In this document: in pieces, positions 1 through 64,000 of the stretch | Layout of the letters: the number at the start of each line of letters is the position of its first letter | Numbering within the stretch: position 1 is the stretch's first letter | Assembly: GCF_014334135.1 (NCBI RefSeq) | Contig: NZ_CP060497.1 | Location: forward strand, 1,364,001 to 1,428,000 | DNA from: Olivibacter sp. SDN3 | Lineage (GTDB): Bacteria > Bacteroidota > Bacteroidia > Sphingobacteriales > Sphingobacteriaceae | DNA: 64,000 bases | Reading direction: 5' to 3' | Notes under the pieces: generated by a model | Databases searched by the model: none | What the model saw: only the letters and a program-made list of their open reading frames with translations | What the model was told of the DNA's origin: nothing | Translations under genes and position numbers: made by a program

Positions 1-605
1 ACCCATTGTTCAGCGAACTCCAAATCTTCTTTCATCCTCCGGAGAATAACCTCTCGTTTAGTTGAATAAAAATCCAGCCGTGGGGTTTCTACTAAACTCA
101 AAATCAGCGGCACATCACCAAATTGATGGCATAAGCCATAATAGCGGTACGCCCGATGAAAAAAGGCTGTTCCCAGCAATGCGTTCCGTTCCTCCTCCGA
201 AGTATATTCCGGTTCATCTATTTTTGAAATCACCGTATTGGCATTTTTGATTGTTCGATAGCTTTCGTCCCAATACCATCCTATCCGGTTGTAGCTGCCA
301 TCATTCAGTTGCGCGTCTGGCGTAATGGATAAGTTCATATTCTGCGCAGGTGATGCTGCATCTGTTTTGCCAAAAACCATTACTTCAGAAAAAATAAGTT
401 CTGAAATTAAGGGTGCATTAGTGGTCAGGTATTCTTCACGCATAATTTCTTCGCAGCTCACCAGCACATTTCTCAGTGCTTCAGGGCTTTCAAAAGTATT
501 TTCTGTAGAATAAAATGATAGCGGGTTAGGTTCCAGATAGCTCTTGTTGCATCCTGTAAAACCTAAATACAGAACAACTATGATCAATACTATTATCTTT
601 TTCAT
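1..605 (-). CDS. SusD/RagB-family outer-membrane lipoprotein, N-terminal part (cut by window edge)
   Basis: The reading frame opens at the ATG whose complement is at 603-605 and stays open to the left edge, about 201 residues. It starts MKKIIVLIIVVLYLGFTGCNKSYLEP, a short lipoprotein signal with the lipobox FTGC (Cys19). Later segments such as 'GSYNRIGWYWDESYRTIKNAN' style helices and 'FFHRAYRYYGLCHQFGDVPLI' are typical of the SusD N-terminal helical repeat region. SusD proteins sit on the cell surface and lid a SusC channel, binding its ligand. It follows the SusC gene at 773-3892 on the same strand after a 167-bp gap that holds a dyad (655-698). The ligand cannot be told from the sequence, and the C-terminal half lies outside the window. 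Confidence 0.85.
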   Translation of the reverse strand, partial: MKKIIVLIIVVLYLGFTGCNKSYLEPNPLSFYSTENTFESPEALRNVLVSCEEIMREEYLTTNAPLISELIFSEVMVFGKTDAASPAQNMNLSITPDAQLNDGSYNRIGWYWDESYRTIKNANTVISKIDEPEYTSEEERNALLGTAFFHRAYRYYGLCHQFGDVPLILSLVETPRLDFYSTKREVILRRMKEDLEFAEQW

Positions 606-654
606 TCGAATAGATTATTAATATTTTATTTGTTTTTTTGGTGTCAATGAGCTC

Positions 655-698
655 GCTTATGCTCAGTTAGTTTAAAAGGCAATGAAGTGGGCATAAGC
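655..698. other. Inverted repeat in the susC-susD gap
   Basis: GCTTATGC (655-662) and its exact complement GCATAAGC (691-698) flank a 28-nt spacer. The dyad lies in the 167-bp gap between the SusC stop and the SusD start. There is no T-run on the minus strand directly after it, so it is not a convincing intrinsic terminator. It may be an mRNA stem that lowers or raises SusD expression relative to SusC. Confidence 0.4.
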
Positions 699-772
699 TG
701 TTCTATTGATTTCTTTTTGTGAATGATGGCTCATGCGGGTTTCTTCGCAAATAACTATGTAGTTTATCCTTT

Positions 773-3700
773 TTATAAGGTTAAATTAATCCCCAACATG
801 ACGGTTCTCGGTGTAGGTCCGTTATTTTCCGGATCCCACAAAAACATATCCGGGGCATAAAATCCGGCATTCCGAACACTGAGCACCACCTTCAGCGCCT
901 GTAGTCCCGTTCTATTCAATAGGCTGTTTGGTACACTGTAAGAAGCCGCAATATTATCCAACCTGATAAAAGATTTCCGCCGGTAGATATCGTAATCGGC
1001 GCTTCCGCTGCTGGATGACAAACGAGCAAAATCATTTATCGGGTTATCCGGTGTCCAATAAGGAAGGATATAAGCATTGGTTCGATCCATATAACCGTTG
1101 CCAATATTCTTTGCTTCATTAAATGTTGCCCGCTGACCCCAATTCGAGTACATCATGAACGAGAAGTTAATTCGCTTAAAAAAGGTAAATTCATTCCGAA
1201 GCGTCCATCTAAACCGCGGTGTGGTATAACCCTGAAACTGGCGATCTGCATCCGTATAATTTCCATCCTGGTTAACATCCTCCAGTTTGAAGTCGCCCGG
1301 TTCAACACCATAGCGACCAGCTTCCTCACGCTCATGCTCCTGGTAAACACCTAGAACGTTAAGATCCCATATCTCATCTATATCCCGCCCGATAAACCAT
1401 CTATTTGTAATATCGTCCAATTCTCTTTGGCCGATTACCTGTCCATTTTCATCTAAAACATCTGCCATATCGCCGTATAAATGAACAATCTTGTTTCTGT
1501 TCAGTGAAAAATTGACGGACGTATTCCAAGAAAAATTCTCCCTGGTCATATTCAGTGTATTCAGTGTTATTTCGAAGCCTTTGTTATTCACCTCTCCGAG
1601 GTTAGTCATCACCGATGTAAAACCCGTAATAGGCGGAAGAGCCCGTTCTACGAGCAAATCTGTAGTAGACATATTATAAGCCTCAATACTTCCACTAATC
1701 CTATCGTTCCAAAGCGAAAAATCCAGTCCCAGATTATACGCTGCTGTTTTTTCCCATTGCAAGTCTTTATTACTCATGTTCGTTATTTCAAGCGAAGGTA
1801 TTCGCTTCACGGTTCCATCAGAGCCAACATGTAGGTAATCTCCTGCGGTTAGTCTTGCCAATGCCGCATAACGCCCGATGTCGCGGTTCCCATTAACACC
1901 ATATGAAAGCCGCAATTTTCCATAATTAAACCATCTGGAAGAGAAAAAGTCTTCATCAGTAAACACCCAACCCAAAGCAGCAGCGGGAAAAGTCGCACGG
2001 GGATTTGCCTGCCCGAACGCAGAGTAACCATCCCTACGCAGCGACAACGTGAGCATATAACGATCTTTCAATGAGTAAAAAATTCTACCCATTAATGCAT
2101 CGCCTGTGCTATACTGATCATCACTGCTCACGATCGGATTAGTCCCTCCACCAATATTATGATAGCCCAACTGATCAGAAGGATTAAAATTGTTATTATC
2201 GATAACATTTCTCCAACTTCTAAATTTCTCTGCATTGATCAGCATAGTCACATCAAACTGATGGATATCATCAATAGTTTTATTCCATTTGAAGATGTTA
2301 TCCAATTGCCAGGTAAACTCATCACTTTGTGTACGTGTGGCCATTCCACCTTGTAAGCCCCAATTAGGGTGGTTGGACGACTGATGATTCAAATACTTAT
2401 ACCATTCGAACCGGGGCGTAAAATTCACCTGATAATTAATTCCGAAAGGTAACGACACCTTTGCAAAAATAATGGAAGTGAGGTTGGTATATTTTTGTAG
2501 TCTATTTGTATAGGCTGGATTTAAAAAAGGATTTGCAGTCACTGCCGGATCATCCTGCGGGCTTAACCTTAAGGTTACCCCATCATCCATAAATTCAGAC
2601 CCCCAGGGCGAAACGTTCACCATCTGCGTCCAAGCTACCGGAACCTGACTTTCATCTCTATCACTGAACTGTGCATTCATGCCGATGCTTAGAAAATCCG
2701 TTACACGTCCCTCTAAATTGAGTCGGCTTCGCAATACTGAAAACTTATCGCCCACGATAATTCCTTCATTATTCTGATAGCCCAGCGACCAGAAATAAGT
2801 GAGTTCCTTTTTTGAATTCGAGATATTCACCGTATAGTCTTGCCGGCGTCCATTTTGAAATACCCTATCATACCAATCAATAGACTTTACCTGTTTGTAA
2901 TTATCAATTTCCACCTGCTTCATATTTAATCGCTGTAACCAAATATCAATTGGATCGCCGCTTGAATTATCATAGGCAAACCATTGGTCGAGAGAAATAT
3001 CAGACGGAAGTTGTCTCGGATCCGAAAACTGGTAGGGCTGGTGATTCTCATTGATGCTTTTCATAACATTTTCCCGATGGGAAAGATATCCATCTGCAGC
3101 ATAAATCGGTTGATTGACCGACATGGAGGCGATGCCATAGTTCGCATCTAAATTGATTACTGTTTTACCCTCTTTGCCTCTTTTTGTGGTGATCATGATC
3201 ACACCATTGGCAGCTTTCGCACCGAAAACTGCCGCAGAACTGGCGTCCTTTAGGATATCAAATGTTTCAATATCGTTCGGGTTAATATCACTCAGTGAAC
3301 CGTAGTATATCACACCATCCAGCACAATCAGAGGAGTTCCTCCTGCGGTTAAGCTTTTTCTCCCGCGTACCTGCAAGGAGCCCTCATTCTTTGCAGAGGC
3401 GCTGTAGCCAACATTTAAACCCGCGGCATTTGCCCGTAGCAATTCCTGAACGGATGTAGGGTTCTCATTTTCCAACTTCTCAGCATTGATCTGCGACACC
3501 GCTCCCGTTAGATCCTTCTTCCGTTGCGTACCGTAACCGATAACTACAACTTCATCTAATGAATTTTCTGCATAATCGAGTACCACCTGCAACCCCTTTG
3601 CAGATCCCGTTACAATTTCCTTCTCCTCGTAGCCTACCATTCTGAACAACAGGGTGGCAGAACCGGAAACCCCTGCCTGCACATTAAAATTGCCTTTCTC

Positions 3701-3892
3701 GTCCGTTTGCGTTGCCGTGCCGGTACCTTTCACGACTACGGTTACACCGTTGATTGGTTGTTTTTCTGCGTTACTAACCATTCCCGTTACCTGTAACATC
3801 TGTGCATGCACATTACTTATAAAAGCAAACATGAACAGGCACGGGAATAAACAAAGCCTATCTAGGTTTTTATTGAATATATCCATACGCAT
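773..3892 (-). CDS. SusC/RagA-family TonB-dependent outer-membrane transporter
   Basis: This 1039-residue protein is a ligand-gated outer-membrane beta-barrel that imports a bound nutrient using TonB-ExbBD energy. It has a signal peptide (about 1-30, ending NVHA), a carboxypeptidase-regulatory-like domain (about 34-108, with GTGTATQTDEKGNF), the SusC signature EVVVIGYGTQ (114-123), a plug domain (about 125-235) and a long barrel ending in hydrophobic residues (LGINLTL). It has no N-terminal STN (secretin/TonB) domain, unlike the three other SusC proteins here, which agrees with the absence of a sigma/anti-sigma pair next to it. It pairs with the SusD gene downstream. Control probably comes from a regulator outside the window or from the palindromes upstream. 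Substrate unknown. Confidence 0.93.
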   Translation of the reverse strand: MRMDIFNKNLDRLCLFPCLFMFAFISNVHAQMLQVTGMVSNAEKQPINGVTVVVKGTGTATQTDEKGNFNVQAGVSGSATLLFRMVGYEEKEIVTGSAKGLQVVLDYAENSLDEVVVIGYGTQRKKDLTGAVSQINAEKLENENPTSVQELLRANAAGLNVGYSASAKNEGSLQVRGRKSLTAGGTPLIVLDGVIYYGSLSDINPNDIETFDILKDASSAAVFGAKAANGVIMITTKRGKEGKTVINLDANYGIASMSVNQPIYAADGYLSHRENVMKSINENHQPYQFSDPRQLPSDISLDQWFAYDNSSGDPIDIWLQRLNMKQVEIDNYKQVKSIDWYDRVFQNGRRQDYTVNISNSKKELTYFWSLGYQNNEGIIVGDKFSVLRSRLNLEGRVTDFLSIGMNAQFSDRDESQVPVAWTQMVNVSPWGSEFMDDGVTLRLSPQDDPAVTANPFLNPAYTNRLQKYTNLTSIIFAKVSLPFGINYQVNFTPRFEWYKYLNHQSSNHPNWGLQGGMATRTQSDEFTWQLDNIFKWNKTIDDIHQFDVTMLINAEKFRSWRNVIDNNNFNPSDQLGYHNIGGGTNPIVSSDDQYSTGDALMGRIFYSLKDRYMLTLSLRRDGYSAFGQANPRATFPAAALGWVFTDEDFFSSRWFNYGKLRLSYGVNGNRDIGRYAALARLTAGDYLHVGSDGTVKRIPSLEITNMSNKDLQWEKTAAYNLGLDFSLWNDRISGSIEAYNMSTTDLLVERALPPITGFTSVMTNLGEVNNKGFEITLNTLNMTRENFSWNTSVNFSLNRNKIVHLYGDMADVLDENGQVIGQRELDDITNRWFIGRDIDEIWDLNVLGVYQEHEREEAGRYGVEPGDFKLEDVNQDGNYTDADRQFQGYTTPRFRWTLRNEFTFFKRINFSFMMYSNWGQRATFNEAKNIGNGYMDRTNAYILPYWTPDNPINDFARLSSSSGSADYDIYRRKSFIRLDNIAASYSVPNSLLNRTGLQALKVVLSVRNAGFYAPDMFLWDPENNGPTPRTVMLGINLTL

Positions 3893-4483
3893 AAAAAATT
3901 AACTTATTTAAAAAAACGCCTAAACGTGTACGTTAACGTTATTTGTCTAAAATGTGCAAGATTAGGTTATCAAAAATCTAAACTTTACTCTTAAAAAATT
4001 AGTTTACTGGTGTTAGGCTCTAATATGGCTATTCGTTAGGTCATTCAGCTGCTGCAAAACGTTTGAATATATGCGTATTTACACCATATAACGAGCTTCA
4101 CTCCATTGGAAACTCCATAATTTCGTATGTCCGCGCTTCAGATTTAATTATTGGTTTATAATTTCGGTAACGCTACCGCTAAATACGTAAATAAAATCTT
4201 TACTTCCAATTTTTTTTATTATTTCCAGCCTAAAAACACTATAAAGCGTTATATATCAACCCTATAAAAACAGCGTTTAGCAGTAATACTAGATACTCCC
4301 GGGGTAAATAATACTTGGAGTATAGCCTTGGATATTATACCATAAGTCTATAATAAGTTATATTTACTCAAGGCCTTGAGTAAATTATTAGCCATGTTCG
4401 AGCGATATTATTTACAAAACTCACAATTGAACCCAGCCGCTGTTTATGCTGGTTGTGATGAGCTACAGACAGGTAGTAAAAAT
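3893..4483. other. 591-bp non-coding stretch with operator-like palindromes
   Basis: No convincing gene is present; a 61-codon frame at 4376-4561 overlaps the permease 3' end and has no protein character. The stretch lies upstream of the SusC gene and downstream of the permease gene. It holds three dyads: CGGTA-ACGC-TACCG (4165-4178), ATACTCC/GGAGTAT with a 17-nt spacer (4293-4323), and a perfect 24-bp palindrome (4362-4385). The last two share a TACTC half-site. The first resembles LacI-type operators in having a central ACG core, which is a weak likeness. These are candidate binding sites for the regulator of the SusCD pair. Confidence 0.5.
4362..4385. promoter_or_regulatory. Perfect 24-bp palindrome
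   Basis: ATTTACTCAAGG is followed directly by its exact reverse complement with no spacer. A zero-spacer palindrome makes a poor RNA hairpin and no T-run follows on either strand, so a dimeric DNA-binding protein is a better explanation than a terminator. The gapped dyad ATACTCC/GGAGTAT at 4293-4323 lies 38 bp away with related half-sites. Confidence 0.45.
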
Positions 4484-6862
4484 CTACTCATCACGCAAGG
4501 CGTCCGTGGGATTAATCCGTGCGGCCCTCCATGTTTGAAGGCTCACGGTTATGAGCGTTAGCGCGCACACCCCAAGGGCAGGGAAGGCAAATACCGATAG
4601 AGAGAAAGCCGCACGATATTCATAAGCGTTCAGCCAAATCCCCGTGAGGTATACCGACAGCGGCAGTGCTAATAAGATCGCCAACAGTATAAATTTCAGA
4701 AAATCGCGTGATAACAGCATCCATACATGTACAATTGTGGCACCCAACACCTTCCGAACGCCAATTTCCTTTGTGCGTTGCTCAGCTACAAAAACTGCCA
4801 ACCCGAACACACCCATACAGCTAATCAACAACGCAAGAGCGGCAAAGCAAGAGGCTATACGCCCCACTCTTTCTTCCATAGCAAATTTCTTGGCATACTC
4901 CTCATCAACAAAGCGATATTGTATAGGTACGCCTGGTGCATGCCTCTTGAATACCGCCGCCAATTTCGCTATGGCTTCCGCCGGAGCAAGTTCAGGGTTC
5001 AGACGGACCGTAATGTTATTGACCATATCATAAGATAAGAGATATACGGCCGGCATGACTTGCTTAAAAGGAGAGCCCGTTACTACATCCTCAATCACGC
5101 CCACTACCCGATAAGGGATATCGTTAAACACCACTCGCTCGTTAATCGGGTTTTCCAATTGCATAAAACGCGCAGCGGTCTCATTAAGAATCATCGCAGC
5201 AGAGTCAGTTGCAAAATCCCTGGAAAAATCTCTCCCACGGCTAACATGCCACCCCACGGTATTGCCAAAATCGTGGGTCACGTACGAAACATTAAATTCC
5301 GGATCTACATTGGGGTCTTTATCTTTCCAGTCGAAGCCAATCAATGTTGCTTCAAAGCGGGTCATGCTATTGGATGCTTCAGCCGTATTCAGGACTGCAC
5401 CGGTGCTAATCATTTCATTACGGAGAAGATCGTATTTATTATATAACGCATCAGTCTTTTTTGGAATATCTACCAAGCCTTTCGTGTTGTAACCAACGGG
5501 TCTGTTTTTAGCATATTGGACCTGTTTATATACCACTAACGTGCCCACAATGAGTACAATAGAAACGGTAAACTGCGCCACGACTAAAACTTTTCTCGGT
5601 TTAACAGCTCCTGCTCCAGCCATGAAAATCCCCTTCAAAGATTTTATGGGATTAAAAGAAGAAAGGTAAAGTGCAGGGTAGGTACCTGCAATGATTCCTG
5701 TAATACCTACAAAAAGTGCCATGGCTAACCAAAAGTATCCATCAGCATAAGGAAATTGAATAGATTTTTCAGTAAACAGGTTAAACCAAGGCAAGGTAAT
5801 CAACACAAAGAGCAGCGCAAAGAAAGAAGCGATAACAACCGTCAGTATGGACTCCGAAAAGAAGAAAACAGCCAGCTGTTTATAGCTAGAACCGATCGTT
5901 TTCCGTATACCCACCTCTTTTGCCCTTTTTTGTGCCCTAGCGGTACTCAAATTCATAAAGTTGATACATGCCAATAAGAGTACAAAACCTCCAATGACCG
6001 TAAAAAGGTGAACATAATAAATGTTTCCACCTGTATTATGTCCATTGATAAACTCGCCATAGAGATGCCACTTATCCATAGGGTGTGCAAACACCCGGGG
6101 TTGATCATTCCGATTAGGTTTACCCTCCAGTAAACCCTCAATTTTCTGATTTACTGCCAAGAGATCGGCCCCTTCTTTTAGCTTGGCATAGAGACGGAAA
6201 GAATTATCATTCCAATGCGTATAACTGCTTTGAATCCAGGGTTGCTGGGCCAATAAGGAAGACCAAGGCTGTATGAAATCAAGGCCGGAAAAGCTTGTGT
6301 TCCCTTCAAAATCCTCAAACACCCCTATGACGTTAACCATGTGCTTGTTGTTGAGCGTCAACACCTGGTTTATTACGTTATCCTCTTTGAAGAAAATGTC
6401 GGCCACCCGTTGGCTTATCAAAATGGCGTCCGCCCTATCAAACCCCTCGATACTTCCTTCCACCATTTTTGGTGAAAGTATACCTAAAAGGCCTGGCTCG
6501 GCCACAGAACCCTCCAAGTTGATCACCTCTTCTTCGTGAGCAACTACCGTAACAGCTGGCCTTGCTAGGGCAACATAATCAAAGCTTTCACCGTATTTTT
6601 CGCGCAGCTCCCCCGCTGCCGGTATAGGCATAACATCTTCTGTGGCTATGGTTCCGTATGCTTTGTTATTCCAGTGGTGCATCAAGCGCACCACCCTATC
6701 GTGATCTTTGATACTACGATCAAAGCTTATTTCGTCCTTAAGCCAAAGGCCGATAAAAATAATAGTAACCATTCCAACGAACAAACCTATTAGATTTATG
6801 GCAGTATACGTTTTATTTCGATACAGGTTTCTACAAGCGATAAGCAGGAAATTTCTTAGCAT
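4484..6862 (-). CDS. FtsX/MacB-type ABC transporter permease
   Basis: The 792-residue protein begins MLRNFLLIACRNLYRNK, the usual start of Bacteroidota MacB-like permeases. It has a first membrane helix (about 20-42), a periplasmic MacB_PCD-type domain (about 45-250), an FtsX domain with three or four helices (about 285-445), a second periplasmic domain and a C-terminal FtsX domain (about 675-785). The sequence ARAQKRAKEVGIRKTIGSS and its C-terminal counterpart VAEQRTKEIGVRKVLGA are the paired FtsX coupling motifs. Such permeases work with a separate ABC ATPase, often as mechanotransmission systems for antimicrobial export or envelope stress. No ATPase gene is adjacent, which is common for this family. 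Substrate unknown. Confidence 0.9.
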   Translation of the reverse strand: MLRNFLLIACRNLYRNKTYTAINLIGLFVGMVTIIFIGLWLKDEISFDRSIKDHDRVVRLMHHWNNKAYGTIATEDVMPIPAAGELREKYGESFDYVALARPAVTVVAHEEEVINLEGSVAEPGLLGILSPKMVEGSIEGFDRADAILISQRVADIFFKEDNVINQVLTLNNKHMVNVIGVFEDFEGNTSFSGLDFIQPWSSLLAQQPWIQSSYTHWNDNSFRLYAKLKEGADLLAVNQKIEGLLEGKPNRNDQPRVFAHPMDKWHLYGEFINGHNTGGNIYYVHLFTVIGGFVLLLACINFMNLSTARAQKRAKEVGIRKTIGSSYKQLAVFFFSESILTVVIASFFALLFVLITLPWFNLFTEKSIQFPYADGYFWLAMALFVGITGIIAGTYPALYLSSFNPIKSLKGIFMAGAGAVKPRKVLVVAQFTVSIVLIVGTLVVYKQVQYAKNRPVGYNTKGLVDIPKKTDALYNKYDLLRNEMISTGAVLNTAEASNSMTRFEATLIGFDWKDKDPNVDPEFNVSYVTHDFGNTVGWHVSRGRDFSRDFATDSAAMILNETAARFMQLENPINERVVFNDIPYRVVGVIEDVVTGSPFKQVMPAVYLLSYDMVNNITVRLNPELAPAEAIAKLAAVFKRHAPGVPIQYRFVDEEYAKKFAMEERVGRIASCFAALALLISCMGVFGLAVFVAEQRTKEIGVRKVLGATIVHVWMLLSRDFLKFILLAILLALPLSVYLTGIWLNAYEYRAAFSLSVFAFPALGVCALTLITVSLQTWRAARINPTDALRDE

Positions 6863-7133
6863 AAGAATACAATTGAGATCACTTTGGAGTTAGGTGGCAA
6901 CAAAGATGCCAACATACATAAGCTACACAAAACCAGCACTATAAAGACAAACCACATAAAAGATCGTGCGATTCCGAACATCTGTTGTTCATTATTGAAC
7001 ATGGTGGTTATGCCGGAACCATCCTTTTATTTCCCGCGATAGGTCCTGCTTTTGGTAATTCATCCTATGTAACTTATTTTTAGTGTAAGCTAAACACCTA
7101 TTCGTGTAAAATTCTTCATTTCTTAATAAATAA

Positions 7134-7160
7134 TTTGTTTATTTATGGGCCATAAACAAA
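7134..7160. promoter_or_regulatory. Inverted repeat upstream of the hot-dog gene
   Basis: TTTGTTTAT (7134-7142) and ATAAACAAA (7152-7160) are exact complements around a 9-nt spacer. A TTATTTTG sequence at 7163-7170 is one base off the -7 consensus TAnnTTTG and would put transcription start near 7177. The dyad would then sit directly upstream of the -7 element as an operator or activator site. The rest of the 6863-7206 gap shows nothing else I can name. Confidence 0.45.
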
Positions 7161-7206
7161 CGTTATTTTGATAAACAGAAGCGATTTTAAAGATAATACA
7201 AGCATC

Positions 7207-8172
7207 ATGGATGCTTTAGCGACCGTCAGTACTGAATCACTACTACTGATTAAGTCGAGGCAGCTCCATTATTCTTCAGCAAGAAGCCCAATCGCTCTGC
7301 AACAGGAAGAGATCGCTGATCTTATCGATGTAGGAGCACCTTACTATGCTCTCAAGGACGTTTATCTATTGTCAGGAAATACCGTGGCGGCCAATATTTC
7401 ACCTGAGCAATCCATGAGCGATGAACAGGCGTCTATTGCCACATCAGAGGCATGCAGGCATCTCACCATCCTTGGTTCTGTTGCGTGCGCAATGGTGAAC
7501 CCCATAAAATCGAAACATTATTATTTAGTCCACAACATAACCTTTACGGGTACTGCCAACAAAAAATGGCAGCTGCATCAGCAATTTAAGTTATTTGCTG
7601 AATGCATCTCTTTTGAAGGAAACCTTGCCAAAATCAAGGCTTGTATGGTCGACGAAACCAACGAGCTCATCTGTAACGTAGATGTTGGTTTTCAGGTAAC
7701 CTCGGAAGTAACCTTTAACAAACGGTTTGCGCAAGCCAAGAAGTACTATTTACTCCCTAACGCGAACCCATATTCCATGAAAAATAAGCTGCTCAAGCTG
7801 CGCTTATCAGCAGTAGGGGCAACGGCTTCTTTAGGTGAAATTAAAGAACAGTATTGCGGCGGGCATTTCCCTCGTCATCCCGCACTGCCAGCACCGATAT
7901 TGCTCGGTGCACTACTTGATTTATGTGCCGAATTTACACAGTACGCGACAAAAGACAGTGACGCCAAACTGCTGATTGAAGAGCTTACCTTAAAGGCTGA
8001 TGGTCTTGGGTTTGCAGGTGATACCATTAACTTAGCAGTAAAACAAGAAGCCTATTCCAATAAAAGCTTTAAACTGCGTTGCTCGGCCTATAGTCATACT
8101 AAGGGAACCCTTGCCAATGTTACCGCCATTGTGCAGGCAGTAAGGCCATCCACATCATCAGAAAAAGCATGA
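7207..8172 (+). CDS. Double hot-dog-fold protein, FabZ/FabA-like, probably not a standard dehydratase
   Basis: From the ATG at 7207 the protein has 321 residues. An in-frame TTG start at 7168 would overlap the probable -7 element, so I prefer 7207. The C-terminal half has the FabZ-like string GGHFPRHPALPAPILLGALL, and the N-terminal half (around YYLVHNITFTG) looks like a second hot-dog unit, so a tandem double hot-dog is likely. In FabZ the His of HFPG works with a Glu 14 residues later in the IIEAM motif. Here that position is Gly, so the classic His/Glu pair is missing. It may bind an acyl thioester or be a thioesterase-like or non-catalytic relative. It stands alone, with no fatty-acid, polyketide or ACP gene beside it. 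Function unknown. Confidence 0.7.
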   Translation: MDALATVSTESLLLIKSRQLHYSSARSPIALQQEEIADLIDVGAPYYALKDVYLLSGNTVAANISPEQSMSDEQASIATSEACRHLTILGSVACAMVNPIKSKHYYLVHNITFTGTANKKWQLHQQFKLFAECISFEGNLAKIKACMVDETNELICNVDVGFQVTSEVTFNKRFAQAKKYYLLPNANPYSMKNKLLKLRLSAVGATASLGEIKEQYCGGHFPRHPALPAPILLGALLDLCAEFTQYATKDSDAKLLIEELTLKADGLGFAGDTINLAVKQEAYSNKSFKLRCSAYSHTKGTLANVTAIVQAVRPSTSSEKA

Positions 8173-8318
8173 TGATCTTATAACATATCCTGCAGTTAGT
8201 CCACCGGTAGAAGAGTCCCCAATCCATTTGCAATAGTTATCTTTACCTAAATTCCGCATATTTCGGATTTTATGGCTAAAATCATCTTCGGACATTTGTA
8301 TTAATAAATACAAAAGAT

Positions 8319-9167
8319 ATGAACACGCAAGAAAACATAAACTATCAACGCATAGCGGAAGCGATAGCTTACATTCAAAACAACTTCAAACAGCAACCCA
8401 GTTTAGATGAAGTTGCCGAGCAGGTACACTTGAGTCCGGCACATTTTCAACGTCTGTTCACCGAATGGGCCGGCACCAGTCCGAAAAAGTTTTTGCAATA
8501 CATCAATGTCGAACATGCTAAAAAAGTTCTTCGGGAAGACCAGGCCACCCTGTTCGATGTAGCGTTCGAAACCGGCCTTTCCAGCACCAGTCGGCTACAT
8601 GACCTGTTCGTTAACATCGAAGGCATGACCCCTGCCGAGTACAAAAATGGCGGCCAGCGCCTTTCTATCAATTACAGTTTTGCGGAAAGTCCTTTTGGCA
8701 GTTTGATTGTGGCTTCTACAGCAAAAGGCGTCTGTTATATGGCTTTTGAAGACGATGACGAGCAAGCCTTGCAAAAGCTTAAACACAAATTTCCTAACGC
8801 AAGCTTTCAGCAAAAATTAGATCTTATCCAACAGCATGCGCTCTTCATTTTTCAGAACGACTGGCAAAAGTTGCCTACGATCAAGCTCCACCTTAAAGGC
8901 ACAGATTTCCAGCTCAAAGTGTGGGAAAGTCTGCTGAAAATTCCGATGGGTAAACTCGCTACCTATGGCAGTATTGCCCAACGCATCGGTAAACCCAGTG
9001 CTTCCAGAGCTGTAGGCAGCGCTATCGGGAGCAACCCTGTAGCCTTTCTCATCCCCTGTCACCGGGTGATCCAATCGACGGGCACCTTTGGTGGATACAT
9101 GTGGGGCAGTACACGAAAAACAGCCATCATCGGTTGGGAAGGAGCAAAAGTAAATATCGAACGTTAA
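8319..9167 (+). CDS. ada: AraC-type regulator fused to O6-methylguanine-DNA methyltransferase (Ada-like)
   Basis: The 282-residue protein has an AraC helix-turn-helix domain (about 8-108; LSPAHFQRLFTEWAG and TSRLHDLFVN) followed by an MGMT domain (about 117-282) with the active-site motif PCHRV; Cys247 accepts the alkyl group from O6-alkylguanine. RAVGSAIGSNP (230-240) supplies the Arg that stacks in the vacated base position. The N-terminal metal-binding phosphotriester-repair domain of E. coli Ada is absent here and is encoded separately at 9894-10145. It heads an operon of four repair genes (9-nt gap to the next), so it is probably both repair enzyme and activator of the adaptive response to DNA alkylation. 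Confidence 0.93.
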   Translation: MNTQENINYQRIAEAIAYIQNNFKQQPSLDEVAEQVHLSPAHFQRLFTEWAGTSPKKFLQYINVEHAKKVLREDQATLFDVAFETGLSSTSRLHDLFVNIEGMTPAEYKNGGQRLSINYSFAESPFGSLIVASTAKGVCYMAFEDDDEQALQKLKHKFPNASFQQKLDLIQQHALFIFQNDWQKLPTIKLHLKGTDFQLKVWESLLKIPMGKLATYGSIAQRIGKPSASRAVGSAIGSNPVAFLIPCHRVIQSTGTFGGYMWGSTRKTAIIGWEGAKVNIER

Positions 9168-9176
9168 AACTTAAAC

Positions 9177-9890
9177 ATGCAAGATCTTATTCAAAAAGTT
9201 GAAAAGTGCGACTGGGATAATATTACCGAAACCATGCACCAAAAAGGTTATGCCATCCTTCAAAAACTGCTCACGCACGAGCAATGCATACAGTTGAAAA
9301 CCGATTACGATCGTACGGAAATGTACCGTAAAACCGTGGTGATGGAACGTTATCGCTTTGGTTTGGGCGAATATAAGTATTTCAATTATCCGCTTCCCGA
9401 GCTTATTCAACATATCCGTACCGCTATTTATCCACATTTGGCGCGTATTGCCAACGCTTGGTTCAGCGCTTTGCATATGGATAAGCAATTTCCGCTGGAT
9501 CATGTCGAATTATTGCAGCAATGCCATGATAACCACCAGCTCAAAGCCACCCCTTTGATACTGAAATACGGTCCGGGCGGCTTCAATACTTTACATCAGG
9601 ATCTGTATGGAGATATCTACTTCCCCATACAAATGGTCTTGTTTTTAAGTGACCCCGAGAAGGATTATACCGGTGGTGAATTCGTGCTCACGCAGCAAGT
9701 ACCGAGGGCTCAGTCTAAAGCCATTGTCTTAAAACCCAAGCAAGGAGATGCCCTGCTATTCACGACCAACTTCAGACCAGAAAAGGGCTCAAAAGGTTAT
9801 TATCGGGTAAACATGAAACATGGCGTAAGCGAGGTACATCATGGCGAACGTTACACCTTAGGTATTATCTTTCATGATGCCAACAGTTGA
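9177..9890 (+). CDS. 2-oxoglutarate/Fe(II)-dependent oxygenase in the alkylation-repair operon
   Basis: The 237-residue protein has the facial triad of a prolyl-hydroxylase-type 2OG oxygenase: His140-Gln-Asp142 in TLHQDLYGD, the distal His215 in NMKHGVS, and Arg225 as the probable 2-oxoglutarate anchor. TGGEFVLTQQ and KPKQGDALLF are usual strands of this fold. It is not AlkB, whose gene lies two genes downstream. It starts 9 nt after ada and ends 3 nt before the Ada metal-binding gene. Repair of alkylated bases or modification of a repair or translation protein are both possible; the operon favours a role in the alkylation response. The substrate is not known. Confidence 0.85.
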   Translation: MQDLIQKVEKCDWDNITETMHQKGYAILQKLLTHEQCIQLKTDYDRTEMYRKTVVMERYRFGLGEYKYFNYPLPELIQHIRTAIYPHLARIANAWFSALHMDKQFPLDHVELLQQCHDNHQLKATPLILKYGPGGFNTLHQDLYGDIYFPIQMVLFLSDPEKDYTGGEFVLTQQVPRAQSKAIVLKPKQGDALLFTTNFRPEKGSKGYYRVNMKHGVSEVHHGERYTLGIIFHDANS

Positions 9891-9893
9891 TCC

Positions 9894-10145
9894 ATGATCT
9901 ATCATCTGGAAATATCGGATCGGGATTTGCGCAGTAAAATCAGAAGACAGACTATCCTAATGGGCGGGAATCGCAAGCTGAAAATATACGGGCAATTAAG
10001 CTGTTCTTCGGGCAAAAAAATAAAAAAGGCAAACCGCGTATTCTTCACCAATGAAGAAGAAGCCTTGAAGCAGGACTATCGTCCGTGCGGACATTGTAAA
10101 CGAGTGGCCTATAAACAATGGAAAAAGCAAAAAATAAACAGATGA
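9894..10145 (+). CDS. Stand-alone Ada-type metal-binding domain protein
   Basis: The 83-residue basic protein matches the N-terminal zinc domain of Ada: YGQLSCSSGKK, then NRVFFTNEEEALKQ and YRPCGHCKR. In E. coli Ada four Cys bind zinc and one of them (Cys38) takes methyl groups from methylphosphotriesters. Here three Cys are visible (37, 65, 68); the position four residues after Cys37 is Lys41. Either another residue (perhaps His67) completes the site or the site is altered. With the AraC-MGMT protein this forms a split Ada: the methyl sensor and the activator are separate polypeptides. Its stop overlaps the AlkB start in an ATGA junction (10142-10145), which indicates translational coupling. 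Confidence 0.85.
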   Translation: MIYHLEISDRDLRSKIRRQTILMGGNRKLKIYGQLSCSSGKKIKKANRVFFTNEEEALKQDYRPCGHCKRVAYKQWKKQKINR

Positions 10146-10750
10146 ACCTATTTGAAGATATCATCGATAAGACAAAAAACTGGTTACCCTATGATGGCAC
10201 CGTGAACTATTACGGCAAATTAATGCCTGCAGCAGCAGCCGATTTTTACCTAAAAACATTGCTCGAAACCATCGAATGGCGCAATGATGAAGCGATTATT
10301 TTCGGCAAGAAGATCATCACTAAAAGAAAGGTAGCCTGGTATGGCGAAAAACGTTTTGAATATACCTACTCTAATACGACCAAACATGCACTACCCTGGA
10401 CAAAAGCATTATCGGAATTGAAGAATCTTGTGGAATCGGTGAGTGGCGAAACTTATAATTCATGTTTACTGAATTTATACCACGATGGTGATGAAGGCAT
10501 GGCATGGCACAGTGATGGAGAAACCGATCTGAAGCAAGAAGGAGCAATAGCCTCCCTGAGTTTCGGCGCCGAACGAAAATTTGCCTTTAAGCACAAACAA
10601 AGCAAGGAGAAGGTGGCCTTGATTTTAGCACATGGCAGTCTTTTAGTGATGAAGGGCAGCACCCAGAGCCACTGGTTGCACCGCTTACCGCCCAGCAAGA
10701 AAATCAGAACAGCAAGAGTAAATCTCACTTTCCGTACAATTGTAGAATAG
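10142..10750 (+). CDS. alkB: AlkB-type DNA/RNA dealkylating 2OG-Fe(II) dioxygenase
   Basis: Starting at the ATG inside the ATGA overlap gives 202 residues. AlkB oxidises methyl groups on 1-methyladenine and 3-methylcytosine, releasing formaldehyde. The iron ligands His123 and Asp125 (AWHSDGE) and His180 (HWLHRLPP) are present, as is the family-specific R-x5-R motif (Arg192-Arg198 in RVNLTFR). NLYHDGDEGMAWHSD is the usual nucleotide-recognition strand region. An upstream in-frame ATG at 10118 would bury eight codons inside the preceding gene and is less likely. It is the last gene of the repair operon and converges on the hexosaminidase gene. Confidence 0.92.
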   Translation: MNLFEDIIDKTKNWLPYDGTVNYYGKLMPAAAADFYLKTLLETIEWRNDEAIIFGKKIITKRKVAWYGEKRFEYTYSNTTKHALPWTKALSELKNLVESVSGETYNSCLLNLYHDGDEGMAWHSDGETDLKQEGAIASLSFGAERKFAFKHKQSKEKVALILAHGSLLVMKGSTQSHWLHRLPPSKKIRTARVNLTFRTIVE

Positions 10751-10766
10751 CGTTCCCATTTTAATA

Positions 10767-12895
10767 CTACTTCCCATTCGGCTCAAATTTCAGTTCCATT
10801 GCAGAATAATTTAACCCTTTATCTTTGCATACAGGCATAACAGTAAACATCCATTTTGGTGGGACCTGCCAATCCATTAAAGGATCGAATAAGCCTATAG
10901 GTAATTTTACCAAGATCTTATTCCAGCCTCTTTTTACGTCGACGCTTAACGGAGGCCTATAATAAAACCCTTCATTTACTAATGGCTCTTCCAATTGTCC
11001 GGAACCCCTACCAGGATATGCCCATTGTGGTGCTGAAATACGCTCACCATTGATCCACAACTTACTTTTCATATAATCCCATTCTCCTTTTGGAGGTGTA
11101 GCATCGGCGCCTGATCTGGACAAATCTTTAAAATCAGCCCATAACATTATAGTAGAATCAGCCTCGATCCAGAATTTTGTATAGGCATACCAAGTGGTAT
11201 TTTCCTTAGGAGAAGGAAGCCAAGCTTTCACTTGTGGGCCATGCGTATGCCATAACCAAACCGTTCCTCCGGTAGCTTTTACCTCCGCTATGGAATCTTC
11301 CGGTAGCACGTCGTGGTTTTCCGGCCAATATATTTGGGATAAATCCCCATTGTTTTCGAAAGGTCCGAACAAATTCCATTTAATATGGGTTTGCTTTACA
11401 TAATTAAAAGGTAGTTGCCTGAAATATTTTTGCTTATGTTCCAGTAATCGATTTTCAAACTCGACAAAAGCTTTAGCGCGATTGGACGAATCGGGGCCTA
11501 TATTAAAGACTACATCTGGATATCCCCCTCCCTTCCAGCTTCTTTCAGCAAAAGCTAGCATCGACGGATAAACTGCATTCCGTGTTAACAAATCAGCCTC
11601 CCGCGCTACCCGTCTATCGTTCCATAAACAGAATTCAGCTCCCAACAAGCTCGAATCGCCCCGTGGTTTACCTCCTAGCTGTCTATTGAAGATAGTTACA
11701 ACGCTATTTAAAGGATCGAAATCACTAATGTACAGAAATTTGGAGTCTATGTATTGGCCTGCACGCATATCCTTCTTTTGATTGCCTTCATCCTTCCATA
11801 ATTGTTGAATGGTCTGATCATCATAATCCCCTCCGGGTGCCCAGCTAATTACTTTTTTCTTATGTTGTTGAATATACTTGATTATTTCCGGTAGAAATTG
11901 TTGATTGGTGATTTTCACTTCATCGGCTCCAATATGGATATAGGGAACATCATATGTCTCACATACTTCTTCTATAATATTCTTTACCACCTGAAGACCC
12001 TTTTCGGACTGCATATCCACACCCAAAGCCCGCGTAAAAGCCGCACTATGTCCAGGCATATCTATTTCAGGAACCAAGGTTATATACCTATCTTTACAAT
12101 ACTGAATCAGCTCCTTTATTTGTGCTACACTATAAAATTTTCCCTGATTACGTTGCATATTTTCAGCAGCTGTAAGCTTTGGATATTGTTTTATCTGTAA
12201 ACGCCAGGCTACATCCTCGGTAAGGTGAAAATGAAAAACATTTAATTTATACCCAGCCATCTGATCAATTTGCTGTTTGAGCATTCTACCGATTGATAAT
12301 TACGCCCGACATCTACCATGTACCCACGCCATTGATATGCTGGAAAATCTACTATGTTGCAGCCTTGTACCAAAGACCCATCTTTTATCAATTGGAAAAG
12401 TGTTTGCAGGCCATTAAATATTCCGTGTGTGGTATTCGCAGAAAGACTTATCCCACCGCTATTTACTTGAAGACGATATGCCTCCTCGGCTAGTTGATCG
12501 GTTTTCACTGTATCAAGAAGAAGTACAATGGTATGCTTTCCCTGATCTCGTGTATCTAAAAAATTTAGCGCATTTCCTTTTTCCGCCAGCCTCTGCCGTA
12601 ACAGCTTTGCCTCTTTTGTGAGCGATCGCGATTTTATTACAATACCCCTACATTTTTTGAGATCAAATGTTTCCGGAGTCCATTCCAAAGATTGGGGCTC
12701 TGGGATAATAGGCACATATTGCACCTTATTGCCTTTACAGCCGGTGAGTATGATCAGATACTCGAAGATAAAAATAATTAATAAGACTTTACAACTAACT
12801 TTCAAGGCTTTTATTATGGCATTTGATGTTATCTTACCGTGTAACTTGAATCTCTGTAGCCTCCGGCAATAGCGACATCCCCTGTAAATATACAC
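10767..12895 (-). pseudogene. GH20 beta-N-acetylhexosaminidase, broken by a one-base frameshift
   Basis: Two frames make one GH20 lipoprotein of about 709 residues. The 5' part (12242-12895, 217 codons) has a lipoprotein signal with lipobox LTGC, the GH20b N-terminal domain and RGYMVDVGRNYQSVE, then runs into 13 unrelated codons and a stop. The 3' part (10767-12284, 505 codons) starts exactly where the family continues, MLKQQIDQMAGYKLNVFHFH, and carries the catalytic Asp-Glu pair in HIGADEV (residues 121-122). One A is missing between GAA and ATG at 12284-12286. It would remove terminal GlcNAc/GalNAc from glycans or chitin oligomers. True pseudogene, sequencing error and reinitiation at the ATG are all possible. 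The exact start of the 5' part is uncertain. Confidence 0.85.
12281..12287 (-). other. Frameshift point in the hexosaminidase gene
   Basis: Reading the minus strand, codon 204 is GAA (12286-12284) and the next in-frame codon is TGC. Adding one A would give GAA ATG CTC and restore the family sequence SVE-MLKQQ. The site is not an X XXY YYZ slippery heptamer, so programmed -1 frameshifting has no support. Confidence 0.8.
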
Positions 12896-12979
12896 AAGTT
12901 ACGTTGTTTGAAGGGGTATTACCATACATAAAATGGCAATTTGTTTATCCTTTTTGACTCCTCGTCCTTCGTAAAGCAT

Positions 12980-15766
12980 TTAGTTTAAACGTTCCACCTT
13001 GGCGAAGCCTAACTTCTGCAGGCGAGGTAGTTGTGTTTTTGCATCACCTACCACTAGCCAAACCATTTTATTGGGATTGAGATATTCCTTCGCTAAGGCC
13101 TGTATTCCCGATACCGTACTATTATGAACAATTGCTTCCCGCTGTTTCACATAATCATAGGGCCAGTTGTAAGCACTGATGTTCTCCAATAAACCCAGCT
13201 TCTCACCAGCTGTTTCAAAAGCTCTTGCCTGACTTTTTATTAAGAACCCTTTAGTTGTTTCCAAGTCCTGCGTATTAAAGCCTTTCGGATAATCTTCCAT
13301 GATATTATAGATCAGCTGTATCGCCTCCATGGTAATATTGGCACGTACGCCACTAGACACTTCAAAAGTTCCCTGATCTTTCGAGCCCTGAAAAGCTGAA
13401 CGTATACCATAAGTATAACCCTTTCGTTCACGCAATTCCTGCGTAAGTCTGGAAGCAAATCCACCACCGCCCAAGACATAATTAGCTACTGTAGCTGGAT
13501 AGAAAGACTTGTCTGTCGCAGGTAGTGCGGAATAACCGATTTTCAGTATCGATTGCTTCGCATCAGGGACATCATAGAAATAAATGATAGCTTGCTGTGG
13601 AACATCCGGTTTGGCTATTGACGGCCAACTGATTTTCTCCCCCTTCCAATAAGCATTCAACCGTTCAACTGATTGCCATACTGTCCCTTTATCGAGCGCA
13701 CCTACAATATGTAAGGTCGCATTTGCCGGAGAGAGTGCTTTTGTGTAAAAAGTCCTAAGGTCATCCAATGCGAGCCTCCGCACAGTTTCCTCGGTGCCCA
13801 ACACATTTTGTGCGTAAATGTTATTTTTACCATACAGCATTTCCCTAAACTTATTTTCGGCAATAGCTTCGGGACTGGCTTCCTGTTGACGGATTTTGCT
13901 GATCACCGCATCCTGCTGCAAGGCAAACTCGGTGGCGTCCCAACGCGGCTCTAATAAAATTTCTTCTAAAAGTCTTAGCATTGCATCGTAGTTTCGTGCC
14001 AATGTTGTAACGGTAAAAGTAATATATTCCTTAGCGGCTCTCACAGTAATCTGTGCACCCAATTGCTCGATAGCCTCCTCCAGTTCTTCTGCAGTCCTTT
14101 GTTTCGTGCCTTGCAATAACATTTGCGCAACCATGTTCGCTACTCCGGGCCTCTCTTCCAGGAGCTGGCCGCCGTCCAAACGGATATTGAACTGCACCAA
14201 AGGCACTTCATTATTTTCAATACCGTATATTTTCAGGCCATTTCCAAGCTGGCGCTCCCAAATCGTTGGAATTTTCAATGCTGGTCTCCCTCCGTAGGGT
14301 GGTTCTACACTGCGATCAAAGATTGAAGGTGTAGGTTCATATGTAGCAGCAATAGATGTATCAAAATCCACTTCCGCACCCTCGATAATAGGCTCTTCCA
14401 CTACGTCAGCCTTTATTGCTCCATCCAATGCTAGTTTTATCTGGCCTTTTGGCACAAAACTCGTGGCCACGTAAGGTTTACCTTTGATATATTTTTCATA
14501 CACCTGCATCACGTCCTCGCGGCTTACGGCGAGCATCTTTTGGATATCTTTTTCCAAAAAGCCCGGGTCGCCGGCAAAAATATTATAATGCGCTAAGGTC
14601 GCCCCTTTTCCCAAAACGCTTGATAGCGAGCTGTAAAAGCGGCGTTCTTGCCCCGCCTTTATTCGATTAAGGTCTTTCTCTGCGATACCCTCCTGCTCAA
14701 AAAGAGCAAAAGCCTCCTGTATCGCACCGGCCACCTCATCCAAATCCTTTCCGGCAAAAGCTCTTACGGAAAGCTGCAACTGTCCGGCTATTTCCGCTGT
14801 ATAATTATCGGCCTCAACTTCGGCCGTCAGTTTTCGTTTCTCTACCAGCACCCGGTAAAAAGGTGCCCGCTTGCCCAACGTGAGATACTCCGTTAGCACC
14901 TGCAGTGCGTATGCGTCCGAATGATATTCCTCCACTGTGGGCCAGGCGTAGGTCAATTCCGGCAAGCGTGCAAAATTATCTTCATGATAAAAACTTAGGG
15001 TCTGCTTTACCTGTCCAGGGCGCTTCTCCAAAGCTGGGATATCCGTTCCCCTTTTTATTTCATCAAAATATTTATGTACCCACTGCTTCGCCTGTTCAGT
15101 ATCAAAATCACCGGCGACAACCAGTGTTACATTATTTGGCACATACCAGCGATTGAAGAAATCTTTCACGTCCTGCAGCTCGGCATTATCGAGGTCATCC
15201 AAAGAACCAATTACCTGCCAGTGGTAAGGGTGGTTTGCCGGGTAAAGCGCCTTATCAATCACGTATTGTGTATGTCCATAGGGCCAATTGTCCACACCTT
15301 GCCTTTTCTCGTTCTTTACCACTTGCTTTTCTTTGGCCAGCACCGGATCTGTGACGGTATTGATAAACCAGCCCAGTTTATCCGCCTCCGCCCAAAGCAT
15401 TTTCTCCAGCGCATCGTTGGGTACCGTTTGCAGATAATTAGTACGATCGCGCGAAGTAGAGCCATTAGCACCAGAACCACCGACTTTAGCCGAAAGTTTG
15501 TCGAGGCCACCCTTTCCCAAATTTTCCGATTCAAGGAACAGTAAATGCTCAAAGAGATGAGCAAATCCCGTGCGGCCCTCCCTTTCCCTACTGGATCCCA
15601 CATGCGCAGTTAGATTCACGGACACCACCGGGTCGGAACGATCCACATGAAAGACCACATTCAGGCCATTCTCCAAAACGAAGCGTTCATAATCAATTTT
15701 AAAAGACGCCTGTGCGAAAGCCATGACAGGCGTAAAAAACAATAGCAGTAAACGAAAAGCTTTCAT
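12980..15766 (-). CDS. M16-family zinc metallopeptidase (pitrilysin/PqqL-like), secreted
   Basis: The 928-residue protein has a signal peptide (MKAFRLLLLFFTPVMAFAQ) and the inverted zinc motif HLFEH (His70, Glu73, His74), with Glu153 in KQVVKNEKRQG as the third metal ligand. It has two M16 halves: the N-terminal half is active, and the C-terminal half (from about residue 495, GVANMVAQMLLQGTKQRTAEE) lacks the motif, as in periplasmic two-halved M16 enzymes. These form a clamshell that degrades unfolded peptides. It has its own probable promoters at 15845-15874 and 15976-16005, so it is separate from the phosphatase operon upstream. Confidence 0.93.
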   Translation of the reverse strand: MKAFRLLLLFFTPVMAFAQASFKIDYERFVLENGLNVVFHVDRSDPVVSVNLTAHVGSSREREGRTGFAHLFEHLLFLESENLGKGGLDKLSAKVGGSGANGSTSRDRTNYLQTVPNDALEKMLWAEADKLGWFINTVTDPVLAKEKQVVKNEKRQGVDNWPYGHTQYVIDKALYPANHPYHWQVIGSLDDLDNAELQDVKDFFNRWYVPNNVTLVVAGDFDTEQAKQWVHKYFDEIKRGTDIPALEKRPGQVKQTLSFYHEDNFARLPELTYAWPTVEEYHSDAYALQVLTEYLTLGKRAPFYRVLVEKRKLTAEVEADNYTAEIAGQLQLSVRAFAGKDLDEVAGAIQEAFALFEQEGIAEKDLNRIKAGQERRFYSSLSSVLGKGATLAHYNIFAGDPGFLEKDIQKMLAVSREDVMQVYEKYIKGKPYVATSFVPKGQIKLALDGAIKADVVEEPIIEGAEVDFDTSIAATYEPTPSIFDRSVEPPYGGRPALKIPTIWERQLGNGLKIYGIENNEVPLVQFNIRLDGGQLLEERPGVANMVAQMLLQGTKQRTAEELEEAIEQLGAQITVRAAKEYITFTVTTLARNYDAMLRLLEEILLEPRWDATEFALQQDAVISKIRQQEASPEAIAENKFREMLYGKNNIYAQNVLGTEETVRRLALDDLRTFYTKALSPANATLHIVGALDKGTVWQSVERLNAYWKGEKISWPSIAKPDVPQQAIIYFYDVPDAKQSILKIGYSALPATDKSFYPATVANYVLGGGGFASRLTQELRERKGYTYGIRSAFQGSKDQGTFEVSSGVRANITMEAIQLIYNIMEDYPKGFNTQDLETTKGFLIKSQARAFETAGEKLGLLENISAYNWPYDYVKQREAIVHNSTVSGIQALAKEYLNPNKMVWLVVGDAKTQLPRLQKLGFAKVERLN

Positions 15767-15844
15767 GTTAATTGATATTTTTTAATCACATCCCTTCGGT
15801 TAGGCATGCATAGGGTTTAAGTCAATTTTAATGTAATAGAAAAG

Positions 15845-15874
15845 CAAACTTAATCAAAATGCATTTATAGCCAA
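15845..15874 (-). promoter_or_regulatory. Probable proximal promoter of the M16 peptidase gene
   Basis: On the minus strand TTG (15874-15872) is followed by a 19-nt spacer and TAAGTTTG (15852-15845), a full match to the Bacteroidota -7 consensus TAnnTTTG. The start codon is 79 bp downstream. Confidence 0.55.
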
Positions 15875-15975
15875 CCATTCATGTACAATTTTTGCAAGCC
15901 GAGAAAGATGTTCGTGAAAACAGTGCCTTTTTGTGCTATTTAATCATTGGCAGTCCGTGTCATAAATGACTGATG

Positions 15976-16023
15976 CAAACTTAGATAAAATCCATTTATG
16001 TGCAATATTATTATCACGTTGCA
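15976..16023 (-). promoter_or_regulatory. Probable distal promoter with TGCAA/TTGCA inverted repeat
   Basis: TTG (16005-16003), a 19-nt spacer and TAAGTTTG (15983-15976) form a promoter reading toward the M16 gene. The -33 TTG is part of an inverted repeat TGCAA-N13-TTGCA (16001-16023). The block is very similar over about 50 bp to the promoter of the AraC gene at 42278-42321, which is far beyond what promoter consensus requires. Confidence 0.5.
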
Positions 16024-16053
16024 TAAAAAAGGATCGATGCAGGATCATGAACA

Positions 16054-17889
16054 TTATTGCTGGGCAGACAAGACGTCAAGAATACGTTCCCCTATATCAC
16101 TATTTTGCATAAATCCTGTGAAACGTTGGGCGCCAGTTCCGTAACTATATACGGGTATAGGTGCGCCTGTATGGTCGTTGGTAATAAATTCTCCGAGCAC
16201 AAAACCTTTTTTATAGTCGCCATCTACCAATACCAAACCGCCGGTTTCATGATCTGAAGTAACTACTACCAACGTTCCTTCATGCGCATCTGCATATTGC
16301 AAGGCTTTGCCCAATAGGCGGTCAAAGCTCAAATACTCCTCGATACACTGCGCAATCTTATTACTATGCCCGCCGCCGTCGATTTTCGCCCCTTCCAGCA
16401 TTATAAAAAAGCGATCACCCTGGTTGTCCATACGACGAAGCGCAACGTCAAAGGCTTCTTCCAACATATGATATTCCTTGGCCGCGTCATCCTGCGCAAA
16501 GCATATGACCTGTTGATCCAAAGGCAACTTTTCCAGTCCCTTAAAATCTGCTTGAATTACCGTGCCCTTTTGCAACAATTGCTGTTTAAGTTTCGAGCTA
16601 TCCGCCGACAAGCTGGGATGGCTACCGCCGATAAAAAGCCTAACGGGGCTGTTCAATATATCATAAGCAATTGCAGCGGAATGATCGCGTTCGCTTTGAT
16701 GTGCGAAGAAAGAAGAAGGCGTAGCGCCCGTAATGCGATCGTTGGTTAAGATAGCACTGGGAATTTCATCTTCCGCCAACTTTTCCGGTAAATTGGGCAA
16801 GGCCCTGCCCGAGCTATCATTACCGATATAACGGTTACGTGTTTTCTTTCCTGTAGCAAACGCCGTGGCCCCTGCCGCCGAATCTGTATTATAATCATCG
16901 GTGGGTGCCGTATTTTGAAAACCGATATGCCTGAATTGGGTCATATTTAAATTACCACCGTTCACTGTTGCCGCAGCCCATTGCTGGCTAAAACCCGCTC
17001 CGTCACTGATCAGGAGGATGACCCTTTTCACTTGGCCTTCGGCACCGTCCTGACGATAGTTTGGCTGGTATACCTCATGTTGCTTTTTCCTCGTGTAGCT
17101 ATTGGCTTCATATTTATTGAGAAAGGAAGCGAGGGCATTTGGCGAATCGGTATTCAGATAGTCTACCCCGAGTTTTATAAAAGCCTGCCAGGTTGTCTTA
17201 GTATCAGGGCAACCCCAAAACCGTACCGGCTTACCGAGCGCATGTACAGAGTCTACAAAATGCTTTACTTTCGCCCACTCGGGCGCCGTTATCCTGCCCA
17301 AACCATTCCATACACTGAAGGCTTGAAAGGGTGCACTGTAGAAAGCAACCCTTTTGAGCTGTTCCTCATCATAGTTGCTATTCGGGCGGCCATCAAAAAA
17401 GAAAATCGGATCGTAATCCTGAAAACGGGCGGGCTCGGGCATATCGCCGCTGATGACCAAACGCACAGCATCCGGATTTTGGCTACGATCGAAAAACTTC
17501 CGTATAGGTCTCAGCTGCTCTTCCAATGCCCGCAGGGTAGGCTCTCCTTTTGTTTTCAGGTCTATCAAAAATTGCAATTGCCCCCCCTCAGGATACACTT
17601 TACCATCATTCCGGGCAATCTGTTCCATTAAAGGTTGTAAATATAAACGCTGAATGGTACCGCCACTTTTGATGTCCTTTTCGTAATGCGCTACATAAAG
17701 TGAATCGTCCTTCAGGAATACATCGATCTCGATCGATGCGAAACGATTGGCATAAGCCGTATAAAAGGGCTGTTTCTGTAAATAATCGTTATGCGAATGT
17801 GCATTTTCGTTCACGGTATACTGCTGTGCATGAGCAAGCAGCCCGGCACTAACCAAACTGCTTGCGATGATCCATTTAAGTATCTTCAT
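16054..17889 (-). CDS. Phosphodiesterase-like domain fused to alkaline phosphatase (secreted)
   Basis: The 611-residue protein has a signal peptide (1-21), an N-terminal PI-PLC/glycerophosphodiesterase-like domain (about 28-260; AHSHNDYLQ, SIEIDVFL, LIDLKTKG, VDYLNTDSPNAL) and a C-terminal alkaline phosphatase domain (about 285-611). The latter has the metal ligand in LISDGAG (Asp296), the nucleophile Ser337 in TDSAAGATAF, EGAKIDGGGH (499-508), TSDHETGG (544-551) and NDHTGAP (571-577). The pair could split a phosphodiester and then remove the phosphate from the product. It is the last gene of operon A, 12 bp after susD, under an ECF sigma promoter with a PHO-box-like element. This ties the operon's uptake system to organic phosphate. 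Confidence 0.92.
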   Translation of the reverse strand: MKILKWIIASSLVSAGLLAHAQQYTVNENAHSHNDYLQKQPFYTAYANRFASIEIDVFLKDDSLYVAHYEKDIKSGGTIQRLYLQPLMEQIARNDGKVYPEGGQLQFLIDLKTKGEPTLRALEEQLRPIRKFFDRSQNPDAVRLVISGDMPEPARFQDYDPIFFFDGRPNSNYDEEQLKRVAFYSAPFQAFSVWNGLGRITAPEWAKVKHFVDSVHALGKPVRFWGCPDTKTTWQAFIKLGVDYLNTDSPNALASFLNKYEANSYTRKKQHEVYQPNYRQDGAEGQVKRVILLISDGAGFSQQWAAATVNGGNLNMTQFRHIGFQNTAPTDDYNTDSAAGATAFATGKKTRNRYIGNDSSGRALPNLPEKLAEDEIPSAILTNDRITGATPSSFFAHQSERDHSAAIAYDILNSPVRLFIGGSHPSLSADSSKLKQQLLQKGTVIQADFKGLEKLPLDQQVICFAQDDAAKEYHMLEEAFDVALRRMDNQGDRFFIMLEGAKIDGGGHSNKIAQCIEEYLSFDRLLGKALQYADAHEGTLVVVTSDHETGGLVLVDGDYKKGFVLGEFITNDHTGAPIPVYSYGTGAQRFTGFMQNSDIGERILDVLSAQQ

Positions 17890-17901
17890 TTATCGTTTTT
17901 T

Positions 17902-19440
17902 TTACGGCTGAAACCAAACCTTCGTATTGTGTGTAGGCATAGTACCCCCCATTTGTTCATTCACCCATTTAATCAGATTCGGGTTGTTCTGTTCGTTATC
18001 CGAATATACATAACGTACCGGTATTTGCGCAATCACAGAAGGCCCTGGCTGCAATTCCGGATAACCCGTACGCCTCCAAGAGGCCCATCCCTCGTATCCA
18101 TTCAAAAAGGCATCGATCCATTGTTGTTCGGCTATCTGCTGCAAAGCCGTACTTTCCTGTAGCGCCACATCCTCACGTGACAAAAATACCTGCGCCTGCT
18201 CAGCGCTAATATACGGAGTTTCTTCCTGAGAGGCCTGTCCCACCTGTGGCCATTTCGCTAAGGATGCAGCCAACGCTTCATGGTATACGCTTTGAGCATC
18301 GCCTTGAACCCCCATGTTCCGGACAATTGCTTCAGCCTTTAAGAACAGGGTCTCACTATAAGTCATTAAAAAAGCCCGATTCTCTTTGCGGATCCGTTTT
18401 CCTACCACAGAAAAATCGTCTCTATTCAAGCCGGTCTGCTGATATAAAGCGTCTTGCTCCAATGCACTCAGCCCCGCCCGCTGCCCCCTATACGCGTAGG
18501 GCGTAGTAGCATTTTGCCGATGTGCATTATATGAATTTCTGGTCGGCGACACATAGATATATAAACGGGGGTCTGCTTTGCTTTGCAACATGTTCACCAT
18601 CACGTCACTCACCCGGTCATTCCCGTCATAATTGACACCACTGCCATCTGCCGGCGGATTGAGGATAAACCAACTGTACAAATCCGAATTATTGTTATAA
18701 ACCAACGTAGCCTGATCTTCTACACCTTCAAATAAAGGATAACTTTCTGGATTGTTAAAAATTTCAGCTACAGCTGCAGATACGTCTACCCTCTCCGATT
18801 CGCGCATCAGCATTCGTACTTTTAAGGCATTGGCAAATTTGCGCCAGTTCTGAAGATTGCCATTATACAGGATATCCCGGTTGATCGTCAAAGACGGATC
18901 AGCATCTCTCAGCAACTGATTAGCTTGTTCCAAATCTGCGAGCATTAAGCCATACACTTCCTGCTGCGCCTGATAATTGGGAAATTCCAAGCCAGCCACA
19001 TCCCCCATTCCCGCTTCATTATAGGGTATATCGCCATAAGCGTCGCTCATTATGGATAAGATATATACTTTAAGAATCAAGGCGAGGGCTTCATATTGTG
19101 GTTGCTGATTCTGTTGTCCAAGTAAACGCAACTGGTTGACGTCTTTGATCAGACGCATGGCACCGTTCCATTCCTCCCGAAAGGATGCTCCTGTCAGGTT
19201 ATAGCGTCCGGATCCTTCACTCATCCCCCCTACATAAGCAATATGCTGCACAAACTGGCCTGCATGCCCTCCTCCACTCGATGTCATCGTATTTACAGCA
19301 CCACTGATGATAGGCGGCAAGAGCGTTTCCGGTGGCACGACATCCGGATTGTTCGGATTGATATTGATTGCCTCAAAATCTCTACATGATCCCAGGGTCA
19401 ACGATAGGATCACGGCTAAAAAATAGGTGTACGTTCTCAT
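17902..19440 (-). CDS. SusD-like nutrient-binding outer-membrane lipoprotein (SusD_2 type), operon A
   Basis: The 512-residue protein has a lipoprotein signal with lipobox LGSC (MRTYTYFLAVILSLTLGSCRD) and the opening DFEAININPNNPDVVPPE, characteristic of the second SusD subfamily (PF12771-like) rather than classic SusD. Helical repeat segments run through the middle, and YEGWASWRRTGYPEL near the C-terminus is a subfamily hallmark. It starts 17 bp after the SusC stop. As SusC's lid it should capture the substrate whose phosphate is released by the downstream phosphatase. Confidence 0.92.
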   Translation of the reverse strand: MRTYTYFLAVILSLTLGSCRDFEAININPNNPDVVPPETLLPPIISGAVNTMTSSGGGHAGQFVQHIAYVGGMSEGSGRYNLTGASFREEWNGAMRLIKDVNQLRLLGQQNQQPQYEALALILKVYILSIMSDAYGDIPYNEAGMGDVAGLEFPNYQAQQEVYGLMLADLEQANQLLRDADPSLTINRDILYNGNLQNWRKFANALKVRMLMRESERVDVSAAVAEIFNNPESYPLFEGVEDQATLVYNNNSDLYSWFILNPPADGSGVNYDGNDRVSDVMVNMLQSKADPRLYIYVSPTRNSYNAHRQNATTPYAYRGQRAGLSALEQDALYQQTGLNRDDFSVVGKRIRKENRAFLMTYSETLFLKAEAIVRNMGVQGDAQSVYHEALAASLAKWPQVGQASQEETPYISAEQAQVFLSREDVALQESTALQQIAEQQWIDAFLNGYEGWASWRRTGYPELQPGPSVIAQIPVRYVYSDNEQNNPNLIKWVNEQMGGTMPTHNTKVWFQP

Positions 19441-19457
19441 AGCAAAAACTTTTCCGT

Positions 19458-22400
19458 TTAAAAGTTGATATTCAATGCGGCACCGAAGCTCCGCTGTGAA
19501 GGAAGCGAAAAGGCCTCTAAACCCTGAAACTGACCGTCGTAACCCGACACTTCCGGATCAATATTCGGCACGTCCGACCAAAGCACTAGATTTCGTCCGA
19601 CCAATGAAAGGCTGGCCTGTCTAAAAGGTGTCCGTCTCAAGGTTTTTTCCGGTATGCGGTAACTGATCTTCACCTCCCGTAGTTTAATATAAGAGGCATC
19701 GAAAGTCGCTATATGGTCGTTGTCATAGTAAGCACGCCAATAGTTGCGAACCGTTACCTCTGTAGCGTTAGGCGCGCCGGTATCTAAATCAATACCTTCA
19801 CCGATCATGGTGCCTCCGCCATTTTCATCACGGTTTATCAAAGATTCTTTCAAAGTACCGCTTCTGATCCCTTCAATGTAGGTCCGTGAATGTACCACGC
19901 CTCCTTTCTGAAAGCCAAAAAGAAAGCTAAGATCGAAATTGCGATAGGACAACTGGTTGGTGATACCGCCGGTATAATCCGGGTTTACATTTCCGAGATA
20001 ACCCCAATCGCCATTTTCTTCCTGCGGTAAGCCGTTTCGATGAGTGAGGGTACCATTCTGATAGATCAGGTAATCACCATACAAAGAACCAAAGGAGCCG
20101 TCACCTTTTGTATTTTCCGTACGCATCTCAAGCGAGGCCCAGCGTTCCAGCTGACGGATACGCGAAATACCGAGATCTTCGGCAAGATAAACTACGCTGT
20201 TTCGGTTTAAGCCAAAATTGACGTTCACGTTCCAGCTAAACTGATTGGTGCGTACCGGAGTAACATCTACCATGAGTTCGATACCATTGTTTCGCATTTT
20301 GCCCACATTCATCAATTTGGTATCGTAACCTGCCGACGGGTTCAAGGTTACCGGAATAATCAGATCGGTGGTGGTACTTCTATAATAGGTAAAATCTATC
20401 CCAATACGGTTATTGAAGAAGCGAGAGTCAAACCCGAATTCATAGGAACTTACTTTTTCCGGTCGGATATCAGGGTTGGGATAATTATTGTTATGGATCG
20501 CCACCGTTTCACCGTTCCAGCCCTGCGTCACCTGAAAGTTAGGAATGGTTTGATAGGGCTCCAAGTCACGCCGTACAGCCGAAATACTGCTGCGCAGTTT
20601 CAGATAACTTAATGCATCGCTGCTCCAGCCGAACAGCTCAGATGCCACCATACTTAATGAAGCTGAGGGATAGAAATAGGAGCGATTGTGTCTAGGTAAA
20701 GCGCTCGACCAGTCGTTTCTTCCAGTTAAATCAAGGAAAAGTGCATCTTTGTATCCTATTTGTGCGGTACCGTACAGGGAGTTTATTTTTTTCTGTTGAC
20801 GAACATTTCCCGCAACAATTGGTGAAGCATTATTGGTAAGGTTGTAGACATTAGGTATCGATAGCCGGTCGACAATGGCTCCCAAACGCTTCGATTCCTG
20901 GTTCATTAAATTCCCTCCCAGCGAGGCGTTGATACTGAAATCGTCCTGTATTTTTGTATTGTACGAAAGCAAGGCATCGTGATTGGTTTCCAGAAAATAA
21001 ACATCGTCTTCCTGATAATGACCGTTCACATATTGGGCGGAAGATACCGCATGGCGCATGGTCCGTTTATCGTTATAGAAATCGCGTCCAGACCGCAGCA
21101 TCAAGGTCAAATTTGGTAAAAAGTTATAGGTAAACTTCACATTGCCATACACCCTATCCCGATTATTACCATTCAGATTCTCATAGGCCACAAAATAAGG
21201 ATTGTTCAGACGAGAACTGTTCAGGCCCCATATCGGTGAAAGTTGCTGTGTACGCAGATTATCGTCTGTCCAATAGTTGCGTAGACTGTTAACATTCACA
21301 TTCCGTGGCATGTACAGAAAGATCTTCATGATCGCATCATCGTTCTTGGCACCATAACTGGCCCTGTTATCACTTCCGGAATTGACGTAATTCATGTTGA
21401 CGTCCACCTTCAATTTAGGCGTGATCGCGTAGCCGGTATTGATACCAATCGCATTACGTGTTAAGTCGGTATTCGGCACCATGCCCCGCTGTGTCGTATT
21501 GGTATAAGAAAAACGGAAGTTCAGCTTGTCGTTGCTACCAGCAATCGCTAAGTTATTCGTAAAGGTATGCCCGGTCTGTAAGAAATCTTTCAGTTGGTTC
21601 GGGTAGGCCACGAAAGGGGTAGCCATCCGCTCACCGGTATTGGGATCTATCGGCGAATCAAACTGCGGAATGAGCTGTCCGTTCAGGCGAGGCCCCCAAT
21701 TTTCCATCACGTTATCATTTAACCCTGCTCCCATGCCATCCACATAGCTATACCGCCCGTCAAGTCCCTGTCCATATTCATACTGATAATCGGGTAACTT
21801 TAAAGGCGTTTCCGCACTGGCTTGTGAATTAAAGCTTACGCCTATCCCTTGGGTTCCTTTACCCGACTTCGTCGTGATAAGCACCACGCCATTCGCTGCC
21901 CGTGAACCATACAAAGCGGCGGCATTAGGTCCTTTCAGCACTGTAATGCTTTCGATGTCATTGGGATCGAGTTCTCCCGCCGCATTTCCATAGTCGACTT
22001 CTGATTCCGAATCGCCCGGTCCTCCCATTAAATTGGGATTGTTAAAATCCTGTCGGCCAGTAAATGAACGAGTCGACTGCTCATTATTATTACTGATAGG
22101 CACGCCATCCACTACAAATAAAGGCGAATTATTGTAGTTGTATCCACTGACGAAATTCTGTCCACGGATCTGTATATTGGCAGAGGAGCCTATACCCCCA
22201 TTCGAATTCGTGATACGGACGCCGGCAACCCTTCCGTTTAAGGTATTGATCAGGTTAGTTTCGTGTGACTCTTGGATGGTCTGCCCTTCTACCTTTTGCT
22301 GCGAAAAGCCGATAGATTTTCCTTCCCGCGATATACCCAGGGCGGTTACCACGACTTCGTTCAAAGGGTTATTGTCTTCCTGTAGCGTAATGTCTATACG

Positions 22401-22991
22401 CTGCTGCGAACCAACGGTCGTCTCATGCGGACGATAGCCCATATAGCTAAATACCAATATACTTTGCTGATCAGCAACTGATAGCTGATAAGAGCCTTGA
22501 TTGTCTGTAACCGTTTTTTGGGAAGACCCTTTTACCAGCACATTAGCGCCCACTATCGGCGCAAGTGTCTGGGCATCACGCACCTGCCCTTTAATGATGA
22601 TACCTTGCGGCGCGCGCCGAAGGGCAATCGTACCATCTCTTTCTTCAAAAACGATGGATTCTTCCTTAAAGATATCATTCAAAACATCCGCGAGTTTACT
22701 ATTCTGATAACTTACCTTGTCCAACACCTTTTGGTCCAGGCGCAAGTCTTCGGTGAAAGCAAAATCTACTGTCAGTTGTTCTTCTATCTCCTTTAACAGT
22801 GTATAGATCGTTACACGGTTAAAAGATAGATGTAAGCGTTTTTCCAGCCCTCCCTCCAATCGGTATGCTTTGGCTTCGGCATAACCGCTGTAAAGCATGC
22901 CAAGAAACACTGTTGATAACATGATTTTTTGCATCAATCGCAAGTGTGATCTATTCATTTGTACTAATGGTTGAGGTAATTGAGATTTCAT
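19458..22991 (-). CDS. SusC-family TonB-dependent transporter with STN domain, operon A
   Basis: The protein is 1177 residues from the first ATG; a start at Met12 (22958, MNRSHLRLMQKIM) would give a more normal signal peptide. It has an STN domain (about 52-127), a carboxypeptidase-regulatory-like domain (about 132-205), the TonB-box-like NEVVVTALGIS (211-221), a plug (GVRITNSNGGIGSSANIQIRG) and the barrel. The STN domain is the part that signals occupancy to a FecR-type anti-sigma factor, whose gene is immediately upstream (31-bp gap). The EVVVTALGIS form goes with SusD_2 partners, as found here. Substrate inferred to be a phosphorylated compound from the operon's phosphatase. Confidence 0.93.
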   Translation of the reverse strand: MKSQLPQPLVQMNRSHLRLMQKIMLSTVFLGMLYSGYAEAKAYRLEGGLEKRLHLSFNRVTIYTLLKEIEEQLTVDFAFTEDLRLDQKVLDKVSYQNSKLADVLNDIFKEESIVFEERDGTIALRRAPQGIIIKGQVRDAQTLAPIVGANVLVKGSSQKTVTDNQGSYQLSVADQQSILVFSYMGYRPHETTVGSQQRIDITLQEDNNPLNEVVVTALGISREGKSIGFSQQKVEGQTIQESHETNLINTLNGRVAGVRITNSNGGIGSSANIQIRGQNFVSGYNYNNSPLFVVDGVPISNNNEQSTRSFTGRQDFNNPNLMGGPGDSESEVDYGNAAGELDPNDIESITVLKGPNAAALYGSRAANGVVLITTKSGKGTQGIGVSFNSQASAETPLKLPDYQYEYGQGLDGRYSYVDGMGAGLNDNVMENWGPRLNGQLIPQFDSPIDPNTGERMATPFVAYPNQLKDFLQTGHTFTNNLAIAGSNDKLNFRFSYTNTTQRGMVPNTDLTRNAIGINTGYAITPKLKVDVNMNYVNSGSDNRASYGAKNDDAIMKIFLYMPRNVNVNSLRNYWTDDNLRTQQLSPIWGLNSSRLNNPYFVAYENLNGNNRDRVYGNVKFTYNFLPNLTLMLRSGRDFYNDKRTMRHAVSSAQYVNGHYQEDDVYFLETNHDALLSYNTKIQDDFSINASLGGNLMNQESKRLGAIVDRLSIPNVYNLTNNASPIVAGNVRQQKKINSLYGTAQIGYKDALFLDLTGRNDWSSALPRHNRSYFYPSASLSMVASELFGWSSDALSYLKLRSSISAVRRDLEPYQTIPNFQVTQGWNGETVAIHNNNYPNPDIRPEKVSSYEFGFDSRFFNNRIGIDFTYYRSTTTDLIIPVTLNPSAGYDTKLMNVGKMRNNGIELMVDVTPVRTNQFSWNVNVNFGLNRNSVVYLAEDLGISRIRQLERWASLEMRTENTKGDGSFGSLYGDYLIYQNGTLTHRNGLPQEENGDWGYLGNVNPDYTGGITNQLSYRNFDLSFLFGFQKGGVVHSRTYIEGIRSGTLKESLINRDENGGGTMIGEGIDLDTGAPNATEVTVRNYWRAYYDNDHIATFDASYIKLREVKISYRIPEKTLRRTPFRQASLSLVGRNLVLWSDVPNIDPEVSGYDGQFQGLEAFSLPSQRSFGAALNINF

Positions 22992-23022
22992 ATATTGTCA
23001 TTGTTGAGATCCTATATTATGC

Positions 23023-24024
23023 TTAGAAGATTTTTAAGTCGCCATTCACCTCCTTTCTGTATTGTTTATTCAAAATGTGACAGATCGTCTCTACCGCGTC
23101 GGTAGCCGAACGATGGTATTTCAGGTTAATCGTATAGTGGTTCTGCAGCACTGTGGGATCTTCACTTTTCAGCACCACACCGTATATATCGTAAAAAGTA
23201 GCCGCTAACTCTTCGAAGTCCGCCCTATCCAGCGCAACAGCGCCTGTGAGCCAAGCATTGCCCAATGCGCCAATATGTGCCGTAAAACGATCGTCGTTTC
23301 GATCGTAGCTACCACTTTCATTAGCCGCCAATATGAGCTGCTGCTTTTGCCCGGTATTGCTGAGCTTGACTTTACCGGTTTGTACAGCCACCTGTGTCTC
23401 TTGCCGGTGGGAATAAGCTTTGATATTGAATGAGGTACCCAGTACCTGCACGGCGATATCATTGGTCTTTACACGGAATGGGCTTTCCGGCCGACCATGA
23501 ATCTCAAAAAAAGCTTCGCCTTCCAAGATGACTTCACGCTCATTTTTGCCATATCCAGGCAAGATACTTATCGTCGACCGGGCATTTAATATGACTATTG
23601 AACCATCTGGCAGTACCACTTTCTTTCTCTCCCCCACGGTGGTGGAGCTGCGTTGCGCTATGCTGGTTGTCTCGTTGCCTCCGTTCGACAATGAATTATT
23701 TGAAGAAAAGTAGCTGATGCTCCAAACACCACAACCTATTAAAACGATGCTTGCTGCGATCCCGGCCCATAGCCGAGCATGATGTAAACGCCTGTTCGGC
23801 TTCGGAGCAAGCACGCCGGTCTGTAAATTCCCCCATATGCGTGTGCTGACCATTTGCTTTTCTGCTGTCGTTTCAAAATGCTCAATCGGCGTTTTATCCC
23901 ATTCGAAAGACGCATACCAGCTATCTACGAGGCGTTTTTCCGCTTCGGAGCTTTTTTTCGTATAATACTTTTCCAGTATTTTCTTATAGATACTAAATTT
24001 CACTACATCCCTTTTATACCTCAA
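23023..24024 (-). CDS. FecR-type anti-sigma factor, operon A
   Basis: The 333-residue inner-membrane protein has a cytoplasmic N-terminal domain (about 1-85), one membrane helix (about 88-107, ARLWAGIAASIVLIGCGVW), a FecR domain (about 130-225; KKVVLPDGSIVILNARSTI, ILEGEAFFEI and FRVKTNDIAVQVLGTSFNIKAY) and a DUF4974-type C-terminal domain that meets the SusC STN domain. It holds the ECF sigma factor until SusC reports ligand. It lies between the sigma gene and susC. Confidence 0.93.
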   Translation of the reverse strand: MRYKRDVVKFSIYKKILEKYYTKKSSEAEKRLVDSWYASFEWDKTPIEHFETTAEKQMVSTRIWGNLQTGVLAPKPNRRLHHARLWAGIAASIVLIGCGVWSISYFSSNNSLSNGGNETTSIAQRSSTTVGERKKVVLPDGSIVILNARSTISILPGYGKNEREVILEGEAFFEIHGRPESPFRVKTNDIAVQVLGTSFNIKAYSHRQETQVAVQTGKVKLSNTGQKQQLILAANESGSYDRNDDRFTAHIGALGNAWLTGAVALDRADFEELAATFYDIYGVVLKSEDPTVLQNHYTINLKYHRSATDAVETICHILNKQYRKEVNGDLKIF

Positions 24025-24073
24025 TAGTGTATAAATGCCAGTCCTTATACTTCAAGAAAAGATGGTGAAATTG

Positions 24074-24673
24074 TTAACTTTTTGTAAAGAGGAAAGTGAT
24101 AAGGGAATAAATAGGCAGGTGTGGATATTCCTTTACCAGTTTACCCCGGAGTTGCTTCAAAGCGGCAGTGTGGTTGTTCCGCACCGTTTGCTCGGCTAAC
24201 TGAAGGGCACGCGCTATCTCAGCAATGGTAAAATCCTGCATACGCAACAGAAATATCTGTCGCATATTTTCGGGAAAGGAATGAATCACTTCGGCAATCG
24301 TCTTTTGCAGGGCTCCAGCTTCCATTGCGTCGAGGATCGTGTCTTCCATTTCTTCCATCCTTTGTAAAAGATGCGTATGCAATTGCTGCGCACGTGTTTG
24401 CTGACTTGCCCAGTAAATAATTTTGTATTTCAAGATGCTGTAGAGATAGTTGCGCAGTCCGCTGTGAATATACAGGTTTTCCTTTTTCGCCCAAAGGTCT
24501 GTAAAAACGTCCTGCACCATATCTTCAGCCAGTTCCTGGCTACGTAATCGGAAATAGGCCTTTTTATATAAGATTTCCCAATACTGCTCGAATACCTCTT
24601 TGAAGGCAAGCATATCGCCATTCCGTATTTTTTCAATCAGGGCAGCTTCTGGTATTTGTTGAAGGGCTTGCAT
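24074..24673 (-). CDS. ECF sigma factor (FecI/RpoE-like), operon A
   Basis: The 199-residue protein has sigma region 2 (about 22-90; AFKEVFEQYWEILYKKAYFRLR and DMVQDVFTDLWAKKENL) and region 4 (about 130-185; FLLRMQDFTIAEIARALQLAEQTVRNNHTAALKQLR). It recruits RNA polymerase to its own operon when released by the FecR protein. The gene has a TATCTTTG -7 element (24691-24698) preceded by two 11-bp direct repeats (24701-24722) that match the pstS promoter in sequence and spacing. Phosphate limitation therefore probably sets the level of this sigma factor and substrate sensing its activity. Confidence 0.93.
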   Translation of the reverse strand: MQALQQIPEAALIEKIRNGDMLAFKEVFEQYWEILYKKAYFRLRSQELAEDMVQDVFTDLWAKKENLYIHSGLRNYLYSILKYKIIYWASQQTRAQQLHTHLLQRMEEMEDTILDAMEAGALQKTIAEVIHSFPENMRQIFLLRMQDFTIAEIARALQLAEQTVRNNHTAALKQLRGKLVKEYPHLPIYSLITFLFTKS

Positions 24674-24690
24674 TTCCTTTACACTTGAAG

Positions 24691-24722
24691 CAAAGATAGC
24701 CAGGCAATATTAGGTCAATGTT
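24691..24722 (-). promoter_or_regulatory. ECF sigma A promoter with PHO-box-like direct repeats
   Basis: On the minus strand the order is AACATTGACCT (24722-24712), AATATTGCCTG (24711-24701), GC, then TATCTTTG (24698-24691). The two 11-bp units are direct repeats (AAyATTG core) in phase with one helical turn, and they replace a normal -33 element. That is how PhoB-type activators work. The AACATT-to-TAnnTTTG distance (24 nt) is identical to that at pstS. Confidence 0.65.
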
Positions 24723-24758
24723 AAATGTGAAGCATCAAATCATATTGAAAAAAATAAT

Positions 24759-24798
24759 CCAATAAACAGGAATTCTATGGGAATTGCCTGTTTATTGG
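24759..24798 (-). terminator. Intrinsic terminator of operon B
   Basis: CCAATAAACAGG (24759-24770) and CCTGTTTATTGG (24787-24798) form a perfect 12-bp stem, with further AATTC/GAATT pairing inside. Read on the minus strand it is followed by ATTATTTTTTT. It sits 10 bp after the stop of the phosphoesterase gene. Confidence 0.75.
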
Positions 24799-24807
24799 CA
24801 AACAACA

Positions 24808-26595
24808 CTATTTGTTTAGCAATTCTAGGTAATACTGCTTAATGGCATAAGGTAGATTGACAATCTCTTCCAAGTTAGCATCGAAGTTAACACGCTGTCC
24901 ATCAGCAAAGGTTATTTGCTTAGCTACTGGATCAAAAATTGCTGGTTGAGCCTTTCCAACACCGTTATAGTCTCCGGGAATTGGAAGATCCCCCTTTTTC
25001 CCAAGTTTCACCGAACCTTTTTTCCCATATACCAACCATTCACCGGTTGATGGACGCCATACCGCCATATCGACTTTCCCATCCCCATCATAGTCAGCTG
25101 GAACCGGGACATCACCTTCCTCACCAAAAGGCACATTTCCCACTGTTGCGATATACCAAGTCTTATTATTTAAGCGCCAAACGGCCATTTCCGCGACGCC
25201 ATCGCCGTCGTAATCTGCAGGTACGGGCACCGATGCCTCCCAGCCATGCTTTACCGGCTCACAACCGTCTACCAGCCACTCGGCAGTATGCGGATTCCAT
25301 ACCGCTATATCAGCAATTCCGTCGCCATCATAATCAGCCGGAACTGGGATGTCACCTGTTTTCCCTAAAGAGATTGCCTTCCAGTCATTCAAATAAAAGG
25401 AAGCTGTTGTCGGGTTATATACTGCCGGACTTGTTTTGCCATAACTATTATAATAAGAAGGTACAGGTATATCACCTTTTCTTCCCAGCGAAGCGATTAT
25501 ACCATCGATACCAAACCAATTGCCATGTTTAAAACTGAGCGGTTTGCTTTTGCCATCCAAGTCAATATCGAATGTTCTTGACGCGGCAACTTCTCTAAAG
25601 AGCGGAACAGAAAAATGACTGTCATCGTCGTTTTCTTCCAAATCGTGGTACGGTGAAAAGGTCCTTACCCTTAACACATCTTTCTCCAGATCAAAAGTTA
25701 GCAAACGCATCAAACCGTTGCCTCCCATTGGTCGGCTCTGATAATCAGAAAGCATTGTCTTAGTAGTATGACCGGCATAAGTATCTTGCCGATAACCTTC
25801 CCCATTATCCCCCACATGGCCGCACAGCATTAAGAACACATTGGGTTGTGTTTTGATACGGTCATAAAGTCGCTGTCCCTGCTTTCCGAAAGCGGCCTGT
25901 CCGGCAACATTGCTGCCGGCTATAGGATTATATCCGATGATATAATGACTGACGATGATTGCCTTTCTGTCTGGGTATTTTTCCAGCAAATCCACCGCCC
26001 AATCGTTCATGGCGTCCTGTTGTTCGTCAAAAGCATCAAACTCAATATAAATCACGAGTAGATCAAGACCTCCAGCTGAGATTAAATCATAATGGCTATC
26101 GTTATCATCGCCAAAATGTCCGCCATAATAATCCCGCCCTTGAAAATGATCCACTCCAAAATATTTATTATAATAAAATGTCTCTCCGCTGCGGGCGAAC
26201 TGGCTAGGATATTGATCATGATTACCTACGGCCATTCCGTAGGGAAGGCCGTGAGGCAAGCGGGGCAAGGGTTTTTCCAGTTGATGCATCGCTTTTGCAG
26301 CGTTTGCCCATTGTTCCGGTTTACGGTCGCCCTTATCGGTAATATCGCCCAGATGGGCTAAATAAACGATATTTTCCTTTTCGCGATTGGCCAGTACCCA
26401 CTCAATCATCGTTTCAAACAATCGATTAGTTCCTCCCTGACTTTCCTCCGTATTATACTGTGTATCAGGAATAACAGCTATGGAAAACGTTCTTTTGGAA
26501 GTGTCTTGTGCAAACAGCTGTATTGTTGTACAGCTTACCGCTATGAGCAACAAGGTGCAAACTTTTCTCAATTTTCTTTTATTCATCTTTTTCAA
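24808..26595 (-). CDS. Secreted calcineurin-type metallophosphoesterase with C-terminal FG-GAP-like repeats
   Basis: The 595-residue protein has a signal peptide (1-30) and a metallophosphoesterase domain (about 35-330) with all dimetal motifs: Asp44 (IPDTQ), Asp84 (HLGDITD), GNHD (124-127), His217 (VSHYI) and GH (259-260). The C-terminal part (about 360-565) has five repeats of about 40 residues built on PVPADYDGDGxxDxAVW; the first and last are degenerate. These look like calcium-binding VCBS/FG-GAP propeller blades and may bind a surface or polymer. It is the last gene of operon B, 1 bp after susD. The substrate is a phosphomono- or diester, not further defined. Confidence 0.9.
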   Translation of the reverse strand: MKKMNKRKLRKVCTLLLIAVSCTTIQLFAQDTSKRTFSIAVIPDTQYNTEESQGGTNRLFETMIEWVLANREKENIVYLAHLGDITDKGDRKPEQWANAAKAMHQLEKPLPRLPHGLPYGMAVGNHDQYPSQFARSGETFYYNKYFGVDHFQGRDYYGGHFGDDNDSHYDLISAGGLDLLVIYIEFDAFDEQQDAMNDWAVDLLEKYPDRKAIIVSHYIIGYNPIAGSNVAGQAAFGKQGQRLYDRIKTQPNVFLMLCGHVGDNGEGYRQDTYAGHTTKTMLSDYQSRPMGGNGLMRLLTFDLEKDVLRVRTFSPYHDLEENDDDSHFSVPLFREVAASRTFDIDLDGKSKPLSFKHGNWFGIDGIIASLGRKGDIPVPSYYNSYGKTSPAVYNPTTASFYLNDWKAISLGKTGDIPVPADYDGDGIADIAVWNPHTAEWLVDGCEPVKHGWEASVPVPADYDGDGVAEMAVWRLNNKTWYIATVGNVPFGEEGDVPVPADYDGDGKVDMAVWRPSTGEWLVYGKKGSVKLGKKGDLPIPGDYNGVGKAQPAIFDPVAKQITFADGQRVNFDANLEEIVNLPYAIKQYYLELLNK

Positions 26596-26596
26596 G

Positions 26597-28150
26597 TTAA
26601 TATCCCGGATTTTGTATTAATTCTGGATTGACGCCCACTTCTGCAAAAGGCAGTGGATAAAGGAGTTTAGCCTCATCTACCTGATACGATCCAGGTAAAA
26701 GATAAGTATGCGTTTCTTTGAGTTTAGTGCCATAAGCATTCATCACCCCAATAATTTCTCCTGCGCGGATCAGATCAAACCAACGGTGGTTTTCAAAGGC
26801 AAGTTCCACCCGTCGCTCATGTAGGATAAGTTCACGCAGATCTTCCTGGCCATTTGTAGCCAAAGGTGATATCCGCGGCATTGCACGGCTTCGAACCCGA
26901 TTTAGATTAGCGAGCGCTTCCTGCATTTTCCCTTGCTCATTCTGCGCTTCGGCCAACAATAGCAGCGCATCCGCAAAACGGTACACCGGCCAGTTATCAT
27001 CCGTATTGAGCACATCTGTGTGGGGGTTCAGGTATTTCTTAATAAAAGGTACACCGGTTTTTCCTTCAGGTGCTTGGTAATTCACTATGCTCCGCTGTGC
27101 ACTCAGTGTAAAGTAATAACTGCCATCATAGTTCCCTTCAGCTATACCAATCGAAGCCTCCAAACGTGTATCTCCAGGTTCATAAGCATTGATGATATCC
27201 TGCGTAGGCGTATTCCACCCACCGCCATTAGCCTCGGTTGCGGTGTTATTCGTGGGCACGCCGTAAGTGACCAAAGCCGTATTATAACATTTCGGGAGAA
27301 AAATGTAAATAAAATTACTCTGCACACCCGTTTCCAGTCCCTGCATAAATTGAACTTCAAAAATAGATTCGCGGCTATTCTTATTTACTGTTGAAAAAAC
27401 GTCCGCATAGTTATTTAACAATCCGTATCCCATAGGTTCCAGGGTCAATAAAAGTGTTTCGGCACGGTCATATTGTTTCAATGTAGCGTATATATCTGCC
27501 AGCAGCATCGTAGCCGACCCTTTACTGGCATAACCGGATTGTGGAAACGTAGTTGGAGGAGCAAGCAGTTCTATGGCAGACGTAGCGTCAGTGATTATTT
27601 GGTTATACACCTCTTCCTGACTGGACCTTGGAAGAAAGGCATCTGTTTCATTGATTACTTCCTGCAAGTATAGCGGTACTCCGCCAAAATAGCGGACAAG
27701 TTTAAAGTAGTAAAAAGCTCTCAAAAACAATGCTTGTCCTTTAAAATTGCTTCTTTCGTCCTCACTGATATCCGCCTGATCTACACGTGCCAAAACAATA
27801 TTAGCCCGAGATATTCCTTTATAACTATCATAATAAATTTGATTGGAATAGTTATTACTGGCATCGTTGGTAAAATCAGCGATATCCATCCGCATCTTAA
27901 CGGCCGTTCCCTGAATAGCTGGATTAAATTCATAGTGTGTATTATCAGAGCGCATCTCTCCGGTATAATAATCCGGCCCAACTGTTCGGAGTGGGTTGTA
28001 AGCCGCATTAATCGCCTGCGTAAAGTCTGCGGTTGTTTTAAAGAAATTCGCTCCTGAGACCTGATCTTCCGGTACCAATTCTAAAGCATTTTTACAAGAA
28101 GCAAGGGGCATGGCAAAAGCAGCCAGCAATATATAGAAATATCTTTTCAT
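26597..28150 (-). CDS. SusD/RagB-family outer-membrane lipoprotein, operon B
   Basis: This 517-residue classic SusD has a lipoprotein signal with lipobox LASC (MKRYFYILLAAFAMPLASCKN), the opening LELVPEDQVSGANFFKT, the TPR-like segment FKGQALFLRAFYYFKLVRYF, and the C-terminal HERRVELAFENHRWFDLIRAG plus the closing NPELIQNPGY. It follows susC by 30 bp and precedes the phosphoesterase gene by 1 bp, so the three are surely co-transcribed. It binds the ligand for SusC at the cell surface. Confidence 0.93.
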   Translation of the reverse strand: MKRYFYILLAAFAMPLASCKNALELVPEDQVSGANFFKTTADFTQAINAAYNPLRTVGPDYYTGEMRSDNTHYEFNPAIQGTAVKMRMDIADFTNDASNNYSNQIYYDSYKGISRANIVLARVDQADISEDERSNFKGQALFLRAFYYFKLVRYFGGVPLYLQEVINETDAFLPRSSQEEVYNQIITDATSAIELLAPPTTFPQSGYASKGSATMLLADIYATLKQYDRAETLLLTLEPMGYGLLNNYADVFSTVNKNSRESIFEVQFMQGLETGVQSNFIYIFLPKCYNTALVTYGVPTNNTATEANGGGWNTPTQDIINAYEPGDTRLEASIGIAEGNYDGSYYFTLSAQRSIVNYQAPEGKTGVPFIKKYLNPHTDVLNTDDNWPVYRFADALLLLAEAQNEQGKMQEALANLNRVRSRAMPRISPLATNGQEDLRELILHERRVELAFENHRWFDLIRAGEIIGVMNAYGTKLKETHTYLLPGSYQVDEAKLLYPLPFAEVGVNPELIQNPGY

Positions 28151-28180
28151 CTGTTTTTTGTATTTATTTTTGATGGTTGC

Positions 28181-31100
28181 TTATTGAAAAAGTACATTTA
28201 CTCCAAGGGAAAAGGTACGCGGAACAGGATACGCATTTTCGTCAATGCCGATGCTGGCGCCATCTAGTCCGTCTAAACTGATTTCCGGGTTCATCCCGGA
28301 ATAGTTGGTGAGTATGAATGCATTTTGTATTGATGCATATAGGCGAAGCTGTTTAATAGGCCCCGCGTTCTTCACCGTTTGCCGATACCCCAGTGTAATA
28401 TTTTTAATAGTCAGGAATGAACCATCTTCGACCCATTGCGAATTTACCTGCCTACCGATACCGGTGGAGCCCGTTTTTGTACGGGGAAACTTTCCCGACC
28501 CTGGATCGTCTTCCGATCGCCAGCGATCCGCCGCCTCTGCCAACAAATTGCGGGCGCCATCCATATTGATTAAATAAGCCCACTTCGCTGGCAAAATAAT
28601 ATCACCACCGACAGCCCCCGCCATAGAAATTCCCAGATCAAAGTTCCCATAGGTAAAATTGTTGGTAAAGCCGAAGAGAAAATCAGGATTTGGATCACCG
28701 ATAAATGTGCGATCATTTTCGTCAATGATACCATCGTTGTTCATATCCCGCATTTTGATGGTGCCCACATCAGAAGCGTTCTCTTTTGCCGAATTAGCTA
28801 AGTCTTCTGCATCCTGATACAAGCCTTCAAAAATATAACCGTAGAACATGCCCAGTGGATAGCCTTCTTGGTTCCGATAATAATCGGAACTGGTTGTATT
28901 ATTTCTTCTAAAGTAGCCCGGACTAACCAGGGATTGAATATGATTCCGGTTAAAAGAAATATTAAAAGCTGTATTCCAGCTCAACTTTCCGAAATCGAAT
29001 TGGCCACCCAAGCTAAACTCATGTCCCCAAAATTTGATTTCGCCGACATTGGAAGTAATATTACTGTAGCCCGATCCCTGCGGAATAGGTCGTGCCTGTA
29101 TGAGGCCATCAGATAGTTTACGGTAATAATCATAAGTAAAGAACAAGCGATCATCGAACAAAGCTACATCTAATCCCACGTCAAGCTGCTTACTGCGTTC
29201 CCAAGCAAGATTCGTATTACCCAATGTAGTAATAGTGGTTCCGGGAGCCAAGTTCCCATTCGCCACATAGTCTGCCGCGCCCAATTGTGCAATATGCGTA
29301 TAGTTACCGATATTATTATTGCCGGTAATGCCATAGCTTGCGCGAATTTTAAACATATTCAGGGTGTGACTCCAGGCTTTCATAAAAGCCTCATCACTGA
29401 TAATCCAACCAGCAGAGAATGATGGGAAAGCACCATACTTCTGGTCCTGCCCAAAACGGCTAGAGCCGTCCCAGCGCATCGACGCACTCAACAAATACCT
29501 ATTTTTAAAACTGTAGTTCACTCTTCCCAGATAAGATAGCAGTGCGAAAGCCGTTGCATTACTTGAACCATCTGTGATATTGGCTGCCACATTCAAATAG
29601 GGAACCTCATCGCTGGCGAAATTTCTACCCGTCACGCTGTTGCTTTTTTGATCGAAGGATTGATAGGCATATCCTGCCAGCACATCCAGGGCATGTGCCT
29701 CCCATCGCTTATTATAGTTTAGATTAGCTTCTGCGGTATAACTATAATTAGTCACTGAGCTGCTCGTTCCGGTAGAGATGTCATCGCCATTAATTAAAGC
29801 AGGTGAAAAAAACTGTCGGGTTTCATCGCCTTTATCCACGCCGAATAGCCCTTTAAAGCTCAATCCATCATAAATTTGATAGTCCAAATGTGCGTTACCA
29901 AGAATTCGGGTAGTCACATAATCATCCTGCACTTCCATGTGTCTGGCTAGCGGATTTATATAACTCACCATTCCGGGTGAGTGAGCAAATTTGTTGTAAT
30001 TACCATTTTCATCGAAAGGATCGATTAAAGGGCTAGCTTCCGAGGTTTTCTGCACGATACCCTGAATACCGTCTTCCAAACGATTGTTATGATCCTGTCG
30101 GTAACTAGGCGCTAAGTTAAACCCCACTTTTAGCCTATCGTCAAATAGCCGATATTCCTGGTTAATTCGGATAGAATAAAGCTTGGTCCCGCTATTCACC
30201 ACTACCCCCTGTTGATTTTGGTATCCGGCCACTACCGATGAAGTAGTGTGTTGCCCAGCACCGGTAAAACTCAAGTCATAATTTTGGATAGGTGCTGTTC
30301 GCGTCAATAAATTAAACCAATCCGTGCCTTTCCCATAGCGTTCGGGGTTTTGATAAACCTCAGGGATATCTCCCGTAAAACCCTCATAACGTATCATATC
30401 CTGATAACGTTCGTTCATAAACGTAGCATACTCTCTTGCATTCATCATCACCGGTACTCCTTGACGTGGTATCTGCTGAACGCCATAATTTGCATTCAGT
30501 TCCACCTTTGTTTGATCGCCGGGTTTGGCGTGCTTGGTTGTGATTAAGATTACGCCATTGGACGCCCGGGAACCATATAATGCTGTAGCTGAGGCATCTT
30601 TTAAAACTGTAAAAGATTCTATTTCTGCAGGGTTAATATTATTGATGCTTCCCGTAATAGGCATACCATCTATCACAAAGAGAGGTGAATTACCTGATGA
30701 CAATGAAGCCGCATTACGAATGCGCCATGACATACCGCGTCCAGGCTGGCCAGAAGTTTGGTAAATCTGTACCCCGGCTAATTTCCCTTGCAATTGTTGC
30801 GCAAACTGGTTAACCGGCATATCTTGCAGGTTTTGCGTGCTGATTTCTTCCAATGCACCAGTGATTTCCCTTCTGCGCTGCGTACCGTAACTCACTACCA
30901 CTTCTTCCAGCTGTCCGGTACCCTTTAAGGTCACGTTCAAGGGCGTATCCTTGTTTTCCATGATATTAATACCCTGCTGCTCATAGGTTTCGTAACCAAT
31001 ATAACTTATCCGAAGCGTGTAGGTCCCCGGACTTGCCTGTAGTGTAAATCTACCGTCCTCCCCACTCATTGTTCCACTATTTATGCCCAGCAAATTAATG

Positions 31101-31525
31101 CTTGCCCCGATCAGAGGCTGTCCGTCGCTTCCCAGAACGGTTCCCCTTAACCTTCCCGGTTGCTGTTTCCGATTAATGTAAATACTTCCTTCCCTGATTT
31201 CGTATACCAGCTGAGCGTGTTCCTCTAGATGTCCTAAGAGGTCGGTCAAACTTGTCTGCTGATTAGGTAAAGCTACCACGGTTTTATCATTGATTTGCGT
31301 TGGGCTATAAATAAGATTGAGGCCCGACTGTTCCTGAACGGTCTGCAAAATTTTACCCAGGGAGAGGTTTTTAGCCTTGAAATGTACAATCATGTCGGCA
31401 GGCTGTTGCGCCTCACTTTTATTAGCAAATAGGGTACCTCCTATCGATGTCATTACGATGAAGGTCAATAGTGATAATTTCATAAAAGCAGTAATAGGTA
31501 TATCCTGTTTTCGTATTTTTAGCAT
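28181..31525 (-). CDS. SusC-family TonB-dependent transporter with STN domain, operon B
   Basis: The 1114-residue protein has an N-terminal signal (about 1-40), an STN domain (about 45-118), a carboxypeptidase-regulatory-like domain (about 125-202), the signature EEVVVSYGTQRRREITGAL (207-225), a plug and a barrel with a typical C-terminus. The STN domain links it to the FecR protein encoded upstream. A 98-bp gap to fecR holds an intrinsic terminator facing the other way (31576-31608), a sign of an antisense RNA over the 5' leader. Substrate inferred to be phosphorylated, from the downstream phosphoesterase and the PHO-box-like element at the head of the operon. Confidence 0.93.
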   Translation of the reverse strand: MLKIRKQDIPITAFMKLSLLTFIVMTSIGGTLFANKSEAQQPADMIVHFKAKNLSLGKILQTVQEQSGLNLIYSPTQINDKTVVALPNQQTSLTDLLGHLEEHAQLVYEIREGSIYINRKQQPGRLRGTVLGSDGQPLIGASINLLGINSGTMSGEDGRFTLQASPGTYTLRISYIGYETYEQQGINIMENKDTPLNVTLKGTGQLEEVVVSYGTQRRREITGALEEISTQNLQDMPVNQFAQQLQGKLAGVQIYQTSGQPGRGMSWRIRNAASLSSGNSPLFVIDGMPITGSINNINPAEIESFTVLKDASATALYGSRASNGVILITTKHAKPGDQTKVELNANYGVQQIPRQGVPVMMNAREYATFMNERYQDMIRYEGFTGDIPEVYQNPERYGKGTDWFNLLTRTAPIQNYDLSFTGAGQHTTSSVVAGYQNQQGVVVNSGTKLYSIRINQEYRLFDDRLKVGFNLAPSYRQDHNNRLEDGIQGIVQKTSEASPLIDPFDENGNYNKFAHSPGMVSYINPLARHMEVQDDYVTTRILGNAHLDYQIYDGLSFKGLFGVDKGDETRQFFSPALINGDDISTGTSSSVTNYSYTAEANLNYNKRWEAHALDVLAGYAYQSFDQKSNSVTGRNFASDEVPYLNVAANITDGSSNATAFALLSYLGRVNYSFKNRYLLSASMRWDGSSRFGQDQKYGAFPSFSAGWIISDEAFMKAWSHTLNMFKIRASYGITGNNNIGNYTHIAQLGAADYVANGNLAPGTTITTLGNTNLAWERSKQLDVGLDVALFDDRLFFTYDYYRKLSDGLIQARPIPQGSGYSNITSNVGEIKFWGHEFSLGGQFDFGKLSWNTAFNISFNRNHIQSLVSPGYFRRNNTTSSDYYRNQEGYPLGMFYGYIFEGLYQDAEDLANSAKENASDVGTIKMRDMNNDGIIDENDRTFIGDPNPDFLFGFTNNFTYGNFDLGISMAGAVGGDIILPAKWAYLINMDGARNLLAEAADRWRSEDDPGSGKFPRTKTGSTGIGRQVNSQWVEDGSFLTIKNITLGYRQTVKNAGPIKQLRLYASIQNAFILTNYSGMNPEISLDGLDGASIGIDENAYPVPRTFSLGVNVLFQ

Positions 31526-31529
31526 ATAT

Positions 31530-31608
31530 TTAAGTGTTTTTGATTTTTTTGTGGAAAAACGGTTGAAAACGATTTGCCGGGTCTGTTGACCGCAGATCCG
31601 GCTTTTTT
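31530..31608 (+). ncRNA. Predicted cis-antisense RNA against the susC leader, operon B
   Basis: A strong plus-strand terminator (31576-31608) lies between fecR and susC with no plus-strand gene ahead of it. A TATTTTTA sequence at 31514-31521, one base off the -7 consensus, could start a short transcript of about 80 nt running antisense to the susC 5' leader. No clear -33 element is seen, so the start is a guess. Known parallel: DonS-type antisense RNAs between the anti-sigma and susC-like genes of Bacteroides loci. Confidence 0.35.
31576..31608 (+). terminator. Orphan plus-strand intrinsic terminator in the fecR-susC gap, operon B
   Basis: GCCGGGTCTG (31576-31585) and CAGATCCGGC (31593-31602) make a 10-bp stem with one G-T pair and a 7-nt loop, followed by TTTTTT (31603-31608). 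It faces against the operon and no plus-strand gene precedes it. Confidence 0.75.
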
Positions 31609-31623
31609 ATTTTACGCGGGTTT

Positions 31624-32601
31624 TTAGTTTGTTATAATCACCTCCTTTTTTATTATTTTATAATTAAAATGATTGATTTTGCGAAGGGCATTTAATACCT
31701 CTTCTAAGCTCGGGTTATCGAACTTTGCAGTGAAAGTCTCGCGATCGCCTGTCGTCAATAAAAGTTTACAGGATATGCCATACCATCCCCAAAGTTTATC
31801 CGCAATTTCTTTCCAGGAAGCATTTTTAAGAATAAATTCATTCGATTTCCAAGCACTGAAATCCGTTGTCCGGGCATGTTTCACGGAATGATTCCCGCCC
31901 TCTCGATTATAGGTAAACTGTTGACCTGCATCTACCGGAATAAGCGGTACACGCCCATCCTTACTGCGTACATTCACCTTACCCGTATTGACCGTTAACA
32001 TGTATTGGTTACGATGATTACGCATCTGTATATTAAAAGACGTTCCCAGAACCTGTGTGCGCAGTCCGTCGGCATATACGATAAAAGGTTTGGCCGGATC
32101 AGTTCTTATCTCAAAGAAGGCTTCTCCGCTATCGAGCAACACTTCCCTTCGGGCACCACGAAAAGCCTGATCGTACCTGATCGATGAATTGCCATTTAGC
32201 CAAATGACACTACTATCAGGTAACAGCAATTTCGCTTTTTGCCCGGCCTTCGTTTGAAATGTAGACAGCTGAGGGATAGCATCTACCTGTTCTACCGACG
32301 CCGTTTCCTTCCGGAAGAAGAAAATATAACCTATACCGATAAGCAGGAGGAATGCCGCAGCAATGCTTTGCCAGCTTCTGAATCGCTTAACGGATGTTAT
32401 TACCGGTATGTTATTGCCGAAAGTCCTGCCTCTTATATGCGTAAACATTTCTTTCTCTATACGTTTCAAATCCGCTTCATCCAGGTGCGCTGCTTTCTCC
32501 CCCGATGTGCTAAACCATTCATCGACAAAAAGCTTCTCTTCCGCACTACACTTTCCTGACAGGTATTTTTCAAGTAATTTCTTGAGCTGTTCGCTATCCA
32601 T
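31624..32601 (-). CDS. FecR-type anti-sigma factor, operon B
   Basis: This 325-residue protein has an N-terminal cytoplasmic sigma-binding region (about 1-80), a membrane helix (about 85-105, SIAAAFLLLIGIGYIFFF), a FecR domain (about 120-215; KLLLPDSSVIWLNGNSSI, LDSGEAFFEI and LRTQVLGTSFNIQMRN) and a DUF4974-type C-terminal domain (about 245-325). It keeps the sigma factor encoded upstream inactive until the SusC STN domain contacts it. There is a 103-bp gap to the sigma gene. Confidence 0.92.
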   Translation of the reverse strand: MDSEQLKKLLEKYLSGKCSAEEKLFVDEWFSTSGEKAAHLDEADLKRIEKEMFTHIRGRTFGNNIPVITSVKRFRSWQSIAAAFLLLIGIGYIFFFRKETASVEQVDAIPQLSTFQTKAGQKAKLLLPDSSVIWLNGNSSIRYDQAFRGARREVLLDSGEAFFEIRTDPAKPFIVYADGLRTQVLGTSFNIQMRNHRNQYMLTVNTGKVNVRSKDGRVPLIPVDAGQQFTYNREGGNHSVKHARTTDFSAWKSNEFILKNASWKEIADKLWGWYGISCKLLLTTGDRETFTAKFDNPSLEEVLNALRKINHFNYKIIKKEVIITN

Positions 32602-32704
32602 GTGTACCTTTTACCCCAATGAGTCAAAAGATTAGCAGCAGTACCAATGCGTACCGATTAAGAAAGTATTAAGAAATTGTTATAGGTAAATAAACAGCGT
32701 GTCT

Positions 32705-33271
32705 CTACAGCAAAAATAAAGTCGATAAGAGGTGTTCCTTCATAGCAACACGAATCTTCCGTTTGGCGTGCACCAGTTGGTTTTTTACGGTCTGTTCAGC
32801 TAACTGCATTTCTTTAGCTATCTCCTGCGTGGTATAATTTTCTTCGTTATGCAGTTTAAATATACGTTGTTGCTTTTCGGGTAATTGCTCAACCTGTTGA
32901 CTAAATCGCTCATGCAATTCATTCGCAAAGATATCCTGATCGCTCGCCGCAGTCATCGCGTCGACCAGTTGCTGATAGTCAAACTTCTGCTCTTCCCATC
33001 TTGCAACCCTTTGCATTCGTCGAATGATTTCGTATTTCGTCATGCTGTAAAGATAGGCCTCCACAGGACCTCGAATCTGAATTACCTCCCTTTTTTGCCA
33101 AAGTTGGATATAGATCTCCTGCACGACATCTTTCGACTCATCCTCGTCCCGGGTTTTATTAAAGGCAAGTAGGTATAATTCACGCCAAGTATGTCTATAC
33201 AGCGTAGTAAACGCTTCTGCATCTCCCTTTTTGACTGATAAGAACAGCTCTTGTAACGTATAGTTATCCAT
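32705..33271 (-). CDS. ECF sigma factor, operon B
   Basis: The 188-residue protein has sigma region 2 (about 15-85; AFTTLYRHTWRELYLLAF and DVVQEIYIQLWQKRE) and region 4 (about 125-175; FKLHNEENYTTQEIAKEMQLAEQTVKNQLVHAKRKIR). It starts operon B and is divergent from pstS, with start codons 184 bp apart. Its -7 element TAGCTTTG (33289-33296) is the same octamer as at pstS and is preceded by three 11-bp repeat units, which links the operon to phosphate control. Confidence 0.92.
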   Translation of the reverse strand: MDNYTLQELFLSVKKGDAEAFTTLYRHTWRELYLLAFNKTRDEDESKDVVQEIYIQLWQKREVIQIRGPVEAYLYSMTKYEIIRRMQRVARWEEQKFDYQQLVDAMTAASDQDIFANELHERFSQQVEQLPEKQQRIFKLHNEENYTTQEIAKEMQLAEQTVKNQLVHAKRKIRVAMKEHLLSTLFLL

Positions 33272-33288
33272 AAAGCTAGGTGCCTAAG

Positions 33289-33331
33289 CAAAGCTAAGGC
33301 CCGACTATTAAACGAAGGTTATTATAATGTT
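33289..33331 (-). promoter_or_regulatory. ECF sigma B promoter with three PHO-box-like 11-bp units
   Basis: On the minus strand: AACATTATAAT (33331-33321), AACCTTCGTTT (33320-33310), AATAGTCGGGC (33309-33299), CT, then TAGCTTTG (33296-33289). The best unit lies one helical turn further from the -7 element than at the other two promoters. The unit nearest the -7 is degenerate, so this is the weakest of the three sites. Confidence 0.5.
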
Positions 33332-33401
33332 AAATAGTAAATGCGCTTTGACGGTGCGTTTTGCCAAACACTTCTACCATTATTTTCCTTCATGTAAAAT
33401 C

Positions 33402-33433
33402 AACATTAAGGTAATATTCATTTATTAGCTTTG
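33402..33433 (+). promoter_or_regulatory. pstS promoter with PHO-box-like direct repeats
   Basis: AACATTAAGGT (33402-33412) and AATATTCATTT (33413-33423) are 11-bp direct repeats, followed by AT and the -7 element TAGCTTTG (33426-33433). No TTTG/TTG -33 element is present, so the promoter should depend on an activator. The start codon is at 33456, leaving a leader of roughly 15-20 nt. Confidence 0.65.
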
Positions 33434-33455
33434 TATTCCTGCTAAATGATCAACT

Positions 33456-34286
33456 ATGCGGTACATTCTTTCTTTTTTTATACTATTATGTGCTTGCAGC
33501 AGTTATGACAGATCTATCAAAGTGAAAGGATCAGACACGGAGGTAAACCTAGCTGTTACCCTAGCTGAGCACTTCTATAGTGTCAATCCGGACTTTAGTG
33601 TAGCTATTTCTGGGGGAGGATCAGGGCTTGGAATTGCCTCTTTGTTAAACGGACAAGCGGATATAGCGAATTCTTCCAGACCCTTGAATGCCGAAGAAGA
33701 CAGTTTATTTAAGGTTAGAAAAATAGCATTACATACGATTGTATTCGCCGAAGACGCTACAGCCTTTATTGTACACAAAAAATTCCCCAAAGACACCTTA
33801 GATATTCCCTCGTTAGCCAAAATTTTAAGCGGCTCTTACCGTACATGGAAGCCTGTGACAGGACAAGAGATGCCGATCAATATCTATGGAAGGCAGAGCA
33901 ATTCAGGAACACATACCTTTGTCCAACAAAAACTTGGCATTCATTTCAGTAGAGAGGCAAAAGAAATGAACGGAAATGCGCAGATTATGGAGAGCATTAA
34001 GCTGGATCGGTCGGGTATCGGATACGTGAGTGCTGGATATATTGCCCACGTTGAGAAAGAGCAGGACGTCAAAGTACTTTACATACGTAGTTCGCCAAAA
34101 GAAAATGCCGTTTCTCCTTTAGACGAGCAGGCCATTAAAGAAAAACGCTACGCTTTTCAGCGTCCCTTATATCAATTTATACCTAGCACCTCTTGGGATA
34201 AAGTCAAAACCTTTATTGATTTTGAAAAAAGCGAAAAGGGCCAGGCGATTATTAAGGCTTCCGGATACTATATTACGACGCGTTAA
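33456..34286 (+). CDS. pstS: Phosphate-binding lipoprotein PstS
   Basis: The 276-residue protein is the periplasmic phosphate receptor of the Pst ABC transporter. It has a short lipoprotein signal (MRYILSFFILLCACSS, Cys at about 13 or 14). Typical phosphate-binding segments follow: VKGSDTEVNLAVTLAEHF, ISGGGSGLGIASLLNGQADIA (phosphate loop), SSRPLNAEE and GRQSNSGTHTFVQQKLG. It is the first gene of a four-gene operon with no phoU gene following. Confidence 0.93.
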   Translation: MRYILSFFILLCACSSYDRSIKVKGSDTEVNLAVTLAEHFYSVNPDFSVAISGGGSGLGIASLLNGQADIANSSRPLNAEEDSLFKVRKIALHTIVFAEDATAFIVHKKFPKDTLDIPSLAKILSGSYRTWKPVTGQEMPINIYGRQSNSGTHTFVQQKLGIHFSREAKEMNGNAQIMESIKLDRSGIGYVSAGYIAHVEKEQDVKVLYIRSSPKENAVSPLDEQAIKEKRYAFQRPLYQFIPSTSWDKVKTFIDFEKSEKGQAIIKASGYYITTR

Positions 34287-34298
34287 AAAAACATAAAA

Positions 34299-35189
34299 AT
34301 GGAATTAAGTGCCAAAGAAAAAATTGACTTTATCGCCAAATGCATCTTTCGAGCAACCGGTGTTTTTATCATAGCCATCCTCGGGGGTATATTTCTCATG
34401 TTGTTGTGGAATACCATAGCATTTCTAATCGAAATAAAACCTTGGGATTTTATTAGCGGTACACAATGGAACCCCTCGGGAGTCCCTGCATCATATGGTA
34501 TATTGCCCTTACTGGTAAGCACCTGTTTGGTTACTTTCGGAGCCATGCTCATCGCCATACCTATTGGCATCGGCACGGCGGCATTTCTTTCGGAATATGC
34601 TGGCAAAAAGCTACGCAATGTACTCAAACCGACCATCGAAATGTTGGCAGCCGTGCCATCCGTTGCTATCGGCTTTTTAGGAATTGTTATTTTAAGCCCA
34701 AAGCTCGGTGAGCTGTCTAGCCAACCGAATGGTCTCAATGCGCTCAACGGCGCGATTCTACTTGCTGTCATGGCATTGCCTACTATCATAACCGTTACAG
34801 AAGATGCCATACATAGTGTGCCGCAACCGTATAAAGAAGCAAGTTTTGGCCTAGGAGCTAACCGTTGGCAGACCTTGCGTAAAATCACCATTCCGGCAAG
34901 TGCTCCGGGTATTATAGCGGCGGTTATGCTAGGTGTTGGTCGCGCTTTGGGCGAAACGATGACGGTACTCATGGCTACTGGCAATGCATCAGCCTTTCCA
35001 AAAGGATTTTTTCATTCGGTACGGACAATCACAGCAACAATAGCCATAGAAATGGGAGAAGTACCCTATCAGACTACGCATTACTATAGCTTATTTGCCA
35101 TTGCCACTGTTCTCTTCCTGTTCACCCTCATTGTAAATCTGATTGGGGAGCATTATGTCAATAAGTTTAAAAAATATCAGGCCTTATGA
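34299..35189 (+). CDS. pstC: Phosphate ABC transporter permease PstC
   Basis: The 296-residue inner-membrane permease has six predicted helices. The coupling (EAA-like) loop is at about 170-205 (VPQPYKEASFGLGANRWQTLRKITIPASAPGI), and VPSVAIGFLGIVIL is the family signature. It starts 12 bp after pstS and overlaps pstA by 4 bp. It forms the channel with PstA. Confidence 0.94.
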   Translation: MELSAKEKIDFIAKCIFRATGVFIIAILGGIFLMLLWNTIAFLIEIKPWDFISGTQWNPSGVPASYGILPLLVSTCLVTFGAMLIAIPIGIGTAAFLSEYAGKKLRNVLKPTIEMLAAVPSVAIGFLGIVILSPKLGELSSQPNGLNALNGAILLAVMALPTIITVTEDAIHSVPQPYKEASFGLGANRWQTLRKITIPASAPGIIAAVMLGVGRALGETMTVLMATGNASAFPKGFFHSVRTITATIAIEMGEVPYQTTHYYSLFAIATVLFLFTLIVNLIGEHYVNKFKKYQAL

Positions 35190-36037
35190 GTATGAGAAAG
35201 TTGACATCGATAATCGAATGGGGCAGCCTACTCTTTTGCACGGGCATTGTATGTTTTTTTCTGATCGTCATCATTGGAGATATCATAAACAAAGGCTCTT
35301 CGGCCTTATCTTGGGCGTTTGTCAGCACATTACCGACCGACGGCATGACCAAAGGTGGAATTCTGCCTGCAATAATGGGTACCGTATTACTTACTTTGAT
35401 AACAGCAACTGTATCCGCACCTTTTGGCCTGTGTTGTGCCATCTATCTTAACGAATATGCCTCCAATAACTGGCTTACCCGGCTTATCCGCGCATCCATC
35501 CGTAATTTAGCGGGTGTTCCTTCTATCATTTATGGTCTTTTTGGCTTAGCGCTATTTGTACAGGGACTCCATATGGGTACCTCGCTGCTATCTGCGGGCT
35601 TTACCTTGGGACTGCTGTCACTCCCCTATATTATCACCACAACAGAAGAAGCACTGCGCCGCGTACCGGCAAGTACCAGAGAAGCTGCGCTTGGCGTGGG
35701 CGCCACCCAATACGAGTCTATTCGTGATATGGTTCTGCCGTCCGCATCGCCGGGTATTCTTACCGGGCTGGTACTAACTTTATCACGAGCAGCAGGGGAA
35801 ACGGCACCAATCCTTTTCACCGGTGTCGCGTTCTACATCAACAACCCGACTGGTTTCCTTAATCAGGAGTTCATGGCTTTACCCTATCACCTGTATATGT
35901 TATCCACCCAACATCAATCTATCGAAGAAGTCAGGCCGTTGGCTTACGGTACTGCCCTTGTCCTAATCATAGTGGTTTTCCTATTAAATAGTTTTGCCTT
36001 TTATATACGTAATAAATACAGCAAAAATGAAGGATAA
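35186..36037 (+). CDS. pstA: Phosphate ABC transporter permease PstA
   Basis: The 283-residue permease has six predicted helices, the PstA hallmark NLAGVPSIIYGLFGLALFV and the coupling loop VPASTREAALGVGATQYESIRDMVLP. Its start overlaps the pstC stop (ATGA) and its end overlaps pstB by 11 bp, so the operon is translationally coupled. Confidence 0.94.
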   Translation: MSMRKLTSIIEWGSLLFCTGIVCFFLIVIIGDIINKGSSALSWAFVSTLPTDGMTKGGILPAIMGTVLLTLITATVSAPFGLCCAIYLNEYASNNWLTRLIRASIRNLAGVPSIIYGLFGLALFVQGLHMGTSLLSAGFTLGLLSLPYIITTTEEALRRVPASTREAALGVGATQYESIRDMVLPSASPGILTGLVLTLSRAAGETAPILFTGVAFYINNPTGFLNQEFMALPYHLYMLSTQHQSIEEVRPLAYGTALVLIIVVFLLNSFAFYIRNKYSKNEG

Positions 36038-36788
36038 ACAAATAAAGCTTGCCGCCTTAGGGGTCAACCTATGGTTCGGTTCCAAACAGGTACTAAAAAA
36101 TATCCATGTAAATTTTGAAAAAAATAAGGTAACCGCTCTTATCGGTCCTTCGGGTTGCGGAAAAAGCACCTTATTGCGTTGCTTTAACAGAATGCACGAC
36201 CTTAGTCCAGATGTGAGGATAGCGGGACAGTTTTTATTGGACAGAAAAAATATTTATGATGCAGATTTATCGGTAACCCAGGTTAGAAGACGCATCGGTA
36301 TGGTTTTCCAAAAGGCTAACCCTTTTCCGAAAAGTATCTATGAAAACGTTAATTACGGATTAAAAATCAATCATGTTCCAAAAGGGCAACGACAACATAT
36401 AATTGAAACTTCCCTTAAAGAAAGTTTTATTTGGGAAGAGGTAAAAGATGATCTACTAAGGCCAGCGACGCGTTTATCAGGCGGGCAGCAGCAAAGGCTC
36501 TGCATTGCTAGAACAGTAGCCTTGCGACCGGAAGTCATCCTAATGGATGAGCCTTGCTCTGCTCTTGACCCTATCAGTACACTTAAAATAGAGGAACTTA
36601 TCGTGAAATTAAAAGAGCGATACACTATTATCATTGTGACTCACAATATGCAACAGGCGCAGCGTGTTGCGGACAAAACCGTCTTTATGTACCTCGGCGA
36701 GATTATAGAGGAGAATAGGACCTATCAATTATTTAACCATCCCAAAAATGAACTCACGGCTAATTATGTCAATGGAAAATTTGGCTAA
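36027..36788 (+). CDS. pstB: Phosphate ABC transporter ATP-binding protein PstB
   Basis: Starting at the ATG at 36027 gives 253 residues (MKDKQIKLAALGVNLWFGS). An upstream in-frame ATG at 35994 lies well inside pstA and is unlikely. It has Walker A GPSGCGKSTLLR, the Q-loop VFQKANPFPKSIYENV, signature LSGGQQQRL, Walker B VILMDEP and the switch His in VTHNM. It powers phosphate import. A strong terminator follows at 36894-36920. Confidence 0.95.
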   Translation: MKDKQIKLAALGVNLWFGSKQVLKNIHVNFEKNKVTALIGPSGCGKSTLLRCFNRMHDLSPDVRIAGQFLLDRKNIYDADLSVTQVRRRIGMVFQKANPFPKSIYENVNYGLKINHVPKGQRQHIIETSLKESFIWEEVKDDLLRPATRLSGGQQQRLCIARTVALRPEVILMDEPCSALDPISTLKIEELIVKLKERYTIIIVTHNMQQAQRVADKTVFMYLGEIIEENRTYQLFNHPKNELTANYVNGKFG

Positions 36789-36893
36789 TTTTTACCATGT
36801 GCTGTGCGAAGTTAAGACCATATCTACCTCTTCCGTTGAACACGTATTTAATTTTTTGATCAGACTGTTCTCAAAGAACGTTGTAACTATAAT

Positions 36894-36924
36894 AAGCTGA
36901 ATGAAATATTCATTCAGCTTTTAT
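36894..36924. terminator. Bidirectional terminator between pstB and the SDR gene
   Basis: AAGCTGAATGAA (36894-36905) and TTCATTCAGCTT (36909-36920) form a perfect 12-bp stem with a 3-nt loop. The stem ends are A/T rich on both sides, and it sits between two converging genes. Confidence 0.75.
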
Positions 36925-36937
36925 ACGAATAATTAAA

Positions 36938-37693
36938 TTATCTCGTGGTGTATCCGCCATTTGCAAAAATAGTCTGTCCGGTAATCCACCAACCGTCAGT
37001 TACTAGAAACTCCACCAATGGAGCAATATCTTTGATGTCTGTCAAACCTCCCAAAGCAGAGGCTGATTTGTGGTAAGCTACCGCATCGTCACTTTCCTGC
37101 CCATAAAAAAATGGTGTGTCCATCGGTCCAGGCGCAACTCCCGTTACCGAAATTCCTCTTTCACCAAATTCTTTAGATGCCATTCTGGTAAAATGTTCAA
37201 CCGGAGCTTTTGCTCCCGCATAAGTAGAATAAAGCCCCGTATAGGCAGCTAATAACGAAGTAACGATGGTGCAGATTTTACCATTATCATTTAAGGTTCT
37301 ACCGGCTTCCTGAATAAAGAAATAAGCTACTTTGGAATTGATGTCGAACATCTTATCATATTCTGCTTCGGTAGTCTCTAAAAAAGGCTTTTTCAACACC
37401 ATTCCTACCGTGTTGATCGCAATGTCGATACCACCAAGTTTAGCTTTTGTTTCTGCAAACAGTTTTTGGATGTTTTCCACTTTTGTTAAATTCGCCTGCA
37501 GCAAAAAGGCTTCACCACCAGCATGTTGAATATCTGCCAATGTTTTTTCCGCATGGGCTTTGGTATTGTCGCTATTATAGTGGATAGCTACTTTTGCACC
37601 TTTAGCTGCAAAATCACGGCTCAATAAGCCCCCTAAATTTTTAGCCCCACCAGCAATCAGCACCACTTTTCCGTTTAAATCATTTCTTGCCAT
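36938..37693 (-). CDS. SDR-family oxidoreductase (FabG-like fold)
   Basis: The 251-residue classic short-chain dehydrogenase has a Rossmann fold with the nucleotide motif IAGGAKNLGG (Gly-rich, about 13-22), the NTVG-type motif after strand 4 (INTVGMV) and the catalytic Tyr-x3-Lys in STYAGAKA. The C-terminal FANGGYTTR resembles FabG-type enzymes. NAD(P)H-dependent reduction of a ketone or aldehyde is expected; the substrate is unknown. Its promoter carries the same 20-bp element as that of the AraC regulator gene next to it (37789-38163), so it is a probable target of that regulator. Confidence 0.9.
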   Translation of the reverse strand: MARNDLNGKVVLIAGGAKNLGGLLSRDFAAKGAKVAIHYNSDNTKAHAEKTLADIQHAGGEAFLLQANLTKVENIQKLFAETKAKLGGIDIAINTVGMVLKKPFLETTEAEYDKMFDINSKVAYFFIQEAGRTLNDNGKICTIVTSLLAAYTGLYSTYAGAKAPVEHFTRMASKEFGERGISVTGVAPGPMDTPFFYGQESDDAVAYHKSASALGGLTDIKDIAPLVEFLVTDGWWITGQTIFANGGYTTR

Positions 37694-37728
37694 ACTATTA
37701 TAATTTTAATGCGTTATAAATATTATAG

Positions 37729-37772
37729 CAAAGCTAGGAGAGCTAAAATTTAAATCATGGTGAACTTTTCGG
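37729..37772 (-). promoter_or_regulatory. SDR gene promoter with AraC-type operator candidate
   Basis: The -7 element TAGCTTTG (37736-37729, minus strand) lies 16 bp downstream of a 20-bp element at 37753-37772 (AATCATGGTGAACTTTTCGG on the plus strand). The element recurs with one mismatch at 38211-38230, at exactly the same distance from the other promoter's -7 element. Confidence 0.6.
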
Positions 37773-37788
37773 AAATTACTTGATAGGT

Positions 37789-38163
37789 CTATATCTTAAT
37801 CTGTTTTCTAAAATTACCAGGTGTCTCTCTAACGAATTTTTTAAAAAATTTAGAAAAGTTAGAAGGATCATAGGTAAGTATTCTTGCTATTTCAGCAACC
37901 GGCAAATCCGTTTCGGTCAACATTCTTTTTGCCTGCTCAATAATCTTCAGGTCGTAAAAGTGACAAGGGTGATTACCCGTTTCCCGTTGAACCGTGTCTG
38001 TTAAATGCTTGTGTGAAATGAATAATTTGTTAGCAATCTGGTTTATTTCCAGAAAATCAGTCACCTCTCCCGAAACAACCTGTGCAACGTGTTTCTCTAG
38101 AAATGTAAGATAGTTCTGCGTGATTTCTTCGCTTCGTTTTATGTCATTATCCGGTATACTCAT
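37789..38163 (-). CDS. Small AraC-family DNA-binding protein
   Basis: From Met13 of the longest frame (start 38163, MSIPDNDIKRSEEI) the protein has 124 residues; the longer version would overlap the -10 to -7 promoter region. It has little more than an AraC double helix-turn-helix (NQIANKLFISHKHLTDTV and PVAEIARILTYDPSNFSKFFKKFV), with a 35-residue lead that is too short for a normal ligand domain. It is likely autoregulated and controls the SDR gene next to it, since both promoters share a 20-bp element. Confidence 0.85.
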   Translation of the reverse strand: MSIPDNDIKRSEEITQNYLTFLEKHVAQVVSGEVTDFLEINQIANKLFISHKHLTDTVQRETGNHPCHFYDLKIIEQAKRMLTETDLPVAEIARILTYDPSNFSKFFKKFVRETPGNFRKQIKI

Positions 38164-38186
38164 ATTTGGTTTGATAAGTAATAATA

Positions 38187-38230
38187 CAAAGGTGCTCAAA
38201 TATGGTTTTGAATCGTGGTGAACTTTTCGG
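38187..38230 (-). promoter_or_regulatory. AraC regulator gene promoter with the same operator element
   Basis: CACCTTTG (38194-38187, minus strand) is one base off TAnnTTTG. The 20-bp element at 38211-38230 matches the SDR promoter element at 19 of 20 positions in the same orientation, with the same 16-bp gap to the -7 element. Confidence 0.55.
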
Positions 38231-38374
38231 GTTCTTCAATTGGTGAAATGTGTTGGTAATTAAAGTTAACACTATTTCACTTCACCGCCAAGCCGGCTAT
38301 TTATTTTTATGTCATCTGTTCCTAAAAATTATTTTAGTATCAGTTAGCGTAATACAGGCAAGTTTTATATAAAA

Positions 38375-38410
38375 ATGCCTCTCCGATTATATTATCTGAA
38401 GAGGCATATA
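38375..38410 (-). terminator. Terminator of the NmrA/QorB-like gene
   Basis: ATGCCTCT (38375-38382) and AGAGGCAT (38400-38407) pair around a 17-nt loop. On the minus strand the stem is followed by a T-run (TTTTTATAT). It lies 28 bp after the stop of the gene at 38436. Confidence 0.65.
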
Positions 38411-38435
38411 TGAAGCATATCTAATCGACTATGTT

Positions 38436-39284
38436 TTATGCCAAAGCTGCTTTCACAGCGGCGGCCAATGTTGTAGTCGGGCGGCCAATCAATGTAGAAA
38501 GTTGTTTGCCATCATCGTACAAGTCGTTTCTGGATGCCCCAGTATCAAAACTGGCGAAAACAGTCGCCATTTCTTCCGGCAGGCCGGCGCCCTTCAATGC
38601 CTTTGCATAATCCGCTTCCGGTAAGTTGTTGTATGGAATATCCTTTCCGCTTTGGCGGGAAATTTCAGCCGCTAAATCCGTCAGTGTAAAAGCATCGTCT
38701 CCAGCCAGCTCATAAACCTTTCCTTGCTGATCTTCGCTAGTCAACACCGCCGCTGCTACCTCAGCATAATCGGCGCGTGCCGCAGCAGAAATTTTACCAT
38801 CACCCGCGCTACCGATAAATGCGCCACCTGCAACCGCGGTAGGAATGGAAGCCGTGTAATTTTCGTAATACCAGCCGTTACGCAAAATGGTATACGCAAT
38901 TCCGGATGCTTTTAACGCTTCTTCAGTTGCTAAATGCTCTTCTGCGAGGATTAATAAGGAAGAAGTGTCGGCACGCAGTAAGCTGGTATATACCATCCGC
39001 CTAACACCCGCTTCTTTAGCCGCTTTAATTACATTTTCGTGCTGTGCCTTGCGCTGACCAATTTCATTGCTGGAAATCAGCAACAACTGCTCAATGCCCA
39101 GCAGAGATTCCGCCAAGGTTTCGGGTTTGCCATAGTCAAAAACACGGGCCTCGATGCCTAAATCTGCCGCTTTTTGCGGGCTGCGTACCAAAGCAATCAA
39201 ATTATCTGCCGGTGTTTTTTCTTTTAATTTCTCCACTACCAAACGACCTAATTGTCCGGTAGCTCCTGTGATTCCTATTGCCAT
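38436..39284 (-). CDS. NmrA-like NAD(P)H-binding protein, quinone reductase QorB-like
   Basis: This 282-residue atypical SDR has the Gly-rich motif GITGATGQLG (4-13), VRSPQKAADLG after strand 2 (cofactor phosphate site) and the NmrA/QorB-type segments VIKAAKEAGVRRMVYTSLL and YTILRNGWYYENY. QorB (YtfG) of E. coli reduces quinones with NADPH. A TGTAA-N9-TTACA dyad 12 bp before its start codon is the same as the core of the palindrome upstream of the nearby Rrf2 regulator gene. It is therefore a probable target of that regulator, perhaps in response to quinones or electrophiles. Confidence 0.85.
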   Translation of the reverse strand: MAIGITGATGQLGRLVVEKLKEKTPADNLIALVRSPQKAADLGIEARVFDYGKPETLAESLLGIEQLLLISSNEIGQRKAQHENVIKAAKEAGVRRMVYTSLLRADTSSLLILAEEHLATEEALKASGIAYTILRNGWYYENYTASIPTAVAGGAFIGSAGDGKISAAARADYAEVAAAVLTSEDQQGKVYELAGDDAFTLTDLAAEISRQSGKDIPYNNLPEADYAKALKGAGLPEEMATVFASFDTGASRNDLYDDGKQLSTLIGRPTTTLAAAVKAALA

Positions 39285-39605
39285 AATTTTTATTTTGTAA
39301 TATTTCTTGTTACACTTATGTTCCCCAAAATCTGTATTAGCTCACGAACTGCTCCCCCACATCCCTTTCAAGACCTCCATCGCCATGTCTCTGTATGCCC
39401 TGGTATAAACTTGTGCAGCTTTTAGTTTCCATGAGCCCCCTTTGATCGATTCGGTTTTTTATTTAATTATTTGTCTATAAGTAGCAATGAAGCTTGCGTA
39501 AATTTATCTTACATTTCTTGAACGGCAATTCATGCTGGTTTCATACCTGTTTTGGATCATGTCAATTCGTTTGAATCCCTAACACGGAATCTGGCTTTAA
39601 AAAAT
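39285..39605. other. 321-bp gap with an operator and a possible gene remnant
   Basis: The TGTAA-N9-TTACA dyad at 39296-39314 is described separately. On the minus strand from about 39460 down to a stop at 39342-39344, an open stretch of about 38 codons reads like the end of a protein (GSWKLKAAQVYTRAYRDMAM). It has no start codon near its beginning. It may be a decayed gene end; I cannot name the family. Nothing else is evident. Confidence 0.3.
39296..39314. promoter_or_regulatory. Candidate Rrf2 operator upstream of the QorB-like gene
   Basis: TGTAA (39296-39300), nine bases, TTACA (39310-39314). Core and spacing are identical to the perfect palindrome upstream of the Rrf2 gene (40048-40066). 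It sits 12 bp before the start codon, which suits repression. Confidence 0.6.
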
Positions 39606-40016
39606 CTAGTGAAACTGCTTTACGAAATCTGCCAGTGTCTTATCCGCTAAGGAGTCAATCACGAGCAGGTCTGTTTCCGCAAAGAGTTCCCCTAATCTTT
39701 CATTAATGCACTTCCCTATCGGACATTTGGGATTTGGATTTTTATTTTTCTTACCTAATATTTCCGAATTCTTCACCGCACGGTAAATATGGGCCAAGGT
39801 GATCTGGTTACTCGGTTTGTTCAAGCTCGAACCTCCTTCTTTTCCCTTACGGCCTACTACCAGCCCTACTTCTTGCAGCACGCTCAGTTCCTTACGCACC
39901 ATCGCGGCATTGATATTGATGCTTCCCGCAATCCAATCCGAACTCAACCACTCCCCGTTGCTATCAGCTAGTAGCGTCAAGATATGTACGGCAGTTGAAA
40001 ATCTTGTATTGTTCAT
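39606..40016 (-). CDS. Rrf2-family transcriptional regulator
   Basis: The 136-residue protein has an N-terminal winged helix (about 1-75; SSDWIAGSININAAMVRKELSVLQEVGLV with the wing GRKGKEGGSSLN) typical of Rrf2 proteins. The C-terminal part has two Cys (98 and 103, in KCPIGKC). Iron-sulfur Rrf2 proteins such as IscR have three Cys, so a thiol switch is more likely than a cluster. Its own promoter has a perfect 12-bp inverted repeat around the -33 element, which points to autorepression. Confidence 0.9.
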   Translation of the reverse strand: MNNTRFSTAVHILTLLADSNGEWLSSDWIAGSININAAMVRKELSVLQEVGLVVGRKGKEGGSSLNKPSNQITLAHIYRAVKNSEILGKKNKNPNPKCPIGKCINERLGELFAETDLLVIDSLADKTLADFVKQFH

Positions 40017-40024
40017 TTCTATGC

Positions 40025-40073
40025 CAAAGATAAATACATTTTATAAATGTAACAAATTTTATTACATTTATAA
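40025..40073 (-). promoter_or_regulatory. rrf2-type gene promoter inside a perfect inverted repeat
   Basis: TTATAAATGTAA (40041-40052) and TTACATTTATAA (40062-40073) are exact complements around CAAATTTTA. On the minus strand the spacer holds the -33 TTTG (40056-40053). A 20-nt spacer leads to the -7 TATCTTTG (40032-40025). A dimer bound here would block RNA polymerase. Confidence 0.7.
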
Positions 40074-40229
40074 TTCCAGTTATGATAATGATCGTATTCT
40101 TCCGTGTGACCTGGTCAAATCATTCCCGGAAAACAGGTTACTGCAGATTTTTCTTTTTATGCGTTTAGATTTCTATGAGTTTGAAAAACAATAATCGGGC
40201 AAAATCCATTATCATTTAAAAGCAGAGAT

Positions 40230-41357
40230 ATGGAACGCAGAGAATTCTTAACGCAAACAGCACTTGCAACAGCGGGTTTTTCCCTTTCAAACGAGCTGTC
40301 CGGCTTAGCTACAGCTCACGCAAATACCCCTATAACTACGCAATCAGACCGGGCAAACCAAGGGAAACGCTTTCGTCCCCAAACCCTATCCGGTTTTGGC
40401 GGTGTAGCCTTAGGAAATGGTTTTCAGGCCAACCCGGATATGGAGTGCTTGCAATCCATGGAAGCCGCATGGCAAGCGGGCGTTCGTTACTTCGATACAT
40501 CACCTTGGTATGGCTTGGGTATCAGTGAGCGTAGGATGGGCCTGTTTTTGAAAGATAAACCCCGCGAAGCCTATACCCTTTCCACCAAGATAGGACGTAT
40601 CCTGAAGCCCTACGAGGGTTTCAAACTGGAGGGAGGAGGAATCTGGAAAGGCAAACTGAACTTCGCCTACCAATACGATTACAGTGCGGAAGGTGTACGC
40701 AAAAGTGTAGAAGACAGTTTGCAACGCCTGGGTATATCGTCGCTGGATATTGTCTTCATTCACGATCTATCTCCCGATAACGGTGACATGAAAGAAAACT
40801 GGATAACTTATTTTGACCAGGCCGCCAAAGGTGCCATGCCAGAGCTGAGCAAAATGCGGGAAGAGGGGCTCATCAAAGGCTGGGGCTTCGGCGTCAATAC
40901 AATTGAGCCTATTTTAAAAGCCGTTGAAGTGGCCGACCCTGATATTTTTCTTTCAGCCTGCCAATACTCGTTGATTAAGCATGAAGACGATCTGAACAAG
41001 GTATTTCCAAAAGTAGCAGAAAAAGGCCAGTCTATTGTAGTTGGCGCCCCCTTGTGTGCGGGTTTTCTGGCCGGAAAAGACCGTTATCTATACGATGGAA
41101 CGTTTCCGGATGGCGTAAAAGAAAAACTATCAGCAATTAAAAAAGTAGCGGCCAATCATCAGGTAGACCTCCGGACAGCCGCACTACAATTTGCCGCTGC
41201 GCCTGATGTGGTTTCAGCCGTAATACCGGGCGCGCATACCGTACAACAGGCCCAGGAGAATGCGGCGTCCTTTACCGTGCAGATTCCGGTGGGCTTTTGG
41301 GAAGAGCTGAAGCAGGAGAACCTAATCGCGGCGAATGCGCCCGTGCCCGGAAACTAA
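40230..41357 (+). CDS. Exported aldo/keto reductase (D-threo-aldose 1-dehydrogenase-like)
   Basis: The 375-residue protein has an N-terminal twin-Arg-like leader (MERREFLTQTALATAGFSLS), suggesting Tat export, although the motif is short. The AKR barrel follows: FDTSPWYGLGISERRMG with the catalytic Asp and Tyr, the catalytic Lys in STKIGRIL, and the His in FIHDLSPD. GVNTIEPILKAVEVADPDIFLSACQYS is typical of the L-fucose/D-threo-aldose dehydrogenase and pyridoxal-reductase branch. An exported AKR needs cofactor bound before export; a degenerate leader kept in the cytoplasm is the alternative. It is followed by the converging AraC gene. Confidence 0.88.
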   Translation: MERREFLTQTALATAGFSLSNELSGLATAHANTPITTQSDRANQGKRFRPQTLSGFGGVALGNGFQANPDMECLQSMEAAWQAGVRYFDTSPWYGLGISERRMGLFLKDKPREAYTLSTKIGRILKPYEGFKLEGGGIWKGKLNFAYQYDYSAEGVRKSVEDSLQRLGISSLDIVFIHDLSPDNGDMKENWITYFDQAAKGAMPELSKMREEGLIKGWGFGVNTIEPILKAVEVADPDIFLSACQYSLIKHEDDLNKVFPKVAEKGQSIVVGAPLCAGFLAGKDRYLYDGTFPDGVKEKLSAIKKVAANHQVDLRTAALQFAAAPDVVSAVIPGAHTVQQAQENAASFTVQIPVGFWEELKQENLIAANAPVPGN

Positions 41358-41430
41358 GGCTGACAATAGGATTGTTGCCAAGACCTTCTCTCTTTTCTTC
41401 GTTAATCGGCCTTGATGCTTAACAATTACA

Positions 41431-42273
41431 CTAATTTACCAGCAACCGCTCCCGAAAAGCTTTCGGGCTAAGCCCTTTTTGCTGTTTAAAGAATTTATTC
41501 AGATGGCTTTCGTCTGTAAAGCCCAGTTCCCTGACAATTTCGTTGATACGCTTATCGCTATGTTTAAGGCGATGTTCTATAAGCGAAAGTCTATAATTGC
41601 CTATATAAGACTGCATGGTTTCGCCGCAATGTTTTTTGAAGTACCGACCCAGATAATTCCGGGAAATACCAAAGTGTTTACAAACGTTTTCCGTACGGAA
41701 TTTTTCCGGTTCGTAAATGTTAGCCTGGATATAGCTCAAGATTTCAACAATCTTTTCGTCCGAACTGCTATTGATTTTTTCAGGCAGGTATTTAGCAATA
41801 TTCCTGGCCACAATCACAATCAGGGTATTGACCAACTGCCGTTTTACTTCCCGGTCGTACAAATCTCTATTTACCGCTTCCCTTATTAATGCCTCAATTA
41901 TGGGGCGCACGAGGATTTTATCCGTCTGGTTTTTGAGTATGCAACCCGGTTTATGATTGGCATTTTGCAGGATAAATTCCAATCGTTGAACATCTTCCGT
42001 TTGCAAAGCTTTGGATTTGATGTAAATATCGTTGAATCGCAAAAAGAAAAATTGAGTGGTGCTTTCCACGTCAAAAGAATGCCGATCCTGTGGTGTAATA
42101 AGGAATAGATGCCCAGGTTGATAATCAAATTTGTGTTGGTTGATACATTGCTTCCCCGTTCCGGAAAGGATATATACCAATTGAAAAAAACTATGTGTAT
42201 GTTCCCGCATCGGACATTCGTTCAATGTCTGAAAGCTTATGGAGTAGGGTTCGTACAGGTTTTCGCTATACAT
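41431..42273 (-). CDS. AraC-family regulator with cupin sensor domain
   Basis: The 280-residue protein has an N-terminal cupin-like AraC_binding domain (about 15-110; MREHTHSFFQLVYILSGTG and GHLFLITPQDRHSF) and a C-terminal AraC domain (about 180-278; VCKHFGISRNYLGRYFKKHCG and INEIVRELGFTDESHLNKFFKQQ). It lies between an aldo/keto reductase gene (converging) and a flavoprotein gene (divergent, start codons 226 bp apart), either of which may be its target. Its promoter (42278-42321) has a TGCAA/TTGCA dyad. Confidence 0.9.
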   Translation of the reverse strand: MYSENLYEPYSISFQTLNECPMREHTHSFFQLVYILSGTGKQCINQHKFDYQPGHLFLITPQDRHSFDVESTTQFFFLRFNDIYIKSKALQTEDVQRLEFILQNANHKPGCILKNQTDKILVRPIIEALIREAVNRDLYDREVKRQLVNTLIVIVARNIAKYLPEKINSSSDEKIVEILSYIQANIYEPEKFRTENVCKHFGISRNYLGRYFKKHCGETMQSYIGNYRLSLIEHRLKHSDKRINEIVRELGFTDESHLNKFFKQQKGLSPKAFRERLLVN

Positions 42274-42277
42274 ATTA

Positions 42278-42321
42278 CAAACTTAGATAAATTCATTTAT
42301 ATGCAATATAATCGCGTTGCA
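42278..42321 (-). promoter_or_regulatory. Promoter of the AraC gene with TGCAA/TTGCA dyad
   Basis: TTG (42306-42304), an 18-nt spacer and TAAGTTTG (42285-42278) on the minus strand. An inverted repeat TGCAA-N10-TTGCA (42302-42321) overlaps the -33 element. It is nearly the same block as at 15976-16023. Confidence 0.55.
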
Positions 42322-42499
42322 TATAAAAGAAATATTCAATACATGTATATCTTATAAGGCGTTCATGAGGGCTAAAGCCGCTTGTAAATCTTTCCTCCGC
42401 TATTGAGAATTTTTTTATAGAGGAAATATACTGAATTAAGGAAAATTTATACAATAAAAAAGCTATATATCGGTTTAATTTTGCTTAAAAATCAGCTAT

Positions 42500-43168
42500 A
42501 TGAAAATATTAATTGTATTAGCGCACCCAGAAACCCAGAGTTTCAATGCTGCCATGTTTCGAAAAGCCATCGAAACGTTACGAATAGAAGGGCACGAGGT
42601 CAAAACTTCGGATTTATATCGTATGAACTTCAATCCCGTGTCGGACAGGCACAATTTCACCACGGTAAAAGACAGCTCGTTTCTGAAATTGCAATTGGAA
42701 GAAATGCATGCAACAGAAGCAGGAAGCTTTAGCCCCGAGTTAAGAACCGAGCAGGAAAAAGTGGAATGGTGCAATCTGATGATCTGGCAATTTCCCCTAT
42801 GGTGGTTTGCCTTGCCTTCTATTCTGAAAGGATGGGCAGATCGTGTTTTTGCCATGGGCAAGGCCTATAGCAATGGAAATTTGTATGAGCAAGGCCTTTT
42901 CAAAGGAAAAAAAGCCCTCTTGTCTGTCACCACCGGAAGCCCTGAGAAAGCCTTCCTCAAAGACGGTTTACAAGGGGATATCAACGCTATATTACGACCT
43001 ATACATCGAGGGATTTTTGAGTTTACGGGGTTTTCCGTATTGAGGCCACAGCTCAGTTACGCCGTAGCGCGCCAGACGGCAGAAGAAAGAAGCGCCGAAC
43101 TTGAAAAATGGAGCAAGCGATTGAAAAGTATCCTCCATGAAGAAAAAATCAATGTGGGCGTATATTAA
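42500..43168 (+). CDS. NAD(P)H dehydrogenase (quinone), flavodoxin-2 fold
   Basis: The 222-residue protein begins MKILIVLAHPETQSFNAAM, the FMN/FAD-binding opening of the NQO1/MdaB/KefF family, and has the QFPLWWFALPSILKGWADRVF segment that forms the flavin pocket and the LLSVTTGSP loop. It performs two-electron reduction of quinones or related electrophiles in the cytoplasm. A TAATTTTG -7 element at 42476-42483 precedes it with no clear -33, so an activator such as the divergent AraC protein may be needed. Confidence 0.9.
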   Translation: MKILIVLAHPETQSFNAAMFRKAIETLRIEGHEVKTSDLYRMNFNPVSDRHNFTTVKDSSFLKLQLEEMHATEAGSFSPELRTEQEKVEWCNLMIWQFPLWWFALPSILKGWADRVFAMGKAYSNGNLYEQGLFKGKKALLSVTTGSPEKAFLKDGLQGDINAILRPIHRGIFEFTGFSVLRPQLSYAVARQTAEERSAELEKWSKRLKSILHEEKINVGVY

Positions 43169-43211
43169 ACGAAGGAGCAAGTACGGGTAAAAGACCCCAC
43201 TTATTCGTTAA

Positions 43212-43307
43212 CTTTCAGTCTTCCGCGTGGAAGGTGTTAGTACGCCTGAGCTGAAGGAAACGGCATTACCTAAAGCCAAGCAAAGCGTTGAAGCGTTTAC
43301 TTTCTAA
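43212..43307 (+). pseudogene. Possible gene remnant after the flavoprotein gene
   Basis: A 31-codon open stretch closed by TAA reads VEGVSTPELKETALPKAKQ and looks like the C-terminal end of a soluble protein, but it has no start codon and no neighbouring frame that continues it. I cannot assign the family. It may be chance. Confidence 0.2.
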
Positions 43308-43426
43308 GCATTGATATATCTTTATATGTAATGCTGAGTAACGCTCCGCTCGGATAACGCATTTGAAACCCGGGCAGGAGCCTCAAGTGCAAAAAGATTC
43401 GGTAAGTTTATGCGCCATATCTAAAT

Positions 43427-44965
43427 TTAACAACAATCTGTCCAACTCGCATCTTCGTCATATTCCATCAAAGGCACTGCATCGTTCTTGCTCGAGAGTT
43501 GTCCGACCAGCATAGTCAAATCCATATGGACATGCTGCTGCGTAATGTCAACGAGTTCCCGGCTAAACCCGGCATCCCGCAATACCAACACCATGTCAAA
43601 ACAGATCACCCGGGAAATGATTCTGCCCAGGGTTACCAAATCCCGTTTCTTTGGTTGATCCGGAAAGTCGAACGCTAAGCTCCCAACAAAATGCGGCGCG
43701 GCATGTGTAGTAAGCGCATAGCCTTTCAAGTAGCGTAGCAAATTTTTCTCTTTTCCTTTCCGCATGGCTTTAGACACAGCTTCCGCCACTTGCGTGTAAA
43801 GCATTTCGTTCGAGCCTTCAAAAATCTGAAAAGGCCGGCTGTCGACCATAGCCCTACCTGCTATATGGTCTAAGCAATAGCCGTTTGCGCCCGACAATTG
43901 TAAGCATATTTGCGCTGACTCATGCATGAAGTCTGTTAGTACGGCTTTTACACTATTCGCATCGATCCCGTTGCCCGAAACATCCTGCTCAATGGAACTC
44001 ACTTTCGAACCATATGCGCACATACCCGAACATAAGGTAAAAGCTGCTTGCAATCGTGACAGCTGAAATTTCACTGCATCCATTTCATTTAGCCGTAGGC
44101 CTGCCACCCGCCTTGTTTTACAGTGTTGCAAGGCCTCATCCAATAAACGCTTGATGAAACCCATCCCCATCCCCGGAAACTGCAGCCTACTGCGGTGTAA
44201 AGTATCCAGCATCAATTTAAGCCCGGTACTCTCCGCAACCAGACGATGTGCCATAGGGACTTCCACATCTATATGGTTCAGGCCATAAGGAATCGCATAC
44301 AGCCCCAGATTATTATAATACTGTTTCACTTCAATCTGCTGTTTCGCGTCGGCATTTTCGGTTAAAAAAAAATCTATATCGCGTACTAATTCCCCGCCTG
44401 CATTTTTTCTGCGAGCAGCCACCAGCCAATAGTTAGCCGCACCCGTTAAGCCTTGCCAATGTTTCTCCCCCTTTATCCGAAAGCTGTTTGCCCCTTCCTC
44501 GTAAAAAGTTTGCATATTCAGCGCATCACTGCCATAGCCCGGCTCGGTAATCATCAAACCTCCCATTGCCCTATTCTCCAGAAAATTTGTAAAAACCTGA
44601 TCCTGCCTAGCTACATGGACATACTTTGCAAAAGGCTCCAGAAACAAGGCAATGTTGATCCCAAAGATGAGGGATAGTGATAGAGACTCATAAGATGCAG
44701 CCGACAACACGCCCAAGCACTCTTTCACGATCATGCCACGGCCGCCATGACTTTCAGGAATAGCTACAGAAAGCGGCTTCATATCCATGATCTCACTCAG
44801 AAGGTGGGGTGGCAACCCTCTTTGCAGGCTCATAGCATTATAATCATATTCTGCACTAAAAAGGTTTGCTAACTTCTCTTTAAATGTACTAATAAAGGTA
44901 TCAAAATTTTGGACTTCACTTATTGGCTGTACAACATTCATCATGGCAGTTCTATTTACGATCAA
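43427..44965 (-). CDS. Acyl-CoA dehydrogenase-family flavoprotein
   Basis: The 512-residue protein has an N-terminal helical domain, the beta-barrel FAD segment (GGLMITEPGYGSDALNMQT and KHWQGLTGAANYWLV) and the C-terminal helical domain with IFEGSNEMLYTQVAEAVSKAM, where the Glu at the usual catalytic position is kept. About 130 extra C-terminal residues go beyond the normal length of about 385. It oxidises an acyl-CoA or a similar substrate. An AraC gene lies upstream on the same strand (81-bp gap) and may control it. Confidence 0.88.
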   Translation of the reverse strand: MIVNRTAMMNVVQPISEVQNFDTFISTFKEKLANLFSAEYDYNAMSLQRGLPPHLLSEIMDMKPLSVAIPESHGGRGMIVKECLGVLSAASYESLSLSLIFGINIALFLEPFAKYVHVARQDQVFTNFLENRAMGGLMITEPGYGSDALNMQTFYEEGANSFRIKGEKHWQGLTGAANYWLVAARRKNAGGELVRDIDFFLTENADAKQQIEVKQYYNNLGLYAIPYGLNHIDVEVPMAHRLVAESTGLKLMLDTLHRSRLQFPGMGMGFIKRLLDEALQHCKTRRVAGLRLNEMDAVKFQLSRLQAAFTLCSGMCAYGSKVSSIEQDVSGNGIDANSVKAVLTDFMHESAQICLQLSGANGYCLDHIAGRAMVDSRPFQIFEGSNEMLYTQVAEAVSKAMRKGKEKNLLRYLKGYALTTHAAPHFVGSLAFDFPDQPKKRDLVTLGRIISRVICFDMVLVLRDAGFSRELVDITQQHVHMDLTMLVGQLSSKNDAVPLMEYDEDASWTDCC

Positions 44966-45046
44966 GCTACAAAGTTAAATCGCGAACGCTCAAGGATTTA
45001 TTTGATTCTGTGCAAAGACTAGGACAAATCGTGCATTTTCAATCTT

Positions 45047-45916
45047 CTACTGCCTGGTTGTATATCGGTAATCTGTAGGCGACATGCCTACTAGTTTTTT
45101 AAAAACACGCGAAAAGTAAGAGGGATCCGGGAAGTCCAACTCGTAGCAGATGTCAGATACACTATTGCTGGATTCGAACAACATCAGCTGTGCGTGCATA
45201 ACCAGCACTTCCAAAATCAGTTGCTTCGATGACTTATTATATACAGTAGAAACGCATCTATTTAGGTAATTGGCTGATACGGCAAGTTTGTCTGTGTAGA
45301 ACCCAATGTGTTTCTGTTTCCTGCAATGTTTGTGCACCAATTGTTTGAACAGCATGGCGATCTCCTGTGTTCTACTTAAGACACGGTTAGAAGCAGAAAG
45401 TTTAATGATTTTCAGCAACAAGGATTTCAACAGGCTTTCCGTCAACTCTTTGTAGGGATCGGATGTATGTAGTTCCTCATAAAGCATTCTAAAAAGTTGA
45501 TTAATGCCATCGCTTACATCCTTCGATAAGTTGAGGAGTGGAGAAATGGTAAAGATGTTTAAAATCTCCTGTTCCCGGAATATGGAAGTCATGGCACTAT
45601 CGTTTATCAAAACACAATGCCCTTTAGCAGATGTATCCACCGATTTAATCGCCGAAATATTGCCATAGGTACTCATGAGGACCGCCGGAGCGTTCACAAC
45701 GTACACCTTTGGGCCAACCTGATGTTCAAAATAACCTTCGGTAAGGTGTATGAGCAGATTATATCCGAAGAGGATGGGCGGTATGGGAATTTTGAGATAA
45801 GGTGCAATGTCAATGAGCCGGAAAACCTTCACGGGCGAGTGCTTATAACGCAGGTGGTCCATATTGCCCACCATAAATCGTTCTACAAATTCATCCGCGT
45901 TGACCAATTTTTCCAT
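45047..45916 (-). CDS. AraC-family transcriptional regulator
   Basis: The 289-residue protein has an N-terminal ligand domain (about 30-150) and a C-terminal AraC domain (about 195-289; DKLAVSANYLNRCVSTVYNKSSKQ and SVSDICYELDFPDPSYFSRVFKKLVGMSPTDYR). It precedes the acyl-CoA dehydrogenase gene. It has a clear promoter at 45925-45955. Confidence 0.9.
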   Translation of the reverse strand: MEKLVNADEFVERFMVGNMDHLRYKHSPVKVFRLIDIAPYLKIPIPPILFGYNLLIHLTEGYFEHQVGPKVYVVNAPAVLMSTYGNISAIKSVDTSAKGHCVLINDSAMTSIFREQEILNIFTISPLLNLSKDVSDGINQLFRMLYEELHTSDPYKELTESLLKSLLLKIIKLSASNRVLSRTQEIAMLFKQLVHKHCRKQKHIGFYTDKLAVSANYLNRCVSTVYNKSSKQLILEVLVMHAQLMLFESSNSVSDICYELDFPDPSYFSRVFKKLVGMSPTDYRYTTRQ

Positions 45917-46230
45917 AGCTTATACAAACTTAGCTAAACCGTCCCTTTTGTGCAATTTAATTGGTTTATATAAATGATCTCAGAACAACGCATAATAGTG
46001 GCTGCAGCGTACTTTTCATGCTGCCAACATCACTACTAACTACGCAAAATATTTATTTAATTTTACAAAAAAACCGTAACATTGATTTTCGCTTTTTCAT
46101 GGAAATAAATGAATTACCGGGTTAGCTAATCACGAAATGCTGATTAAACCTGTTCAGGTATAGATCTCTTGGTAAGGCTTTGTAGCTGAACAGATCAAAA
46201 CCCGGGTTATATTAGAAATTATATATCTTT
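45917..46230. other. 314-bp divergent gap: AraC promoter and nested inverted repeats
   Basis: The AraC promoter on the minus strand has TTG (45955-45953), a 20-nt spacer and TAAGTTTG (45932-45925). The part nearest the hydrolase gene holds nested dyads (46116-46205). Nothing else is evident between about 45960 and 46115. Confidence 0.5.
46116..46208 (+). other. Nested inverted repeats, possible three-way-junction RNA or operator cluster
   Basis: Outer arms CCGGGTT (46117-46123) and AACCCGG (46199-46205) enclose two dyads: TAATCA/TGATTA (46127-46146, 8-nt loop) and CTGTTCAG/CTGAACAG (46150-46193, 28-nt loop). As RNA this folds into a three-way junction ending 23 nt before the start codon of the hydrolase gene. 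It does not match any riboswitch class I know. A TATCTTTA sequence just before the start codon could be the -7 element, in which case the repeats act as DNA sites. Confidence 0.35.
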
Positions 46231-46929
46231 ATGAATATGAGACTAATACTATTAATTTGTTTTGGACTGTTATCCTTATCATCCTTAGGCCAGCCAAATT
46301 TTATCAAACGGTTACAAGCGGGAAAGCCGCAGCATATTGTTGTATACGGCACCAGCCTATCAAGCGGCAATAATGGCGAGGCGTGGATGCACATAGTAGC
46401 TGAAACGATAAGCAACCAATATGGGGCGAATTTATTCAGCTATTCCCTTGCAGGTAAAGGCGGAATGTGGTCTACTTGGGGGGTGCAGCACCTAGAAGAC
46501 AATGTGATTGCTGAAAAACCTGATGCCGTGTTTATCGAGTTTGGTATTAACGACGCTTTTCTGGAACACGAAACCTCGGTTGCAGTAGCCAGGTTAAATT
46601 TGCTATATATGATAGACCGGATCAGGCTGTATAACGATTCATGTGACATTGTATTGCAAGTAATGAATATGCCAATAGGTAAATCTGCTAGCCTAAGGCC
46701 CCACCTAGATGCGTATTATACAATGTATCGGGAGGTAGCGAAGGAAAAAAATGCACTTTTAGTGGATCACTACGCCAGTTGGCAGAAAATTTTGAACCAG
46801 GGTGAAGGTGTATTTCTGCAATATGTGCCGGATGGCATTCATCCCAACACAATGGGGGGTGAAGAAATCATTGCACCTTTTATCCTTAAAACATTAGGGT
46901 TGAGATCAAATGAAGATGGTGAATTATAG
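46231..46929 (+). CDS. Secreted SGNH/GDSL-family hydrolase
   Basis: The 232-residue protein has a signal peptide (1-20). Block I is VVYGTSLSSG, with GTSL in place of GDSL and nucleophile Ser42. Block III is FGINDAF (Asn107) and block V is PDGIHPN (Asp201, His204). Gly75 in AGKGG is the probable block II residue. It probably acts as an esterase or carbohydrate deacetylase on the envelope or outside the cell. A second ATG two codons later is an alternative start. Confidence 0.88.
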   Translation: MNMRLILLICFGLLSLSSLGQPNFIKRLQAGKPQHIVVYGTSLSSGNNGEAWMHIVAETISNQYGANLFSYSLAGKGGMWSTWGVQHLEDNVIAEKPDAVFIEFGINDAFLEHETSVAVARLNLLYMIDRIRLYNDSCDIVLQVMNMPIGKSASLRPHLDAYYTMYREVAKEKNALLVDHYASWQKILNQGEGVFLQYVPDGIHPNTMGGEEIIAPFILKTLGLRSNEDGEL

Positions 46930-47007
46930 CAAGAGAAAACGTTTTGCAGGGAGTTGTTTAGCCTATTGTCCAATGCTGGTATGTTTTTCCTTTCTATAAA
47001 ATTAAAC

Positions 47008-47568
47008 CTATGGCATCAATCTATTGGACGCGATTATATTCCATTGCTTCGTGTCATGCTGTAAAAGACAGAAATCACAAACTTCAAACACTGCTTCATA
47101 TGGTTTATCTTTATATACTTCCCAGGCCCTTTGGTAGGCATCCGGTTTCAGGTCTCGATAAGCAATTGTCATATGCGGCTTAAAATGATGCTCCAGGAAA
47201 GAAACAGGGATTTGTGGGTAATGCTTTTCAAAGTCATGAATGATTGCCGACTGTAACTGCATCAAATGATCGCTTACAACAGGCTTTATAAAAATTACCG
47301 GGCTATTTTTATTGGCAAATGTTCCGAAATTCTTTAGTTCGGTGATGAAAGGTTTGACAATAGGAGGAATTTTACCAAACCAGTTAAGTAATTGCGTATG
47401 TGCTGAGCTACTTAATTTGAAGGGTGCCTTGAGCGTAATATGTGGTATTACCCTTAAGGCCTTACTGCAGTTATAGTTCTTCGCAAAAGCTGCTTTAATG
47501 GCGGTAACCTCCTCTAGTATGTTTTGCGGAGGTATGATAGCAACAAAATATAAATTTTGAAAAGACAT
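47008..47568 (-). CDS. 2'-5' RNA ligase/cyclic phosphodiesterase-family (2H) protein
   Basis: From the ATG at 47568 (MSFQNLYFVAIIPP) the protein has 186 residues; the 42 codons before it do not resemble the family and would overlap the divergent regulator's upstream region. Both 2H motifs are present: HITLKAPF and HMTIAYRD. Such proteins hydrolyse 2',3'-cyclic phosphates or join RNA ends; the cellular role in Bacteroidota is not settled. Confidence 0.85.
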   Translation of the reverse strand: MSFQNLYFVAIIPPQNILEEVTAIKAAFAKNYNCSKALRVIPHITLKAPFKLSSSAHTQLLNWFGKIPPIVKPFITELKNFGTFANKNSPVIFIKPVVSDHLMQLQSAIIHDFEKHYPQIPVSFLEHHFKPHMTIAYRDLKPDAYQRAWEVYKDKPYEAVFEVCDFCLLQHDTKQWNIIASNRLMP

Positions 47569-47741
47569 ATAGTAAGTATAAGAATTAAAAATACAAAAAT
47601 GATTTGTTTGTTCCTTCTTAATTATAAGCGTTGTGGGCAATGTCTTGACCCCAAACGTTAACAATCGGCCAAAGATTGGTATATTTACTTTCAAACAAAC
47701 ACTACATTATCGTTGTACTCATCAGAACCGGATCAACAACA

Positions 47742-48314
47742 GTGCACCAAAAATTAATCCATATCATGCGGGCGAGCAACATCAGTGACGATGTTGCCAA
47801 GGAAATGGTGCAGAATTTCAAAACGGTAAGTAAACGAAATAATATTTTATTGGCAAAAGGCAGGGTTGCCAGCGAAGTGTATTTTGTCGATTCTGGCTAT
47901 GTAATCTTAGAAAGCGAAATAAACGGAAATCCTTTTACCCGACATATTGCGAAAGAAGGAGAGTTTATCACGGTGATTGAGAGTTTCACTGCACGGCAGC
48001 CCAGTAAAGAAACCCTGAAAATGACGAAGGGTGCGCGTATCTATGCTTTAGGGTATAAGGAGTTCACAGCACTTTTAGACAAATATCCTACCCTGGAAGG
48101 CGCATTCAGGTTGGTTCTCCAGAACACCCTGATTAAGTGCCAAGCAAGAATAAATGACCTTTTGAGCTTAAGTGCTGAGGAATATTATGAGAAACTGATC
48201 AGCGAGACCCCCTACATACTGCAAGCGATTCCACAATATGAATTATCTACCTATTTGGGTATAAAACCGCAAAGCCTCAGCAGGATCAGGAGAAAGCTGA
48301 TGAACATTTCTTAA
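47742..48314 (+). CDS. Crp/Fnr-family transcriptional regulator
   Basis: I place the start at GTG 47742 (VHQKLIHIMRASN, 190 residues) because it matches the usual length of Bacteroidota Crp proteins. An ATG at 47676 and one at 47766 are alternatives. It has a cyclic-nucleotide-binding-like beta-roll (about 20-125; LLAKGRVASEVYFVDSGYVILE) and a shortened helix-turn-helix (QYELSTYLGIKPQSLSRIRRKL). It is divergent from the 2H-protein gene and upstream of a small outer-membrane protein gene 45 bp away. Confidence 0.85.
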   Translation: MHQKLIHIMRASNISDDVAKEMVQNFKTVSKRNNILLAKGRVASEVYFVDSGYVILESEINGNPFTRHIAKEGEFITVIESFTARQPSKETLKMTKGARIYALGYKEFTALLDKYPTLEGAFRLVLQNTLIKCQARINDLLSLSAEEYYEKLISETPYILQAIPQYELSTYLGIKPQSLSRIRRKLMNIS

Positions 48315-48359
48315 CATATGTGAAGATTTTGAATGTATGGTACGGCTAGTTTTGTAACT

Positions 48360-48959
48360 ATGAACATCAAGATTATGAAACTAGGAAAATTTTTAGCACT
48401 GATTATCGCCACTGCAATTTCTTTGCCGCTATTAGCGCAAAGCGAAAAACCATCGTCATCCACTTTTTCGGTGGAAACCCGCGTTACTAATTATATTCAA
48501 AGAGGTTACGACTTAAAAATCTTTTTTTATCCGGCAAACACCCGGATGTCATACGGTGTGTCTGTCACTGGGCAACGTCTGGAGGGCTTAGGAAAGGATT
48601 TGGTATTTGACGGAGACAACCTGGGTGAAATAAGCCTGCGGCTAAGCTGGGTAGCAAGCCTGCTGGCGAGGTATCACTTCTCTTCAGATTATAAAGGCTT
48701 TTTCGCTGAGTTTAGCGCTGGTATCGAAGAATTTAAAGCGAGCTACCAAATGACAGACCGGCGCGATTTGAACGGATTTCTTTCTCCGGGCATAGGCTAT
48801 TTATGGTTTCCATTTAGGAAAGACAAGTTTTACATCATGCCTAATATTTCGGTTAATTTCTTAATATTCAGACCTGAAATGCAACACATTGGTCCGGCGA
48901 CATACCGATTAAGAGCCGTGCATCCCAGCCCCTCATTATCCATTGGATGGAAGTTTTAG
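48360..48959 (+). CDS. Small outer-membrane beta-barrel-like protein, function unknown
   Basis: From the ATG at 48360 the protein has 199 residues with a signal peptide (MNIKIMKLGKFLALIIATAI, cleavage near LLAQ). The mature part alternates polar and hydrophobic residues, has Gly/Tyr-rich turns (YGVSVTGQRLEGLG, SPGIGYLWFPFRK) and ends in HPSPSLSIGWKF, with a terminal Phe as in outer-membrane barrels. No family recognised. It may be controlled by the Crp-like gene just upstream. Confidence 0.7.
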   Translation: MNIKIMKLGKFLALIIATAISLPLLAQSEKPSSSTFSVETRVTNYIQRGYDLKIFFYPANTRMSYGVSVTGQRLEGLGKDLVFDGDNLGEISLRLSWVASLLARYHFSSDYKGFFAEFSAGIEEFKASYQMTDRRDLNGFLSPGIGYLWFPFRKDKFYIMPNISVNFLIFRPEMQHIGPATYRLRAVHPSPSLSIGWKF

Positions 48960-48986
48960 TGAGTAAGGTGCATAGCGATCTTCTTA

Positions 48987-49415
48987 TTAGCTATAGTCAA
49001 CTAATTGTTTTAAATGATGCTCTAAATGTTCTACGTAATCTTCCATCAGATATAGCAAGGTATGGTTATTAGACCTTTTCTGTAATGCGAAATCATCCAG
49101 CTGTTTAAACAGAAATAACAATTGCCTATTATGAATGAGCCAAAACGTGATAAGCATCCCCTTTTCGGCATATTGATAATATGCTGCTTTACACCATTGA
49201 TCCTGATCATAAAAAATTTGTGGATTATCTTCAAACTGGGCCCTAATGAAGCGCTGATAGTTTACCGAAGCGCTATCAGCAAGATGACCTAGTATCTCTT
49301 TCTTGCTCCATTTGGTTAGAGCAGGTTTATTAGAGAAGTCTTTCTCTGAAATTGCCTGCAATAATGCTGGTATGGTATTTAAAAGATACTCGAACCGGTT
49401 TAAGATGTTATGCAT
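48987..49415 (-). CDS. DinB-like (DinB_2) four-helix protein
   Basis: The 142-residue protein has the DinB/YfiT pattern: SKKEILGHLADSASVNYQRF with the first metal His, and the C-terminal HLEHHLKQL with two more. DinB-fold proteins bind a divalent metal, and some act as thiol-dependent S-transferases. It stands alone, 41 bp downstream of the methyltransferase gene on the same strand and possibly co-transcribed with it. Confidence 0.85.
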   Translation of the reverse strand: MHNILNRFEYLLNTIPALLQAISEKDFSNKPALTKWSKKEILGHLADSASVNYQRFIRAQFEDNPQIFYDQDQWCKAAYYQYAEKGMLITFWLIHNRQLLFLFKQLDDFALQKRSNNHTLLYLMEDYVEHLEHHLKQLVDYS

Positions 49416-49456
49416 AACTTAAAGATAACATAAACTTTAACATTTGGAAAAACGGA

Positions 49457-50275
49457 TCAACTATTGCTTTTCTTCGTGGCTACAATGGAATATACCATCG
49501 GAATTCTCTTGTCTAAATGTGCTATTCTATATTTTTTTGGTTCGACTTCGACGCTTTTATTGAAGATGTTGTAGGGAGAGTAATCATATTCTTCAAGTGA
49601 GTTTATTTCGAGCTCGTTCTTAATGAGACTAGTGGTTACCTCCCCCAAACCATGATTCCACATTATGTTTTCATAATGTATATCGGCTGTTCTATCTGCA
49701 TAGGTACCACTTTCAGTCTCTATAATTGCGCCCGAGTTGAAATAGCTGTAGTCAATTTTTTCCAACCCCTCATCAAACATCCAAATTACGGGATGAAATT
49801 CTACAAAAATAAACCGCCCATTTGGTTTTAAAAATCTGGAGATGATCTTTGCCCATTGATTTAAATCGGGCAGCCAACTTATGGTTCCGTAGCTGGTAAA
49901 AACGAGATCGAACTGTTGGTCTAAGTACTTCGGCAAACCGTAAATGTCGCAACAGATGAAGCTGACATTTGCCTTTGTGGCCTTTGCAATCTGCTCTGCC
50001 TGTTCAATGGCCTTATCTGATAAATCAACACCGATAACTGTTGCTCCAAGCCTGCTCAGAGAAATAGAGTCTTGGCCGAAATGGCATTGTAAATGCAAAA
50101 TGCTTTTCCCTTCTATGTCTCCTAGTAAATCTAATTCAATAGCATTTAAGGACGTTTTCCCGGCTATAAAGCCTTTAACATCGTAAAATTTCGATTTCAG
50201 ATGTACCTCGGTTCGCTTGTTCCACGATTGCCGGTTGGTGGCTATATAGTTTTGTTCGGTATTCTTTTTTCCCAT
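49457..50275 (-). CDS. Class I SAM-dependent methyltransferase
   Basis: From Met36 of the longest frame (start 50275, MGKKNTEQNYIATNRQSWNKR) the protein has 272 residues; the 35 codons before it are basic and unlike the family. The SAM-binding motif is ILHLQCHFGQDSISLSRLGA with VIGVDLSDKAIEQA, and FDLVFTSYGTISWLPDL is the motif after strand 4. The substrate is unknown. A terminator (50449-50500) separates it from the SusD gene upstream. Confidence 0.88.
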   Translation of the reverse strand: MGKKNTEQNYIATNRQSWNKRTEVHLKSKFYDVKGFIAGKTSLNAIELDLLGDIEGKSILHLQCHFGQDSISLSRLGATVIGVDLSDKAIEQAEQIAKATKANVSFICCDIYGLPKYLDQQFDLVFTSYGTISWLPDLNQWAKIISRFLKPNGRFIFVEFHPVIWMFDEGLEKIDYSYFNSGAIIETESGTYADRTADIHYENIMWNHGLGEVTTSLIKNELEINSLEEYDYSPYNIFNKSVEVEPKKYRIAHLDKRIPMVYSIVATKKSNS

Positions 50276-50442
50276 GTTTGATTTCCGACGTGTCCGATTG
50301 CTGTTCACTCGTTTTACTTCCAATTGCGTACGTAAAGTTAAGGGTTTTGAGATTGAAATGGGAACAGGGAATTTGAACATGTAAGCATCACTTATATGCT
50401 AGCTGGTTTTATAACCTTTTGAGTAAAACAATAGGCCTTCGT

Positions 50443-50500
50443 GTAAAAAATGTCTTCAGGACGCTGAAGCCCAAGTAACGGGCAGCCTCCTGAAGACATT
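50443..50500 (-). terminator. Strong terminator of SusCD operon C
   Basis: AATGTCTTCAGGA (50449-50461) and TCCTGAAGACATT (50488-50500) form a perfect 13-bp stem, with an inner GCCC/GGGC hairpin. On the minus strand it is followed by TTTTTTAC. It begins 5 bp after the SusD stop. Confidence 0.85.
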
Positions 50501-50504
50501 CTGA

Positions 50505-51959
50505 TTAATAGCCGGGGTTTTGCGTGATCTTGCCCTGGTTAATATCTATCTGGCTTTGCGGTATGGGAAATACCAGATTATTTTGTGTGATCGGGGCCAC
50601 CAAATTGATTTCCTGAGCCTTGCTGTTTATGACAGTTATAGCCCTACCGGTACGTACCAAATCATACCAGCGGTGACCTTCAAATGCAAACTCCACTCTA
50701 CGTTCCTGTTCCATCGCCAGCCGGAAAGCTTCCTGATTGGGAATATCAGCCGCAGATTTTTCTGCTAACCCCGCCCGCTCCCTAATCCTGTTCAAATAGC
50801 TGAATGCTTCACCATTTGCTTCATACCCTTGCTCGTTCAAGCACTCTGCGTACATCAACAAAACATCAGCATAGCGAATCACCGGAATATTATTGGCATT
50901 ATCATTATTCAGTGCCGGATCAAACCTGTATTTTCTGACATATACATCCTGGATTGTTTGACCGTCTGCATTGACATAACTGGTTGCCAAAGAAAAGTCT
51001 CTTCGGATATCTTCGGGCTCATAAGCGTCGATTAAATCCTGAGTAGGCCGATTATTGCCGCCACCACCAAAATTAATTACGGCATTACCGGAGTTTTGAG
51101 GAGCAAAAGCATTAGGCCAAGGGTTCCCTATACCCATACCGGCAGCAAACTGGATTTCAAACACCGCTTCTCTTCCATTCTTTTGTGCCGGATCAAATGC
51201 TGCCTCGTAAGAGACCAGATCGTAAATATTCAGGTCGATTACTTCCTTCAATTTAGCAGCAGCCTCCGGGTATTTATTTTGCGTAAGATATATCTTGCCC
51301 AGTAATGCTTTAGCGGCCCCCTGCGTAACTCTACCGAGATCTCCTCCTGTAAAAGAAACCGGCAAATCGGCTTCTGCTTCTGAAAGATCTGTTTCTATTT
51401 GGGCGTAAACGGCACTCGCGGCGTCTCTTCCGTAATCATAGGCTTCATCCAAATCAGACATGAGCGATTTTGTAACTAATGGGACATCGCCGAAGGTACG
51501 CACCAATTCAAAGTATACAAAAGCCCGCAGAAATTTAGCCTCCGCGATGTATCTTCTTTTTAGCTCATCATCCATCTCAACTGGCTCAATTTTCTCCAAC
51601 ACCGTGTTAGCCCTCAAAATGGCGTTATACCCATCGTTCCACCGGCCGGCTATAAAGGGATTGGTGGTGCGGATATAGAAGCGATCAAGCTCATCCTGGT
51701 CGGTTACGGATCCCGACGCTACGGGGTAGGTATTATCGGAACTTATTTCGCCGAACACATAGTTGTTAGTGGAAATACCCGATCTCCGCAAAGCAGCGTA
51801 AGTGCCATTCAAAGCAACCTTCATGTCTTCAGCTGTTTTATAGAAGTTTTCACTTGCCGCAGAGGATATGGGCTGCAGATCCAGAAAACTATCTTTGCAA
51901 GACACCATAACAACAGCTAGGATCGCCGATATGTATATTTTCAAATGTTTCATTTTCAA
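50505..51959 (-). CDS. SusD/RagB-family outer-membrane lipoprotein, operon C
   Basis: The 484-residue protein has a lipoprotein signal with lipobox MVSC (MKMKHLKIYISAILAVVMVSCKD), FLDLQPISSAASENFYKT, the repeat segment IAEAKFLRAFVYFELVRTFGDVPLV, and the C-terminal EQERRVEFAFEGHRWYDLVRTGRA and NPGY. It follows susC by 16 bp and is the last gene of its operon. No hydrolase follows, so the substrate is open. Confidence 0.93.
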   Translation of the reverse strand: MKMKHLKIYISAILAVVMVSCKDSFLDLQPISSAASENFYKTAEDMKVALNGTYAALRRSGISTNNYVFGEISSDNTYPVASGSVTDQDELDRFYIRTTNPFIAGRWNDGYNAILRANTVLEKIEPVEMDDELKRRYIAEAKFLRAFVYFELVRTFGDVPLVTKSLMSDLDEAYDYGRDAASAVYAQIETDLSEAEADLPVSFTGGDLGRVTQGAAKALLGKIYLTQNKYPEAAAKLKEVIDLNIYDLVSYEAAFDPAQKNGREAVFEIQFAAGMGIGNPWPNAFAPQNSGNAVINFGGGGNNRPTQDLIDAYEPEDIRRDFSLATSYVNADGQTIQDVYVRKYRFDPALNNDNANNIPVIRYADVLLMYAECLNEQGYEANGEAFSYLNRIRERAGLAEKSAADIPNQEAFRLAMEQERRVEFAFEGHRWYDLVRTGRAITVINSKAQEINLVAPITQNNLVFPIPQSQIDINQGKITQNPGY

Positions 51960-51975
51960 AATGTTTTAGAATAAA

Positions 51976-54900
51976 CTAGAGTCCAATGTTAATACCTGCC
52001 GAAATGGTTCGTGCCAACGGGAACGAACCATAGTCTACACCTCCGGTAAGCGGACTTTCATAGTTACTTACTTCGGGATTATACCCTTTATATTTAGTGA
52101 AGGTGTGAAGGTTTTGTGCAGATAGGTAGATACGGACCTGTTTCAGATTCCACCGGTCAATCAAGCTGGCGGGCAGCCGGTAACCAAGCGTTACATTTTG
52201 GATACGCAGATAGGAACCATCTTCCACCCATCGGCTAGATACGGCATTGTTTAGTCCTGTAGTTCGGGCATTGGCACGGGGTGTTACACCGTCACCAGGA
52301 TCAGCTTCAGAACGCCACCGGTTTAATGCGGTGGTCAGTTGATTCTGGCCGCCCTCCAAGTTCTCGAAAAACCTACGGCTTAGATTCAGGACCTGGCCGC
52401 CCTGACTGCCTTGTATGGCGACATTCAGATCGAAACCTTTGAAACTAAAACTGTTGTTCAGTCCGTAGATAAAGTTGGGTTGGTTGTTGCCGATAATTTC
52501 GCGATCATCTGCATTGAATATGCCATCACCATTTACATCAGCATATTTTACATCGCCTGGCCGACTGGTGGCATCATGTGGATGTGCGTCAAGATCTGCC
52601 TGGTTCATGAAAATTCCAATCTGCCTGTACCCAAAGAAACTGCCTATAGGGTGTCCGATCATCGTGATATTGGTTTCCCCCACACCGGAGGCACTGCGAA
52701 TGGGATCTCCTGTTGGGCCTAGCGCTAACACCTTATTGCGATTGAATGAAAGGTTAGCATTGGTATTCCATACAAAAGGCCCTGTGAAGTTCTGTGAGCT
52801 TACCGAAAATTCCCAGCCGCGATTCTGCATTTCCCCTATATTTTGTACAACGGAATTAAAGCCTGTAATGGTCGGTACGTTTACCAAAAGAAGGAGGTCT
52901 TTTGTCGTGCGATCATAGTAGTCTGCTGTGACATACAACCTGTTGTTAAATAGCCCCAGATCTAAACCAAGGTCTAACTGTTCACTCTTCTCCCAGCTCA
53001 GCTGCCGGTTTTCCGGACTGGAGGCGTAAAGACCATTCGCCAATACACCATTAAAGGCGTAGTTTTCTGTTGATAATAAGGCCGCATGTGGATAGTAATT
53101 GTTAAAAGCGTTGTTACCCGACAGGCCATAGCTGGCCCTCAACTTCAGTTCAGATAAGCCTTTGATGTCCCGCATGAAATGCTCATCACTGATACGCCAT
53201 CCTGCAGAAACGGCCGGGAAGCTGCCCCAGCGGCGGTCTGGTCCGAAAATCGAAGACCCATCGCGCCTTACCGAGAAATTCACCATATACTTCCCCTTAT
53301 AATCGTAATTGATACGCGTAAAGTAAGATACGGTGCTTATTTCTTCCATAAAAGAAGTGGCCGTGGTAGTAGCACCGTCCGCACTGGCATTGAGTGTCTT
53401 CACCAAATCATTCGGAAAAGCATTTCCCGTAGCGCTACTGCTTTCAAATGCTAATCGGTTGCTTTCCATTCCGAGCAATACACCCAGATTGTGATTTTCG
53501 TTAAAAGTGATATTATAATTCAGGGTCTGGTTAAATAGCCAGCTGATTTCCTGATCGGAAGCGGCGGTCCCGGTGGCAACAGTTGGCGGTAACAACTGGT
53601 TTAGCGGCATCCTTGAGCTGCGATAGCTATTACGCCGATCTCCTTCAAAGTTTATATTTCCTGTTACCCTGTAGGTGAGGTTTTCCAACACCTGATATTC
53701 CGCGTAAGCATTGGCAACCAAATTGGTGGTATTGCGTCTATCATACTGTTCGGTAATGTTTGCGACCGGATTGGTAACCCCAGGATAATTGTAGGCGGGA
53801 GCCAGTTCGGTTTGAGAGCTGTATGCAAGACCATCCGCTGCATAAATCGGCGCCATCGGAATGGCTGACAAGGCCGCGTTGATCACCCCGTTGTCGGCCC
53901 AATGTCCCTCATCATTCACTTCATTGCGGGTACGGTAAGTGGGAATAAGATTGACGCCCATCTTTAACTTGGGAAGTACCTGGGTTTCGATATTCGCGCG
54001 AAGGGTATATCGCTTTAAATCGGCACCTCTTAGAACACCATCCTGGTCGAGGTAGCTTCCGCTTACTGCGTAACGGGTTTTATCTGTACCTCCGGCGAGT
54101 GACAACTGGTAGCTACTCATCCTCGCAGCGCGAAAAATCAAATCTTGGTAGTCGTGGTAGGGTAAATTCGCTACTTTTATAGGATCGTCGAAATCGAACC
54201 AATCAAATACTTCCCCCCGCGGGTAACGGTACCTCAGGAAGGTGGAGGGACGCACGTCATTAGGATCGTTGATATTGGCTCCAGGAACGTCATCCAGATA
54301 TGCATTGTTAGAGGCATCTACACCAAGGGCTGCAAACTGCTGTGAGTTAAGAATATCTACTGTTTTGGAAACGTTCTGCACGCCCGCAAATACGTCAAGG
54401 TTAACTGAAGAGGTTCCTGCTTTGCCTTTTTTGGTAGTTACCATGATCACGCCATTTGCGCCACGCGACCCATAAATAGCCGCTGAGGACGCGTCTTTCA
54501 GGACATCCATGCTCTCAATATCGATACTGTTTATTTGGGCGAACACGTCTGCACTCACAATGTTCCCGTCAACCACAATCAATGGGGCATTTCCCGCGGT
54601 GATTGACCCGAAACCCCTTACTTTAATTGCCGGCGTACTTCCCGGCGCACCGGTAGTCTGTTGTATAACTACACCGGGAATCTTTCCCTGCATACTTGTA
54701 GCAACATTTGATACGGGCATATCCTGTAATTCTCTCATCGGCACAGAGCTGATTGCCGCGGTAACACTTCCTCTTTTTTGGGTACCATATCCTACGACCA
54801 CCACTTCGTCCAAGTCACTGACGGAGGTTTGCAATACAACATCAATCACCGTAGAGCCTGCGAATGTCACTTCTTGCACTTGGTAGCCTATATAATTAAA

Positions 54901-55464
54901 GGTCAAGACATCACTCGACTCAGGGGCTTTTATGCGGTAATTTCCTTCCGGATCGGTCGTAAGGGCAATGGCTGTGCCTTTTACTGTGACGGTCACCCCT
55001 CCCAGGGGCTCACCATTTTCGTCCGTCACCTTGCCACTAATCTCTTTTTGCTGTGGTAGCACTGAGGGTCTGATAAAGGTGCTTTGACGATTTTCCCCCG
55101 ACTTTTTTCGCACCAATATGCTTGTATTTCTGATTTCGTAAGTAAGCGACCGTTCGGCAAGAAAGCTTTCCAAAACCTCTACTAAAGGCTCTTTTTCGAC
55201 ATGAAGAGAAACGGGTTTTGCATCCTTCAAATCCTCTTGTAGATAAAGAAAGTCAAAGCCTGTCTGTTTTTTAAGCGATTTGAAGACCTGCTGTAAAGAA
55301 GCATTTTTGACCTTGACGGTCACCTCTTGCGCTACTACGGCTGCGCTTACTTGAAATAAGGTGGCGAATACCAGCAATACAGAGAGCTTCATGGCAAGCA
55401 GGATTTTGAATGACGTATGAGAAGTATTGTAAGACAATACTGTATTTTTTCTATACATTTGCAT
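51976..55464 (-). CDS. SusC-family TonB-dependent transporter with STN domain, operon C
   Basis: The 1162-residue protein has a signal region (about 1-46, VVAQ), an STN domain (about 47-120), a carboxypeptidase-regulatory-like domain (about 140-212), the signature LDEVVVVGYGTQKRGSV (218-234), a plug and a barrel. A second ATG two codons in is possible. The 135-bp gap to fecR holds hairpins and a plus-strand terminator (55539-55569), suggesting an antisense RNA. The STN domain links it to the FecR protein. Confidence 0.93.
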   Translation of the reverse strand: MQMYRKNTVLSYNTSHTSFKILLAMKLSVLLVFATLFQVSAAVVAQEVTVKVKNASLQQVFKSLKKQTGFDFLYLQEDLKDAKPVSLHVEKEPLVEVLESFLAERSLTYEIRNTSILVRKKSGENRQSTFIRPSVLPQQKEISGKVTDENGEPLGGVTVTVKGTAIALTTDPEGNYRIKAPESSDVLTFNYIGYQVQEVTFAGSTVIDVVLQTSVSDLDEVVVVGYGTQKRGSVTAAISSVPMRELQDMPVSNVATSMQGKIPGVVIQQTTGAPGSTPAIKVRGFGSITAGNAPLIVVDGNIVSADVFAQINSIDIESMDVLKDASSAAIYGSRGANGVIMVTTKKGKAGTSSVNLDVFAGVQNVSKTVDILNSQQFAALGVDASNNAYLDDVPGANINDPNDVRPSTFLRYRYPRGEVFDWFDFDDPIKVANLPYHDYQDLIFRAARMSSYQLSLAGGTDKTRYAVSGSYLDQDGVLRGADLKRYTLRANIETQVLPKLKMGVNLIPTYRTRNEVNDEGHWADNGVINAALSAIPMAPIYAADGLAYSSQTELAPAYNYPGVTNPVANITEQYDRRNTTNLVANAYAEYQVLENLTYRVTGNINFEGDRRNSYRSSRMPLNQLLPPTVATGTAASDQEISWLFNQTLNYNITFNENHNLGVLLGMESNRLAFESSSATGNAFPNDLVKTLNASADGATTTATSFMEEISTVSYFTRINYDYKGKYMVNFSVRRDGSSIFGPDRRWGSFPAVSAGWRISDEHFMRDIKGLSELKLRASYGLSGNNAFNNYYPHAALLSTENYAFNGVLANGLYASSPENRQLSWEKSEQLDLGLDLGLFNNRLYVTADYYDRTTKDLLLLVNVPTITGFNSVVQNIGEMQNRGWEFSVSSQNFTGPFVWNTNANLSFNRNKVLALGPTGDPIRSASGVGETNITMIGHPIGSFFGYRQIGIFMNQADLDAHPHDATSRPGDVKYADVNGDGIFNADDREIIGNNQPNFIYGLNNSFSFKGFDLNVAIQGSQGGQVLNLSRRFFENLEGGQNQLTTALNRWRSEADPGDGVTPRANARTTGLNNAVSSRWVEDGSYLRIQNVTLGYRLPASLIDRWNLKQVRIYLSAQNLHTFTKYKGYNPEVSNYESPLTGGVDYGSFPLARTISAGINIGL

Positions 55465-55466
55465 GT

Positions 55467-55569
55467 TAGGTTAAATAAAACTTGATTATAAGCGCTGTAA
55501 TTGGTTAGATTGCCTGACGCGGCTTTATTGCCGAACGACCGGGAATGCGGCAAACATTTCCGGTTTTTT
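55467..55569 (+). ncRNA. Predicted cis-antisense RNA against the susC leader, operon C
   Basis: A plus-strand -7 element TACATTTG (55454-55461), a full match to TAnnTTTG, is followed about 100 nt later by a strong terminator (55539-55569). In between is a CGGC-TTTATT-GCCG hairpin (55520-55533). The transcript would cover the whole susC leader on the opposite strand. A TTG at 55427-55429 is 24 nt from the -7, longer than usual for a -33 element. There is no coding frame. Confidence 0.45.
55539..55569 (+). terminator. Orphan plus-strand intrinsic terminator in the fecR-susC gap, operon C
   Basis: CCGGGAATG (55539-55547) and CATTTCCGG (55555-55563) form a 9-bp stem with one G-T pair and a 7-nt loop, then TTTTTT (55564-55569). 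Architecture and position match the terminator in operon B. Confidence 0.75.
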
Positions 55570-55599
55570 AGGCGATCCAGGTTGGTGGTTGTGTAATCC

Positions 55600-56763
55600 T
55601 CACATAATAACCGTAACCCTCCTTTCTTTCAGTTTGAAACGGACCGTATTATTGCTCAGCGTTTCAAGGTGTGACAATAACTCTTCAATTCCTTTCGATT
55701 TCGTATACGTCCCTCCGAAAGCTTTGCGGGTTGTGGGGGCGGATGATTCATAAATCACATCGACATTATACCATCTAGCGATATTTTTCATGATCGTTTT
55801 AATATCCTGGTTTTCGAAGACAAAGTCGCCTTCCAACCAAGCCAGAGCATAATCGGTGTCCACCGTTTCAATACTGATCGGGCTGTCATCAAGTCGACTT
55901 ACGGCTTGCTGTCCCGGTTGCAGCGCAACTTCTTGATTTTTTTTGAGCACATTTATTCCACCTTCTACCAGTGTAGTAGTCACTTGCTGCTCATCGGCAT
56001 AGGCGTTGATATTGAAATGTGTGCCCGTTACTTGAATTTCCGTGTCTCCTGCCTTTACTTTGAACGGCTTATGTTCATTTTTGGCAACTTCAAAATAGGC
56101 TTCTCCGGTCAAGCTTACTACGCGTTCGTCGCCAACAAAAGCGTTGGGATATACCAGAGTGGAAGCAGAGTTGAGCCGTACCTTAGTTCCATCGGGTAAT
56201 ATCAGCTGATATTGACCTCCGCGTGGGATACTGATGGTATTGATCGGTACGTTACCTTGTTCGGCCATGGGCGTACCCCCTCCCCCTACTTCATATAACA
56301 ACTCGCCATCATCAAGTTTCTTGATGGCCACGCCATTTTCATCAAAAAGGGTACCTGTTTGAGCATCGTCCAACCGGATGGTGGAACCATCAGCGAGCGT
56401 AAGAAACGCCGCCTGAGAGCCAGGTTCAACGGCCTGTTCGGTATGCGATAATGTTGTACCATCGTCGATGCGATAGCTGACATATAACCCTATCGCGGTC
56501 AAAAAGCACAGGAAAATTGATGCTGCGACAGCAATTTTTTTTACTGTCCACAGCCTGCGAGGCTTTTCCGTCGCAAACAATTGTGCTTCAATACGTGAGC
56601 GCATGAGCTGTTGCACAAGCAATCGCTCCTCTTCGCTTTCCCAATGCCAATCCTCAGCAGCTGACCGTTCAGCAAACCAACGTTCGAGCAGGACGCTTTC
56701 TTCCTTACTGCATGTGCCGGCATCGTAGCGCTTCAAAAGGGATAATAGCTGCTGCTGGTTCAT
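55600..56763 (-). CDS. FecR-type anti-sigma factor, operon C
   Basis: The 387-residue protein has a cytoplasmic N-terminal region (about 1-75), a membrane helix (about 77-98, IAVAASIFLCFLTAIGLYVSY), the FecR domain (about 175-275; YQLILPDGTKVRLNSASTLVYP, SLTGEAYFEV and IQVTGTHFNINAY) and the DUF4974-type domain (about 305-387). The segment between helix and FecR domain (about 100-170) is longer than in the other two FecR proteins and has a second LADGSTIRLDDAQTG motif, as in many Sphingobacteriaceae FecR proteins. Confidence 0.92.
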   Translation of the reverse strand: MNQQQLLSLLKRYDAGTCSKEESVLLERWFAERSAAEDWHWESEEERLLVQQLMRSRIEAQLFATEKPRRLWTVKKIAVAASIFLCFLTAIGLYVSYRIDDGTTLSHTEQAVEPGSQAAFLTLADGSTIRLDDAQTGTLFDENGVAIKKLDDGELLYEVGGGGTPMAEQGNVPINTISIPRGGQYQLILPDGTKVRLNSASTLVYPNAFVGDERVVSLTGEAYFEVAKNEHKPFKVKAGDTEIQVTGTHFNINAYADEQQVTTTLVEGGINVLKKNQEVALQPGQQAVSRLDDSPISIETVDTDYALAWLEGDFVFENQDIKTIMKNIARWYNVDVIYESSAPTTRKAFGGTYTKSKGIEELLSHLETLSNNTVRFKLKERRVTVIM

Positions 56764-56892
56764 AAGAATGAAAATTTATAATTGCTTGTTGTCTGTAAAA
56801 TAAGTGTAAGAATCAGCCGGTTGGTAGTATATAAACTTGAAAATTATTTATAATACATTGATTATAAATGAAATAAATTTTCAAATGATTAA

Positions 56893-57489
56893 TTAAAAAT
56901 GACCTTCTAGTACCAGAAGCAACAGCAATGAGGTGACATGGGGATCGTTAATCTTCGAGCGAAGAATTCTCAAAGCGTTGCTAATCTGTTTCTTAACAGT
57001 CTTGTCGGAAATGACGAGCTTGGAAGCAATTTCCTTATACGACAGGTTTTCCCGCCGGCTCAGGATAAATACCTTGCGCATCATGGTGGGCAGGCGCTCG
57101 ATTTCGGCATCAATGATGCCCCGTAATTCATGAGCCACCATCAAGCCTTCAGGACTCTCCTCATGTTGCGTAAAGCAATCAAGCAGGGACTCTAGGTAGT
57201 CGTGCTTGCGGATATTATCCCGAATGCATTTCATCGCTTTGTACCGCGCCATGGCTTTGAGATAAGCCTGCAATGACTGCACTTCACCAAGCGCTGCACG
57301 TTGCTGCCACAGGGAGATGAAGGTATCTTGCACAACATCCATGGCGTCTTCCTTATCGCGGAGTACACGTACTACATAGCAATAAAGCATTTCCCAATAC
57401 AGGTCATACAGCTTGGAGAAAGCTTGCCTGTCTCCCTGTCTCAACAGGAGCAGCGACGTACTTTCAGACAGCGAAGATTTATCCCCCAT
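56893..57489 (-). CDS. ECF sigma factor, operon C
   Basis: The 198-residue protein has region 2 (about 20-90; AFSKLYDLYWEMLYCYVVRVLR and DVVQDTFISLWQQRA) and region 4 (about 130-185; SRRENLSYKEIASKLVISDKTVKKQISNALRILR). Its -7 element is TAGTTTTG (57540-57533). The sequence upstream lacks the 11-bp AACATT/AATATT units seen at the two phosphatase-linked sigma genes. Confidence 0.92.
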   Translation of the reverse strand: MGDKSSLSESTSLLLLRQGDRQAFSKLYDLYWEMLYCYVVRVLRDKEDAMDVVQDTFISLWQQRAALGEVQSLQAYLKAMARYKAMKCIRDNIRKHDYLESLLDCFTQHEESPEGLMVAHELRGIIDAEIERLPTMMRKVFILSRRENLSYKEIASKLVISDKTVKKQISNALRILRSKINDPHVTSLLLLLVLEGHF

Positions 57490-57807
57490 AGTGGTTACAG
57501 ATGTATAGCGATAAGGTTTATACCAGTTAATGCAAAACTAAAATGCTTAAAACTTTAGCCTCGCGGTAAAGTTAAGTACTTTCGATGTAATTCTTACATC
57601 GCTTTATCTTTTTTCCCATAGGAGAAGACCTTTTCACGCCCAATGGACAGGCCAAAAAAGTGAAGTTGTAATGCATAGACAAACTCGGGCAAGTAGATAG
57701 GGAAGTGAACCCTGGGTGTAAATATAGATGACCCTAATCGTGATGGATTCCGGAAAAATTATGGCGGCTAGTTAAGAATTAAAATGCAAACATTTAATTT
57801 TGCAAAC
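57490..57807. other. 318-bp divergent gap
   Basis: It holds the ECF sigma C -7 element (57533-57540) on the minus strand and a TAATTTTG (57795-57802) on the plus strand, immediately before the GlxA-type gene. I see no other gene, hairpin or repeat. Confidence 0.4.
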
Positions 57808-58785
57808 ATGCTACATATATCCGTTCTTGTCACAGAAAATGTGTTAATCGCTGTAGTTGGGAACATTCATTACCTTTTCCGAAAAGTGAATGATTTTTTA
57901 GTGGAGAGCGGCCAAGACCCCCTGTTCGAAATTACTCTTGTAGGCCTTTCTAAAGAGGTTGAGCTGAATGAGGGCATGTTCAAAGTTTCACCGGACAAAT
58001 CCATTGACGAGGTAGAACATACCCATATGATCATTATCCCTCCCTTAAGTGGTGACATGGGACAAAGCCTTGAACAAAACAAGGACTTCCTACCCTGGAT
58101 AAAGAAACATTATGAGAGAGGAAGCAAAGTAGCAAGCCTCTGTGCCGGAGCATTTCTTTTGGCGGAGACTGGTTTGCTGGATAAAGAATGGTGTTCTACA
58201 CATTGGAAGACCATCAACGAATTTCGTATGCGTTACCCTGGGGTGTATGTTACAGATCAAAAGATAATTACTGAAAATAAAGGGATTTTTACCAGTGGTG
58301 GCGCTAATTCGTACTGGAATTTATTAATCTACCTGGTCAAGAAATTTACGAATCCTGAAATCGCCGTGCAGACCAGCAAATATTTTGAAATCGATATAGA
58401 TCGAGATAATCAAGGGATTTATACCATATTTGAGGGTAGCCGTTACCATAACGACTATTCTATACACCGTGTGCAGGATTATATAGAACAGCACTATCCC
58501 GAACACTTATCATTGGAGAAATTGGCGGATATTGCGAAACTTGGTTTCCGCACTTTCCAGAGAAGGTTTAAGAAAGTCACACAGTATACCGTTGTTGCTT
58601 ATATTCAAAAAATACGGGTTGAGGCTGCCAAGAGGTTATTGGAACGAGAGATTCTGCCCGTAAATGATGTTATGAATAAAGTAGGCTATAATGACACGGA
58701 GGCTTTTCGAAGAATCTTTAAACGGGAGACCGGAGTTGCCCCCATGCAGTATAGAACCAAATTTCAATCTTTTGGATTGTGGTAG
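57808..58785 (+). CDS. GlxA-type AraC regulator with DJ-1/PfpI domain
   Basis: I start at the ATG at 57808 (MLHISVLVTENVLI, 325 residues), which fits the family's N-terminus; an ATG eight codons earlier is possible. A DJ-1/PfpI-like domain (about 1-185) has VASLCAGAFLLAETGLLD at the nucleophile elbow, with Cys present, and an AraC domain follows (about 215-320; LEKLADIAKLGFRTFQRRFKKVTQ and VNDVMNKVGYNDTEAFRRIFKRETGVAP). If the TAATTTTG at 57795-57802 is the true -7 element, the mRNA would be almost leaderless. Targets unknown. Confidence 0.88.
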   Translation: MLHISVLVTENVLIAVVGNIHYLFRKVNDFLVESGQDPLFEITLVGLSKEVELNEGMFKVSPDKSIDEVEHTHMIIIPPLSGDMGQSLEQNKDFLPWIKKHYERGSKVASLCAGAFLLAETGLLDKEWCSTHWKTINEFRMRYPGVYVTDQKIITENKGIFTSGGANSYWNLLIYLVKKFTNPEIAVQTSKYFEIDIDRDNQGIYTIFEGSRYHNDYSIHRVQDYIEQHYPEHLSLEKLADIAKLGFRTFQRRFKKVTQYTVVAYIQKIRVEAAKRLLEREILPVNDVMNKVGYNDTEAFRRIFKRETGVAPMQYRTKFQSFGLW

Positions 58786-58825
58786 CGGTGCTCAACAGTC
58801 TTTTTCTATGAGCGAGCCGCACCAA

Positions 58826-59548
58826 CTATTCTTTTCCATCCCCGGATCCGAAGTAACTCATTTCGCTTTCAAAAGCTAGGGTTTCTGATGTTATATCCTT
58901 GACTACCTTGCCACTCATTTTTTGTTCTATTGCAGAAATTTCACGTAAAATATTCTCCGAAGCACCATATTCCTGCCAATTCGAAAATCCTAAAAAAATG
59001 ATAACCTCATTTAAATTTCCCGCATCAACCGTTTTAAATGTTTTGAAAGACTTTACCCCTTTTTGGATATATACCTCATATAACGCTTTTAAAAGACGAT
59101 CTAATTCCGGCGTGTCGTAAACCTTAACCGTTAACAATCTGGCAATCCCTAAGGTATAATCAAAGGTGTTCTTGGTACTGTATTCCTGAACATTTACAAC
59201 TTTATAAAGATTCTTCAAATCTGCATACTGAGCCACGTTTTTTTGATTGTCGGCCATATCTGCTATCGGGTCAACTGGATGATCAAAATCCGACCATGCT
59301 AAATCGAAGGTACCATCAATAAATAATCCAAACCTCTCACCAGATACAACGTACCAACTATACCAATTCCATTTATCACCGTTTTCCTTATGCCAATTTA
59401 GATGTGGTTCAAATCCTTCTTCAAAAGCGGATGCCTTGCCTTCCTTGGGCTTCCAAACGGCAAACTGGCCGATATTTTTCCTCTGCCCCAAAGCTAAACC
59501 TGTAAAGAACAACATAAAAAAAAGTAAAGGGGCACTCCTGCGCATCAT
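58826..59548 (-). CDS. Secreted protein of unknown function
   Basis: The 240-residue protein has a signal peptide (MMRRSAPLLFFMLFFTGLALG, then QRK). The mature part (GQFAVWKPKEGKASAFEEGF, WNWYSWYVVSGERFGLFIDG) has the feel of two ferredoxin-like (Dabb/ABM-type) repeats, but I do not recognise a family. It is not clearly linked to its neighbours: 167 bp separate it from the hydrolase upstream on the same strand. Confidence 0.7.
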   Translation of the reverse strand: MMRRSAPLLFFMLFFTGLALGQRKNIGQFAVWKPKEGKASAFEEGFEPHLNWHKENGDKWNWYSWYVVSGERFGLFIDGTFDLAWSDFDHPVDPIADMADNQKNVAQYADLKNLYKVVNVQEYSTKNTFDYTLGIARLLTVKVYDTPELDRLLKALYEVYIQKGVKSFKTFKTVDAGNLNEVIIFLGFSNWQEYGASENILREISAIEQKMSGKVVKDITSETLAFESEMSYFGSGDGKE

Positions 59549-59715
59549 AATCCGCTATTATAATTCTCAACACTCATTTCTAATCCTCAACAAAATGGAT
59601 TGAGCAAAAGTATACATGGCCATCAGAAATTAAAATAGGCGATTTGGACGATTTTACCTGTTGATATTGCCAGGTCTTATGGTTTTCAAATCATGAAAAC
59701 TTGAATTGATAAGAT

Positions 59716-61806
59716 CTATTGAAGCCATACAGACTGGGTATAAGCGCCATTAGACGCTTCATCCCAGACTTCTACTCTAACCCAGGTCCTGTCTTTCAAG
59801 TTCAGATTAAACGTAAACTCCTCATCACCAAAAGCGTTGGTATGGCTTAGGTCGATCTTTTCATGGTAGACTTCCTTACCATCGCCTGATACCACCAAGG
59901 CAAAATTAAGTGGAAATGTCCATTGCGTATGTAAGCTTACCGTTGCCTCGCCATTGGCGTTTAACGATAAGGTTTCTCCTGCGCCCTTTCCATTCACTGC
60001 AAAAGCAGGAAATAATATCTCTCCGGTAGAAGTGAAAAACTTGCCTTGCTTCATGGCGTCTAAAACGGATGGCCAACCATTTTCATACTTAGGCAACTCA
60101 TCTAATTGTAGGTAATTCACATTGAGATGCGCATACATTTCGTTCTCAGGTTCAATGGTAAATAGGTCGGCTTCGCCTATCATGTGCTTTTTAAGGCCCC
60201 AGTTATTCATGTCGTCCAATAAATCCAAGGCTCGTTTACCTAGCCGTGGCTCTGATAAATCGGCAGGAATGGGTTTCCAGGCAGCACCGAAAAAATGATC
60301 GGATAAAAAGAAAGGTTCTTCTTTATAAGCGTCCGGATAACCGGTAGACCCTTTGGTACGGGCATGTGCCGTCCAGGCCAATCCGTTTTCCGATTCCAGC
60401 AATTTTAACATTTCCTCTTTATTGCTAATACGGTAAACTTTGCCATATTTAGGATCTTCGCTCACAAAAGGTTTATCTTTTTCTCTTGACATAATCCAAT
60501 AGACTGGCTTGGGAAAGAACTGTAGCCAATGGCCGCCAAAAAATTCATTGGGTTCTTCGCCCGGAAGGAGAAGGAAATCGTCGTCCGACAGACGCTCGCA
60601 TTGGTCAAATAAGGCTTTAAGTTCCGTCAATCTTTGATCATCAGGCCCCTTGGGATGTGCCGTGTAGTGGAATTCACCTAGATGTACAATATCAACTCCT
60701 GTATCTTTAAATACATCAACAAATTTCGGTTTTTCGGGAACGGGTTTACCGGCCAATACGACATTCATGATAAATTCATTGTGAAAGTGGCTCGACATGG
60801 TTTTATAACCCGGCACGGGCTTGTAGGCATCGTTATTGGTGTATTTTTTTACGGCGCTTAATGTACTTTCAGCATCATCGGCATCTAACAGACAATAGAA
60901 ATTTAAGCGCTGCTCTGTTTTAGGCGGTGCGTTAAACCATGGAACATACCGATTATCACCCGCTAAATCCTGCCGTATGCCGATACCATATCCCGACAGC
61001 AAATTGCGGTAATCATTGCCATGCCATGTAAATTGCAGGTTGAATGCTTCATCTAAGGGATAAAAATATTGATGGGGAGCTGGGAAAATGGCCAAGCTAC
61101 CAGACGGGTTTTCACCGATGAGGGTCCGGTATTTTACCGTAAGGTTTTTTGCGGTGTCTTGCGGATTGGCGGAAATGGTTTGTAGCTGATTTTCTGTATC
61201 AGACCAGCTGAGCTTATCCCATGCCGGGATTTCGCTGATTAAGCCCGCGTCATAGACTATCGCAGTAGAATCTATTTCTGTTGACATCACCGCAGCTACA
61301 TTAAATAGTGGAGAACCATTATAACAGGTAATCTCCAAGAAACCGGTAAAATCAGGCGCATGTAATCCTGGTATCCGGACTAATGTCCGAGAACCTTTAC
61401 TGATAACGCTCGCTTTTTCCTTGGTTAGATTAACAGTATACGCCTTATGGGGTTTGTCCTGCATCTTATCGAAGAAAATATCCCATCCGCTTTTTGTGGT
61501 TAGGTCTCTTTTACCTACGGTAAGAATAAATCCAGGGTCAAGCTTTGAAGCAATTTCCTGATATCCTTTTGTCGTGTTAATTCCTATAGTCTTAAAAAGC
61601 GGATTATCTTTTTGCAAGTCTAATACCAGCTGTGCTGACTCTCCCTGTTCTGTTGGCCAGGTTAGGTGTAGTAATTTTCCTTCAATATTAACATTTACCT
61701 CCCCGTGCTGATTAAACTCCGTGGTATCCGTTTGGGCATTACTAATGCCGTGAATAAGTAAGATTAATAGCGTTGATTTAATAAAACTGATGGCTAGTTT
61801 ATGCAT
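59716..61806 (-). CDS. Secreted PHP-fold metallohydrolase-like protein (CehA/McbA-like)
   Basis: The 696-residue protein has a signal peptide (1-25), a large N-terminal beta-rich domain (about 26-330) and a PHP-type domain (about 340-560). The latter has metal-ligand-like motifs HFHNEF, HLGEFHYTAHPKGP, LLPGEEPNEFFGGHW and AWTAHARTKGS. A C-terminal beta-sandwich follows (about 600-696). PHP proteins are dinuclear or trinuclear metal phosphoesterases or hydrolases. The substrate is unknown; a phosphoester is possible, but no PHO-box-like element precedes it. A palindrome and a -7 element lie upstream (61886-61933). Confidence 0.78.
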   Translation of the reverse strand: MHKLAISFIKSTLLILLIHGISNAQTDTTEFNQHGEVNVNIEGKLLHLTWPTEQGESAQLVLDLQKDNPLFKTIGINTTKGYQEIASKLDPGFILTVGKRDLTTKSGWDIFFDKMQDKPHKAYTVNLTKEKASVISKGSRTLVRIPGLHAPDFTGFLEITCYNGSPLFNVAAVMSTEIDSTAIVYDAGLISEIPAWDKLSWSDTENQLQTISANPQDTAKNLTVKYRTLIGENPSGSLAIFPAPHQYFYPLDEAFNLQFTWHGNDYRNLLSGYGIGIRQDLAGDNRYVPWFNAPPKTEQRLNFYCLLDADDAESTLSAVKKYTNNDAYKPVPGYKTMSSHFHNEFIMNVVLAGKPVPEKPKFVDVFKDTGVDIVHLGEFHYTAHPKGPDDQRLTELKALFDQCERLSDDDFLLLPGEEPNEFFGGHWLQFFPKPVYWIMSREKDKPFVSEDPKYGKVYRISNKEEMLKLLESENGLAWTAHARTKGSTGYPDAYKEEPFFLSDHFFGAAWKPIPADLSEPRLGKRALDLLDDMNNWGLKKHMIGEADLFTIEPENEMYAHLNVNYLQLDELPKYENGWPSVLDAMKQGKFFTSTGEILFPAFAVNGKGAGETLSLNANGEATVSLHTQWTFPLNFALVVSGDGKEVYHEKIDLSHTNAFGDEEFTFNLNLKDRTWVRVEVWDEASNGAYTQSVWLQ

Positions 61807-61885
61807 GATAATTTGCGTACGTTGTTTTAGTTTATACTGGTTATCTATACCGATGATTCACGAAATGCGAGCATAACATCTATTA

Positions 61886-61933
61886 CAAAACTAGCAAAAA
61901 AAACCTTTTAGCAGAATTATTTGGCAAATAATT
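61886..61933 (-). promoter_or_regulatory. Promoter and palindromic operator of the PHP hydrolase gene
   Basis: TAGTTTTG (61893-61886, minus strand) is a -7 match. AATTATTTG-G-CAAATAATT (61915-61933) is a perfect inverted repeat with a 1-nt centre, 21 bp upstream, where the -33 element would lie. It suits a dimeric regulator. Confidence 0.5.
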
Positions 61934-62028
61934 GAAATTTAGGAACCACACAAACTTTAGCAAATATCAGCATGCCTTGTTTTTTATATCTTAATAATTT
62001 CCCTTTACTCATCGAACCTCCTGCTCCG

Positions 62029-62301
62029 CTAAGACCAAGTTGAATGTACCCGGTAAGCTACAAACCCTTTATATAGTCGTTGACACTTAATGGTTTTCTG
62101 CCAAGTGTAACCGCTGATGAACTCTTTGATTTCGGTGTAAGGCCCATCCGTTATAATATTGCCGGGTTTTACTGTTTTGGCACTTTCGGGAGCTGGCAAA
62201 AGCGTATTTCCTTTGTCTACCAATTTGTTCTGTGCTGCAATACTGCCTAGCCAGTTCATCCGTTCCTGCATTTGTTCAGGGGACGGTTGGAAGACTGACA
62301 T
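62029..62301 (-). pseudogene. YCII-related (DGPF-type) protein, decayed
   Basis: The 90-codon frame holds a clear YCII core (QPSPEQMQERMNWLGSIAAQ and NIITDGPYTEIKEFISGYT) and then turns into unlike sequence. In another frame the DNA goes on as KPLSVNDYIKGL before a stop, so a frameshift and a stop have removed the family's C-terminus (usually ending in a GCPI motif). The first family strand before residue 4 is also missing. YCII proteins of this type are small, often sit beside ECF sigma genes and have no settled function. Confidence 0.6.
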
Positions 62302-62518
62302 TTCAGAATAGGGACAATATTCGTTATTTTTTTTTTGAGTCTAACGGTCTCAAAACAGCAGACAACGGTTCACGGTTTGGCAAAAAGGGCAATGGTAGCC
62401 GCGCGATGATGCCATTGTGATGCTCAGTAACACTCACGGATTCACACAACTTGCTCATTATCTTACACAAGAGGTGCTTTTTGCGTATTTCCATCATTGG
62501 TTTTGGTAAATTTATATC

Positions 62519-62725
62519 ATGAGACCTGAACACAACGAACTTAAACAGCAGTTGGTAGACACCAAACAAAAAAACAAATATAAGAACACCATTGGCCTTG
62601 TATTGAGCAAAGGCTTTTTCTCCCTGGAGCAGGCTATGTATCACTTCGATGCTATCGGGGAAAAGGTAATAGCTGAACAGATCAAGGAAGCGATTGCGTT
62701 CGAAAACTCAAAAAAATTGGTGTAA
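62519..62725 (+). CDS. Small conserved-looking protein of unknown function (68 aa)
   Basis: The 68-residue acidic-basic helical protein (MRPEHNELKQQLVDTKQKNK, then SKGFFSLEQAMYHFDAIGEK) has no recognised domain. Support for a real gene: a TAAATTTA -7-like element about 8 bp before the start, a normal amino-acid make-up and an intrinsic terminator right after the stop (62746-62773). A frame on the other strand (62324-62644) is its shadow. Confidence 0.6.
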   Translation: MRPEHNELKQQLVDTKQKNKYKNTIGLVLSKGFFSLEQAMYHFDAIGEKVIAEQIKEAIAFENSKKLV

Positions 62726-62745
62726 ACCAGTAACATGTAGTTAGG

Positions 62746-62773
62746 TGCCTCGTCGTATTGGCGAGGCATTTTT
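62746..62773 (+). terminator. Terminator of the 68-aa gene
   Basis: TGCCTCG (62746-62752) and CGAGGCA (62762-62768) form a 7-bp stem with a 9-nt loop, followed by TTTTT. Confidence 0.7.
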
Positions 62774-62979
62774 CTGGAATATAATATAACCTAACCCTTC
62801 TTGCGACAAGGACCTAAGGCCCTGGGGTTATGGTGTCGCTGAAATCTATTCCTATTGACCAGTATCGGTAATGTAAATCGTCTTGAAACCGTGAGCAGTC
62901 AAGATTTCCTTTCAAAGGAATAAACTTAGCTTATACCGGAAAAAGGTTGGTGCCCAAAGAATAGCTTCTACCTCCTTTC

Positions 62980-64000
62980 CTAGTTGGTTCTACGAGACAC
63001 CGCCAATAAGATGCTTCCGGCCGATAGAATTGCCGAGGAAACACCCAATACTGCAGTCCTTCCATAACTTGCTAAAAATCCGAGTATAAAAATCATTAAC
63101 CCCACTCCGAGCAAAGCAAAAGCAATCGTTCTTATGGCCAAAACGCTTTGACGCTTGCCATGGGATATCGGGTGTTCGGTTAAGGGCACATCTGGAGCTA
63201 TGACTACAGCGAGACGGTAGGGTTTACGGCGATACAGCACCTCAAACAGCACAAGCAAGGCGATGGGCAGCGAAACGCCAAGTACGATTTCTTGCATCCG
63301 ATCAAGGGAAAAACCAAGCAATGGTTGGGTGCCAAACTTAAACAAAAGGTTGACCCCTAAACTGGCGATAGTGGTAAAAAGAATGGAGAATGCGGTTTGC
63401 CTTTGTGAAAATAAAGCCCACACAGCGGGTCCATAGAGTGGGACTCCCGTAAGCGCGCCTATGCTAAGCACTACTTCTACGATGCCGCCCATTGCCGGAA
63501 CCATAAGTGCAACCAATACGGTAACCACACCAAATGCCAATGTCGAACAACGGGCTGCCCACATGAGTCTTTTATTGGTTGCCTGTGGATATAAACGTTT
63601 GTATATATCATTGGTGAATACCGCAGCGGAGACGTTGAGCGAAGCATTCACCGAATCTGTCGTTGCGAAAATCATGCCTGTTATCATCAGTCCCATTATC
63701 CCTGCAGGAAGAACTTCTTTACACATCAGCAGATAAGCTCCTTCATTTTCCAGGCCAACAAGATCGCCATTAATGACCCGATAAAGCATAGGTGGGAGCA
63801 TCCATACGACAGGGCTTATGAGGTAAAGCCATCCAAACAGGTTGCCTACCTTCTTTGCTTCCTTCCTCGTGGGCACGCTGGTATAACGTTGTACATATGC
63901 CCAGTTGCCACCAATGAATACCATATTGTAGAATCCAAAAGCAACAATAAACCAAATGCTATACTCTCCTCCAATCAAATCAAAAAAGCCCTCGGGAGCC
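62980..64000 (-). CDS. Sodium/solute symporter (SSS family), C-terminal part (cut by window edge)
   Basis: The frame is open to the right edge; the apparent start at 63978 is only an internal TTG, since coding sequence (APEGFFDLIGG) continues to 64000. About 340 residues are visible, with eight or nine membrane helices. Family-typical parts include NWAYVQRYTSVPTRKEAKKVG, ITGMIFATTDSVNASLNVSAAVFTND (the sodium-site helix) and VVLSIGALTGVPLYGPAVW. It takes up a solute with sodium. The substrate cannot be told from this part; the SLC5-like Bacteroidota members near here often carry sugars or sialic acid. Confidence 0.88.
   Translation of the reverse strand, partial: APEGFFDLIGGEYSIWFIVAFGFYNMVFIGGNWAYVQRYTSVPTRKEAKKVGNLFGWLYLISPVVWMLPPMLYRVINGDLVGLENEGAYLLMCKEVLPAGIMGLMITGMIFATTDSVNASLNVSAAVFTNDIYKRLYPQATNKRLMWAARCSTLAFGVVTVLVALMVPAMGGIVEVVLSIGALTGVPLYGPAVWALFSQRQTAFSILFTTIASLGVNLLFKFGTQPLLGFSLDRMQEIVLGVSLPIALLVLFEVLYRRKPYRLAVVIAPDVPLTEHPISHGKRQSVLAIRTIAFALLGVGLMIFILGFLASYGRTAVLGVSSAILSAGSILLAVSRRTN

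Follow-up and report, generated by a model that had tools for sequence, protein, structure and literature searches.

A candidate PHO box of Olivibacter and its relatives at phosphate genes and at phosphoesterase-linked ECF sigma factor genes

The promoters of pstS and of two ECF sigma factor genes, here called sigma A and sigma B, in a 64-kb stretch of Olivibacter DNA (the window, meaning the whole stretch analysed) share an element with a defined sequence, an exact geometry and specificity, which recurs in other genera, both at phosphate genes and at ECF-FecR-SusCD clusters linked to a phosphoesterase. Because of its recurrence at the PiT operon, at phoB, in genomes across the family and at ECF-FecR-SusC clusters, the element is very probably the PHO box of this lineage, and would place ECF genes under PhoB. 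The full explanation, in which we have good confidence, is that PhoB acts through this box on pstSCAB, the PiT operon, phoB and the two ECF sigma genes, and it suggests that phosphate hunger turns on dedicated sigma factors, which in turn run phosphate-scavenging clusters. A PHO box that can be read for a large bacterial family would also allow phosphate regulons to be proposed from sequence alone.

The pst genes (33456..36788, + strand) comprise ORFs at 33456-34286, 34299-35189, 35186-36037 and 35994-36788, with pstS assigned by PF12849, pstB by TIGR00972, and pstC and pstA by position and sequence only. On the minus strand, sigma A (24074..24673; PF04542/PF08281) belongs to a cluster with the anti-sigma/regulator gene fecR A (23023..24024; PF04773; start codon uncertain), susC A (19458-22991), susD A (17902-19440) and a gene for an alkaline phosphatase with a GDPD_2 domain (16054-17889). 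Sigma B (32705..33271, - strand; PF04542/PF08281) is grouped in the same way with fecR B (31624..32601; PF04773/PF16344), susC B (28181-31525), susD B (26597-28150) and a gene for a calcineurin-like phosphoesterase with FG-GAP repeats (24808-26595), both susD genes being named from sequence and position. The two sigma factors score 106.7 (A) and 108.5 (B) bits against TIGR02985, under its cut-off of 126.4. As in phosphate utilisation SusCD (PUS) clusters, SusC and SusD genes adjoin a phosphomono- or diesterase gene (PF00245 plus PF13653; PF00149), and, as in ECF/FecR cell-surface signalling, genes for an ECF sigma factor and FecR adjoin that of a TonB receptor. The boxless negative control was sigma C (56893..57489, - strand), an ECF gene assigned by family scan that belongs to a third SusCD cluster.

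All three boxes were found where the original prediction had put them, at 33401-33433 (+) for pstS, 24723-24691 (-) for sigma A and 33332-33289 (-) for sigma B, and each consists of 11-bp TAAYATT-like units, a gap of 3 nt and a TAnnTTTG -10. At pstS the array CAACATTAAGG + TAATATTCATT (33401..33422) is the best match in the window (16.7) to a matrix built from the pstS promoters of other species, and is followed by the -10 TAGCTTTG (33426..33433), with the ATG 22 nt downstream. A possible weaker third unit lies 5' of this array, at about 33390. Sigma A has the array TAACATTGACC + TAATATTGCCT (24702..24723, -) and the -10 TATCTTTG (24691..24698, -), and sigma B has three units, TAACATTATAA TAACCTTCGTT TAATAGTCGGG (33300..33332, -), before the -10 TAGCTTTG (33289..33296, -), the ATG being 17 nt downstream in both. 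The identical spacing that had been claimed for pstS and sigma A holds for the units and the placement of the -10 at all three promoters. These are direct repeats of about seven conserved bases with an 11-bp period, as in tandem operators of the PhoB class, and the array, judged by sequence only, abuts the -10 and occupies the place of the -35 at every site. As claimed, a -33 TTTG is missing from all three, with the qualification that sigma A carries a TTG 20 nt upstream of its TA, within the first unit. Sigma C does lack the box, its two-unit score of 2.3 and its box plus -10 score of 7.1 being background.

The pattern AACATTN5AATATTN7TANNTTTG had two exact matches in the window, against about 2e-5 expected per 64 kb, and these plus one match with two mismatches compare with 0.26 expected at up to three. 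Across the genome, sites with at most one mismatch were confined to pstS, sigma A and a DUF47-PiT phosphate operon, at which a gene for a PhoR-like kinase adjoins the box. At up to three mismatches there were 51 matches versus 29 in the reversed control; the pattern at this setting was too noisy as a regulon finder, and the matrix and a stricter TAAYATT pattern were used instead. By the matrix, 11 of the 49 matches inspected at this setting scored at least 15, and in five of the 11 the gene downstream has a phosphate link (PiT, sigma A, pstS, sigma B and a phosphodiesterase). The other six have no evident phosphate gene: one precedes a TPR protein (23.4), one an outer-membrane protein, one a 501-aa ORF, one a 68-aa ORF, and two are without an ORF. 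The genome-wide scan that the original prediction had proposed was thus, on balance, favourable, the box being enriched at phosphate genes, with the strictest sites all phosphate-linked or at sigma A, but only weakly specific at three mismatches. Three units also lie upstream of phoB, one of the genes named in that proposal.

The unit matrix was trained solely on pstS upstream regions of other species (60 dereplicated loci) by de novo EM, which recovered repeats of the form ctTAAYATTnnGtTAACATT with a log-likelihood of 496, compared with 96-107 in three shuffles; five of the 60 training regions scored below 10. Among the 53 ECF genes scored out of 57 ECF matches in the genome (2329479, 4116746, 860341 and 938329 were left out), the two-unit matrix ranked sigma A first and sigma B second. 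With box and -10 combined, sigma A scored 24.8, sigma B 21.0 and the next ECF gene 13.7, and 2120 shuffled upstream regions reached at most 15.4, although this score is not independent for the three window sites because its -10 part and spacer were taken from the window. By the three-unit score sigma B was first and sigma A only fourth (9.1), two ECF genes for which no phosphate link was seen standing between them. Those two, 3573462 (14.2) and 4903020 (15.4), were rejected as targets, as they drop to 7.8 and 13.7 when the -10 is included; comparison with the window's proteins found no metallophosphatase or alkaline phosphatase at either. A boxless ECF cluster at 2592056 does have a metallophosphatase, so phosphatase linkage need not imply a box. 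In the flanks of 80 pstS loci, 14 ECF genes were scored without a clear box at any, the best two-unit score being 11.2, and hence the pst-ECF neighbourhood is itself unconserved.

Beyond this genome, the exact pattern was present in 128 of 201 genomes of the family, where about 0.08 matches would be expected over all 201 by window composition and the reversed control gave none. Among the loci listed from these matches, 23 of 30 were DUF47-PiT operons, all but one of the 23 adjoining a gene for a PhoR-like kinase. Twenty non-PiT sites were picked by hand before their genes were viewed, each either differing in its letters from PiT-type sites or being a second match in its genome (similar sites, e.g., G089:C6, G198:C6, G009:C132, G026:C22 and G189:C24, were left out), and their largest class was the ECF-FecR-SusC cluster, with eight, seven of which include a phosphoesterase; two others were at metallophosphatase genes and one at a histidine phosphatase gene. 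Searched across the phylum, the exact pattern occurred in 15 of 296 genomes, including 10 from other families, and the reversed control was again empty, which marks the strict form as chiefly a family feature. The 10 extra-family loci, judged by seed comparison and by eye rather than by family scan, comprised one DUF47-PiT operon, six genes for TonB-type receptor-like proteins (one beside pstS), two for porin-like proteins and one other. That the element is this lineage's PHO box, as had been predicted, is therefore supported by its strictest sites, by its de novo emergence from pstS promoters and by its spread through the family.

In the mechanism that we propose, the PHO box would comprise two or three TAAYATTNNNN-like units with an 11-bp period, set 3 nt 5' of TAnnTTTG and replacing the -33 element. 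Under phosphate starvation, phosphorylated PhoB would most likely occupy the tandem units and recruit the housekeeping RNA polymerase, presumably activating pstSCAB, the PiT operon, phoB and the genes for sigma A and sigma B. Each ECF sigma factor would then switch on susCD and the phosphatase gene upon a signal through FecR, so that low phosphate and substrate would both be required. ECF/FecR/SusCD systems are usually thought of as responsive to substrate; a nutrient two-component system appears to act as the gate here.

The clusters of relatives bear on the ECF step. In a set of 16 ECF-FecR-SusC clusters from regions chosen solely for SusD or phosphatase homology, 13 scored at least 15 for box plus -10, and such counts are not independent because many of the clusters are related by descent. 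The three failures were L200 (11.4), L201 (6.8; the units are there, with the -10 one base off) and L279 (5.0), and three of the successes (L196, L197 and L199, at 15.2-15.5) barely differ from the highest shuffled score. A wider set of 24 clusters includes eight found via the box and the window's own two, the 13 of 16 being the figure unaffected by such selection (it adds L202 and L279 and omits L270). Of the 12 regions taken around relatives of the alkaline phosphatase, one (L282) amounts to 152 bases, and in five (L278, L280 and L283-L285) no matching SusCD or ECF gene adjoins the phosphatase relative. Twenty boxless ECF regions, 19 with fecR, had no phosphoesterase among the matches listed (25 of 82 families), where weaker single matches could be hidden; this control covered 40 of 47 downstream proteins, six having been dropped as their ORFs run off the stretch and one omitted.

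PhoB might bind as proposed and the ECF step nevertheless be idle, with susCD and the phosphatase gene carried on the same transcript or expressed constitutively. The sigma, fecR and susC genes do lie on the same strand with short gaps, and among clusters lacking both the ECF gene and the SusC N-terminal extension, three of 10 (L276, L277 and L204) have a box ahead of susC, as does L281 weakly. Against this, the box score 5' of susC is below 8 in all 24 ECF clusters, and the extension itself is kept where there is an ECF gene and absent where there is none (the SusC domain starts at residue 112-157 versus 33-52), which makes an idle ECF step unlikely. Pfam assigns no STN domain to the extension, and gives one weak FecR_C match, in the relative L205. 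Since nature offers clusters that have the ECF relay and others that lack it, the regulatory logic can be tested.

The identity of the regulator is a separate matter. Tandem repeats are common among the sites of the OmpR family, and it is conceivable, though quite improbable, that a member other than PhoB binds the tandem sites at these phosphate and organic-phosphorus genes. The genome has ten OmpR-family regulators, of which four were scored against PhoB profiles and six lie outside that set. The PhoB candidate, L164, is an orphan regulator under the equivalog cut-offs of both profiles (225.6 of 296.2 bits for TIGR02154; 220.5 of 270 for NF053854), and its box is without a well-placed TAnnTTTG (score 7.0). 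Another regulator, L166, carries box-like units across its own start codon. PhoB is nonetheless favoured: L164 has the top TIGR02154 score of the four, together with its three units, the targets of the box are the classical phosphate set (pstS, PiT, phosphatases), and a PhoR-like kinase gene stands beside the PiT box. As for the common sequence arising incidentally from AT-rich housekeeping promoters, or from the pst/ECF region having been copied within the genome, its units are AT-rich, two sites share one intergenic region and several high-scoring sites lack an evident phosphate gene, but this very improbable reading is largely contradicted by the empty reversed controls in 201 and 296 genomes, by scores of at most 13.7 at the other 51 ECF promoters scored in this genome, and by spacer bases that vary among the three sites while the units match.

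The arrangement recalls that of E. coli, whose PHO box has tandem direct 11-bp units (seven conserved bases, four less so) near the -10 and replacing the -35 (PMC4415409; PMC4971064); it differs in its unit (TAAYATT rather than CTGTCAT), in the Bacteroidota -10 TAnnTTTG and in targets that include ECF-FecR-SusCD clusters. Closest in sequence among those compared, with a TTAAC core and also an 11-bp period, is the unit of the cyanobacterial SphR Pho boxes, CTTAACCT, in which 8 bp and a 3-bp linker occur in at least three tandem copies (PMC1906773), in another phylum and at other targets. Within the phylum, Bacteroides fragilis PhoB binds the pst promoter by EMSA, on a 512-bp fragment and with no box sequence seen in that account (PMC3547664). 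Among the matches listed from open-licence literature (titles and starts of abstracts), none gave a Bacteroidota PHO-box sequence or PhoB-ECF link. In Flavobacterium johnsoniae, PUSI and PUSII are strongly induced in low phosphate; PUSI, with phosphodiesterases, PusCD1 and an ECF gene, resembles cluster B, and PUSII, with PhoA1 (PF00245+PF13653), PusD2, PusC2 and FecR, resembles cluster A (PMC8115612). The words "pho box" and "motif" are absent from the main text of that paper, and a cis element, an order of control and a second array are proposed here. SusCD-phosphatase clusters of Flavobacterium are already seen to be induced at low phosphate, and the box suggests how this induction could work.

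That second array lies ahead of fecR on the minus strand, as TTTACAAAAAG TTAACAATTTC ACCATC followed by GTA at 24048-24050 for fecR A (24048..24090), and as TAACAATTTCT TAATACTTTCT TAATC followed by GTAC at 32641-32644 for fecR B (32641..32685). Its units are similar to those of the main box, and it ends 15-16 nt before the GTA, which resembles an ECF -10, as against 14 nt from box to housekeeping -10. The fecR matrix was built from the set of 24 clusters, which makes its scores there high by construction; shuffled sequences and the tally of GTA occurrences are the fairer tests. The array suggests a possible further role of PhoB, as a helper of the ECF sigma factor at the promoter of that factor's own regulator. 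A bolder version, which we hold tentatively and at somewhat less than even odds, has PhoB acting twice per module, with the housekeeping sigma factor at the ECF gene and then with the ECF sigma factor at the fecR array, the -10 being swapped to GTA(C); the box could precede susC where ECF, FecR and the SusC extension are absent, so that the phosphate input would be retained and the relay swapped. If true, a single activator would work with two sigma factors in a feed-forward loop. In the PUMA3 system of P. aeruginosa (vreAIR, sigma-VreI), an ECF/anti-sigma operon is driven by PhoB, and promoters that depend on the ECF factor are bound by PhoB and require it (PMC4971064). Its target genes carry the pho box 5' of an ECF -35/-10 pair, whereas in Olivibacter the fecR array stands before GTA and susC is boxless. 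Between fecR and susC, many clusters have a hairpin-like sequence.

The element that the original prediction placed at three promoters, those of pstS and of sigma A and sigma B (the ECF genes heading two phosphatase-linked FecR-SusC-SusD clusters, A and B), is present as written, and the observation of a shared element is confirmed. The shared layout is a pair of TAAYATTNNNN-like units, a gap of 3 nt and a -10 of the form TAnnTTTG, with an additional third unit at sigma B; CAACATT opens the first pstS unit, and the last two units of sigma B are TAACCTT and TAATAGT. By chance, the exact pattern (AACATTN5AATATTN7TANNTTTG) should turn up about 2e-5 times in a window and 0.002 times in a genome. 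The window spans 1364001-1428000 of a host genome made up of a single contig of 6.12 Mb; the named species closest to it by PstS, among the matches listed, belong to Olivibacter, at 83 and 82% identity. Sigma C, an ECF gene of a third SusCD cluster that had been offered as the negative control, scored at background both for two units and for box plus -10. The supposed absence of a -33 element holds for TTTG, but in sigma A a TTG precedes the TA by 20 nt.

The box was also derived from pstS promoters of other species, with the window kept out. Eighty loci were fetched, and an EM search of their 60 dereplicated upstream regions returned TAAYATT units with an 11-bp period, at a log-likelihood of 496 vs 96-107 for three shuffles; five of the 60 scored below 10. 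The fixed pattern, with at most three mismatches, occurred on the coding strand of 20 of the 80 pstS upstreams vs one on the opposite strand. When 53 ECF genes (from 57 TIGR02985 matches in the genome) were scored with the other-species matrix, the two-unit score put sigma A (16.4) at the top with sigma B (12.9) in second place, and the three-unit score put sigma B (19.0) at the top with sigma A (9.1) in fourth place. Box plus -10 gave 24.8 for sigma A and 21.0 for sigma B, with the remaining 51 genes at 13.7 or less and a maximum of 15.4 among 2120 shuffled upstreams; because this combined score takes its -10 and spacer model from the window, the unit-only ranking is the independent test.

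A genome-wide scan allowing one mismatch, for which hits at phosphate genes had been predicted, yielded just three sites: pstS, sigma A and a DUF47-PiT operon. The last site lies directly before the DUF47 gene, which is followed by the PiT transporter gene, and has a PhoR-like kinase gene on its 5' side (L003/L050, G000:C1:1557534-1560388), an order kept in 22 of 30 family loci listed; the phoB candidate gene is not beside this locus. With up to three mismatches the result was mixed: of the 49 matches inspected out of 51, 11 scored at least 15, five phosphate-linked and six without an evident phosphate gene. The phosphate-linked sites were the PiT operon (27.7), sigma A (24.8), pstS (21.7), sigma B (21.0) and a gene for a type I phosphodiesterase (19.0; G000:C1:548304, L016, L212), whose box has three mismatches and lies some 21 nt upstream. 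Of the other six, a strong box plus -10 (23.4) precedes a TPR protein gene with no known phosphate role (L048, G000:C1:5853707), and further matches were a 68-aa ORF (19.3), two sites without an ORF (18.2 and 16.5), an outer-membrane protein gene (16.4) and a 501-aa ORF (15.6). The best PhoB candidate (L164) has three units directly upstream, and no well-placed -10 was found at that box upstream of the gene. Another OmpR-family regulator gene (L166, 1480-2190, minus strand) carries box-like units, TAACATTTAGTTAATATG, over its own start codon, and is perhaps a repressed target.

Across the Sphingobacteriaceae, exact TAAYATTN4TAAYATTN7TANNTTTG was found in 128 of 201 genomes, where window composition predicts about 0.08 matches overall and the reversed control gave none; phylum-wide it occurred in 15 of 296 genomes, with no control match in any. 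Of 30 family loci listed, 23 are at the DUF47-PiT operon (one with the PiT gene truncated), and the PhoR-like kinase gene adjoins 22 of these; of the other seven, three are TonB-type receptors, identified by eye or by a weak seed match, and four, one of them truncated, encode a secreted protein from a single genus. The pstS-derived matrix, the family scan and the ECF ranking all support the proposed interpretation, and on such sequence evidence the element is very probably the PHO box of this lineage acting on ECF genes, our confidence being lowered a little because of the off-target sites among the genome matches.

Twenty non-PiT matches, chosen prior to gene inspection, extended the list of candidate targets. 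Eight sites precede an ECF gene with fecR and susC behind it, and seven of these clusters have a phosphoesterase downstream: MetallophosN/C (L266, L267, L269, L272), an alkaline phosphatase by homology (L270), Exo_endo_phos (L271) and a purple acid phosphatase type (L273); in L268 no such gene was seen. The boxless ECF clusters of the genome encode downstream glycoside hydrolases, oxidoreductases and the like (40 proteins), with no phosphoesterase among the best 25 of their 82 families. A DUF2490 protein gene stands behind five sites (two by family scan, three similar by eye), making its product a predicted member of the phosphate regulon; at these exact boxes (L248, L249, L251, L254, L255) an enolase-like gene, so named by sequence, adjoins in four. 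Two sites precede a metallophosphatase gene whose called ORF begins 5' of the site, so that the true start is uncertain; the rest are a histidine phosphatase, three TonB/SusC genes and an AraC-type regulator. Among 16 ECF genes heading FecR-SusC clusters in regions picked solely by SusD-B or phosphatase homology, box plus -10 reached at least 15 in 13: L196 15.5, L197 15.2, L198 17.5, L199 15.5, L202 18.9, L203 22.3, L205 24.3, L206 18.6, L208 19.6, L210 21.4, L213 21.1, L274 21.2 and L275 19.6. L196, L197 and L199 score about as high as the best shuffle, and L196 and L197 each have an adjacent ECF gene with a clearer box (23.0 and 23.9); L200 (11.4), L201 (6.8) and L279 (5.0) fell below 15.

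In 24 ECF clusters compared, the box scored at least 15 ahead of the ECF gene in 22 and below 8 ahead of susC in all 24, which suggests the sigma gene as the entry point of phosphate control. The ECF sigma factor would pass that control on to susCD and the phosphatase, and we consider it likely to be the relay from PHO box to susCD. Between the ECF gene and fecR there is a second element, with units like TTAACAATTTC and an 11-bp period (log-likelihood 321 vs 105-108 shuffled), followed by GTA(C); in the window it occupies 32641-32685 and 24048-24090, both on the minus strand. It lies upstream of the called start of fecR, by 83-90 nt in 17 clusters and by 48-77 nt in the remaining seven. A matrix trained on these same 24 clusters scores 16.5-31.2 there, and in 19 control fecR upstreams the array was not found (9.5 or less). 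Beyond the modelled columns, 22 of 24 clusters have GTA at offset 40 or 41 (vs 2.6% in background), 15-16 nt after the last unit, the corresponding distance from box to TAnnTTTG being 14 nt; the preceding base gives CGTA in four clusters and AGTA or GGTA in most others. In F. psychrophilum a CGT-containing -10 motif has been taken to point strongly to an ECF sigma factor (PMC9723704). We infer that the GTA promoter, in clusters partly kin by descent, depends on the ECF sigma factor and possibly on PhoB; the idea that PhoB also helps the sigma factor there is a tentative suggestion. Hairpin-like sequence, noted by eye 3' of fecR in many ECF clusters (e.g., near window 31560-31615) and also in the sigma C cluster, is a possible terminator or attenuator between fecR and susC.

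Clusters without ECF genes suggested rewiring. The carboxypeptidase-like domain of SusC begins between residues 112 and 157 in the 24 ECF clusters and between residues 33 and 52 in 10 SusC proteins without an adjoining ECF gene (one in this genome), which therefore are missing the N-terminal extension. Three of these 10 susC genes have a box of their own above the shuffle maximum (L276 19.9, L277 17.5, L204 16.2), L281 has a weak one (14.0), and the other six score 2.6-9.8. L279 combines a boxless ECF neighbour with a SusC lacking the extension, which fits an ECF that is not the regulator of its SusC.

The lineage box sequence, its position at ECF genes, the array ahead of fecR and the rewiring were not found among best-ranked titles and abstract openings of the open-licence literature. 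The kind of system is already known: F. johnsoniae is reported to have SusCD-phosphatase clusters that carry ECF and FecR genes and are induced in low phosphate; of these, PUSII matches cluster A in gene content and PUSI resembles cluster B (PMC8115612). B. fragilis PhoB has been described as binding the pst promoter (PMC3547664), and P. aeruginosa PhoB as controlling an ECF system and helping at ECF promoters (PMC4971064). PHO boxes differ from species to species (PMC4415409), and among the units compared the cyanobacterial CTTAACCT is closest to the lineage box (PMC1906773).
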